A stretch of 64,000 nucleotides of DNA from Scatophagus argus (taxonomy: Eukaryota; Chordata; Actinopteri; Scatophagidae). A model generated the notes under the pieces. That model saw nothing but the letters and a program-made list of their open reading frames with translations. It made no database searches and was not told the DNA's origin. This document shows, in pieces, positions 1 through 64,000 of this stretch; position 1 is the stretch's first letter; every line of letters starts with the position of its first letter. The DNA lies in NCBI RefSeq assembly GCF_020382885.2, contig NC_058496.1:724001-788000 (forward strand), written 5' to 3'. Made by a program: the position numbers and the translations under genes.

Positions 1-937
1 TGGTGCAGAGACTCGTCCTGGTCTTCACCAACGCTGAGCAGCGGATCTGGATCCTGCTCATCAAAGGTGCTCGTCACATAAACAACATGCTGCTGAAAAT
101 CAGACGAGTTCAAGTCAAGTGTCACGTCCTCATGATTTCAGCCGAACGACTCGAGGAAACGTGCTTGTGACTGGACAGGATGTAAACGTTAAAGATGACC
201 TTCTCAGCTGAGCTCTAACGTTAGCTTAGTTAGCGCAGTTAGCTGGCCTCTCATCCATGAACCTGCTCACAACGAGGTCTGTGGATTAACTGGAGGACCC
301 GAGTCCTGATTTCAGAGACGTCGCCGCCGAGTGCCATCAGAGAAGGCAGACGTCTGGACAGTCGACATCTGCAAAACTCTGCAGCTCAGAGTATCTAAAA
401 TATGTAGCTTTGATTCCAGTTTTTAAAACCTTCTTATGTTCAATAAAAAACAACATTATTACTGTATTTGTTGAGTCTGATATTGCAAAATATTTCCAGG
501 TTGTAGCAGAAGTAAAGTAAACTAACTAACCCCCCTCCCCTCTGTGTCCTGCAGCCCCGGTGCTCCACCTGCCCACGGCTGCAGCAGTGAAGACCCACAC
601 AGTGACCTGGGCGGCCAGCATGGTGGTGCAGGAAGCCATGCCGTCAGCGTACTACGACCAGGACGTTAACACGCTGGGCGTCTTCAGCCTGCAGCACAAC
701 GGCCGGCAGCACGGGAAGACGGACGGCGTGTGCTTCAACACGCTGGTGGCACTGGTGCCTGACCACGTCCAGCGCAATGAGGACGGGGAGAAGGCGGAGT
801 GGACGGGGACCGGACAGCCTCCACCTGTAGAAAACCCTCGATACGTCTGGCACGAAGTCCAGAAACAAACACTGAGAGAGAAACTGCTGGAAAAGACCAA
901 GAACAGCTCTGTGTTACCCATCCACTGCCTGTACTGA
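1..937 (+). CDS. C-terminal two exons of an unidentified protein-coding gene (5' end outside window)
   Basis: Two exons can be joined. The first (1-67) reads ...LVLVFTNAEQRIWILLIK and ends in a split codon before a GT donor at 68. The second (555-937) follows a clean polypyrimidine-TGCAG acceptor and continues APVLHLPTAAAVKTHT to the stop after ...NSSVLPIHCLY. The phase is kept (G + CC = Ala). The second exon is about 127 codons of GC-rich, repeat-free sequence, unlike the noise around it. It is mostly hydrophilic, with a lysine/glutamate-rich end (QKQTLREKLLEKTKN). I do not recognise the family and see no transmembrane segment or known motif. A poly(A) signal follows at 1049. The gene converges on the minus-strand fam240 gene. 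Because human FAM240A lies beside ALS2CL and TMIE, those were considered, but the sequence does not look like either. Confidence 0.6.
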
Positions 938-1048
938 CCACATGACCTCTGGGATTTAACAGAGGGACTCTTATTGTGACAGGAACACATTGACTGTTGG
1001 CTCTAAGCCAGGTGCTTTTATTCTGAAGGGGTTACATGTAAACAGAGC

Positions 1049-1054
1049 AATAAA
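1049..1054 (+). other. Poly(A) signal AATAAA of the unidentified left-edge gene
   Basis: A canonical AATAAA lies about 110 bases after the stop codon ending at 937, giving a short 3' UTR. It faces the fam240 poly(A) signal about 320 bases away on the other strand. Confidence 0.55.
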
Positions 1055-1374
1055 GTACTAATATTTATGTTTGATCTAATAAGACATATTCTGCTCCAGT
1101 GTTCTGGGAGAACAGATCGTTCTCTGGAGACGTGGTGCACTTAGCTTAGCTTAGCATAAAGACTGGAAACGGGTTGAAACAGCTAGCCTGGCTCGCCGTT
1201 CAGGGTTCAGCCAGCAGCACGTCTAAAGCTAAAGCCACCACCGAGGACACGGGACAGCAGCCGCAGCCACCGTCTTTGCACCCCCAACCTCATCGACTGG
1301 TGGGACAAACAGAATTAGAGTTCAGATCTCAGAAACAGGAAGCTGACAGAGGAGGTTGGTTGTCTGAAAGTCAG

Positions 1375-1380
1375 TTTATT
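1375..1380 (-). other. Poly(A) signal of fam240
   Basis: On the minus strand this reads AATAAA, about 50 bases past the fam240 stop codon at 1430-1432. It implies a very short 3' UTR. Confidence 0.5.
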
Positions 1381-1429
1381 GCCGTTGACATCAGAAGGAC
1401 ACAGTTTGTCTTCGTTCTCATCCCTGAAC

Positions 1430-2521
1430 TCATGTCAGTTCGGCTGACTTCTCCGTCTTGGTCTTCCTCATGTAGCTGTCGCTGAAGTTCTTCAGGTGTT
1501 TGGTTCGGTTCTCCAGACGGACCAGCCACTCGGCCCTCAGCCTGAAACACACACAGCAAACACACACATGGCAGACGTTCTGTCTCTTCTGCAGCCTGAA
1601 ACACAGCGGCTATGTTATCACCATCCTCAGTCCACCGCGTCTCCGTCCACAGCGTGTCTGTCCACACAGTGTGTCTGTCCACACAGCATCTCAGTCTACA
1701 GCGTCTCAGTCCACAGTGTCTCAGTCCACACAGCGTCTCAGTCCACAGCGTGTCTGTCCACACAGTGTGTCTGTCCACAGCGTCTCAGTCCACAGCGTGT
1801 CTGTCCACACAGTGTGTCTGTCCACAGCGTCTCAGTCCACACAGTGTGTCTGTCCACAGCGTCTCTGTCTGCAGAGTGTGTCTCCGTCCACAGCGTCTCA
1901 GTCCACTGCGTCTCTGTCCACAGTGTCTCAGTCCACAGTGTGTCTCCATCCACAGCGTCTCAGTCCACACAGCGTCTCTGTCCACAGTGTCTCAGTCCAC
2001 AGTGTGTCTCCGTCCACAGCGTCTCAGTCCACAGTGTGTCTCCGTCCACAGCGTCTCAGTCCACTGCGTCTCTGTCCACAGTGTCTCAGTCCACAGTGTG
2101 TCTCCGTCCACAGCGTCTCAGTCCACTGCGTCTCTGTCCACAGTGTCTCAGTCCACAGTGTGTCTCCGTCCACAGCGTCTCAGTCCACTGCGTCTCAGTC
2201 CACAGTGTGTCTCAGTCCACAGCGTGTCTCCGTCCACAGTGTGCGCAGCAGCAGTGAGGTCACGTGTTGTGTTCAGGAGTGTCTGGTGTCTTGGTGACAG
2301 CTGGGGTGTCATCACTGTCACATCAGCATTTCACTTCTTCTTTATTTCACCAGCAGTCAAACACACACCAACATCACTGTGTGTGTGTGAGTGTGTTTGA
2401 GTGTGTGTGTGTCTGTGCAGAGATGAAAAATGCAAACATTAATATGACAGAAAGATAAAGTACAGACCTGTACATGAATAAATGTATAAATAAATGAATA
2501 AACGTGTGTGTGTGCACACGC

Positions 2522-2554
<33 letters not shown>

Positions 2555-5303
2555 CTCTCTGTGTCAGCTGTCCTCACTGTCTCTTCACCACCTTCCTGTC
2601 GAGTTTTCTGGATTATTCCATTTGTTCTTTCAGCTGCTGATAATCCTCCTGACCTCAGCAGAGGCAGACGCAAAGACAGACAGGCAAGCAGACAGACAGA
2701 CAGGCAGGCAAGCAGACAGACAGACAGACAGGCAGGCAAGCAGACAGACAAGCAGACAGACAGACAGGCAGGCAGACAGGCAGACAGACAGGCAAGCAGA
2801 CAGGCTACATCCAATTGGAGTTAGTGCTGAGTGTTGTTTCCACAGAGTGAAGACAAAGTTCACACTCATTTTTAAAATGTGTCTGCTGACTCCTCACCAT
2901 GACTCGGCAGGTTTACACATGAGTTTGCAACGTCTGTGTTGAAGCCACACTCTGGAAACTGCAACTTCCTGGTGGGGATGAAGGCCTGATTTTCAAACCC
3001 AAGTGAACACTAAGCCGAGTCCAGGATCACCGTGACGACGCTCTCCTGTCAGCCAATCATCTCCTGAGCTTCATCAAGACACCTCAGTGGACGAGAGATG
3101 ATTATTTCCATTTGCAGATCAATCTCTCGACTAATCACTTGTTTGCTTTGTCTATAAACCAGACCCAGCAAACACAGCTGACATCACGTCTGACGGAGAA
3201 AACGCAAAGTGCAACCAGATCACATCCGGGTTCAACGTAAACCTGATCAGTTTTAATCCCGTCAGCTGATCAGCTAATCGCTGAATCCACTGAGTGCTGC
3301 AGCTCACACTCAGACTGAACATGGAGAGTGGAGAGAGTGGACACGTCCCAGCTGGAGAGCAAGATGGAAACTTCACATCATCAACATGTTAAGAACTGAT
3401 TTTCTCCTCAGCTTCACACACACACACACACACACACACACTGATGTTCTTATTTAGAGCAGAATATCTTCTAATTTCAGCCTGTGTGTGTCTGCTCCGT
3501 CCGTCTGTCTGCCTCCATCAGTCATCCGTCTGTCATCGTCACCTCCACCCTCGGCCACATGTCGTTCCAGCCTCTCACACATAACAGACACAATTAGCGG
3601 GACGGGAGGCGGACTCGGAGGCGACGCGGGGCTGAGGGGTGCGGGGAAGCGGATAGCTGGAGGATTAGGAGATACACGGCACCGATGGGTGGGGGATTAG
3701 GAGCTACAGGGTAATGGAGAGCAGGGGGATTAGGTGTGACGGGCTGAGGTGGTGTGAGGTTAAGGGGGGGTGGAGGAGGAGGAGTTAGGAGGGATCGGGC
3801 TAATAGATGGTGTAACGCTAACAGGTGAAGGTTTAATAGGAGGATCTATAACATAAGCTAAACATCCTGTTACCTTGTAATGAAGCAGAAGCAGAGCAGA
3901 CGTCTGTGGTACAGCTGTTACAGATGTTAACATCTTTACATCATCATCATCACTCAGACCTTCAACACCACGACCCTGTGCGTCTGTCCTCATTTGTCCT
4001 CCAGCTGAGAGACCACAGCCTGTTTATAGACAAGGACGTCCAGTCTGTGCAAAGGAGCAGGAGGAGGAGGAGGAGGAGGAGGAGCAGCAGGAGGAGCAGC
4101 AGGAGGAGGTGGAACAGAGAGGAGGAGGAGCAGAGAGGAGGAGGAGCAGAGAGGAGGAACAGCAGCAGCAGCAGGAGCAGCAGGAGGAGGAGCAGGAGGA
4201 GCAGCAGCAGCAGGAGGAGCAGGAGGAGGAGCAGCAGGAGGAGGAGCAGGAGGAGCAGCAGGAGGAGGAGGAGGTGGAGCAGGAGGAGGAGCAGCAGGAG
4301 GAGCAGCAGCAGCAGGAGCAGGAGGAGGAGGAGCAGGAGGAGGAGCAGCAGGAGGAGCAGCAGGAGGAGGAGCAGGAGGAGGAGCAGCAGGAGGAGGAGG
4401 AGCAGGAGGAGGAGCAGCAGGAGGAGCAGCAGGAGGAGCAGCAGCAGCAGGAGCAGGAGGAGGAGGAGCAGGAGGAGGTGGAGCAGGAGGAGGAGGAGCA
4501 GGAGGAGGAGCAGGAGGAGCAGCTCCTCCAGGCCTCTGGCTTTCAGGTGAGGTGTGGATGTTGTCATCCTGCAGTTGAAATGTGGCCTGAAGACGTTCAG
4601 CTGACAGAACTTCAACAAACAAGTTCTTCATGTTGAGTAAAACGTGTCAAAGCAGCCAGAGGAACATGAAGTCACTGCAGTCACTTCACCTCACAGCAGC
4701 AACAACAGCTTCACACACACACACACAGTCTGTTCACACTCTGAGCACAACACACAGCTGCAGTGTGTGTCAGTGTGTGTGTGTGTCAGTGTGTCTCTGT
4801 GTCTCTGTGTGTGTGTGTCAGTGTGTCTCTGTGTGTGTGTGTGTCAGTGTGTCTCTGTGTGTGTGTGTGTCAGTGTGTCTCTGTGTGTGTGTGTGTGTGT
4901 GTCAGTGTGTCTCTGTGTGTGTGTGTGTCAGTGTGTCTCTGTGTGTGTGTGTGTCAGTGTGTCTCTGTGTGTGTGTGTGTGTGTGTGTCAGTGTGTCTCT
5001 GTGTGTGTGTGTGTCAGTGTGTCTCTGTGTGTGTGTGTGTCAGTGTGTCTCTGTGTGTGTGTGTGTGTGTCAGTGTGTCTCTGTGTGTGTGTGTGTGTGT
5101 CAGTGTGTCTCTGTGTGTGTGTGTGTCAGTGTGTCTCTGTGTCTCTGTGTGTGTGTGTCACTGTGTGTGTGTGTGCTGTACTTCCTGAGCGCGCTCCTCT
5201 TCATCCTCTGCTCTTCGCTCTCTGCCTGTTCGCTCTGCCAGCTGATTTTCTTCTCCCAGAAGGTCTTGATGTGCAGCCTGTCGTGGATCAGAGCCAAGTT
5301 CAT
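1430..5303 (-). CDS. fam240a: FAM240-family small protein, probably fam240a; two coding exons
   Basis: Exon A is 5314-5182, with its ATG at 5303-5301 and an acceptor TTCAG just upstream. It reads [20 protein letters not shown] then [20 protein letters not shown]. Exon B is 1541-1430 and reads [20 protein letters not shown] then [17 protein letters not shown] and stop. The split codon AA|G (Lys) and both splice sites (AA|gtacag, gtttcag|G) fit. The product is 77 residues, the usual FAM240 size. It keeps what I recall as the family signature: FWEKKI, then an EEQRM-RSAL stretch, then LRxEW. The protein is one basic, probably helical segment with no signal peptide; its function is unknown. Proximity to lrrc2 matches the human 3p21.31 pair FAM240A-LRRC2, as I recall it. 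The 3.6-kb intron is mostly satellites. A 5' non-coding exon is expected because an acceptor precedes the ATG exon. Confidence 0.75.
1622..2245. repeat. Minisatellite, unit about 15-17 bp (consensus GTCTCAGTCCACAGC)
   Basis: About 620 bases of head-to-tail units built on GTCTC-N-GTCCACA, with variants CAG/CTG/CCG and an optional extra TG. It lies inside the fam240 intron. It is open in all three plus frames and some minus frames, which creates ORFs of 250-265 codons that are not genes. Confidence 0.9.
2500..2550. repeat. (TG)n microsatellite
   Basis: An almost pure TG tract with a short ACACGCG interruption, in the fam240 intron. A second TG-rich patch lies at about 2378-2420. Confidence 0.85.
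2671..2806. repeat. Tetranucleotide (CAGA/CAGG/AAGC)n microsatellite
   Basis: About 135 bases of mixed CAGA, CAGG and CAAG units in the fam240 intron. It is open in several frames, so the Arg/Gln/Asp-rich and Cys/Leu-rich ORFs here are artefacts. Confidence 0.9.
3414..3440. repeat. (CA)n microsatellite
   Basis: A pure CA dinucleotide run in the fam240 intron. Confidence 0.9.
4050..4524. repeat. 475-bp purine-only GAG/CAG-type tract (GGA/GCA triplets)
   Basis: The plus strand is almost entirely GGA, GAG and GCA triplets, with rare GTGG and GAACAG interruptions. It is open in most frames, giving Glu/Gln-rich, Arg/Ser-rich, poly-Leu and Ala/Pro-rich ORFs that are artefacts. It lies in the fam240 intron, so the fam240 pre-mRNA carries a near-continuous pyrimidine-rich CUCCUGCUC tract. 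Confidence 0.9.
4760..5178. repeat. Compound TG minisatellite, unit about 25-30 bp ending in TGTGTCTC
   Basis: TG runs are broken regularly by CAGTGTGTCTC, giving a higher-order repeat of roughly 14 units. On the fam240 sense strand it becomes a CA-rich stretch that begins within ten bases of the splice donor at 5181. Confidence 0.9.
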
Positions 5304-5767
5304 CTCTGCTGCACCTGAACACACACACACACACACACCAACACCTGATACACTCGAGTCCAGTACAAGTACTGCAAATCTGGGCTGAACTACAGTGTCT
5401 GAGTAAATGTACTTTGTAAACTTGCACTGCTGGTTTTGTTGAGCCGATCGGAGCTTCATGATACTCAGATGATGATACTGTGTACTGTAATACTGCAGTA
5501 CTACCAGTGATCCCAAAGTTTTCTGCTTTTAATGACTGTAGTACCACTACTACAGGTTTTACTAGTACTACACGGATATGCAGAAGCGGGTAACACTCAC
5601 TCAGTGCTTGCAGTATTAGTACTACACATTGAGTATTTCTGTGACACGTTTATTCATCACGTTGAGCCAACGTTCTTCTGACGTTCTTCTGACTGCTGCT
5701 GAAACGTTTGCCAGGCTCAGAACTGAACTGAAATGAATCACATCAACTGAAGGAAATAAGCAGTTCA

Positions 5768-6000
5768 GTGTCTCACAGTGTCCACACAGTGTCCACACAG
5801 CATGACAGTGTCCACACAGTGTCTCACAGTGTCTCACAGCATCTCACAGTGTCCACACAGTGTCCACACAGTGTCTCACAGCATCTCACAGTGTCTCACA
5901 GTGTCTCATAGCATCCCACAGTGTCTCACAGTGTCTCACAGCATCCCACAGTGTCCACACAGCATGACAGTGTCCACACAGCGTCTCACAGCGTCTCACT
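5768..6000. repeat. Minisatellite of CACAGTGTCTC / CACAGTGTCCA units
   Basis: About 230 bases of 10-12-bp units that share the GTCCACAC/GTGTCTC words with the 1622-2245 array, on the other side of the fam240 coding exon. Confidence 0.85.
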
Positions 6001-7724
6001 CTCACCCGACTGCAGCCACTGTGGTTAAAGTGTTAAAGTGGAAGACAAAAGTGAGGACTAAACAGTTTAAACTTAAATAAGTTTTACCTTGAAGGTGAAG
6101 AAGTCGTCTGAGAACAAACAGGAATTAAAGAATAAACACAAACCTTCAGAGCTTCGAGTGAGCGTCCGTCAGCCTCGCAGGGTGGACGAGTGTGTGTGTG
6201 AGACACATGGACAGCCAGTGAATCTGTCAGTAAATCAGCTCCTGTATTCCCCATCTGTCTGTCTGTCTGTCTGTCTGTCTCACCCATCTCTCTCTCCCTC
6301 CCCCACCCAGTGAACTTTCTGTACTGGGATTTGACTGGACGGACAGAGAGAGTGATGGAGGGAAAGATGGAGGGAAAGATGGAGGGAGAGCTCAGAGGTG
6401 TGAATGAACTTATTTATAGCCGATGGTCCTGGGACGTTTTATTTCAGCGTACGTTTTTGTTACCACAGACAGGAAGAGCCCAACATGGAGGTTCTCCAAC
6501 GCCGCGAAGCCGTCTGGTGTTGGTGGGTGGAGGACGTCAGCGGCTCGGCTCACGCCGGCCAGCCTGACATGTGTCTCCAGCTGCTGGATGACATGATGAA
6601 AGGTGGCTCAGACGTTCATGCTGATTTATAAAATCTGTGAGCTTGTGGGCATCGAGGCCAAAGCCCAGCTGACCAATCACAGCCTCACACGCTGAGCTGC
6701 CGTTCAGTCTGAGCCTGTGAGTCCACACGGGAACCGTACGACCCGACCAGGACTCGATGCAGACACTTGGCTGATGTCTTGGTGGCAGTAATGCAGGACA
6801 GCACCAGCACGACGAGATGAAGAAGAGGACCGCACGTCCTCAGCAGGCGTTTCCAGACGTTTCAGGCCTCTGGTGTCTCCAGGGGGCGCCGTGTGAAGTC
6901 TGATTAATGTCCTCAAGTGATGTCACTTGAGTCAGGCTGTGGAGCAAAGCTTGTTTACCTGAAACCATCATTACTCTCCCTCCTGGAGGTGGAGTTGGCA
7001 CATTGTGGCCCTGAGAGCCGAGTGTCTGCGGTCCAGGTGCATTGTGGGTAGTGGAGATGTCAGATTGATGTCTCTGGTTCTGCTGGATCTGGATTTGGAT
7101 CTGCTGGTTCAGACTGTGAGCCTTGCAGGGTCACAGGAACGAGACGGCGAATCTGTGGACGTGCTGGAAGCTGCTGAAGCTCGCCAGCGTTTACAGAAAC
7201 CACAAAACGAGCTGAGGACATCACGGAGACGGCAGGCCTGTCATCACTCGCCTTTAAAAGACCTCAGGACGGGTGGACACGTCCCTCAGCGCTCCTGCTG
7301 CCTTCAGGCGTCGCTGCGAGAATCCACCTTCAGGCTCAAGACGAAAGCTGATTCACAGACACATCACACGTGACGAGAACATGAGGGAAAACATGTGAAC
7401 AAACGGGTGTTATCAGCCAACACACACACACACACACACACACACACATCACTCTGTCTGCACCCTGACAGCTGTCACACCCCGAGTCATTAAAGGTAAA
7501 GACACACACACGATCGTTTCCTCGTGTGTGTGTTGGAACATTTACTCAACACCCTGCAAGAAAACTGACCCACACAAACGATCTGTGTGTTTATAATGAT
7601 GTCATTCACAGCTCCCAGTGTGTGTGTGTGTGTGTGTGTGTTGAAGACACATATATCCTGTAGACCATAAAGGCACGCTGAAAGCGCTTTTACAATGATG
7701 TCATGAACATCGGAGCACATTTTA

Positions 7725-7759
<35 letters not shown>

Positions 7760-8575
7760 TTTGGGTGATAACACATGTTTGACATTTCAACCCTCTCGGG
7801 GCGTGATATGATGCTTTCCCAAGGTGTTAAATGCACACACACACACACACGCACGCACACACACACACACACACAAACAGGTTGTTATAATTCCAACATG
7901 CCGACATCACACGGCTGCTGCTATGTGACTCTGAAAGCAGCCTCGCTGACCAACAGGAAGTCCTCCTCTTCTTCTCTTTGTTGCTGACAGTCACATGAAC
8001 GTTGATAACTTTGTGCTGTCTGAACAGTAAATATGACGCCACAGTCGGTTAGCTTAGCTTAGCATAAAGACTGGGTGAAACATTTAATCTTTTAACAAAT
8101 TCCACCAAGCAGCTCCCCTGATTAACACACAGGCGAACACGTCGTGGTGTTACGTCCCAGACTCTTAAAAAAATTAAATTAAATTAAAAAATTAAAAAAT
8201 TACAATATATTAACTCCACCAAAAAATGAACTTCCATTGCTTCTGTTATTTCTGAAAACGTAAGCTAACACACCACGTGGACACAGCAAACAGGGGTTAG
8301 CGCTGGTGCGTGCTGTTAGCCGATCGCGCTGCTCTGTCAGTGGCTTCTGGATGACAGCGTCAGCTAGCAGACTGATGCAACTCACTGCTTCCTGCAGAAA
8401 CTTGGTGACATCAGGTGAGCTTGAGCAGAACACCTTGAAGTCATTTTGCAGCTTCTGATTGGTCAGCCTTGACCTCTTTCATCACTGTTGCTATTGGACC
8501 AAAAAGGCTGGCCGGTCGAGCAGGGACTTGACTCTGTTGTCCTCCTCGGGTGGAGAAAAGTCTGAACAAGAGACT

Positions 8576-8942
8576 GGTAGAAGAAGAAGAAGAATCACTT
8601 TATTGGCAGTATATACATATATATTTTGTTTACATCCACACACTGAATTTTTCCTCTGCATTTAACCCAACCTTGAACACACACGCAACACCCAGCAGAT
8701 TACATGCAGTGAAACACACACAGGAGCAGTGGGCTGCCATGTCAGGCGCCTCGGGAGGTTAAGTGGGGGTTAAGTGCCTTGCTCAAGGGCACACCAGTCA
8801 GCTAATGGGGGGGTGCATTTTCACATTAATCACTCCACCACACCCAAATATTTCCTGCCCATCCAGTAAGGGAATCGAACCGGCGACCCTCCAATCACAA
8901 GCAGCTTCTCCAACCTCCAGGCCACGGCTGGTCTGGTTGAAG
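8576..8942 (-). mobile_element. Diverged tRNA-derived SINE copy (same superfamily as 20785 and 57642)
   Basis: It carries the same blocks in the same order as the 57642-57878 copy: CTGCATTTAACCCA, GAGCAGTGGGC, GCCTTGCTCAAGGGCA, then a reverse-strand B-box-like GGAATCGAACCGGCGACC. The middle is longer and the identity lower, so it is an older or related subfamily. Confidence 0.65.
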
Positions 8943-10474
8943 CCGTCGCTGATCCCCTCCTGCAGTTCGACTGTCTGTGTCGGCTTGTGGAAGGATTCAG
9001 AAGGCTGTGAAGACCACAGGTGTGAGTCCAGGTAGAAGAGACGGCAGTGGACGGTCACCTGCTGGTCATGAAACAAACGGACATTAAACTGTTTGACTTA
9101 ACTTCTTCACTTTCTTCTTTTATTCTTGTGTTTTCATGTCACTTTCTCACTGCTCTCCATATCAGAGTGACATGTTGTGCTTTTAACTTTTCTAAATGCA
9201 CCCGACAGCTTAGTTACTACTTACTTTAGTAATTATTTTTTTCACAGACAAAATAGACAAAAATAAAGGTAGAAAACCTAATTTATTAGCTATTAATACA
9301 ATAATCTACTGAGCTGAAAATGATAGACTATCTCACTGCAGTCTTATACTGTGTGCTACACTGTGGTCTGTGCAGCAGCGCCCTCATGTGGAAAGCAGCA
9401 GAACTACAGCAGGCTGATATTTGACCTGTAAACCAGAGCTGACAGCTCAGTCAAACAGCCTCAAATCACTGCACTTTAGGTCTAATAACAGGATAACAGG
9501 ACTAGACCAGTGAGCAGCAGGCAGGATGTTGATTTGTTGATTTCTTTGTTTCCAGTGTGAATCAGATTGACTGGAGCTGGATTCCTGGACTGGATTCCTG
9601 AGGCCTTCCACTGTGTGAACTGCTGCTGCTGAACACACCATCAGTCTGTGAGCCCGTGTTGTTCCGTCTGTGCTTTGTGTTGACACACGGATGTTTAGCT
9701 GTTTGGATGCTTTCTGTACCTGAAACAAATAGCTCACATTTGTGAAACAATGTGAGCTATTTGAAACTTGAAAACAGTCAGGCTGTTTGCGTGTTGCTGT
9801 CGTCTATAAAGTGAGTTTGAGGAGTTCAAATGTTCATTTCTTTCGGGTTTACCGTTAAAATCACAATCAGAATCAAAAACTACTTTACTGCCAAGAAGGT
9901 TTTAACAAAAACATATAAAGACAAAAGCTACAGCAAAAGTCAAGAATCAAAATATGAAACAGAAATTTTCAATAAAAATGTGTCAAACGAAAGTCTTTTA
10001 AAGTGAGAAGAGCTGCACCTTGTTGTGGAATGTGTTACAACACTGACAAACAATGTGCAGGACGGAAAAACATGAAGTTTGTCCTGAAGGTGCTGCAGTT
10101 CTGTTGGCCCCTAAATGGAAAAGGTTCCTCTGCTGTACGGTGGCCCTGAGGGGACACGTCACACTCAGCATGTGTGACACTGAAACTGGAGTTCTGTTGT
10201 ACACACAGCTGACAGATTACCACATCGGAGCTCGACTTCTGTCACTGGTTTTTCAGAATAAAAGCACAGTTTCTGATCGGATCCGAGCGACCCTGAATGC
10301 ACCTCAGCTCTGATGCGAGCTGAACAGCAGAGGCTCTTCGTGATCTGACCGGCTTCACACCCACAGGAACATGAAGTCAGACATCCAGATAAAAGCTTGA
10401 ATGTGAGGGGGGACGGGCGTCATGTGACACATACACACAGCACGGGTCACATCTCTGCAGGTAAAAATAGCATG

Positions 10475-10479
<5 letters not shown>

Positions 10480-10520
<41 letters not shown>
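10480..10520. repeat. (AC)20 microsatellite
   Basis: An uninterrupted CA dinucleotide run in the fam240-lrrc2 intergenic region. Confidence 0.9.
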
Positions 10521-10523
<3 letters not shown>

Positions 10524-11289
10524 CCGATCTCAGTAAACAAGCTGGTGAAAGTGAGCAGGACGTTAGCGGGACTCACAGGTAAGAACAAACAGATTCTTTG
10601 TTTTGTCCCAGCTGGACGTTAGCGTTGAGTCTGACAGCCACCATGTGAGTGACAAACAGAGAGGACACAGGAAGTCCTCTGTCCCGGAGGCAGCATTCAG
10701 GCAGATTAGCAGCTCTTAAAGTCAAGAAGTGGCTTCATAATCAGCAGGATGAAGTTTATCCTCCAGCCTGCAGATACGAGTGTGAACATGACTGATGACT
10801 CATGGGAAGTCGAGTTCCACCTCCTTCAGTTAGCATGTTAGCATTCCGCCTAGAGCCGTCTTTGATTGACCTGTTGGTGGCGCTACAGTCCCCAGAGTCA
10901 GCGTGGTTCTTCGTCTAGAGATCATACACATCTGAACTCAATAAGAAATAACAAAAAGCAGGTCTCAGCAGAGTCCACAGCCTCAAAGTGTCTTTTAGTC
11001 CCAGATGGAGGAGGACCAGCAGACCTGATGAGAGGAGCTCAGAGAGCTACAGTACGTCTCTAATGCTGTCTGACCCTGTAGAGCCTGAACCCTGACCCTA
11101 ACCTGGGACTGGATCCTGAACAGGACGAGGCGTCAAGAGAAATCAAGATCAGTGTCACGAGACCGTTGGGATGTGCTGGTCTGAAGATCTGCTGCACCAT
11201 TTTAGACCAAATGATCCAAAGATGTTCTGCTGAAGAGAAGGAGGTTCAGCAGTCAAGACGAGATAAGAGAATGAATTCCAGAGTGAGAG

Positions 11290-11535
11290 CTGGTCCAAGG
11301 TCAGAGCTGGTCCAGAGTCAGAGCTGGTCCGAGGTCAGAGCTGGTCCAGAGTCAGAGCTGGTCCGAGGTCAGAGCTGGTCCAGAGTCAGAGCTGGTCCAG
11401 AGTCAGAGCTGGTCCGAGGTCAGAGCTGGTCCAGAGTCAGAGCTGGTCCAGAGTCAGAGCTGGTCCAAGGTCAGAGCTGGTCCAGAGTCAGAGCTGGTCC
11501 GAGGTCAGAGCTGGTCCAGAGTCAGAGCTGGTCCA
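11290..11535. repeat. 17-bp minisatellite, GTCAGAGCTGGTCCRRR
   Basis: About 14 head-to-tail units with RRR being AGA, GAG or AAG. A 17-bp unit cycles through all three frames, so the Ser/Glu/Leu/Trp-rich ORF over it is not a gene. Confidence 0.9.
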
Positions 11536-11764
11536 GGATCTGGGACTTCATAGGGATTTTCTGTTATTATTATTGCCTGCTCAATGGGAAGGCAAACAGA
11601 ACAGCACATTTCCACATCCATGTGGCTAAAACATTAGCCGTTTCTCATTTTTCAAAGTAAAAGCCTTCCTGTTGAACTTGGTTGCGTCATCTGACTCAGG
11701 AAACATCAGCAGCCTCCAGCAGCCATCATGTCTGAGACTCTGCTGCATGTAGCTCACAGGATTC

Positions 11765-11890
11765 AGATCCTTCACTGAAGTGAAAGTACTAATACCACAA
11801 AGTAAAACGACTTAAAAGTAAAATCCCTGCATTAAAATGCTACTTCAGTAAAAGTATGTGAGTATAATGAGGAAAAGTACTCAGTAGTTT
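11765..11890. repeat. AAGTA-rich dispersed repeat, copy 1
   Basis: It contains GAAAGTACTAATACCACA, AGTAAAATCCCTGCA and GGAAAAGTACTCAGTA. Related sequence recurs at 36000-36060, 50580-50720 and 59080-59290. It ends about 65 bases before the first lrrc2 coding exon. Confidence 0.55.
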
Positions 11891-11963
11891 AAAATGGGGT
11901 CTCAATTTAGAGAAAGGAAACCTTGACGGCCTCCACCTCGTCTTCCTCTCTCCAGGAGCAGAG

Positions 11964-14900
11964 ATGGGTTTGGAGAGGAAGCTGGACGTCCCGGTCTATG
12001 ACCTGTCTGTGATCAGAGGGATCTGGGAGGTCCGAGTGAAGAAACACAGACGCAGACAGAAGAAGGAGCAGGAGAGGATCGAGAAGAGCGCGCTCACCAG
12101 GTAAGACGACCGCACCTGTGCAGCTACAACAGGTGACAGTGTTACAAAGTACATGGAGGAAGCACTGAAACTTCAGTAAAAGTAGCAGTATTACTGTGTA
12201 GAAATACTTGAGATGACATGAGAGTTCTCTTAAAGTGAAACCCACACACCTGGACGCCCCCTGGTGGCTGGCTGCAGTACAGCTCATAAACTCCTCCCCC
12301 TTCACGTGAGCAGATGGGACATGAGCCAAACTAAAAAACTCTAAAGTTTATGTCAAACAAATTTTTTTCCCCAAAGATGGTTTCTGTCACTTTAGGTTCA
12401 AGTGTTTGTTTTCTGATAAGTTTTAACTTTCAATAATACATCATAATTTATTTGTTGTTTATTTTTTTGTATTAATAGTCTGAATCTGACGGCTGCTCAA
12501 ATGTCCTCTGAGGACAAACGAGCTCCACTAATTTGAATGTAAACAAGGTTACCAGTGGATACTAAAACTACTCAAGCTGTCGGTGAGAAGCAGCCTCACA
12601 CACAGCTGACTGTGTGTCAGGGCTCATTTTAGTAATATGAACGCACAGACTGCTATTTATATCCCAACATCAGTGCTGTGCTACAACAGCGACAGCAGGT
12701 CAGCGTCTCGCCTGCAGAAGGTCACGAGTGTGGAGAACCAGCAGAACATCCAGTCTGCATGAAATCTGATATGATCTTCATATGAAGCTGCAGGTGCTTC
12801 AGTAACACGTCTGTCTGTGTGAAGGATCGACCAGCAGTGGCAGTACCGGATATACTGCAAGACGCTGAAGACTAATGAACTGGACCTGCTGCACAATTAC
12901 CTGGAGAGAGCTACACTGAGTGGAATACAACCTTACACAGGTAAACACCGCCCTGCACAGGTGAACACACCTCCGTACAGGTAAACACACCTCTGCACAG
13001 GTAAACACATCTCCGTAGAGATAAACACACCTCTGCACAGGTAAACACACCTCTGGACAGGTAAACATCACCCTGCACAGGTAAACACACCTCCGTACAG
13101 GTAAACACACCTCTGCACAGGTAAACACACCTCCGTACAGGTAAACACACCTCTGCACAGGTAAACACATCTCCGGACAGGTAAACACACCTCTGCACAG
13201 GTAAACACACCTCTGCACAGGTAAACACACCTCCGGACAGGTAAACACACCTCCGGACAGGTAAACACACCTCTGCACAGGTAAACACACCTCTGGACAG
13301 GTAAACACACCTCTGCACAGGTAAACACACCTCTGGACAGGTAAACACACCTCTGGACAGGTAAACACCACATTGCACAGGTAAACACATCTCCGTACAG
13401 GTAAACACACCTCTGCACAGGTAAACACACCTCTGAACAGGTAAACACCACACTGCACAGGTAAACACCACAGTGCACAGGTAAACACACCTCTGCACAG
13501 GTAAACTTGCCTGTGTTTGTTTGTTGTTGTTTACCTGTCAGAAGAGGAGCAGCAGGATCAGAAAGACCAGCAGGATGAGAGGGATCCGGAGCAGAGCAAG
13601 TTGATCTTCCAGCTGAACGGCGAGCGTTGGAGGGTAAGCTAACAGGCTCGAGACGAAGTCACCTGATGTTCTTCTGTATGAAAATACCTGGTGGTACGTG
13701 GTTATTTCTGCAGGACTTCCCTCGGGAGCTGCAGTGGATGACCTACCTGAAGGAGTGGCACGTCACAGGGACAAAGATCCACCAGCTGCCGGACTACCTG
13801 CCTCAGTTCACCCAGCTCACCGTACTCGAGATCCCCAAAAACGCCATCACCGAGCTGCCACCTGAGATCGGTGAGATTTCATTTTGCTTCCCAGTTTTCC
13901 CTCTTTGTTCTTTAACCAGAGTGTGGGAGGTAGGAACTCCGGACTCCCTGCCTACGTTACGTTTTTTACTCAGCGTCTGTTACTGAAAATCAAACGTGTC
14001 TTCTGTCCTCAGGCAGGCTGACGGGCTTGAAGGACTTAAACGTCAGCTACAACCGTCTGACCAGAGTTCCTCCAGAGCTCGGAGACTGCGAGGGTCTGGA
14101 GAGACTTGAGCTGACGGGAAACCACCTGTCTGAGCTGCCGTTTGAGGTGAGACGGAGCGGATTGGATGAACCGTGAACTGATCTGATCAGACATTTGACT
14201 TTATTTAGTTTGACAGACACTGAAAGATCAGCAGGTGATTTTATTCTTTTTTCTATGGAATAAAATTCATTCTACTCAGAGCAAAGAGTTCAGCATACAA
14301 TCCCAACAACAGCAAACCATTTCAGTTTGTGTGATTTAACGTGTTAATCAGTGAGCTCTGAGGTGTGTGCAGGTGGGCTTTAAGCTAAGCTAAGCCAAGC
14401 TAAGCCAAGCTAAGCTAAGCTAAGCTAAGTTAAGCTAAGCTAAGCTAAGCTAAGCGGCTGCTGACCGAGCAGTAAAATGTCAAACTGTCCATTTAACTGC
14501 AGAACGCTCTGCGGTATTGATGAGTCGATGTTTTGTTTAGCTGATGATGTCACTGTGGTGATGATGTCACTCTCTACCTGGTGTCAGCTGAGCAGCCTGA
14601 AGCAGCTGCTCCACCTGGACATCGCGGAGAACAGGTTTGTGTCGATCCCCATCTGCGCTCTGAGGATGAGCAGCCTGCAGCTGCTGGACCTGAGCAACAA
14701 CAGTCTGACCGACCTGCCGCAGGACATGGACAGGTAAGTGATGACATCAGCACCACCTGTAATCTGATTACTCCGTGTCCTCGAGCAGACCTCAACTCAT
14801 AAGGAGTTTTTCTTCCCACTTTTGTCATGTTGAACATTAAGACTGTGACTCATTAAGACGTTTTGTCTTCAGCATCTTTGTTTTGTTTTTAGTGAATATT

Positions 14901-15118
14901 ATCATTAAATATCACAGACAAAAAATGTCATTTATATAACAGTGAGTTTCACAGCTCAGAGGTGACAGCATAGCAGCCAAAGCCTGCTTCCAGTCTGTAT
15001 GCTAAGCTAGGCTAACCCATCAGACAGTAAAAGAATAATTACTTTAGGCACTCTCGTCTCACCGTTATTTATGCTTCAGTTGTACATAACTAACCGTGTG
15101 TGCATAAATATAATACAC

Positions 15119-15154
<36 letters not shown>

Positions 15155-16232
15155 CAGGTTGCAGCAGCTGGTCACCTTGTTCGTACATAAGAACAACCTG
15201 TCTTACCTCCCTCACTGCCTCACCAGCATCTCCACACTCAAGATGATCGTCGTGAGCGGCGACGAACTGAACTGCATCCCGACCCGACTGTGCAGCAACC
15301 CTGACATCAAGTACACGAACGCACCATCACAGCAGCTCTGACATGTTTACAGTGTGAGGGCTGGACAGCATTTTAACACAACACTCAAGGACAAGAAACA
15401 AACACACAAATCAAAAGACTAAAGCATCCCTTCATGTCTGTGTGACCGAAATGATAGAAACGCTGACCTCTAGTGGCAGAACGCAAGAACTGAAGCCTTG
15501 TGGGCCCAGAAGTGAACCTTGTGGAGCTCAACATGAAACTTCTGTTCTGACTGCAGAGTCTGGCTTGACTGATTTCCCATTAAGCACAAAATGTTGTGTG
15601 CATTTGCTTGTTGGACTAAATTTATTTGTTTGTTTAAATTTTTAAAGAATACGTTAGCGTCACACAATTCTGCTTTATTTGGTTGATTTAAGTTTGGAGT
15701 TTTAAAAGATAAAAATACAAACAGCAGTGGTGAATAAACTAAACTCCATGTGTACCAGGTCTAACCTGGTCAAAACACTGAAGTCCAGCGTGTCCTCCTT
15801 TGGTCCCGATCGCTTGTTTCTCACGTTATCCTGCCTAATCGTCTCCGCTGTTCGCCGACAGGTTCATTCGACTGTACGACAACCCTGTGAGGAGCAGTGA
15901 GGAGAAGGAGGAGGAGAAGAAGAAGAAGAAGAAAGAGAAGAACAAGAGGAGGAGGTGGAGGGAGCAGAGAGGAGCGGAGGAGGCGAAGGACAGCGGAGAG
16001 AAGGAGTTCATCGAGGCGTACGTCAGCTCGCTGAAGGACAGAGGTGAGACTCAGGTGTCTTATCCAGTTCAGGTTCACTTCAGCCGACCGTAAAAGTCAG
16101 CGTTACATAATCTGCACTGGTAACAAAAACTGCTCTGAGTTTAAATGTTAATGTTGACAACTGGCTGTTTGTCCCACACCAGACACCGTCCCCTACTCCA
16201 CCACCAAGGTCTCCATCTCCTGTGTGCTGTGA
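11964..16232 (+). CDS. lrrc2: Leucine-rich repeat-containing protein 2, nine coding exons
   Basis: Coding exons are 11964-12100, 12825-12940, 13542-13633, 13714-13870, 14013-14146, 14588-14733, 15158-15310, 15862-16043 and 16183-16232. All have GT-AG ends and consistent phase, giving 388 residues against 371 in human LRRC2. The N-terminus ([16 protein letters not shown], then [13 protein letters not shown]) and the C-terminus ([14 protein letters not shown]) match the family. The middle is a run of LRRs, for example [38 protein letters not shown] and [23 protein letters not shown]2 is a muscle- and heart-enriched protein linked to mitochondria, but its molecular role is poorly known. Odd features: exon 8 has a very basic Lys/Arg insert ([16 protein letters not shown]) where human is acidic, and intron 2 is almost entirely a 20-bp minisatellite. 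The ATG exon follows a TCTCTCCAG acceptor, so there is an upstream non-coding exon. The gene converges with mfsd14b. Confidence 0.95.
12256..12415 (+). repeat. Dispersed repeat, copy in lrrc2 intron 1
   Basis: It shares CCCCTGGTGGCTGGCTGCAG, TACAGCTCATAAACTCCTCC, CAGATGGGAC and GGTTTCTGTCAC with 43405-43550 over about 150 bases, including the AAACTAAAAA spacer region. Confidence 0.75.
12941..13500 (+). repeat. 20-bp minisatellite, exactly 28 units, fused to the lrrc2 exon 2 splice donor
   Basis: The consensus unit is GTAAACACACCTCTGCACAG. The array starts at the first base of lrrc2 intron 2 and stays in strict 20-base register for 560 bases, with substitutions but no length variants. Every unit joins the next as CACAG|GTAAAC, the same junction as the real exon 2 donor (TTACACAG|GTAAAC). 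Confidence 0.95.
14386..14456. repeat. (AAGCT)n pentanucleotide repeat
   Basis: About 14 units of AAGCT/TAAGC with a few AAGCC variants, in lrrc2 intron 5. Short versions of the same word (TTAGCTTAGCATAAAGACTG) occur near 1141 and 8050. Confidence 0.85.
15120..15151. repeat. (GT)16 tract abutting the lrrc2 exon 7 acceptor
   Basis: A pure GT run directly followed by GCTGCAG, the acceptor of the exon starting at 15158. It stands in place of a polypyrimidine tract. Confidence 0.9.
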
Positions 16233-17169
16233 GGAGGATGAGTCGACAGTCTGACTGAAGGATAAAGTGACTCAGCACTTTCCAAAGCAGCATGGAGGCG
16301 GATGGATGTGTTGTACGAGGGGGATACGGGAGTCAGGTGACATTATGAAAACAACAGTCACTTTTCTAGGCTTTGGCAAAGTTTTAGAACCCTCTAAAGA
16401 TTACAAATGACTTGTAAATGAAAAATAAGAGCTATAAATGAAAAAAGACATTTCGTTTTTGTCACAGTTTTGGCACATTTCACTAAGACTTCAAAAATCC
16501 AAATTTTTATTTTTACTCATTTTTACTCTACTGTCATTTTTAATATTTTTTTCTTTCCACAGCTCCAGTTTTCTCCTCTATTTTACTGAATGTTTCTTTT
16601 AATATTTGTTTTCAGAAATAACTTTTCATTCCAAAATCAGATTTCCAACATTTAAGCATTTATTGATAATTTAAACCTTAAACTTGGCTCCGAGCTTTTT
16701 GTGCTTTTAGAAAAGTTCGTGTTTGAACGTCAGCTCTTTGATTTGCTGTTCTGACGCGTTTGTGGTCTGCGTGATGATTTGAACGTTTTGTTTTCTCTTT
16801 GTGGACACTTTATGGATGAACTGAGCGTTTTGGTGTGAAAGTTGTGACCAAACAGAAACTGAAGCCGATTGGACATGAAAAACTGAGTCACAGGTTTAAA
16901 ACTGAGCTGATTTTTGATGTTTGTTTGTGAAAGTTGACTTGAACAGAAAGATTTCTTTTCAAAAATCTAATTAAAAGTTATGATTTCTGCATTAAAACAT
17001 AAAAATGATTTTATTCCTGTTTCGATCCTGTCGTTTTCTTCAAAATGGAGAAAAAAAAAGTTTACTTTTGTCATTTTTATTTGTTGTAAACCATTCGTTT
17101 CTGGACGACTCTTCAAGTGGTTGTGCTTGTTTTTAATCATTTATTTATTTTATTCAGTTTTAAAGTTAT

Positions 17170-17175
17170 AATAAA
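17170..17175 (+). other. Poly(A) signal, lrrc2
   Basis: AATAAA about 940 bases after the lrrc2 stop, preceded by AT-rich 3' UTR sequence. Confidence 0.55.
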
Positions 17176-17372
17176 TGTTGACTGTTAAGATTCACTTTTG
17201 TTCATGTTGTCTGACTTATTTCAAATACTCACATCACTGTAATAATAAACCATTTATTTATCAATAACTAATGAATATGTTTACCATAACTAATTTATCA
17301 TTTAAAAATAAAAAATAATGAGCAGGTACTCAAAATAAAGACAAGTCCGTGTTTTACTTCCATACATTTCTC

Positions 17373-17378
17373 TTTATT
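17373..17378 (-). other. Poly(A) signal, mfsd14b
   Basis: It reads AATAAA on the minus strand, about 2.5 kb past the mfsd14b stop at 19872. The two converging transcripts would be separated by only about 150-200 bases. 17400-19871 shows no other coding signal and is best read as mfsd14b 3' UTR. Confidence 0.45.
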
Positions 17379-19871
17379 AATATTATAGTAGATATTATTC
17401 AAAATTATGTTCTTGACCAGATAAAAGAAAGCAAACGCACAGCACAGACGCCACTCAGCGTCTCTTTGTTTATCGATAAAAACGGATATGAACATGAAGA
17501 TCGATTAGAGGCACGACTCGAGAGAAAATAAAGTGCAGCGATCAGAAAACGTCCTGCATCGCGTTCACTGCGGGCGTCTGCATCGTCACTCAGCGTTACC
17601 ATCAGCTAAAACTAAAGTTTGCAGTAAACTTACAGATTCACGTTGAGTTACGAGAGCTGACGTAGAAAAGGAGTTTAAAAAGCTTCACTTCATCAGTCCA
17701 GTGGCTGCTGTTCTCTGTGGCGGCCATGTTGGCGCGTCGCGTTCAGTCGTGATCGAGAAAAGTACGCAAACGGAAAATCTTTCTGAACACAAAACCTTTT
17801 GTCTCAATGAACTTCAGTCAGTAATTTCAGATTATCAGCCAATCGATTAACTGCTGCAGAGTGAATTACCGATCGACAAAAGGAGCTAAAAACAGTTTAG
17901 TTCTCACCGTTTACAAAATGCGGATCAACGAAAGAATCCGGAGTGATGAGAAAAACTTTACGATGACACGTGAACGCAGCAGCAACATGAAGACCAGAGA
18001 GACACGGCAGGAGTTCATCACACTGCAGTGAGAGCTTCACACCGTAGAAAAATATACTGCAGGTCCAACTTCCTGTTTCTGACATAATCTTTGAGAAAGT
18101 GACAGAAGAAGAAAATCAAATATGAGACGAGATTTTAACGAGCCGACAGAGAGCTCAGCGCTTAAATAAAACTAAATTTACAGATGAAGACCGAAGTCTG
18201 AAGGTCGAGCGTGACTTTTGAAATCTGAACAAGGACGTCCGTCCTCCCGTGACGCAAGACAAACCCGCGGTGGTTGTGCTTCACGAAGCCCTCATCATCA
18301 GGACCCTGAGGCGTTTAGTGACCTCAGCCATGCTGCATTCAGGTCATGTCGGACAAAAAACACTCAGGGTGAACTGATGAACTGATGTTACCCTAACACA
18401 GAGGACTGCTTCATGTCTGCGCCACCTTCCCCAGTCAGAAGCTCAGATTTTCCACACACTGGATAACTTGAATGTAACATGAATCAATTTTCAATAATTT
18501 GGGCTGAGTGATGTGAGAGGATGATCAGTAATCAATAATGGATTCATGTAAAGTCCTGAGCAGATGTTCTGCATCGTGAGAGGATTAAAACTTGTGTTGA
18601 ATTTTTAAAGTTTCAAACGCAGACGTAACAGGATGAAACGCTCCGCCTGACCTTTAACGGTCCCGACTGAGGACCCGATTGAGTTTGATGTCTTAAAAAC
18701 ATCCGTTCAACAAAAGACAAAAAGAATAAAACATGAAAACATGGCACCATTTGGTTCTGTAGACAAACTAAAACACACGACGAGCAGCCTGTCGGGTCTG
18801 GACTGGAAACGCACCTTCAGACCACGTCAATAACTATGAGCGCTTGATTAGTCCCACCTGCAGCTGCAGATGGGTGGGAGGAGCACGTTCAGGTGAACCA
18901 GCAGGCTCCACATGCTTCAAGTATTTAAACAAAAGAAGAGCCGGCGTTGATGGACCCGAGACTGAAAGACCGGTTATATATCCTAAACAGGAAGAACCAC
19001 GCTGTGACTTCCTGTGTCGTATCCCACAATCCCGAGCAGCTCTGACCTCACTGTCCTTCTCGTCTCTGTTCAAACAACAGTCTGTAGTTTTGGACTCTCG
19101 GCGTGAGCTGTGAAGCGAATCCAGCAAGGCTCCACCTCACTGCTGGAACGTTTGATGTCCTGACCTCTGCAGGCCTGGCGGGTGGAGTTAGGCGCAGCAG
19201 AGGCAAACAGAGAGGGCAAACAGACTCGTTTAGGCGGCAACCAGACTGACGGCTTCGAGAAACCTTTCACCTAAAAGCTGAGACGCTTTCATGTGACGTT
19301 CACCGAAACGAGCTGACAGACAAACTACAAAACTTTAAATCTACAGACAAAAATTGGAAAAGTGAAACAAACGGAGCCGAAAACCTCTGAATCGTTTCTG
19401 TCGGTGTGAGCACGAAGCTCTTCACAAACCGAGGACAGGATGTTACGGTCTGTGCTGCTTTCTGACAGGTTCAAAGTCCTGGGCAGGTGCTAAAATGGCT
19501 TCTGACACACAAGCAGTGAGGCAGAACTTATGATAACTGGAATAAATGTTACATCAATTATATCAATGTTGTGATGAATGGATTTACGCTAACGGGATGC
19601 ACGAAACAGCGACAGATGAAGAGATGACAACAGAGAGAAAATCATCTTTTAACGTTCCAGGTCTGAAAACTGAAAATAAATTTGAGCAGCAGTCTGAATG
19701 CAAACGTCCGGCAGCTGTGAACGCATCCTCAGCTCATCGGTGTGTTTGCCGCCTAACGTTTCACAGTCTGGATGCGAAGAGAGAGAGAGAAAAGCCTGAA
19801 ACCTGTTTATTGTGAAGGGGGCGGAGCTAGCAAACGGCCTCTGCGCTCCGACTGGCCGGGCCAGCTGTCAG

Positions 19872-20433
19872 TCACATGCTGCTGTCCTGTAGGAGCGGCT
19901 CAATGTCCTCTGTGTCACTGGTGGGCGTGGCCAGAGGGCTGGCGTTCTGAGAGTTTGCGGTGGAGGTGCTGCTGGACTTGCGGGCCGAGCAGGTCTTGAT
20001 GTCGGCCAACTGGCGGTGCTCAGGGATGAAGATGGCGACGAGGAGAGCGAACAAGACGGCACACGCTCCGAACAGGAAGGGAGGACCCGGGATGACGGAC
20101 TTCTGAAGACATGTGGAGAAGAACGTCACACATGAGGCAAAAAACAAACACATCATCTGGAAAAAAGGAATCAGTGTGAATCAGTTTCAAACGTTCATGT
20201 TACGAATCCTCATGAGGAACCTGCACAGAACGTCTACTTGGTTTACTTCCTGGGTGTGTTGCTCACTGAGCATGTGCAGTAACGACTTCCTGCTCAATTT
20301 TCTGACCTTGTGGAGACAAAAACCCGTTTACACTCTCACCCACCTTATGGGGACAAAATGCAAGTCCTCGTGAAGAAATGATTTAATATCAGGACGAAGA
20401 CTAAAGGCTCAGGTAAAGGTTAGTGTATTAAGT

Positions 20434-20494
<61 letters not shown>

Positions 20495-22883
20495 ACCTCT
20501 GTGCTCTGTGAGCTTCTTCCTGTTGCTGGCTCCATGTCGTTCAGCTCCACGTTGAAAAGGAAGAAGATGAAGCCGTAGAGAGCAGGACCCAAACCGTTAC
20601 ACAGACCTCTGATACCTGTGATCATCCCCTGGGCCACACCTGAGCACGCACACACAAGTGCACACACACACACAGAACGAAGTAAGCTTCAAAGAAGCAT
20701 CAAAAAAGAAACTCACAAAAATAATCGAAGAGGACACAAGATAAAACGCCTCCCATCATTCCTGTGGTCCTTCACACAAACAGTGGGGCAGTTGTGGATC
20801 AGCGGTTAGGGAGTCGGACCCGTAACCGGTGGATCGCTGGTTCGATTCCCTGTGGCTGAGGTACCCTTGAGCAAGGTACCTAACCCCCACTGCTCCCCGG
20901 GCGCTGCACGCGGTCGCCCACTGCCCCGGGTTTGCTGTGTGTGTGTGCACGTCACTTGGGTGGGTTAAATGCAGAGCACGAATTTCGTTGGAGTGAGTTC
21001 CCTCCAATGACAAAATATGTCACTTTCTTTCAATTCAGACAGGCCAACAGGCAGACAAACAGGCAGACAGACAGGCGTACTGACCTTGCTGATCAGGTGA
21101 TGCACTGTGTGACACCAGAGCTGAGACTGCTGGGAAGGTGATGGAGGACATGGCTGCTACTGTTCCTGCTGCCCACATCATCCTGAGAATGAGATGAACA
21201 AAGAGGACGTCAGCGTTTCGACCCGAGCGCCTCAGGGGCGGGCAGGTTTTCGGCGCCACCTAACCAACTCACCATGGCTCCGAGCCGAAGCCGTACCAGG
21301 TCAGCTGGAGCAGCTGGAAGCTCAGACCCAGAAGAACCGTGTTCTTGTTCCCGATGGTCCTCATCAAAACACTGAAGAACAGAGTCTGACGGAGTGTGGA
21401 GGAAACAACAAAACACACGAGTTCAACATGTCAGCGTCCTCTCATCACCTGCTTTACAGCAGCTCAGTGAGAACATCAAACCCTCCAAATCTGCCTGAGC
21501 TGCACGCTCGTGTACCTGAGCGACGATGGAGAGAATTCCCACCATGGCGATGAAGGCGGCGATGGCTGCAGGAGAAAACTCGATCACCTGAAACACACAG
21601 CAGCGGCGCTCAAACAAACGAGCTGAAGCTCAGATGTTTTGGAACAAACAGCAACGTGTTTCCACGCGAGGAGAACGTCGGCCTGAACGCTCGGCTGCGC
21701 CTTCAGGGTGACCAACAGCTGACGAAAACGCCATCGAGGACAGCGAGCGAGCGATGAGTCGACGAGCAGCCACGCACAGGACTTCGTTAACATGTGTCTC
21801 AGTTTGTTTTGTGTCTCAGCGTTTACTTTTTCTACTGAAAAACATCAGAACGTCAGCTGCATCTGATGAGACGGCGAGCAATCAGAAACACTCGTCAGCC
21901 AACAGGAAGTCATCGCTTCACTTTGTCCATGTTATTTCACTTGGGAAACGAAACCCTCGGGCCGCACAGTGACGTGCCGCAGCAGCTCAGAGTGAGTGAG
22001 TGTGTGTGTGTGTGTCACCTGTCTCAGGTAGAGGAAGAAGCTGGAGTACTGTCCCGCCTCGGGCAGGTAGGACAGGAACACGGTGACGCAGATCAGCAGC
22101 ACTGTGGTGTCCTTCCCCACACGCCGCAGAGACTGAACGCACACAACAACATCAGTCAATCAGTCAGCCAATCAACCAACTGTACGCTGACCAATCGCTG
22201 CTCGTCAACACTAAAACATTAAAACAAACTGGGATTTGTTACATTTTATAGATAAATTAATACCTTCACTTACTTTGAATGTTCTTTTTGTTGCATTAAA
22301 CAGCATATTAATAAATGTAGTAAGTTGTGTATTTTTTTGGCCGTGACACAGCACTGTGATGTCACGTTGTGATGTCACACTGTGATGTCACACTGCGGAC
22401 TCACAGCGAAGGGGTCCGCCTGCTCCCACGAGATGGGGAAGCCCCAGGACGTCAGCCGCATCTTGTCCGGCAGCGACTCTGGGACAACGAAGAACACGAA
22501 GGCGATGTCAGCGACGGCAATCACCGTGGCGACCAGGACCACCAGGCTGTCGCCGTACTGCGCGGACAGGTAGGCCCCGATGGCGGGGCTCGTCACCAAG
22601 CTGGCCGCGAAGGTCGCCGAGACCTGAACAGACAGAGAGACGCACAGAACAAAGGAACGTGAGGAACCAGAACCACATCAAAAACTTCAGTGAGGCTTCA
22701 CATCCAGAACGTTTTTACTCGACTTGTCTGTCAGTCGTCAGGATGTCTGGACTGTTGCTATGAGACCGACAGGTTTTAGTTTTCTGGGACAAAAACAAAA
22801 GAAAAGGCAGCGTAACCAGTGATGACGATAACGATTAGTTTCAGTCCTGCTGACGGCTGGATGCATTTTTTACTCTGAAGCAC

Positions 22884-22929
<46 letters not shown>

Positions 22930-23066
22930 ACAAAGTTCCATAAGCAGCAGCCTGAACGCTTCTGCTGGTCTCCACCTCCTCATAAAACACACTGAGCCCA
23001 CTTCCTGTGACCCTGGCTGACTGCACAGCTCCATAATAGCAGGAAACACAGTGAAACGGATCTCCA

Positions 23067-23109
<43 letters not shown>

Positions 23110-26100
23110 CTCCGAGGTGCTGCTTTCACCTGCTGTCTCTGTGTGTGGCTCACTTCCTGTCGTACTGACCGACAGGCTGACTGATTAAAACAGGTGAGTT
23201 ACCAGTCCGTAAGCCGTGCTCCTCTCGTGCTCCTCCGTGATGTCGGCGACGTAGGCGAAGATCACCGAGAAGGTCACGGCGAAAATCCCTGAGACGGAGA
23301 TCAGAGCAAAATACCACCTGGACACACAGAGAGACAGGAAATCAGATCCATGACACATACACACACACACGCGCAGTGTGTCAAATGTGAGAATTTTCTG
23401 TCTAACAAAATATTAACTGAAAACAAGCGACGCCTGCAGACGTCAGCTGGTGCTTGCAGGAAATGTGATGTTTGTTTCCTGATGTTTTCACAGAGCAGAT
23501 AAGATAAATAATCTCACGGCAGAAGAAAATGGCAGAAAATGACTTGCAAACAGTTTTGATAATCAAGTCACAGTTTAATGTGAGGATCTGCTGCTTTTCT
23601 TTGTCGTTACTGACAGTAAATGAAGAGAAGCACCTTGAAGAGGACACTTTGGGAAACTGACGTCCATTTTAATCATGAAAATGATCAGGCTGCACTCCCA
23701 TCCACAACTTTCCTCAGACTCTGGAAACTAAAGTGTGGTTGTGTTGCACTCAAGGTCTGCAAAAAGTCATGCAGAGACCACATGAGCAGCACCATGAAGT
23801 GAGCTGATCAGCTGATCCCGTCCTGCTGCGCTTCAGTCTCACAGCAAAGTGCAGGATTAGAAAGTTTTTACATAAGCCCAACTCTGAAGGAAGCTTTGCT
23901 GCAAGGGACACAGGAGGACCACAGGAGGACCACAGGGACACATGAGGACCACAGGAGGGACACAGGAGGGACACAGGAGGCCCACAGGAGGGACACAAGC
24001 GGACCACTGGAGGGACACAGGAGGCCCACACTGTGCCGTGCTGATCCGCTCACATGAACAGCATGTGACCAAAACGCTCCAGCAACTCGACCAGGAGATC
24101 AGGCTGCGACTGCAACCAACCGCTGCTTTCATCAGCAAATCATCTGCTCGTCTTCCTCCATTGATCAATTCATCTTTTACAGCCAGTTTGGTCCATCCAA
24201 GGAGACCTTATCTCACATTCCTGTGAGTCAAACTCACACGGACAGAAAAACAGAGAGGAAGCAAATCCTCTTCCTTAAAAATGACTTTTTAGGATTCATC
24301 ATCTGTTGTGACTGAAGCGGATTCATTTTCAGTCAATCCACCATACAAATACGATTCAAGAATCACAACGTGGAGCTCATTCACACTCAGTGTCAGAAAA
24401 TATTCTGCTCAAACAAAGCAGGACTTTAGAGGGTTTAATTACAGCCACTCAGTCACATGTAGAGCTGAAACACTCACTGACTCAACACACCAGCTTTCCT
24501 GCTTTCTCTGACCGGATGGTTTACAGGACGGCAACCTGGCTGTCGCTGTGGGTTCTGATCAACAGATCGATCAATACCAAAACTGAAGTCAGCTGCAGCC
24601 CGAGTCACAAACACGACACCCCGCACAGAGACGAGCAGAACTGAAGGGGCTGGAATGTAATGAGCTCACACTGGAACCTGATCTGAGGTCAGCGCGTCAG
24701 AACAACAAGACTTCAGCTGAGAGAAGCCCGACACGACGCTCAGAAAACCTTCTCGGATTGGCTGCGACTCTCCGACGTCACGCGTCCTCCGAGACAAATC
24801 TCTAATGACATCTCAGTCAAAAAGTTTAAAGCTGAAACGCTCAACTGACAGATCGATGTCACCACACACGCGCAAACACACACACACACACACACACACA
24901 GTCTGACTCACCATGGGCTGATCCTCATGAAGGGGATGGGGGCGCAGGTGAAGAAAACTGTCATGAGGAGGAAGGACTTCCTGCCCCAGATATCTGACAG
25001 CGCACCAATCAGAGGAGCCGACAGGAACGACAGGAAGCCCTGAACAGAACACACACCCACACACAGAACAATGTTAGCGACCACATCAAAGAAAACAAAA
25101 GTCCACATGTGAAGCAGTGAAAGCAGGATTCTTTCTCTGATCTTTCAGAGATGCAACGACTTATCAGTTAGGTGAAGAACACAACAAATAATCTCTATTT
25201 TGGTAACAGATTAAAGATGGACTCCACAAGTCTATTAATGCTGACATAATAACATAAACAAAAGTGTATCACACATGCTTTATACACAAAAGTGTAATTA
25301 GCACATTAAAATCCTTAAAACACCAACTCAAGTTTACCTATCAGGCCCAAAGACCTTATTCAGCGGACCAGCTGTGAGCCAGCATGTGATCAAACTGCAT
25401 TATGTGGTTCTGTAAGATTCAGCGTTTGCTTTTGTTCCTCACAGAACACCACAGCAGCCTCTGGGGGGCTCACACACCGACAGAAACCATAACGGTTTGT
25501 ATATCCACAGTCTGAGGTCTTCACGTTTCACTTTTTGGGTGACGACCACAGACTACTGCCCCCTGTTGGTGTGGAGCGTTACTGCGTTTCCTCTCACACA
25601 GTCGCACAACGCTTTGCTATGAGCTGCGGACTTCAGTGATGAACCCTGAGGTTTACTTCCTCCCATCATTACTGGTTTGCCTTTTAACAACCACATAGTA
25701 TTTACTCTCATTTGTTATGCTAATTCTATTATTACCATCTGTGCTTAGTATTTACTGCTGAGTCAGTCAAATATCTCAACAGGACTGAGTTTAGTGTGTG
25801 CGTGCGTGTGCGTGCTGGCCTCACCTTCACCCCCTGAACCAGGCCGTTCATCAGGAAGGTGTGCTGAGGAAACGTCTCATGGAGGACCTGAAACAACAAC
25901 AGGAGGTCAGATCTCCTGAAGAACAATGAACATGAACACACACACACACACAGGTTATGTGCCTGCCACACGCTTGGTAACACATGCTGCACCTCTTTGT
26001 TTTTTCTTGAATTGGATTGGATTAATATACACTTGAAAATACAGGAACGTCAGTAAAGGAGCACTGAGAGAAGAGTCCTGAACAGACGTGTAAACCAGGT

Positions 26101-27499
26101 GATCGACCAACAAACATCCAGCTGACTGATGAACTTTCTGAAGCACTGCGTGTTTGATGTTGCGGTTCGCTGTGTTCACTCACGGTCAGCATGGGTGTGG
26201 TCAGCAGCCCCCAGGCGAAGAACTCCAGGAAGATCACCACCACCGCGTGAGTCACTTTCGCTCGGCCTCGGCCGTGCTGCAGAGAGGAAAGAGACACGAA
26301 CATTAGCTGTGGGAAAAACCACACTTCCTGTACAATCTGATCAAATGCACGTCTTCTAGCGCTTTCCTCGTGCATCTGCTACCAGCACTTAAAAGCTAAA
26401 GGAAACCACATCCACTGTCATCTTTTATATGCAGACATATTCAGAATGAACTGTACAATCTACACACAGAAAAGATCTCATGTCACTGTTTAAAGTTTAT
26501 TCTGGTGTTTCTGATCAAAGTCCAGATAAGGGGTTGTAGAGCTGTTTTTCTGTCTCCTTTATCTGCAAAGGAAGTGATCAGAGCCACACCACAGGACACA
26601 ACACATCAATAAAAACAGCGCTGTGACACTGCCTGCTTACTACACTGTGAGTTACACTCCCAACTACAGCTGTGTCTGACATGAGGAGCCCCGAGCAGAT
26701 CAAGCACACAGCATGACACAACATGATGCCACATGTGAACCTGTGAATACACCGTGACTTAACGACACTCATAATGGATAATTCAGCATGCAGCTGAACG
26801 CCACGAGCGAAACGGAAGAGACAAACTGAAGACAAACTCAAGCCAAGTCAAAATGAAACCAAACCAATTCTGGGACTAAACACATCACATTCAGTCCACT
26901 CCTCAGTGTATGACACTCGTGAGCAGCTGTAAAACACACTAATTAACTAATATGATAAGCCCACGGAGAGAATCGATCAAATACAAATTCATCACGTCTA
27001 TATACCACGGACACATTGGACACAGGTGTTGAGCTTATCAGACGTGTTCAGGTGTGAACAAACTGTACTCAGGTGACATCTGAGTACTCAACTTCTATTG
27101 AAAAACTTAAACTGTGAAAAACGAGAAACTGTGAAATGGCGCTGTGTTAGCTATAGAGAGTTAACTTACTTTGAGTAAACGCAAGCTAACGTTAGCTGAC
27201 CAAAGCAGTGGTTAGCTAGCTGAAGTTAACGGCAGAACTGCCGGTTAGCGTTAACTCACATTCTAGCTAGCTAACCCACCGATTAGCTTCAGGCGTTTAC
27301 GTTACAGCTAGCAACACCGAACAAATGACAGCAACATCCGTATTGTTTAGAACTGTCTATCCATCACAGTCTGCCTGGCTTTATTTTAAACTGACCAACA
27401 TTAGCCGACAGAGCTAAGCGACCAAGCTAGCGCACTACTTACCGAGCTCCGGACCAACATGATGTCGTTGGCCTCGGTCGCTGTTTTCTCCAGGATCAT
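19872..27499 (-). CDS. mfsd14b: MFSD14B (HIATL1), major facilitator superfamily transporter, twelve exons
   Basis: Exons in transcript order are 27499-27443, 26276-26184, 25887-25825, 25039-24912, 23317-23203, 22623-22405, 22132-22019, 21587-21516, 21385-21273, 21182-21085, 20639-20497 and 20102-19872. All junctions keep phase and yield 481 residues. The sequence follows the MFSD14 family throughout: VVVIFLEFFAWGLLTTPMLT, the MFS loop motif GALSDIWGRKS, FAYVADITEEHERSTAYGL, the VPESLP(E/D)KMR block and SYLPEAGQYSSFFLYLRQ. The C-terminus DTEDIEPLLQDSSM matches MFSD14B (DEDIEPLLQDSS...) rather than MFSD14A, and stops where human B continues. It is a predicted 12-helix orphan transporter, probably on internal membranes; the substrate is unknown. 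The start ATG at 27499 lies at the head of a short unique exon (MILEKTATEANDIMLVRSS). Intron 10-11 DNA contains a SINE in antisense. Confidence 0.95.
20436..20492. repeat. (GT)n microsatellite beside an mfsd14b donor
   Basis: About 28 GT units. On the mfsd14b sense strand this is a CA run starting within six bases of the donor of the 20639-20497 exon. Confidence 0.9.
20785..21030 (+). mobile_element. tRNA-derived SINE, near-complete copy in mfsd14b intron 10
   Basis: The head begins GGGGCAGTTGTGGATCAGCG. It has an A-box-like TGGATCAGCGG near 20795 and a B-box GGTTCGATTCC at 20839-20849. The body carries CTTGAGCAAGGTACCTAACC and TGGGTTAAATGCAGAGCACG, and the tail ends ATGTCACTTTCTTTC. It is almost base-for-base the reverse complement of 57642-57878. 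Family name not assigned. Orientation is opposite to mfsd14b. Confidence 0.85.
22886..22922. repeat. (TG)n microsatellite
   Basis: A pure TG run in mfsd14b intron 5. A (CA)n run at 23067-23107 follows about 145 bases later, so the two could fold on each other in the transcript. Confidence 0.85.
23905..24035. repeat. Short minisatellite of GGACCACAGGA / GGACACAGGA units
   Basis: About 11-12-bp units repeated roughly eleven times in mfsd14b intron 4. It gives false ORFs rich in Pro/Val/Cys on the minus strand. Confidence 0.75.
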
Positions 27500-28100
27500 C
27501 TCACATCTTCCCGTAACAATTTTCACATCAAGAGCGTGTTGCTCAGCATCTTCCTGATGTTTCTCCGGCTCTTCCAGGGTGTCCCGCTGAGTGAATTAAA
27601 ACTACGTTTCTGCGCTATGACGGACTTAAGCTAAAGTGGACACGTTAATGGAGCAGTAAACTGTGAAGGGGGCTTGGCTTTCTTTTTGACCAAATTCCTC
27701 TGCTCCGATTGTAATTTAACGGTTTGTCACCGTGTTTTTATTGCCGGAGTTCTCCGGATGAGCGGCGCTAACGCCTCATTTTTGTGCATTGCCATTTAGA
27801 GGGCGGTAAACTCCGCCCTAACGGGTCGCCTCTGAAAATAAAAACGAACGCCTTGTTCCCGGCGCCCGTTTCCTCCTCCAACATATATGACGGTGAACTG
27901 TTAGCTGCCCCGAGATCAGCTCTTACTCGGGTTCCAATTCTCCACTACGCAGTTTCTAATTAACGGCGCTGACTCTGGGTCAGCGTAATCATTTACTCTC
28001 TGCTTTTATATCCGGCTTTAAGTGCGCCCCCTGCTGTACCGCGGTTCACACTACAATGCAGAGGAGGTTTTCTTAACTTAGCAACGTAAGACGCTGACGG
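27500..28100 (-). promoter_or_regulatory. Probable promoter/5' UTR region of mfsd14b
   Basis: This is the upstream side of the mfsd14b start codon. It contains scattered CpG, no coding signal, and no obvious TATA box. The placement is by position only; the transcription start cannot be fixed from sequence. Confidence 0.35.
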
Positions 28101-28854
28101 TGTCATCAATTTTTTAATGTCAGCGCATAACAAAAGGCCAAATACCGTTCTCGTTTAAATTATTCTGCTGTTACGGCTCCGGCTGTGACAAAAACGGGTC
28201 AACGGAGAATCCCAGTATTTGGCAGGAAAACACAACGGCAAACAGCGCTACCGATGTTAGATTGGATCACTATTTAGCAAAGGGAGAAAGGCGGGACTCG
28301 GCCGTGGAAGAATTTTTGGCTTCAATGCAAACCTGAACAACAACCAGTGTCAAGAAAACCAGCATAATAAATCACGCTTCCGGTTAGAATTTGTTAAAAT
28401 AAAAGGCCGCTTACGAGCTCTGAAATAATTCATAGATTAACACTACATTAATAGATTTAACTCATCACAAGGGAGTGTAAACAAGACATTTAGTTTGAAA
28501 TCATAATTATATATGATTCTAGCATATCCCGTTTATAAAATCCATGTAAATACTGTGACACTGACCAAATTTTATTAGAAACTACAGGTTTTAGTGAACA
28601 CAAAAACAGCGGATGAGAAGGCCGTACTAGTAAGCCGTACAGTCAACGTTGTCCTGGCATTGCAGCAATAACAATGTGCAATATAAACTATAGACAGGAC
28701 ATTTGAACCTAAGAGCTATTTATAAACATAGAAATAAAGGAGACAGTCAAGGACAATAATACAGTGTCTGTTGCAATGATCTGAATTCACAGTGAGACTA
28801 AATTCAGCAGCAAAAGATTCTCAGTCGTCCAGGTCACGGTCAAGGCTGGAGAGT

Positions 28855-29361
28855 TCTGTTAGGTCAACAGGACGTGAAGTTTTTGCCTCTCGTCCAAGAA
28901 GCTTCTTCAGTTCTTAGTGATGGTGGGGACTGCTGGAATATTTATACTGTGGGTGTGACAAAACGCACTGGGGAACAAAGATGCCTCAGGTCCCGCCTGT
29001 CGATGTGTGAGCCTGGTGGGAGCAGGTGAGAAGGGAACCCTTTGGGAGACCGATAATACCCAAAAGGATTCCCTTCTCACCTGCTCCCACCAGGTTCACA
29101 CATCAAAGAGACGTGACCAAAACCAGTCTGACGGGGTGTCAACGACCCACCAGAACCCCCTCACGACCGCCAACACTTCCCCAGGTGACCCTAATGGCCC
29201 TCTCAGTAGGCAGGACCTGAGGCACCTTTGTTCCCCAGTGTGTTTTGTCACACCCACAGTATAAATATTCCAGCAGTCCCCACCATCACTAAGAACTGAA
29301 GAAGCTTCTTGGACAAGAGGAGAAACGTCTTCCAGAAAACCTCACGTCCAGCTGCCTAACG
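28855..29361. mobile_element. Nested inverted-repeat (foldback) element
   Basis: Inner arms at 29003-29037 and 29069-29103 are inverted copies of ATGTGTGAGCCTGGTGGGAG plus 15 more bases, with one mismatch seen. Outer arms at about 28892-28996 and 29208-29314 share AAGAAGCTTCTTCAGTTCTT, GTGGGGACTGCTGGAATATT and the TCCCCAGTG(C/T)GTTTTGTCACACC block. Similarity continues more weakly to 28855 and 29361. No transposase is present. It is probably a non-autonomous DNA element or two inverted copies of one repeat. Confidence 0.75.
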
Positions 29362-29559
29362 GAACTATTCTACCATAACCGATTAATGATAATGTAAGTA
29401 TATATACATGTAATGTTTTTCTTCACAATATCTCTTTTTTATATCGGATTTTAATACATGCTTAGTATTCCTTTACTCTCCGTCTCCGAGACGAAACCAT
29501 AAAGAAATCACACAGCATCGAACTCTCGCTTTTATTTTGAAGGCCTCGTCGCAATGCTT

Positions 29560-29683
29560 CCGCTGTGCCTCCATTTTAGCGCAGTCAGCTTGACGCAGCA
29601 GAGAGCCAAACGGAGGCAGAGCGGATCAATTTGGAGCCACGGCGGTTGATCGGGATTATGCGGAGACGCTGATCGCTGCATCG
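29560..29683 (+). promoter_or_regulatory. Putative non-coding first exon and promoter of spin1
   Basis: A GC- and CpG-rich block ends in TGCATCG|GTAAGAAA, a good donor at 29684. The spin1 coding exon is preceded by a separate acceptor (CCCCCCTCAG at about 31847-31856), so an upstream exon is required. The start at 29560 is a guess. Confidence 0.4.
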
Positions 29684-30515
29684 GTAAGAAAGTGCGGCGC
29701 CTGAACGAGCCGAACGAGCCGTTTAACGCGCTGCTCGTCCGCCTTGACGCCTTAGCGCAGGCAGCTAGCATAGCGCCCGTGTTTTCTCCTCTCAGACCTC
29801 CGCTCTCCCTTTGTTCGTTTGCGCCTTTTTTGCACCGATGCGGGTTTTGTAAATACTGGCGCAATATGGCTGCCGTCTTGGGGGGCTGAGCGATTATCCC
29901 TGTACAAATTGAAATATGTTGGAGTGTAAACAGGAGGGCCGGCTGTGTGGTAGCGCTCAGGTAGTCAGGAGGGTAAACTGTGACCTCTGGCTGATCATCT
30001 TCACCATCATCATCAGCCAGAAGAAGCAGCAGCAGCAGCTCGCGCACGGAGAAACACAGTGATGACAGTCTGCTCGGATCGTCACGTGACCCGCACGAAG
30101 CGTGCAGCGGCACGATCAGCCATGCACATACAAGAAAAGGCTGGCCGAGCGGCCCTGAGCAGACAGGTGTGTGGAGTGTCTCACACAGGTGAGATCCAGG
30201 TGAGGGTCCCTGAGGTCCGGCTGCTGTGGACATGTTGACCTCAGACGGTCTCTGATCCTGCTCGGCTTCACTGCGCTGCGGGAGAATTTCCTGTCAGTCA
30301 TCGGTGTTGTCGCGCTTCTTCTGATCTCTTCATCATTCCAGTCACTTTGTAAGGACCCGGATGTTACCGCAGGTCAGTGAGTTCGTCCAGACAACTTTAA
30401 TGATGTTCCTGACGACTGATTTCCCTGCACTTTAAACCATTCGACTCGTCTGGAAGTAAGAAAACACTCCAAAGTGTGTGAAGGCAGACTCACCTGAGTG
30501 GAGGGAAAGTGTGTT

Positions 30516-30555
30516 GGACATCCACCCTCCTTATTGAGGAGGAGGGTGGATGTCC
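30516..30555. repeat. Perfect 16-bp hairpin with 8-nt loop
   Basis: GGACATCCACCCTCCT at 30516-30531 pairs exactly with its complement at 30540-30555. It lies in the putative first intron of spin1. It has no run of Ts after it and is not a bacterial-type terminator. Confidence 0.85.
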
Positions 30556-32148
30556 GCTCGGAGCCTACGGGTCCTCCATCTCCACCAGGTGTTCGCTTCA
30601 CCCACAGGTGGTTTCTGAAGGCGGGACCTTTGGCGGACTCTCTGGGTCAGTGCTAAAAATGTCCTGCTAGGATCTGAAACTGAGCTGAGCCAGCGGTGGT
30701 CCTGGTCTGGTTTCAGGACTCCCCTCGCTCAGTTCCTCAGAGTGAAGCGGTTTAGAGGCCAACATCAGCCTGTTGCTGTCGTCTCTGCAGCTTCCCGGCC
30801 GTCTGCCTGCCCGTCTGTGACCTTGTGAGACTGTCTGTCTCGGATTATCAGGTGATTTTCTCTGGAAGCAGAACCCTGATCCATGTGGTCTGACCTTCAG
30901 ACTCCACAGCAGCCGGTTCCACCAAACCAGGTCTGATCACCGATCCGTCAGATAATCGGGAAACGGCTAATCGCTGGAAGAGTTTTCTGAGTTTAACATC
31001 TCTGTCTTCAAGTCTTCAGGTTTTCTGTTATTGACAGAATGAGTGTTGGACTCTGGGCCCTCGCTGACCTTTGACCTCTGAGCCTGCAGGCTGTGGTTCA
31101 GTCGGGGTCGCGGACCTCAGAGTCCAGACATCAGACGTCCAGCAGGTCTCAGTCAAAAACCCTCTGAGCTCCAGCACGTGAGGAGGAAGCTGTGAACGCT
31201 GTCACACTCTGCTTCTGTTTGTTTACATCGGCCCCTCCACCCTCATGACATCACAGACGGCGAGCTGCGATTGGCCGAGGACCAGCGTGTGCTCCGTAAA
31301 CCGAACGTGTCTCCGTTTCCTGATTTGGAGACTTTGAATCTTTCTGGATGTAACGTTCCACCAGCTGCACCGACCGCCGTCCTCCTCCGTCCGTTATGTG
31401 CTTGTTGTTGTCCTCGTCTCTGCGGCGTCGCGTCCACATCCTGTGACACATTGAAAATGTCCCGCAGTGTTTGCGTGACTCGATGAGGTCGTCTCATTAA
31501 GCCGAATCTCTTTCCTGTTGTAGCTGCGGTTGGTGCAGCAGCGAGAGCCGCTCGGGTGGAGGCACTTTGACAGCCAGACTGACGAGTTGTGAGCAGCAGC
31601 GACTGCTAACAGATCGGTTGTCCACAGTTTGTCCACTGTTTGTCTTTAAGGTGAAGTTACTGACATGTGAAATAACGTGACTGCAGCCTTTGAAAGAGCA
31701 GCAAACGTTAATGTGACAAAACGTTCAAACACTCGGCTTGTTCCCGTTTCAGTTGTTGTGATTTGCCAGCAGGCACCAAACGGTTTCAGGACCTTCACTG
31801 AAGAACAATGAGTTAGTTTTGTTTTTCTGCTAACGTCCACGTCTGTCCCCCCTCAGGCTGGACGCTCGGTTTCCTCATCGGGTCCGTCAGCTGGGACGTA
31901 GCGGCAGAGTCCAGGCGTTAGTCTGTACCCGGCCCGTGTATGCAGCCTGCCCGGGGCCTGGCCTAGCTCCTGGTGCTCCTTCTTTCCCACCACCTCCTCC
32001 CTCCTTTCCCCACCCTCCTCCCCCCTGACCCCCCACCCTCCCTCCGTCCTCACCCCCCCACACTGCCCCCAGCCTCGCGTCACAGTCCGACTCCCTGCGT
32101 TGAGCCCGGACCGGCGGCCTGGCTGGCTGCCCTCGTAAAGGTGGATGA

Positions 32149-34635
32149 ATGAAGACCCCATTCAAGAGCCCCGCGGCCCCGCGGCCCCGAGCAGACGGAG
32201 GTGAGTTCACTGACATCCACTTTGAATGGAAAATCATCATATTGATGAGCTTTAATAATCACATGAACTTGGTTGTTTTTCACCTTTAAAAAGCTTCCTG
32301 TTCTTGAGGTGCCCATGGGTCCTTGAAGTCCTTTAAACGTTTGTGAATTTGAGGGAAGAATCAAGGCCTTGAAGGTTTTTGAAAGTATCCATAGCTGGGT
32401 CATTGAAAGTGTATGACTTTATATATTTCGTGTGGTGTGTGAAGCTCTGTCGATATTCTTCACCTCACATTAGTAAACACTGTTGGCAGGTGTGTGAGTG
32501 CTTGGCCTGGAAAGTCATTGATAAGTCCTTGAGGAGACGTGGGAGCCGAGTGTTCTGCTGCAGGCTCGCTGACCTCACGTGTCAGTGAACGCACCACCCA
32601 TCAGTTTGACAGATGCTGGTTGTTTATATTTGTATTTCAGGACATTCAGGCGTGTCTGCAAACATGATGAAGAAAAAGAACTCGCACAAGTAAGTGACGA
32701 ACGCACCCGCTGTTTGACTCGTGCGAGTTTCTGTCTGCTTCATCTCGTCGTGCTTTTCTCCCGGCAGGAAACAGAGGACCAGCGTTGGTCCCAGTAAGAC
32801 TCTGGCTCAGCCCAGAAGGAACATAGTGGGCTGCAGGATCCAGCACATCTGGAAGGAAGGCAGTAAGTTTAAAGACGTGGTTTTGGCAGGTGATGTTACC
32901 TGCTGGAGGCCGGCGTGTCGGCCTTCTCATCTGCTGTTTTCCACACTTCAGCCTTTTTGCTAACAACATCACGAGGGCTCAAACACACTTTGCTCCAAAG
33001 CCTGAAAGGACTCGATGAGGGCTGCGTCAAACCTCCTTTTTTCAGCTAATAAATTTGTGTGTGTGTGTGTGTGTGTGTGCGCCAGGTAAGTCATCGCAGT
33101 GGAAGGGGACGGTTCTGGACCAGGTCCCCGTGAACCCGTCCCTCTACCTGATCAAATACGATGGCTTCGACTGCATCTACGGCCTGGAGCTGTACAGCGA
33201 CGAGCGGGTGGTGGGACTGGAGGTCCTCCCAGACCGAGTGGGTGAGGAAGAGAGCGCAGCTGCAACCGCCGGATCGATTAGTTAGCCTGCAGTTTGCACG
33301 ATCAGTTTGGACTGCTTTTGTTAACTGAATATGGTCAACAGTCCCTGATTCCACCTGCTCAGATGTGAATATTTTCTGGTTTCTGTACTCCTCTGTGTCA
33401 GAGTTGAGGATTTCAGCTCAACATTTCTCACCATTTTCTGACATTTTAGCCCAGACAACTAATCCGTCAGTCAAGAAAATAATCAAAGGATTCGTCAACA
33501 GTGAAGATAAATGTCTCGTTAGTCTGGGCTTTTCCCATTCACTTCAGGACAGTCAGTTTGATCACAGCAGCACCTAGTGGACATTAGAGGAACTGCAGCT
33601 CAGAAAACTTTGAGTTTCACAGTGAACATATTCACAGTAGGTTTACAGAAACTGAAAAGGTTCTGCTGAAGCACGACTCAGTCCAGTCACTTACTGTAGT
33701 GTAAACTCACCCTCTGCCTCTCTGTGATTGGCCCAGCTCCGGCCCGTGTAAGCGACTCGCTGCTGGCGGAGACGATGATCGGGAAGGCGGTGGAGCACAT
33801 GTTTGAAACGGAGGACGGACCGAAGGAGGAGTGGAGGGGGATGGTGCTGGCCCGAGCTCCCATCATGACCTCCTGGTTCTACATCACGTACGAGAAGGAC
33901 CCGGTGCTCTACATGTACCAGCTGCTGGACGACTACAAGGAGGGAGACCTGCGCATCATGCCCGACTCCAGTGAGTGGACACGCACTGGGACCAGCGTCA
34001 CCAGTCACCTCTTTAGCCCCTGGTTCAGGTCCACGTTCGTCTTTAGTTTCAGCCAGCAGAAACGTTTTTACTTCAGTTTATTGCACTGATGTTTTCATTT
34101 CATTTTCACTTTTCACCTTTGACTAGTTTTTGTCAGTAAATACAGTTTGTGAACACTTTGTTTCATCAGTGAGATGCTGCGTTTTGCATTCAGCAGCACA
34201 AAGTGCTGGACAACATACCGACAACCAATCAGATCACAGAAGAGAAGCTGCCGCTAACCAATCAAATGACACAACAGGGATGTTTAATTTGGCTAAAAAT
34301 AAGATCCCGTGTCGCGCTCTTAATCACGTCCAGATCTTTTGGTCGTGTTTATCCTGAAGCAAATTTCTGATGCGAGACTCTGAAAGGAAGTTTTTAAAAC
34401 TGTCTGTCTGTCTGTCTGTCCCTCTGTCCCTGCAGACGACAGCGTGACGGCGGAGCGCGAGCCCGGCGAGGTGGTCGACAGTCTGGTGGGCAAACAGGTG
34501 GAGTACGCCAAAGAGGATGGCGGGAAGCGGTCGGGTATGGTCATCCACCAGGTGGAGGCCAAGCCCTCCGTCTACTTCATCAAGTTTGACGACGACTTCC
34601 ACATCTACGTCTACGACCTGGTCAAGACCTCCTAA
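32149..34635 (+). CDS. spin1: Spindlin 1, histone methyl-lysine reader, six coding exons
   Basis: Coding exons are 32149-32200, 32641-32689, 32768-32862, 33086-33241, 33737-33970 and 34436-34635, giving 261 residues against 262 in human SPIN1. The phase is kept at all junctions. The N-terminal tail reads [18 protein letters not shown] and [14 protein letters not shown], followed by three Spin/Ssty Tudor-like repeats. These start near [27 protein letters not shown] and [15 protein letters not shown]. The second repeat keeps the aromatic-cage region ([12 protein letters not shown], then [20 protein letters not shown]). The end [16 protein letters not shown] is identical to the family. Spindlin 1 binds H3K4me3, with H3R8me2a, in the nucleus and promotes transcription, including of rDNA. 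The start is fixed by the conserved MKTPF; an overlapping ATG lies four bases upstream. Paralogues such as spin2/spin4 are less likely because of the N-terminus. Confidence 0.96.
33056..33079. repeat. (TG)n tract before a spin1 acceptor
   Basis: A pure GT run six bases upstream of the exon beginning at 33086 (GCGCCAG acceptor). It stands in place of a polypyrimidine tract. Confidence 0.9.
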
Positions 34636-37600
34636 GGCCAGAAAACCTGGTCCAGGATCCCCCAGAAAAAGACTTACGGAAAGCTGCCTAGACCCACGAA
34701 AACCCCACCAGAACCCCCAACCCCCCACCCCCAGCGAAGACTCCATCCTGAGACTCACCACCATCTGTGGAGACACCTGAGACAGATGATGTCCATTCTC
34801 TTACTTGTTTTGTTTTGAAACACCTTAAAAACAGGAAAAATCTGTGATGATGGAAGTTCAACCACAAAGCAGCTGCTGCCTTCAGACAAATCATCTTCTG
34901 ACTCCTTCAGGTTCTTCAGAGAAGACCAGCGACCCCGTGTTATTCAGAATAACCGAAAGCTCAAAAATCTGGTTTAGTTTGACAACAACCTGAGACGTTC
35001 AGAGCTCTGTGAGGACGCGATCCTCCAGGCCCAAAGACCAAAACTCGGTTGGTTCCAGAGTCAGTGCAGGTCTGGAAGTAAACAGAAGGACCTCCTCCAC
35101 CCTTTCCTGAAACCCCGTCAGACTGTCTGAGACCTCCATCATGGACCGGGTTAATGAAGGGATGGGACTCCAGGACTACAGCGCCCCCTTTAGGTGAGAG
35201 CTGAATCATCATCTGTCTTCTTCATCTGCGGTTTTAGAAAAGTGGGACACACAGGAGGAACTCGTGTCCAATCACAGAGCATTTTACTGGCCCCGCCTCC
35301 CTGCAGCTCACCTGATGACCAGCGGGACACTGAGTGGACTGAGGTGTGAAGGACGCTCCAGAGGACACAGACTTGTTTTTCCATTCTTTTATCGTTAATC
35401 TTGTTGCTGTTGGTTCTTACGTTACCCACGACGACTGCCAAGCTCACAGCCAATCCGGTGTGAGCTTGGCTTCGGCCGCCAACGGGAACGTTTGACGGAT
35501 GTAGTTTTTGAAGGCTAAAACTCCTGCTGATGTTTTACACCTGAACTCAACATGTGTCACATGACAGCCGGAGAAACACTAGAGGATTTTGGGAAATCAG
35601 ATGAGATGAGTGAATCAACATCAGATCCTGATGCTGCGTGTGTTTACGGTGGCACTTTAAGTCTCCTTATTCAGCATTCATAAGTCGTATATTTTGTTAC
35701 AGTTACTAAATGGTTTATGACGCATTATAATGTGGTTATAAGCAGATGTACAGTTTTAACAGCTGTAACCTCTGTGCACACCACAGCTGATGACTCTGTT
35801 ACTTTGGCTCAGCCTCATCCTCCTCCTCCTCCTCCTCCTCTTCCTCTCCTCCTCCTCCTCCTCATCTCTGTGGTCTCCCTCACGTCCCGCCCACAGCGCA
35901 ATCTGATTGGCTACACGTCAGCAGTGTTCACAGAATTTGCCGCCACAATGTTGTGGGGTGGAAGTAAAAACTGGCAGAAAACTGAAATACTGAAGTAAAG
36001 TACAAGTACCTCAAAACTGTACTTGTGCAGTACTTTGTACTTCGTTACAAAGTAACGAGGCCAGTTTGTACTGAGGCCAGGAGGAGGAGTTAAAGTGAGT
36101 AGGAAACACGTCTGCTTACAGCTGCACCACAGCGAGTTTACATGTGATGTGATTTATCTTATCGTTTTCCCAAAACCTCAGAATGTTCCTTTAATGATGT
36201 CACATCAGTCAGCAGTAAAACAGGCGGTCAGTTTCATCATCACTGACATCACTGTACCTGCATGAATCGGACCTGCTCGCTGGGTGCAGCTGAACCAGGA
36301 CCTGATCAGTCGTGTGTTCTGCAGATTCTTCTTCTCCTGTTTGTTCACACCTGCTGGCCTTGTTTTCTTCTTTGGTCTCCGTCGTCTTGATGCCAGCCTT
36401 CGTGTTCTGTCCTGTGGATTCTGTATGTGGTCCGGGCAGTCGGTCAGAGAGACCGTGTGCTGACTGACGCTCTGCTCCTCCGAGCTCAGTCGGGCTGGAA
36501 GATCCTCACTCATTTCACCTCCCGCAATCCTGCTGTGCTCTCAGCTGATGTAGCCCCGCCCACCACAGCAGGTGTGTCGGCAGCCATGTTGCCTGATCCA
36601 CGTCTCATGTGCCTGAAGGGACTCAAAGATCTGAGGCTAAATGTTCCAGTGGGTTCTCCTGGACCCCCACTGGTTCAAACTGAGAACATTCCCGGTTAGA
36701 GTCCGCGATGTGGGTTATGGAGCTCAGATCTGTTCTGATACTGTAGTCCAGAACTTACAGCAGCTGTGCTACTGTTCCACAAGCTGTTGTTTGCTCCTGT
36801 GAAGGGTTTGACAGCTCAGAGACTCCTGTCCTGAAGACGTCCGAGTGGACGACTCGCCCAGCTGGGGCGTCTCAGGCTGCGGACATTTTGTTCAACCTTT
36901 GCTGAACTTTGGGACATTCAAACAGAACAAGAAGTTTGATGAAGGATGCACACGTTGTGTTCTGGTGTCACAGAAGAACCCGCTTGGGATCTGATCTGAC
37001 TGGAGAATGAAGAATCTTAGAACATTCATGACTGATGTGGGATCCGTTCGACCTTCTGGAACGCGTCTCGTCGGCATGTTGGAGGCTTTCGTGCGCGGGT
37101 TTGGACGAGCCCAGAACATTTCATTTGATCGCATTCCATACCGTTGTGGACTGAGAGCAGGACGTTCTGGATCACATGTGTTCATCTCAGAGTCCTGGAA
37201 TCGTCCAGAGATCGCGACGTGTTTAGTCCTTCATAGGTCTTAAAAGCTGCACGAGTTGTTCTCTGACATCAGAATCATTTTGTCATCTTGAGAAGACGAA
37301 GCTTCTTTAGTTTGGTCCTTCCTGTTGGCCCAATCAGAGAGCAGACGATCGGCTCACCTGCTCGTACGTTTTGACTCCGTGAGCCTCGATTGGCTCCTGT
37401 CTCTGTCCTCACTGAGTCCCGCTCAGAACTCGGCTCACAATGGTTCAGGCTGCCTGAGTGATTTACCCACAATGCACCTGGCTGATCAACCACAGGGTGT
37501 TCAGGCTGCAGTAAGACTCGCGGGTGGTGGGGGGACAGGACCAGAGTCAAACAGGGTCTGGGTGGATCTTTGGCCTCCACGATGTGGACGTCAGTTGAAA

Positions 37601-38046
37601 ACATCTGGTGTATGTGTGTGTGTGAGAGAGAGAGTGTGTGTGTGTGTGTGTGTGTGTGAGTGTGTGTTCAGAGCAGTGTTGTTTTTGCATGCCTCTATAG
37701 CTCAGTGTAAATCGATGTGAGTTGCATGTCGTGTAGTTTTCAGTTGTTCGGCTGACTTCTGTCTGTTGTGGCTTCGGGTGCCTTTTGTTTACTTTTCTTT
37801 TCCTGTTTTATTTTGTACCGCGTGTCCCAGCAGCTGCTGTTTTTGAGCAAAGAAAAAAAAGAGTAGAAAATGAAAACAAAGATTGTCCTCCCACAAGCAG
37901 AACTGACAGCAGTTATGATGTGAAAGGACAGCAGCGAGTGACGGGTGTGAGTTCTGCTTTTGGCTGGATTGTCCCTTTAAAGAGTGCCAACTTCAGATGC
38001 CAGTGTTGTACAGCAGTGAAAAGCTCACACCATTTACTAAAATAAA
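34636..38046 (+). other. spin1 3' UTR region with candidate poly(A) signal at 38041-38046
   Basis: No coding exon was found here. A run of CCT triplets lies at 35818-35865, an AAGTA-type repeat at about 35990-36065 and a (TG)n at 37630-37670. AATAAA at 38041 would give a 3' UTR of about 3.4 kb. The exact end is uncertain. Confidence 0.4.
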
Positions 38047-38049
38047 CCA

Positions 38050-39678
38050 TTTCTCTGTTTTTTCACTGAGTCTCTCGGTCCCTTCTGTTCTTAGCTTTAA
38101 ATGTGACAAACGTTTTAAGAGACGCACAGAATCAGCTCCACCCAAACCAGCGTGATGGTTGTGGTTGTGGTTGTACTGAGTATCAACCTGCTGATGGATT
38201 TAAATGTAAATGTTGATTACATGTCAAAGATTTTTTTATATTGCATATAAAGTCAAACATACTGTTAAAACTTACAAGTATGCTAAAATCTTATTTTTAT
38301 CATTTAGACACCATTTAACAACACAATATAAAATGAATAAATAAAAAGTAATAATATGACGTATTTATTCCTGTAGTAAATAAATGTTCACACAGCTTGA
38401 TGCTGAGCTGTTTCATAAATGAAGAATATGCCAAGAAAAATGTGAAGATTTACAATGAGATGAATTTTCTAGTTAATCTGAGATCAGAATAATTAAGCTA
38501 TAACAAAGTTTCACTAAGAAATACATTAATGTCAGGTCTGATCCGTTATGGTGTGTCAGTCCACAATACTGAAGTACTGCACTTTACGTGTGAAAATAAG
38601 TAACTTTTGATCAGTTGAACATATTAGCTTAAAATGTAATTATACGTTAATGTTGTGTTCACATCTAAAAACCAATGGAAGGTTATGACAGCTTTTAGAA
38701 TATGAATGCAGAATTAACATGAATATTATGGGAGTGTATTTGCCCCCCAGAGCGCCAGGCGTCGCTGTTGCTTCACTTTAACAGCTGTCGCTCCCATAAT
38801 GCACCCCTGCAAGATAGACTTCAAAACTCCCGTTTCTTGGTTGTTAATTGCGTTAAACAAACGCACGGAGCGACTGAGGGATATTCGGCGTAAGATCACG
38901 AGAGGCGGGAATAAGGAGCGCTGAGTCTCGGCACATGTCACCGTCAGTGAAAGAGCTGGAGAGGCGGTACACACATCCTCAGCGCCATGTTGAACACATG
39001 ATCTTTCCAGTTCATGAGTATGATGATCGGTGCGTTCACGGACGATCCGTGAAAGGTGCAGCCTTTAACTTGTTACGCTCTGCGCCTCAGCCCTTCTGAT
39101 CCTGGACCGGAAATAACGGTTAAAAGAGTTTAACAGGAAACACAAACATCTTAAAATCATCGCTAGGTGGTGCGTTCCTACGCAACAAACACACACTGAG
39201 TGAGTAGTTATGTCCAAAGTTACGCATAAGAACTCTGACGCGGTACACCGTATGTAGCTGATTAAATTAATACGTTAATAAACATTAATAAATGTTGGTT
39301 TATGGAGAAAATGCACTTCCAAATGTTAAAAAGAGGGATGTGTTTACCATCAGGAATAAATTAAAAATCTGCCCTCCGTAACAATCCCACAATGATACAC
39401 ACAAGTCCACTGCCAGGTATCGCGATACTTTGCGAGCGCCGATGTTATCTGCTTCCTGTCGTGCGCACCCCGGTACGCTAGGTGGCGGAGTGTGTGTGTT
39501 GGACGGGCTCACACCAGCCCACCTCACTTGTAAACCAAAAATGGTGTCTCCCTGACCGTCCATGTGGCTTTGACAACAGACAAACTCCCTCTTAAGTTCA
39601 CGTTGACGTGTTTAAGTCCTTTGAAACAGCCGGCAGAAGCGTCACTTAAGCTGCGAGCAGCCCCGTCAGGAGCCGAAG
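38050..39678. other. spin1-mak16 intergenic region and mak16 promoter side
   Basis: 38050-38700 is AT-rich with nothing recognisable. From about 38750 CpG frequency rises (for example GCGTTAAACAAACGCACGGA). The last 100 bases before 39679 are likely mak16 5' UTR. No other gene was seen. Confidence 0.4.
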
Positions 39679-42181
<2,503 letters not shown>

Positions 42182-42446
42182 TGATGTCACAATGGACCTG
42201 TGAGGTCAGCGGGGCGTCTGCTGAGGACACGCCCTCCACAGTGTGACTCTGAAAGTTTTCTGACCTCTGCTGGTGTGAGGGCGGCAGCCGGGCCACAGAA
42301 CAGACAGAGAAACCAGAACCAGAACCAGCCCGCCTCCCACTGGACCTCAGCCCCTACAAGCTACCTGCTAACAGTGGAACCAGTTTATTAGCCGGACCAA
42401 ACTGGGACCAGAACCAGTGTTGTTCTGTCCAACCCGCTTCTACCTG

Positions 42447-42452
42447 AATAAA
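42447..42452 (+). other. Poly(A) signal, mak16
   Basis: AATAAA about 265 bases after the mak16 stop; a second AATAAA follows at about 42520. Confidence 0.6.
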
Positions 42453-43239
42453 CTGAATGTATTAACACCATGAGGAGGCGACTCGGGACAGAACACATCA
42501 GTCTGAGCTCGGGGTACCTAATAAACTGGACACTGAGTGAGCAGTCTGACAGTTCAGCTCCTCCATCACAACTCAGAGTAACCACATTAAAGGGTCAGTT
42601 CACCCAAAGTGAACCTTTCTGTTCTGCAGCGGCATCCCACTGAAAGCTACGAGGCACAATCCTTCAAGCCCATTTCTGCCAGTGACAGACGACTTACAGA
42701 CCAAAACCACCGAGTACTCGGCTGAGACAAGTACCACAGAGTACAACATGTTCTGAGTACTCGTGATGAAGGAAAACTGAGTCGGCAGCTGAAGCTCAGT
42801 ACTCGCTCATCCTGATCAGAACATAATATTACCAAAGCAAATCAACATCGTCTGCTGCAAAGTCGACTTAATCTCTTTAAACGTGATTATAAATGAGATA
42901 CAAAATGTTCCCAGAATAAATCAGATTCTTGCTGGCAGAAATGGGCTTCTGTGAGTAACACAACTATTCAACTGTGCTTAAAATGTGAGATTTCTTGTCC
43001 AGAATAAATTTTGTTGATGAAACTACACAAAGTGACTTTAACTCTTAACTTAAAAACTGTTTCATGTCATGTCTGTTTTGTTAGTGACAAACATAAATAA
43101 AAGTCCAATGAGCTTGTGTTTCCTGTTAAAGTGCAGTCTGTAAACGTTAAAGGGTTAAAACATTAAAGATGAACTAACTTCATGGACGCTGAGGAGACAA
43201 CAGGATGTTTGTACGTGTGTTACCTACAGCCAACCTCAT

Positions 43240-43311
43240 ACACAACGCCACCTCAGGAAGTCGACCAGGTAACCCATGATGGCCATCATGGAGGAGTCGA
43301 CCATACCTGAA
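43240..43311 (-). other. Candidate orphan terminal exon (low confidence)
   Basis: After a CCCTTCAG acceptor on the minus strand, one frame reads MVDSSMMAIMGYLVDFLRW, then RCV and a stop. This looks more protein-like than the surrounding DNA. No partner exon could be found and the family is not recognised. It lies between the mak16 and rab14 poly(A) signals and may be chance. Confidence 0.2.
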
Positions 43312-43404
43312 GGGAAACCACACAGGTGTCATCAACTGATACAACACAACCCGTTTGTCTCCAGCAGGTCACCTACAAACACCTGCAGTATCTGAGGTCC
43401 ATCT

Positions 43405-43550
43405 GCAGCGCCCCTGGTGGCTGGCTGCAGTACAGCTCATAAGCTCCTCCCCCTACATGTTAGCAGATGGGACTTGAGCCAAGCTAAAAACTCAATGTAC
43501 ACATTAAATAAATTCTTCCCAAAGTTGGTTTCTGTCATTTTAGGATGTTC
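43405..43550 (+). repeat. Dispersed repeat, second copy of the 12256-12415 element
   Basis: The same block order as in lrrc2 intron 1, with scattered substitutions and small indels. Neither copy has a recognisable ORF or clear terminal repeats. Confidence 0.75.
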
Positions 43551-43779
43551 TTATCACACTGATGTTTGTTCAAGTGTTTTCCAATTGGTTTGGTTTTAAT
43601 GAGTTATTTGATGCTATAAAAAGAAGCTGAAACATCATGATTGACAGCTGAGCGCAGCCCCTGATTGGCTCAGACGGGTGTGGTGGGCGGGAACTTAACG
43701 CTGAAGCTTGTAGTGTACCCGCTTCCCTCGGTGGTGAGTTCACAGCCGCTCAGACAAACCTGATGCAGTCATCAGAGTA

Positions 43780-46700
43780 TATACAGTATGTATACTTTAT
43801 TTACAAATAACTGAATCCTCAAGGTCATACAATGAAAAGTACAGCTGCAGTAAAACATGACAGATTTAGAATATAAATAGTCAAAGAATCATGAGAAGCA
43901 GGTTTGTTATTTCAGCAGACAGAAAATCAACAGAAAGACAAAACAATAAAATATACAGATGATGTCAGAGCCAGTGGGCGGGGTTTACACCAGACCTCCG
44001 TCACATCCTGTCCCTCCGTCCTGCCGTCAGAGCGCCTCCTTCTGACCGCTCATCAAACACACTGAATCGTTTAAGTAGCTAAGAACTGCTCTCTTTACTG
44101 GTATAAAAAGACATTTAGCTGCTCGCTTTCCTTACAGACGGTCTTGCTGTCCTCCTGGATCCCTGATCACAAACAAAAACCAGAGCGAGCATCTTTAAAC
44201 ACTGCAGCAACAGTCCTGACTCCTCTGCTGTAATCTGATTATATTTCCTGTAACTGCTTGCGTTTTGTTTTGGCGAGGGAAGCTTAAGGCAGCGGTCACA
44301 ACCTCACGAGTTTGTCTTCTGACAGTCAATCCGGCGGCTTCTCGTCGTGACCGTTCGGTTCCCAGAAACTTCACATCTTTCAGATTAAAACTGATTAAGC
44401 GTTCAAGAGGAAATCTTTCATTAGCGGATGCAGCGTGCAGGTTATTAAAAGATGAAAAGCAATGAGAAATGCAGAGTTTGTTGTGATTTTTTTTTAAGCT
44501 GAGGGAGGAGCTTCACCCATGACTCATCACAGCTGACGAAGGCTGCTGTCCACCAATCAGAGGACAGCGAAGAGCGAGACCACACTGATCACGCCCCATT
44601 CAGACAGAAGTGGACTCAGTCTGCACCGACGTGGTCCAGGACTCCTCTGGCTTCAACAGCCCCAACACTTGTGTTTTGACTGGTTATGTACACAGGATGC
44701 GGGCCAGACTCGCCACCAGAACAGAACCTGAACCGCGGCCTCGCGGTGCGGACGGGCGAATCGCGGTGAGCCGCTGTGTGTTTTAACATGTGCACATCTG
44801 TTGGCTCGTTTTGGTTTTTCTCCTTTAGGGAACACAAAATGAATCAATAGAGCTTCAAAATATTTTAAGAGAAAAATAAAAGCAGATCTAAGTTCAGCAG
44901 AGCTACATTATCTGCTCGGCGCTGAGACGCTTCTTCAGGAGCAAAGTTTACGGACCAGTCCAGTCGGGACTGGGAGGACACCAAGTTTAATTTTATATTT
45001 TAGCTGATGGCTGACTGCACAGGAAGCTTGAAAGCACTTGAGGATATCACGACGCGAGACATTTCGAGTCGAACTGGATCGCACTACGACATTTCACCGG
45101 GTGGGACGAGTCCTTCTGCACAGTCAAAATGTTTCTGTGGGACAACAAGCCAAGTCATTTGTCTCTGATCTTTCAGCTGAACAATAATCAGTTTAGTTTA
45201 AGACGCGTGACGCCTTCAAAGCACCACAACAGTTTAGCTGTAATGACCCAGAAATCACATTCAAGTAAAGTAAAGTGTTATCTCAAGCTAAAACTATGAG
45301 AAAGGAATAAATTAAAACAATCTGCCTCACTTCCACTTTTATTCCCCCTTTAAATCAGAGGGATTCAGGAGATGGCCACTAGGGGGAGCTGTGACAATGA
45401 AGAATGCACTGTGTGTGTGTGTGTGTGTGTTAGAAAAAAAAAAAAACATTACCAAGACAAACTGAACTAAAATCTATCCTGAACTGATCCACTGAGGGAC
45501 CAACATTGTTGTTCAGGTGTGTAATTTTGTCTTCGTCGTCACCTTCGTCCACCAGGTGTTTGATCTCTCCACAGAAGAATCGATGTTCATTCAGTTAAAA
45601 TCAGTTAAAAAGGCAAAGCGTGGAGGACACAGACGGTGGGTTTGGTTTACTGGCTGAAGTTGGGGATCCTGTCTATGAATGTGTCGGTTTATTAGTGGTT
45701 TTCGAGGGTCCGGGTAACCGAGACCTGCCTCAGGACCCTAACAAAACTGGGTCCGGTTAATAATCGGTTTAATCTGGATGGACGGGGTCTTAGTGTCCTC
45801 AGCTACTTTTATTTAAAATTAATTTCAGTGGTTTCAGGTCCAAACTGCCGGAGCCACGAAGACCCTGACTGTGTGTTAATGCTGATCATCCAAACTGGTG
45901 TGTGCATGTTTGTCTTCATGTGAGCTCAGATCCTCACTGCGAGTCCTCCTTCCACCCGGGACTAAAGGGACACTCCAGTGACTTAGACATGGCTGGACAA
46001 CACAAAATGCAAACTTTAATGCTTTAAGGACGTCCATAAAGTCGGGGAACTTGCAGGTGACTGATCGAAACCGAGGCAGCGGAGGCTGAGATATCCAGCC
46101 TTTAAAACGGGTCGGATGTCAAAACCCTTTCGAGAGTAAAATGATCCTCATGTGTAAAATCAGTGAAGTGCCCCTTTAATCTGCATCTGTACCATGAAGT
46201 AAAATGACATCATTAGCCCCAGGAGTGAACGCAGCTGGACCAACCTGTCGATCTCACATCAGATGACAGCATTAAAGCGTCTTCTGATCCACATTAGTGA
46301 CAGGTGGTCCGGGTCAGGAGGGGTCCCAGAGGACAGTTCAGACGTCCAGGCCGCTCTGTGTTGGATCTCTGAATTTTAAAGACTTTTCCAACTCAAAAAC
46401 AAATGGCAGAAGATCACAGGAACATGAAACCAAAGTCCGACTGTAAATCCAAGAGTGAGTGTCATAAGTGGGCACAGGCTGATCTGGATTAGAGCTAAAT
46501 CTGACCCTACGGTCCAGATTTGAGGATTTGGAGAGGAGGTGGCGCTCGGCTAAGAATTTCCAAATTTGAATCCTGCACCTTTATTTGTCTATGGCTGTTT
46601 TGCATTCTGGATGAAGGAAGTCCCAAATCCAGACAGGAGCTCCAGACCTGGAACAGCTGGGGTCGGGACCGTAGTCCCAAATCTTGGTTAAGGTCTTTCT

Positions 46701-47156
46701 GCTCCTGGGGGAACTCACTGGACCCCCCTGGGCTTAGAACAGTCCAGACTGGCCCAGTCCAAGCCTGGCTCATGTGTGCCTGAATACGAGCTGAAGGCTG
46801 GACTGTGACCAGGATGTGAGCCAGCGTGATCCTGGTGCGGCTCAGGGACTCGTTTGGTGCTGATGCGGGATTTGCTCAGCACTGATTCAGATTTGATGCA
46901 GAGGTGGCACATGGTGGTCTTGGTGGTCGCAGGTGGTCCAGGACTCAGTTGAAAGGGTCCTGATTTATCCAAAGTGGGTAAGTGACTGACTGGGTGGAGG
47001 ATGTTTGAATCTTGTCTTGGGAAGTGAACTGGGGTCCGCGTTCCATGTAATCCAACTAAATCCTATTTGATGCATGTTGGTGCCTGGTGGAGAGGGGATC
47101 TCTGTGCACGTGTCCGTCCGTCCGTCCGTCCATGGGTCTGCAGTTCCTGTCTGTGG
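43780..47156 (-). other. rab14 3' UTR region, poly(A) signal at 43801-43796
   Basis: About 3.4 kb follow the rab14 stop with no coding signal. AATAAA on the minus strand at 43801-43796 is a plausible end; the human RAB14 3' UTR is also several kilobases. It contains a (TG)n at 45411-45430 and a GTCC tetranucleotide run at about 47112-47131. Confidence 0.45.
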
Positions 47157-50940
<3,784 letters not shown>

Positions 50941-51429
50941 CTTGATGCTGTTAGGGGAGAACATGAACAGAGGCCTGATTTAAACAAGGCTTTAACAGCG
51001 CTTCAGTTCTAGCAGAGAGTCCACACCTTGTCCGAAATGAGTCTGTGTATGTTTACTCCGTCTGTGGTGAAACAACCACAACCGAAACCGTTTAGCTGAC
51101 CAACAAACAAAAGGAAGCAGCCGGCTAAGCTAACCTGCAGCTAAGCTAAATGCAGAGCTCAGCTTTAGTGTGAGGCGTTAAGCACCGTGACAGTCATGCC
51201 GGGTGAAAGCAGCCATACCTAAGAGAATTAAACACAAGCAAGTGACTTCCTTCTCCAAGAAAACCTCTCAATTCCGTGTGTTAGCTTAGCTCTGAAGCTA
51301 ACCGGCTAATAGCTGCACTTCTGCCTACGCCTTGCTAACAGCAGGAGGCCACTTTCGCCAGGATTCACAACGGAAACCATAAATTATGTAACAGACAGAC
51401 AGAGTGCGCTAGAAATCCTGCTGTCTTAC

Positions 51430-51560
51430 CTTCGGTCCGGGCGTCTATCTAACCTGTAAACCCGACTCAACTGTTGATTACACTGGCAGTAATCTTTGTT
51501 AGCTGGTTAGCCCGGTGATCCGTCAGGGAACCTTCCTCCTCTTCCGCGATTCTTCTTCTC
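51430..51560 (-). promoter_or_regulatory. Putative rab14 non-coding first exon and promoter
   Basis: On the minus strand the block ends CCGGACCGAAG|GTAAGACA, a strong donor at 51429, about 480 bases before the acceptor of the ATG exon. The upstream limit is not visible. The region to 51660 is the likely promoter between rab14 and the afap-like gene's 3' end. Confidence 0.5.
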
Positions 51561-52564
51561 CAACGAGAACAGGGAAAACACCGCGAGACTTACGGGTGTC
51601 TACTGGCAGCTAGTGGACGAGAGGAGGGTGGGGGATTCATAAACTTCCCAGTGGCGTATGAAATCATTATCATCCAACAATATTTCCTCCGCCCTGCTTG
51701 TATCTCTGCTGCAGTTTCAAACTTCACGAGGAAAAACAGAAACAAGATGTATGTATGAATGTTTTTAATATTACAGTATCATTTGACAGATCAGTGTTTA
51801 GTCAAACAAATGAATCTCATACAAAAAGAAATCATATAAACGAGTGAATGTCATGGTAATAAGATAAGTCACTTCAGCCGTACAGTAACATAGTGAGAAC
51901 AGGTAGTCATTCAGTTATTACACAGAGCACGTGGGCTTAAACAGGCTAAGAATAACCAACTGCATGAAATTCACAGCAACAACAACAAGAAGTCATCACT
52001 GTGAACACAGCGACGAGTTTAACACAAACCGAGCTCATCGCACAGCATCCAACCGTCCACCAGCAACAGGAAGTACAGTGGATTCACAGGACAGACAGGA
52101 AGGGGACGGACTCTCTGCATCACTGTGACGGACAAAATATTGTTTACTGACATATAAAAGCCTTTAACTGGGTGTTAAGAAAGAGTGTGAGAGTGCTTCT
52201 GTGTGTGTGTGTGTGTTCAGTCTGTAGAAACAGTTGTGTTCACACGGACTCAGGCGTGTTCACGTGACAGACTTTGGGCCACAGGCCGTCCAGCGCCAGG
52301 TGTGAACGCAGTGTCTGATATGGGCTGCGGTGCTTGGGACAGCCAATCAAAAGCTTCGTGCAGTGAACAAAGGCGGGTTCTGTGCTACGTCAGAGCCGTG
52401 AACTGAATATGCTGAGCAGCCACGGAGGCGACGCAGACTCTTTCAGTTGGAAACAACCGGTCAGGGTTTGTCACGTTAGGTTAAATCCACAGCGGACCTC
52501 GGGAGAGTCGGCAGCTGAGAGGACTGGAGTTTGTCGACGGGATGTGACGATTGGACGGCTGGTG

Positions 52565-55500
52565 TCAAGCTGCAGCTTTGGTCTCCCACTCCTGAGTGAA
52601 CACACACACAGCAGTCAGTAACTCCTACAGAAAAGACCTCAGCTGGTTGAAGAACCACTTAGCACCTCCTGAAGGTCTGGGCTTTGCTGACCTCCAGAGG
52701 TTTACCTTCTCACGGGGTCAAAGGGCAAAGTTCTCCTGTCAGTGATGCTGACTGTGTGCAAAGTTGAAGCTGACTGCAAAGTTTCAACTTACTCTGTTGA
52801 CATGTTAGCAAGCTAACCAAAATTCTAAACAAGCTAACCTGTGTTAACTTTAGTATTTTAATGCTAAAAGGCTAAATGTACCACATGTGAAGCAGCGTAT
52901 GACAGTCTTTGGACTGAATGTTGACGTGATGGACGTGTGCTGGTTGATTTTCCTACAAATGATGTGAAATCAGTAAATCACATGTGAACTGTATTTAATA
53001 GTCTGTAAGCTAAAGGAACAGTTCACCCAAAAGTCACTCAAAAAGCCCCCAGATTCTTCAGCTGTTTGAGTGTGAGGCTTCAGAGATGTTTTGAGGACTG
53101 AGAAACTCGACCCGACTCTCGGCCAGCGCAGGGCTGAGGACACGAGGGCCGAGTCTAACATCGGTGCTTGTGTGTGACTCTGACCTTCCTCCTCTGGAAA
53201 ACCTTTCCATGTTCGATGAACAGCGCTGATGGAGCTCGTCTTAGAGAGTTTTTAGCTGAGGCCGTCCGTCGCAGCAGAGGGTTCAGGAAGCCCGCCTGGA
53301 CCAGCAGAGACCAGCAGAGACCAGCAGAGACCAGCAGAGACCGGACAGCAGTCAGACAGTCAGCGTGGCTCAGTAATAATGCGGTGCACTCACACAGAAC
53401 TGCCTGTTGTTCTCACCTGAGCGCGCTCAGTGCAGACGGCCAGCGACTGCCTGAAAGAGGTGCGTTTGTTTTGCTTCCCAGCAGACGCCAGGTTGATCTC
53501 TGACCCCGCCCTCAGCTGCACCATCCTCTTCCCGGTCAGCTCCAGCTTCTGAACGCCTCGCTCCACATCCACCGACTTCCTGTCTGAAACGCACAAAATG
53601 TCTTCTGTCAGGGTTGTTTTTGGCTTTTGAAAAGAAATAATTCAACATATCAGAGCAGAGTTTATTTCTGAGATGAGGCTCACTGTGTTTGGTGAAGATG
53701 GTGTTGCTGTAGGTCACCGAGTCTTTGGACGACACCGAGCTGCAGCGAACTGAATCCTGAGAGTCATGAAGCTGAAATAATCACATACAGAAAAGACAAA
53801 CACAAACTTAGTTATGACTGATAGTGAAATTACACCTGAATTAACTGCATGGAGTTTACATTCTACAGTTTTAATTCAGTAAACGATCTAAAGTGAAAGA
53901 GTTCTTCCTCCATCACCACCTTGTGCTCCAGTGTGGAGGTGTTGGAGTAGATGGGCTGCTCTCGGCCTGCTAAACTCAGATGGAAAGGGTCATCCATGTA
54001 GGTGTTGGAGGTGGGAAACTTCCGAATCTGCAGCCCACTGAGACGGGACAACAACAGAACAAAATCACCACAGAAGAAGAAGGAAAAACAAGAACTGGCC
54101 TGAACTGGTTCCATGTTTGGACCTTCTAATGCGATCGGTTGATGATAATTCATGAACTTTTAATATTTTTTGCAAGAGATATAAATCTCATAATCTCAGA
54201 AGCATTCAGATCATTTCAATAAAAGTATTAATACTGCACTGTGGACAAGTATTAAGGTGAAATGTTACGTAGGTAACAATGGGTTAAGTATAACCAGGAA
54301 AATGTACTCCCAGTCCTGTGCGGGACTTGGTGGCCTCACTGGACCTTTAAAGTATTCACAGTGAAGGTGAAGCAGATACAACACACTTTCTCACCTGAGA
54401 GCTCCACCTGTGTGCTCATGAGTGCTGTTGTCATGGTGACTGTGACTGGCAGCTGCGTCCTGCAGCAGCTTTAGCCATCTGTCCTTTTCATCCGGACTGC
54501 TGACCTGAGGGACGGACGGACACGTGAAAACAGACCGAACCCCAAGTGAATTCAATGATTTGCGTCTGCTGACACGTGAGCTCACCTCCAGCACAGCCAC
54601 CTGGTCACCGAGCATGCTCAGTGTGATCCTGTAGGAGTGGTCGGTGTCGGGTCCGGCTCTGACCTCACACCCTCGGAGCTGGACGGTGTACTGAGGCGAC
54701 CGCTGCTCCTTCACCCGCCCTGCCTCCTCCTCCTCCTCCTCCTCCTCCTCCTGTCCGAACATGTTGAGCAAACCGGCCTCCACCTGACACAGTAAACTCT
54801 GCCACTGACAGTTCATCAGCACACTCAGGAAACCTGTCAGCAAAGCACACCTGAGGTCAGAGGTCACATGACTAACATGACATCAGACTGAACTGTCCCT
54901 GACATCAGTACCTTTGTGTCTGTGGAGGCTGCACCGAGCTGAAGGAGTCTCCTCCTCAGAGTCAGTCTGGACCGTACTGGACTACAGAAACATCACATGT
55001 GACCTCAGTCCAACCTCATGTTGTTCATACATTCACTTTTTATCACCTGTTCTGCGTTGTTACAGATCAGGACACACATTATATCTACACACGCATGTGT
55101 GTGTGTGTTAGAGAGAGTGTGTGTGTGTCTCACCCTGCAGGACGACGGCTGATCTGATCTGATGAGAGACAACGAGCTCTGAGTCTCCACCTCACCTCCA
55201 ACGCTCACCTCCTGTATCACCTGCACACACAGACATGTACAGTACACCTGGCTTACGCCCGGCTGACACCCAGTTCACACCCTGTTTACAACTGGTTTAC
55301 ATCTGGTTCACACCTGGTTTGATTTCAGTTTACACCTGGTTCACATCTGAAGTACTCACACTGTGTAAAGGTAGTTAGCACACAAAACAATCAAAACAAA
55401 TAAATGATGATATAAAATTATTGATTATAGATTATTAATTGATGTAAATTCAGCCATTTCCCAGACAGATGAGCCCCACGTTTACCAGATGCAACATTAA

Positions 55501-57156
55501 AGTGATGAATACAGTAATCATCTCTTCCTGTCAGCTGGTCTCTTCAGGCGTCCCCTCAGCAAATCATCTGCCTCCACCTCGTCCTGTCCTCTGTGTCCTC
55601 CTCCCTCACACCAGTGACCTTCATGTCCTCCTTCACTACATCCATAAACTTCCTCTTTGGTCTTCCTTTGACCAACACTGTCCCTCCTCTGAACATGTCC
55701 AGACCACCTCAGCCTGGCCTCTCTAACTTCTAAGTTAACAGATGTGAGCACTTATTCCACCACTAAATGTTGCTGTTCACTGATGTCCCAATGTGCATGC
55801 ATGGGTCTGCTGGTTGAGTTTAACTTTACTGTAAACTTCATAAACTGATCACTTGTTTTCAGTAAAATCTGATGTAAATAAAGCTGTCATGTAGTGAAGT
55901 GAGAAGTACAACATTTCTCTCTGAGGTGCAGTAGAAATACTTGAATTGAGTATGAGTGGGTAAAGTTTGTACTTAAAAAACAGCATGTTGAGGTGCTGCT
56001 GACCTTCTTCCATTCGTCGGCCTGCTGGAAGGTGCTGTATCCCAGGACCAGAGTCTCGGAGCCCAGTGGAACCAGTTTGAGTTGGTGCTGGATCTTCCTG
56101 TTGCACTTTGACTTGTAGACCAGCTGACAGCCGCGGAGGCTCAGCTCCAGCTGAGGCAGGAGGTCCTGAGCACACTTATAACACTGTGTGAGAGCAGAGA
56201 GGAGGTCAGGAAGACCACCGAGCAGAGCAGCATATTATCATCAGCTGTGATGGTGGCAGGTGGTGGTGCAGCCTCCACCTGTTAACTTCTCCACTAGAAT
56301 CAGACTTTCCACCTTGACTGTTTTACAGAACCTTTTTGTTTTTTATTGAACCATTACTTTGGCTGAGCAGTGATCCATTCTGCAATTAAGTTGTTAAAGA
56401 TATATCAGCTCATCAATCATTATTATTATTATTTCGATTATTATTGTAATTCTTATTCCACTGTTGACTGGCTCCTGCTGTGGATCTTCACGGTCTCTTG
56501 ATGACAGATCTGCCCTCTGGACCAGATTTACACAATCAACATGTACTCTGCAGTAACTGGTCCACCTCTTTGGTCAGAGTTATCACATCTGTTGTACTAT
56601 AAAAACTCTAAAAACACTGCAATACTGCAGTTTGGCATTGCTGTGCTTTCTGCCACAGAAACACGGTGAACTATGAGGCGACGGCTGGCTTACAAAAACT
56701 GCATTTTGTTATGGATTCTCCCCAGTTCATTTGAATGAACTGACATTTTGGTGATTCGGTTTGTTTTATGATAAAAACAGCTAAACTATCTTAGCAACAG
56801 ACGAGTCAGACCACCCACAGGAGACCCAGGAGACCCAGCAGAACCTTCACCCCCTTCAGTTAGCACTCAGTTTGTCTCCCCTCACCAGCAGCACGTCGTT
56901 CCTGATGATGAACAGCTGTTTGGTCCACTGTCCGAGCCACTTCCTCCTCCACAGGTACCCGCAGAGGCGGGACTCGGGGGCGGGTCTTAGGCAGGGCTGG
57001 GAGGCGCTCCACTGGATGTAGTGAGCTCTGTCCTTCACAGGTTCCTCCTCATCGTCTTCATCCTCTCCGTACGACTCGTAATGACTGCTGTCTGACTCCA
57101 CCTTCTCTGAGGGGACAACGAAGACATTTATGTTAACAATCAGTTTTTACATCATG

Positions 57157-57192
<36 letters not shown>

Positions 57193-60100
57193 ACCAGCGT
57201 TGGACATGGTTGTGTCAGCCATGTAGGGTTCTGCCTCCTCGTAGGTATCTTCATCATCATCATCACCGCCCAGACCTCCTGGGGGGAGAGGCGGCACTGC
57301 AGGGCCCTGGATATGACATCACAGGAAGAGGGGGAACTCGCTGTATCAGTTCATTAAGTCGGATGCATACACACACACAGAAGTGCTCAGATACAAGTGA
57401 ATCTTCAGGTCTCAAACTGGTGTTTAAATGAAACCGTGTGGGTGGACCTGATTGAGACTGAGACTGAAGAAGCTGGGAACCACTTGGACCAACACAACAC
57501 ACTAGTTTGTTGACCAGAGTCTCAGACTCCATTTAGTTGCATCCGCATCGCGAAAATGATCTCAGTTCTGCTTTGCGCTCCTACCTCAGATGAGGTACAA
57601 GAGCAGCCTCAAGATGATGAAAGAAAGATGAAAGATTAAAGTGACATATCTTGTCATTGGAGGGAACTCACTCCAACGAAATTCGTGCTCTGCATTTAAC
57701 CCACCCAAGTGACGTGCACACACACACAGCAAACCCGGGGCAGTGGGCGACCGCGTGCAGCGCCCGGGGAGCAGTGGGGGTTAGGTACCTTGCTCAAGGG
57801 TACCTCAGCCACGGGGAATCGAACCAGCGATCCACCGGTTACGGGTCCGATACCCTAACCGCTGATCCACGACTGCCCAAGTGATGTAAGCGCCCAGTGA
57901 TTGGTCCAGACGAAAGTGTGTGTGTGTTGAATGGTCAAACATATAAGTCACTGCAGCACCATCAAGCAGCAGAAACTCAGAAACAAAACTCAGATTAATG
58001 TGCTTCAAACTGCTGCATGTCAAATCACCCACCGGCTTTCGCTCCGACTGGCTGTGCGAGTACAAGCAGAATAAAGGACCAGACTTTTGTTTTCTTTTCA
58101 CCATCCACTGACCTAAACAACTTAGTTACTGTTGTAACCATGACGACGAGGGTGGGCTGAACTTAACACATTCGTTCACTCAAGTCGAACCACCACATCA
58201 GTCGAGTTGTTTTTGTGCCTAAACCCAACCAAAGCTTCACCACAGCAATCAGTTTCTGTGTGTCTCTCTGGAGGAAACGGACTGAACCACAGCCTGCCAG
58301 TGAACGCAACATCATGTCTGTAAATGAGCCACACATGAGACGAAATCCCAGGAGATGATTTTAGTGTGTTTGTGTGTGCGTCTGTGTGTTCTGTCGATCC
58401 ATCACGTAGACCAGATGCTAATCGGCCGCCATCAGTGACCACTTCCTCCCTCTGCAGAGCTCTCAGCCAATAGGACGACAGATAGAGGGGAGATGGCCTC
58501 AAATGTAAACACTGAACATCCTGTCACTCCCTCAAACACACACACACACACACACACACAGTCATGTTTCCATCACTTTTGGGGACATTACATAGACTTC
58601 CATTCATTTCCGGTAGGCTTAGCCACCACCTGACCATAACAATAAACATTACTTACCTTAACGTAATCCTAACCTCAGCCTAACCTTAAAGCAACTCTTC
58701 ACCGTAATATTTAACCATTTAAGTAAGGCAGGTCCTCACAATGTGACTGTAAACAGATTTTTGTCCTCACAACTACAGGAATACACACACACACACACAC
58801 ACACAGAAAGCATGCATCTCCTCCCAAACCTCATGAGGACTCGGTCTGTCATTACTGACCCACATCACAAACCTCCGCCTCCTCCGCCTCCTCCGCCTCC
58901 TCCGCCTGTTCCTGTTATCTTAAAAAAGCCTTTTTTTCTTCCTCCACCACTTTTCTTTAACCTCATGAGGAGCCATCATGAGGTCAAGACGTGAAGGAGA
59001 CACCAGAGTGCACAAACAACAGCGTAAAGAGAACGTGAATCAGCTGAAAGGTCACTCGCCAGACGCAGGTATTCACACCCAGTCAAAGTACTAAGGTACT
59101 AATACCACACTGTAAAAATACTCCACTTCAAGCCAAAGTCCTGCAACTAACAACTACAAAGCAACCAATTTAAAGTGCCAGAAGAATGCAGTGAAGTGAA
59201 AAGTACTCTGAGTGGAGTGGAAATACAAAGTGGCATGAAAAGACTCACTGTGTACTTTAGTGTAGTACTTGTAGTACTGTGTTTTTGCTGACAGCTGAAG
59301 GAAGGTCTGCAGCACCTTTCAGTCACTTTTAGAGCAGCAATTTTTATTTTGTTTTCAGCAGTTCTCCAAATCAGACAGAACATAAACACGTTCAAGCTAA
59401 TTAAGCTTTACTTGAGTATTTCTGTTCTTTTGTTACTTTATCTTCCTACTGCATTACATCATCACAGAGTCACAGTTTGCAGTTTTACCACAGAACCCCT
59501 CTGAATACAGGACTTGTGTAGAAGATGTGCGTACTGCACTAATGGAGCCTATCCCAGCATGCACTGGGAGAGAAGTGTTGAATGCCCGTGTTGACTCACC
59601 CCGTTTCTCAGCCGCACAGATGAGTCCTGCTTCGAGACCAGCTCAGAGGACCCGCCAGCTTCTGGACAGACAGAGACGTTAGCTTTCAGTCAGTTCACAC
59701 ACAACACTGGAGACACGATTCAGTTTCTGTCCAAAACACGTCAATGTCGTCTTCGTCAAACCTCCAAAGGACTCGCACTGAGGAGCCACAGTGAAAGCTT
59801 TTACAGCTTGTGTCACAGTTTTCTACCACGTCTTTCTTGGACTCTGCTGGTTAAGTATCTGCCCCATGTCCTGAGGCCGTCCTCAGCAGTGTCTCGCCCT
59901 GATGTGATGCTAAACCCCTTCCCCTCTGTCTCCCATGTGATGACTGTGAATGCAGCTCAGTCTTACCTGTTCCAGGTGTGTCTATCTGCTCGTTGCTAGG
60001 AGACAGAGATGGACAGCTCATGATCATGTACTCAGCATCTTCCACTGGAAACACAACAAAGGCAGAGCTGAGGCTAATCGCTTCACCAGCTGAACTGCTG

Positions 60101-60812
60101 TCAGATCCTACGGCTCAGTGACGTTCGCTCTCTGACTGTCGTGTCGGCTGCTTTCACCTGTCAGCTGTTCCCGAGTCCTCATTCAACCCGAGAGGTTTAC
60201 CTCAACTTCCTTCAGCGCTGACACTTCACCATCACTCAGCGCTTCTTTACTTCAGTGCTAACTTCTCTCAGGAACTGCCTCATAACCACCACTTCAACTT
60301 CTTTCAGGATTTCAACCTTTGCAAGTCTAGTCTAGTCCTAATCCTGGGACCAGTAGTCCCAGTCTAGCCTTAATCCTGAGACCAGTAGTCCTAGTCTAGT
60401 CCTAGTCCTGGGACCAGTAGTCCTAGTCTAGTCCTAATCCTGGGACCAGTAGTCCCAGTCTAGTCTTAATCCTGAGACCAGTAGTCCTAGTCTAGTCCTA
60501 ATCCTGGGACCAGTAGTCCTAGTCTAGTCTTAATCCTGAGACCAGTAGTCCTAGACTAGTCCTAATCCTGGGACCAGTAGTCCCAGTCTAGTCTTAATCC
60601 TGGGACCAGTAGTCCCAGTCTAGTCTTAATCCTGGGACCAGTAGTCCCAGTATCAGTAATAGTACAGGTGATATTACCAGGAGTATCGTTTGTTTGCAGT
60701 TTGGACAGCAGCTCTGAGATGGATTTCTTCTGAGCCTGAGCGATGTAACTCAGGTTCTCTGAGTCCAGGACAGACAGGAAGGACTGCAGGTCCCAGATCA
60801 GCTTGGCCAGCA
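52565..60812 (-). CDS. AFAP1-family actin/Src adaptor, short form; fourteen exons, first coding exon not found
   Basis: Exons in transcript order are 60812-60678, 60044-59967, 59661-59600, 57306-57195, 57106-56886, 56183-56004, 55220-55134, 54981-54912, 54833-54586, 54504-54395, 54037-53920, 53771-53684, 53583-53417 and 52591-52565. All junctions keep phase and give about 567 residues plus a missing short N-terminus. The first segment (LQSFLSVLDSENLS) matches the AFAP start. A proline motif PAVPPLPPGG and TYEEAEPYMADTT, then SSHYESYGEDEDDEEE, are the SH3/SH2-binding region. PH1 is at about 179-269 (GYLWRRKWLGQWTKQLFIIR) and PH2 at about 316-420 (FLSVLMNCQWQSLLC, RGCEVRAGPD). KFPTSNTYMDDP recalls AFAP1L2. 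The last exon EWETKAAA matches the family ending (AKEWE-K). It lacks the long coiled coil before that end and is 160-250 residues shorter than AFAP1, L1 and L2. A run of about nine glutamates sits inside PH2. AFAP1L2 is the closest by eye. Confidence 0.88.
53290..53345. repeat. Short tandem repeat, GACCAGCAGA units
   Basis: Four to five head-to-tail 11-bp copies in the last intron of the afap-like gene. Confidence 0.75.
54724..54757. repeat. (TCC)n triplet run coding poly-Glu in the afap-like PH2 domain
   Basis: On the minus strand this is an in-frame GAG run within the 54833-54586 exon, coding about nine glutamates in a surface loop of the second PH domain. Confidence 0.85.
55505..55740 (-). 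mobile_element. Decayed non-LTR (RTE-like) reverse-transcriptase tail
   Basis: The minus strand reads EARLRWSGHVQRRDS, then after a frameshift GRPKRKFMDVVKEDM and REEDTEDRTRWRQMIC, then a stop. This is the well-known C-terminal tail of many fish LINE copies (RLRWFGHVxRR...GRPKRR). It is a short, frameshifted, 5'-truncated fragment in an afap-like intron. The clade (RTE-like) is from memory. Confidence 0.7.
57157..57188. repeat. (GT)n microsatellite beside an afap-like donor
   Basis: On the sense (minus) strand this is a CA run starting about six bases after the donor of the 57306-57195 exon, in an intron of only 88 bases. Confidence 0.9.
57642..57878 (-). mobile_element. tRNA-derived SINE, near-complete copy in an afap-like intron
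   Basis: Reverse complement of the 20785-21030 element with only a few differences. The B-box appears as GGAATCGAACC at 57815-57825, the body as ACCTTGCTCAAGGGTACCTC, and the tail begins AAAGTGACATATCTTGTCAT. On its own strand it reads head to tail like the first copy. It is in the same transcriptional orientation as the host gene. Confidence 0.85.
58867..58910. repeat. CCTCCGCCT 9-bp/6-bp repeat
   Basis: Four to five units of CCTCCTCCG in an afap-like intron. It codes a false poly-proline ORF. Confidence 0.8.
59080..59290. repeat. AAGTA-rich dispersed repeat copy
   Basis: It shares AAAGTACTAAGGTACTAATA, CCACACTGTAAAAATACTCC and AAGTCCTGCA with 11765-11890. It lies in an afap-like intron. 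Confidence 0.55.
60327..60655. repeat. Minisatellite, unit about 31-32 bp (CTAGTCCTAATCCTGGGACC core)
   Basis: About ten units alternating CTGGGACCAGTAGTCCCAG and CTGAGACCAGTAGTCCTAG. The unit contains the near-palindrome GGGACCAGTAGTCCC. It is in the afap-like intron that ends at the 60044 exon. Confidence 0.9.
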
Positions 60813-62652
60813 CTAAAGACAGACAGACAGGTGATTAGACAGGTGAACAGGCAGGCAGGCAGGTGAACAGTTGGACCCACAGTGTGTTTGTCCTCATTAA
60901 CAGGTTGACAGACTTTATCTCAGTCTGACTGAGTCATCGTTTTGCAGACTGTTGACAGAAGCACTGAGTCATGTCTGATTTCAGTTTCTACCAGAGACTC
61001 TTAGCTTGGCTGATGCGGTCAGGTGTTGTCCACAGGGTTTGACCGAGGAGAGAATTTGCTCCTCCTTCTTTTAAAACCTTCCTAAAATCATGTTGAGGCA
61101 GTAAAACAACACGGGAGATTAATCAAGAAGCAAATCAACGAACAAAATACACCAATAAAGTAAAAAGAATGAAGAACAGTTTCATTTAGAGGAAACGCCC
61201 ACACTGGAACCTGACAGTCTTTATCTTAATGTTGTCTTTGAGTAAATAAATAAAAAGTACAATATAATCTCCTGTTATTTTCAAGGCAGCCTGCTAAATG
61301 TTACACACCAAACGTGCTGTCAACACTATTTTAACATTGTTTTAAAGCTTCACGTGCGGCTCAGCGTTTAGCATGTGGACGTCTACGTGCTGGAAAGCTA
61401 ACATGATTCATATTTGTTGAAAAGCAGCTGATTTTTGGACACGTTATTCACTGCTTTAAAAATGTCTCAGACTGAGACTTTGTCCTCATCCATAGGGGAG
61501 GGACAAGCTGGAGGTCCAGTTTGTGGTCAGCAGGTTGATAAAACGTGAAGTCACACACTTTGAGACGCTTGTCTGTACGTGCAGGACGTCCATCAGGACT
61601 AGTGTCTCCAGATAACTTTAAACTGTCTGTTTGAATCAGAGCTGATCAGGTCATTCGTTCTGTTAATGGGAGACAGAAAAAGTCCCGGACGTTGAAAAGT
61701 TTCCCAGGACGTGTCCTTCACACGTTAACTGATGTGACAGGACACAGCGATAAGCTGCTGGCTGCTGCTAATGATTAACACGCAGTGAAGACTGAGTGTG
61801 TGTCCCTGTTCAAACATTCGTCTGTCCTGGAAAATAACCGGACTGTCTCCTGTCCTCCTGTCCTCCTGTCCTCTGTCTCTGCTCTGCCACAGTTTCACCC
61901 CGATGCCGATGTAGAACTGCAAACCTGGTTCTTCAACCTTCCGTTTAATCTGGGGGGGTTTAATCCACGAGGCTTCTTCAGGTTCTGGTAACCAGGGTCT
62001 AGAAGTCCTTTTGATGGTTGGAACCAGATCAGGTGGTCAGTGATGAGGTTCGGGGAACATGTAGTTGGTTCTTCTGAAGCTGTGAGAAGTTCTGAGGTTC
62101 TAATGGACCTCCAGAGCATCTTCACTGGCTACAACCAACAAAGGGACTTCTAGATCCTGGTTCATGACCACCAGAACCCCTAAGCAAACTTTAGAAGCGC
62201 TTGGCTGTTTTCTGTTTCTGCCGGAGAAGTTTAACTGAACTGATCTCCAAACAGTCTGAGTTATCTTGAGAAGGAGGGGAAAATGTAAGAAATGCAGAGA
62301 AAAGCCCTCGAGACAGACGCCGATTGTCTCTGAGGTCCATTCAGACGGACAGAGTGAGTCCATTCACGCCGCGAGCTGAGTGGGAGACGAAGGTTAAATG
62401 TTTCTGATTAGCTCCTCTCTGCTGACTTTAAGGATCCTACAGCCCTGCTTATCAGCCCGCTGCTGCTTTAAACACGGAGCTGCACATGCCTCACACGCCT
62501 ACAACACGCCAACCACGACACGCCAACCACAGAGCGCGTCTGTCCGCGGAGAAGACACCTCAGAGAAAACACTGCTACGCCACTTTGTGTTGCTGAACGC
62601 TGCTTATCTGACCATCAATGTTACTTCCTGTCTCTGGCTTTGATGCTGCAGA

Positions 62653-62683
<31 letters not shown>

Positions 62684-62990
62684 GAAGGACGTCCACTGTC
62701 CATGTGAATGAGGGACAGATAAACAGACAAATGGACGGTCACCAAACAAACACAACCAAATCCTCCAGCAGCCGAGCGACGAGACGTCCGCCTCTCTGCA
62801 TCCTGTGGCCGTGAGGACGAGCTGATTGGCTGCTTTTCTGTCTAACGCACGTATTAACTAACAAATGAACCAAACAACCAAACAAACAAAAAACAAACAA
62901 ACAGCTCAGTAATGCCTAAATAACAAACAAACTTGTGTGATAAGTAAAATACTCTCAGCATATTAACTGGTATCAGTACTGTAGACAAGT
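60813..62990. other. Upstream intron or 5' region of the afap-like gene
   Basis: The exon at 60812 begins with an acceptor and a partial codon (N|TG), so the start codon exon lies further right or outside the window. I searched by eye for a short ATG exon ending one base into a codon before GT and found no convincing one. A (CA)n run lies at 62653-62680; nothing else is recognisable. Confidence 0.4.
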
Positions 62991-62992
62991 GA

Positions 62993-62995
<3 letters not shown>

Positions 62996-63041
<46 letters not shown>

Positions 63042-63460
63042 TGCTGGTGTGTGTGCTTGTGTGTGTGTATGTGTGTGTGTGTGTGTGTGTGAGTGCTGGT
63101 GTGTGTGCGTGAGTGCTTGTGCATGTGTGTGTGTATGTGTGTGTGTGAGTGCTTGTGCATGTGTGTGTGTATGTGTGTGTGTGAGTGCTTGTGCATGTGT
63201 GTGTGTATGTGTGTGTGTGAGTGCTGGTGTGTGAGTGTGTGTGTGAGTGCTGGTGTGTGTGCGTGAGTGCTTGTGCATGTGTGTGAGTGCTGGTGTGTGT
63301 GTGTGAGTGCTTGTGCATGTGTGTGTGTATGTGTGTGTGTGAGTGCTTGTGCATGTGTGTGTGTATGTGTGTGTGTGAGTGCTGGTGTGTGAGTGTGTGT
63401 GTGAGTGCTGGTGTGTGTGCGTGAGTGCTTGTGCATGTGTGTGTGTGTGTGTGTGTGCTG
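62996..63460. repeat. Compound TG satellite with GAGTGCTTGTGCATG units
   Basis: About 465 bases of TG runs broken by GAGTGCTTGTGCATG and GAGTGCTGGTGTGTG, giving 50-70-bp higher-order units. It creates His/Thr-rich minus ORFs and Cys/Val-rich plus ORFs that are not genes. Confidence 0.92.
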
Positions 63461-64000
63461 CAGGGTGTGGAGCAGCTCTCTCTTTCATCCTCTGGCTGTA
63501 AACACAGGGCAGCAGAAACACTGACATTACTGAGCTGCTGGTTCCTCAGATTGAATTGACTTCAGTCGTCCAATCAGACGGAAGCCCCGCCCACCTCACC
63601 ACGACGTGGTGCACATGGAGCGAGGGAGCCTGAAGCCACAAAAAGTTTCTAACACCACAAAAGTAAAACACAAGCTGTTAATGTTAGCAGCTGACAGTTA
63701 GCATAGCATCAGCTCAGTACGGTTTAGGTTTTATTTTAAGTAAAAATCAAAAAAAGAAGTTAAGGCCGACGTTGTTGTTAGCTTCAGCCTGTCAGAAGAA
63801 GCAGGACAGACAAAACTACCAAATTCACTCCCAAACTGGAAGTAAGAAGAAGTTACCACGTAGAAAAAACCTAAAACACGAGTTAGTCAGAGCGAAGTGA
63901 AAGAAAAATGCTAACTTGTCAGATTAAAGTAGTCTTTTATGGAATATAAATGAACTTGTTGCAGTAACCTGATCAGGAACCTAATCAGCTGGATTATGAA

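Follow-up and report, generated by a model that had tools for sequence, protein, structure and literature searches.

Gene structure and predicted protein

The window, i.e., the whole stretch of DNA analysed here, comprises 64,000 nt of Scatophagus argus (GCF_020382885.2, NC_058496.1, positions 724,001-788,000 of the forward strand). It contains, on the minus strand, a gene of the AFAP family, designated below as the C4 AFAP gene, which is composed of 15 phase-consistent exons extending from window position 60812 to 52565. All internal exon borders are AG/GT, and the chain forms a single open frame of 603 codons up to the stop. A reading of this DNA from sequence only had described a complete chain of fourteen phase-consistent exons. 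The phases and the AG/GT borders are in agreement with it, but the exons number 15 and the chain lacks the ATG exon. The latter is located upstream of the chain, perhaps just outside the window, where a candidate is found 767-782 bases past the window end, and exon 1 of the chain is probably the second coding exon of the gene. The GC content at third positions is 0.70 in the exons vs 0.45 in the introns. A tRNA scan returned no genes. The exons, given in window positions, are the following.

60678..60812, minus strand: exon 1, LAKLIWDLQSFLSVLDSENLS..., putative counterpart of the XB130 N-terminal multimerisation region (16/35 residues identical to a provisional human AFAP1L2 sequence)
59967..60044, minus strand: exon 2, YxxM motif (EYMIM; exon chain, motif reading)
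59600..59661, minus strand: exon 3, linker (phase and splice sites only)
57195..57306, minus strand: exon 4, PPLPP, a proline-rich stretch resembling SH3 ligands, and TYEEAEPY (exon chain, motif reading)
56886..57106, minus strand: exon 5, HYESY acidic motif and start of PH1 (LWRRKWLGQW, closest to AFAP1L2; exon chain, alignment)
56004..56183, minus strand: exon 6, remaining PH1 core (exon chain, Pfam PH)
55134..55220, minus strand: exon 7, PH1 end and linker (exon chain)
54912..54981, minus strand: exon 8, linker (phase and splice sites only)
54586..54833, minus strand: exon 9, PH2 core with inserted glutamate run (exon chain, 2COF match)
54395..54504, minus strand: exon 10, final PH2 helix (exon chain)
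53920..54037, minus strand: exon 11, RKFPTSNTYMD, counterpart of AFAP1L2 RKFSEPNTYID (exon chain)
53684..53771, minus strand: exon 12, TYSNT motif (exon chain, motif reading)
53417..53583, minus strand: exon 13, phases 1-0 as in the second coiled-coil exon of afap1l2 (best match E 0.048)
53185..53295, minus strand: exon 14, homolog of the AFAP1L2 tail, with KVFQRRK at its end (exon chain, shuffle test)
52565..52591, minus strand: exon 15, EWETKAAA terminus and stop codon; together with exon 14, putative counterpart of the actin-binding 11-mer (exon chain, XB130 comparison)

The predicted protein contains the two mid-protein PH domains of the AFAP family. Pfam PH aligns to two stretches of it (whole-protein E 7.3e-18), and the solved structure of the KIAA1914 PH domain (2COF; KIAA1914 is human AFAP1L2) aligns with PH2 at E 5.4e-8. 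The N-terminal SH2/SH3-ligand motifs of the family are present as sequence motifs only. The terminal KEWExK exon is also present, with 7/11 residues identical to AFAP1L2, and the score of exons 14 and 15 against the AFAP1L2 tail is reached by none of 500 shuffles. Pfam PH, 2COF and the motifs thus confirm the earlier assignment of both PH domains, of the SH3/SH2-ligand region and of the terminal EWE-K exon. The YDYV site is lost, and YxxM and the terminal motif are kept; in XB130, the YxxM type of motif is described as binding PI3K p85 (PMC4068053).

AFAP1L2 (XB130, PI3KAP) has the PH1 domain most similar to that of the C4 AFAP protein (WRxKWLGQW), the identity over the PH regions being 35-37%. 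Both proteins have the RKFxxxNTYxD and YxxM motifs, an N-terminal helix and a tail exon with VxQxxKEWExK, with equal exon phases at the 3' end. Unlike AFAP1L2, the C4 AFAP protein has a glutamate run in PH2 and no recognisable coiled coil. AFAP1 (AFAP-110) and AFAP1L1 share with it the two PH domains and the terminal EWE-K exon, but they have kept their coiled coil and also possess, according to PMC4939424, a separate actin-binding domain.

Search for the coiled coil

Eight coiled-coil exons, taken from the other four S. argus AFAP genes, were searched against window positions 50001-62000, yielding 179 matches up to E 20 when a ninth query, the afap1l2 tail, is counted. On the coding strand between 54395 and the stop, none of the eight queries gives a match better than E 0.048, and that one is between exon 13 itself and coil exon 2 of the C14 gene (28% identity over 47 residues). 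The stretch from PH2 to the end of the protein shows no recognisable coiled coil, in agreement with the sequence-only reading, which had noted no long coiled coil before the end. Elsewhere in the searched region there are two better matches, one in the intron that follows exon 1 (E 0.002, wrong order) and one on the opposite strand (E 0.025). As a positive control, each of the eight queries detects the three AFAP genes other than its own with E values of at most 3e-7. As the protein lacks the C-terminal coiled coil or leucine zipper of the family, the gene is classed as an AFAP variant. Exon 13 is possibly a decayed remnant of the second coiled-coil exon of afap1l2.

It could be argued that a coil exon has been missed, or is alternatively spliced in, and that the product is an ordinary AFAP, as the intronic E 0.002 match and the E 0.048 match on exon 13 might suggest. 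This is very unlikely: queries that readily detect the paralogs find nothing stronger in the C4 gene, the introns 3' of PH2 are just 100-593 bases long, and the E 0.002 match precedes exons 2-15.

Dematin and the chromosomal neighbourhood

Dematin (dmtn), a relative of the ABLIM genes, begins about 5 kb past the window end, upstream of the C4 AFAP gene and on the same strand. Segments at C4:793.2-798.0 kb are identified as dematin by the PDB 8iah chain (E 8.6e-79; four aligned stretches, three past the cut-off), and on this alignment with the solved dematin chain the neighbour is not taken as one of ABLIM1-3. In a tree of the anchor segments, built on about 60 columns and weakly supported at its inner nodes, the C4, C20 and human dematins split from the ABLIMs at 99.1/99 and the C4 and C20 copies pair at 93.6/87. 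The two ABLIM1 loci, on C21 and C10, pair with moderate support (86.5/71). Human AFAP and ABLIM rows are provisional sequences, the PH2 part of AFAP1L2 agreeing with 2COF.

At C12, C14 and C23 of S. argus, AFAP likewise has an ABLIM gene upstream of it in the same orientation. These loci, ABLIM3-AFAP1L1 (two loci) and ABLIM2-AFAP1, have the order and orientation of dematin-AFAP on C4. The C4 AFAP gene is thus, like AFAP1 and AFAP1L1, a same-strand tandem partner behind an ABLIM-type gene; dematin holds the position of ABLIM, as a neighbour and not as an AFAP homolog. The S. argus afap1l2 gene, whose arm has ABLIM1 where the C4 arm has dematin, forms no tandem: on C21, it is 2.35 Mb apart from ablim1 and on the opposite strand. 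In human, ABLIM1 and AFAP1L2 are presumably adjacent.

Dematin has a second copy on C20, and no AFAP match is found in the 20 kb around it; likewise, no afap1l2 copy is found in the 20 kb behind ablim1 on C10. A genome-wide search with the C4 AFAP protein gives 24 matches at E <= 1, of which 14 fall within its own locus and 10 are spread over the four paralogs, with none on C10 or C20. UNC5-like loci number two on C4 and two on C20. By eye, calcineurin A adjoins dmtn on C20, and a PP2A catalytic gene lies beyond dmtn on C4.

Human DMTN is placed at 8p21 (PMC6277997), and the paralogon 4/5/8/10 is described with ((8,10),(4,5)) as the favoured order (PMC2453138). Through dematin, the C4 AFAP gene belongs to the human-8p arm of this paralogon. 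On its other side, two neighbours were identified by eye, with approximate ends.

47200..50950, minus strand: rab14-like neighbour
40600..42200, plus strand: mak16-like neighbour

Spindlin, MFSD14 and RAB14 were recognised by eye in the window near the gene. We take these three to be human 9q genes and not genes of human chromosome 8. MAK16, which the sequence-only reading had used as its 8p marker, is weak evidence alone because of these adjacent genes, and was dropped as the main synteny evidence in favour of dematin; the assignment to the chromosome-8 arm is supported by the latter.

Phylogeny of the AFAP genes

In the best AFAP tree, the AFAP1L2 pair excludes the C4 AFAP gene at 94.6/94 (96.8/96 in a second analysis), and the tree has the shape of the published ((8,10),(4,5)) order. 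Placement of the C4 AFAP gene with AFAP1 or AFAP1L1 is rejected in 8/8 AU tests (p <= 0.012; topologies 4-7 with two alignments, LG+G4). AU topologies 1 and 8 are one unrooted tree, so the comparison covers unrooted topologies.

Grouping with fish afap1l2 is not rejected (AU p 0.113 and 0.093), and a recent afap1l2 duplicate is only mildly disfavoured by the protein sequences taken alone. The C4 gene could then be afap1l2b, a copy of 3R age or later that moved beside dematin and diverged fast; PH1 and the RKFxxxNTYxD motif are indeed closest to AFAP1L2, and afap1l2 has visibly moved within the S. argus genome. We nevertheless hold this to be improbable. The ABLIM1 arm already has its own two loci, C21 and C10, and the dmtn loci are C4 and C20, so that the C4 arm and the arm of afap1l2 do not behave as 3R partners. 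Moreover, the dematin-AFAP tandem reproduces the order and orientation seen at three other loci, an independent move to exactly the dematin site would be a coincidence, and the best tree keeps the C4 gene outside the L2 pair. It is thus mainly synteny that argues against a recent duplicate.

The C4 AFAP branch is very long, 1.44 vs 0.11-0.38 in the other AFAP genes (about four to thirteen times). Together with the loss of the coiled coil and YDYV site, the glutamate run in PH2 and the lack of any AFAP found near the C20 dematin, this could point to a pseudogene, or a gene in decay, that still has an unbroken coding chain. Such a status is highly improbable given the 15 exons with intact splice sites, the 603 open codons, the elevated third-position GC and the retention of YxxM and the terminal motif.

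Proposed origin and function

The C4 AFAP gene is probably a fourth AFAP copy from the early vertebrate genome duplications, on the human-chromosome-8 arm, as had been proposed from the sequence. This fourth-ohnolog reading is well supported within the S. argus genome, chiefly by dematin just outside the window, and we infer a 2R date for the gene. Points that weigh against it are the very long branch, the AU result for fish afap1l2, the separation of afap1l2 from ablim1 on C21 and the 9q genes next to the C4 AFAP gene. Taken as a whole, a fourth AFAP ohnolog in the dematin arm, encoding a coil-less adaptor, is very likely the best explanation. In the literature found, the AFAP family is named as three genes (AFAP1, AFAP1L1, AFAP1L2), and no fourth one appears among the matches listed, even though the supplementary AFAP tree of PMC4906994 may draw a fourth branch.

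The ancestral arrangement would have been a same-strand tandem with an ABLIM-type gene in front and an AFAP-type gene behind it, which 2R would have copied into ABLIM1-AFAP1L2, ABLIM2-AFAP1, ABLIM3-AFAP1L1 and dematin-AFAP. The teleost duplication would then have doubled the dematin-AFAP block, AFAP being retained in the C4 copy only. The C4 protein would have evolved fast and lost its coiled coil, one coil exon being gone and the other probably decayed.

The absence of a coiled coil had been taken to mean that the protein may not cross-link actin. This is unsupported, because the regions required for cross-linking by XB130/AFAP1L2 are mapped elsewhere in PMC4939424, namely to the N-terminal 40 residues, responsible for multimerisation, and to a C-terminal 11-residue actin-binding site (residues 830-840). 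As judged by residue comparison, putative counterparts of both are kept in the C4 AFAP protein. The latter most likely would still be a tyrosine-phosphorylated adaptor, clustering through its N-terminal helix, binding F-actin by its last residues and recruiting SH2/SH3 partners, Src and PI3K among them. We infer its expression, actin binding, multimerisation and partner binding in this way.

One could imagine, although it is unlikely, that dematin and AFAP were reduced together in the chromosome-8 arm after the duplications, dematin by loss of its LIM domains and AFAP by loss of its coil, and that in fishes the pair became a jointly regulated unit within the cortical or red-cell membrane skeleton, split in mammals when the fourth AFAP vanished.

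If true, the AFAP quartet would be complete with a fourth member in the arm of dematin, and its dating would be tied to that of the ABLIM/dematin quartet. The C4 AFAP gene would also provide a natural deletion with which to ask if AFAP function depends on the coil or can be sustained by the N-terminal helix together with the terminal 11-mer.

Gene model and surroundings of the afap gene

In the protein encoded by the afap gene, the PH domain is matched twice by Pfam, and the second copy (PH2) also aligns with 2COF, the solved PH domain structure of KIAA1914. The coding chain is made of 15 joined exons (60812 to 52565, minus strand) giving 603 open codons and a stop; each internal exon border has AG before and GT after, and GC at third codon positions is 0.70 versus 0.45 in introns. 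The sequence-only reading had both ends (52565 and 60812) exactly right and its phase-consistent chain stands, with 15 exons counted by their AG/GT borders instead of 14. Judging from the human starts, the ATG exon must lie outside this chain, upstream of it. A crude scan of 60813-69240 (window numbering) gave 25 candidates, of which the third, MDKQK (C4:788767-788782, on the window's own contig), is preferred because it is like the AFAP1L1 start; it is only a candidate, with a weak donor site.

A 32-base minisatellite (about 10 copies, 92% match) occupies 60329-60651, in the intron behind the chain's first exon. At 57640-57865, an afap intron contains a stretch resembling by eye a tRNA-derived SINE, with no tRNA listed by ARAGORN. 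A glutamate-codon run lies within PH2 (54724-54750), where seven aligned relatives have a gap.

The neighbouring genes of the window, recognized by eye from open frames, are:

13600-15330, plus strand, leucine-rich-repeat gene
19870-26380, minus strand, MFSD14-like transporter gene
33000-34630, plus strand, spindlin gene (confirmed by Pfam)
40600-42200, plus strand, mak16
47200-50950, minus strand, rab14-like gene

Minisatellites and simple repeats are numerous near both window ends (1626-5999, 11277-11536, 12936-13506 and 62996-63457).

Position of the gene in the AFAP family

The genome searched (570.7 Mb, 48 contigs; the window is C4:724001-788000) contains four further AFAP genes, namely afap1l2 on contig C21, afap1 on C23 and afap1l1 on both C12 and C14. 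These names are based on comparison with human sequences, of which the AFAP1L2 PH2 is consistent with the 2COF residues. Three family members are named (PMC4068053; PMC4939424; PMC9835296) and no fourth one appears in the literature listings searched; fish gene-model databases may carry this gene under an afap1l2-like name.

In an AFAP tree of 269 columns and 8 sequences (the four fish paralogs, three human ones and the window gene), the window gene attaches between the AFAP1L2 pair on one side and the AFAP1/AFAP1L1 group on the other. Support for an AFAP1L2 pair that excludes it is 94.6/94, and 96.8/96 in a second alignment of 340 columns. Grouping it with AFAP1 or AFAP1L1 was rejected in 8/8 tests (AU p 0.012 or less). 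As its branch is very long, the tree alone gives no date. Its position is consistent with ((8,10),(4,5)), the order favoured for the paralogon of human chromosomes 4/5/8/10 by a study counting four human ABLIM members (PMC2453138). ABLIM and AFAP have been analysed as paralogon neighbours in a study that left 2R undecided for want of invertebrate members (PMC4906994).

The decisive evidence on the position of the window gene is outside the window. An ABLIM-anchor search of the genome gave 21 matches on seven contigs. The ABLIM gene precedes the AFAP gene, in the same orientation, on C12, C14 and C23. The tandem has come apart on C21, where 2.35 Mb separate ablim1 from afap1l2 and the two are on opposite strands. 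C4 carries an ABLIM-type gene too, traced at 793.2-798.0 kb; it shares the strand of the afap gene and lies 8.4 kb upstream of that gene's first placed exon. This C4 neighbour is dematin: when its exon segments are joined and compared with 8iah, a solved dematin chain, the match has E 8.6e-79, and its anchor segment is 75% identical to 8iah versus 41-61% to the five fish ABLIMs. Human DMTN is at 8p21 (PMC6277997). In an unrooted tree of 10 anchor segments (some 60 columns, with two human rows besides human dematin), the C4, C20 and human dematins form a group distinct from the ABLIMs (99.1/99), in which C4 is paired with C20 at 93.6/87, the inner nodes being weak (C21 with C10, 86.5/71; C14 with the ABLIM3 pair, 22.9/55).

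The window gene could alternatively be a teleost (3R) duplicate of afap1l2, and its grouping with fish afap1l2 is not rejected (AU p 0.113 and 0.093). Two loci are found for ABLIM1 (C21, C10), ABLIM3 (C12, C14) and dematin (C4, C20), and one for ABLIM2 (C23); the AFAP1L1 neighbours of the C12 and C14 ABLIM3 loci are paired at 97.4/98. As a single teleost duplication can leave no more than two copies on any arm, the C4 gene, probably a fourth AFAP ohnolog, is not easily a 3R copy of afap1l2.

In the 20 kb interval C20:493001-513000, the second dematin copy and a calcineurin A gene (by eye) are arranged tail to tail; a search of this interval gave no AFAP match. Beyond dematin, C4 carries a PP2A catalytic gene (by eye, gene class only); PPP2CB and PPP3CC, both on human 8p, are candidate subtypes for the C4 PP2A and C20 calcineurin genes. 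Two UNC5-like loci are found on C4 and two on C20, and spindlin loci on C4, C20, C6 and C13; the C20 spindlin is 17 Mb distant from the C20 dematin, indicating that blocks were rearranged. Neuregulin loci on C12, C14 and C20, none of them near the window, are neutral.

Fate of the coiled coil

A long Lys/Glu coiled coil had been reported as missing, and this is confirmed. Lys and Glu make up 12% of the stretch of 191 residues that starts with the final PH2 helix and runs to the C-terminus, versus 16-34% in eight paralog coil exons. Searched against the coding strand behind PH2, these eight gave a best match of E 0.048, between the second C14 coil exon and exon 13 (28% identity across 47 residues). 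Each of the eight detects the three remaining paralogs at E 3e-7 or better. The C14 coil exon and exon 13 were also the top-scoring pair in a shuffle test, their score being reached by 1/500 shuffles; scores for the remaining seven coil exons did not rise above chance. The afap1l2 tail is matched by exons 14 and 15 (0/500 shuffles). By eye, the phases of the afap1l2 coil exons are 1-1 and 1-0 and that of its tail exon 0-0; exons 13, 14 and 15 of the window gene have 1-0, 0-0 and 0. We infer that the first coil exon was lost, a loss that preserves the frame, and that the second may have decayed in place.

Predicted function

Because the coil was taken as making the cross-link, the sequence-only reading proposed that the protein may not cross-link actin. 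This prediction is not supported by work on XB130 (AFAP1L2), where F-actin binding maps to residues 830-840 and multimerisation depends on the N-terminal 40 residues; without either region, cross-linking is abolished (PMC4939424). AFAP-110 (AFAP1) is reported to self-associate via PH1 and a C-terminal leucine zipper (PMC4939424), so that the coil may matter in that protein.

Both XB130 regions have counterparts in the window gene. In the N-terminal helix, 16/35 residues are identical to human AFAP1L2. Residues 830-840 are presumably VLQKAKEWEKK, counted from the C-terminus, and 7/11 are identical in VFQRRKEWETK of the window gene. The YxxM motif by which XB130 binds PI3K p85 (PMC4068053) has EYMIM as its counterpart; the proline-rich, YEEA and YESY sites have theirs as well, whereas the YDYV site behind PH2 is absent. 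With these counterparts, the window protein would be expected, from its sequence, to be a small adaptor that retains both clustering and actin binding.
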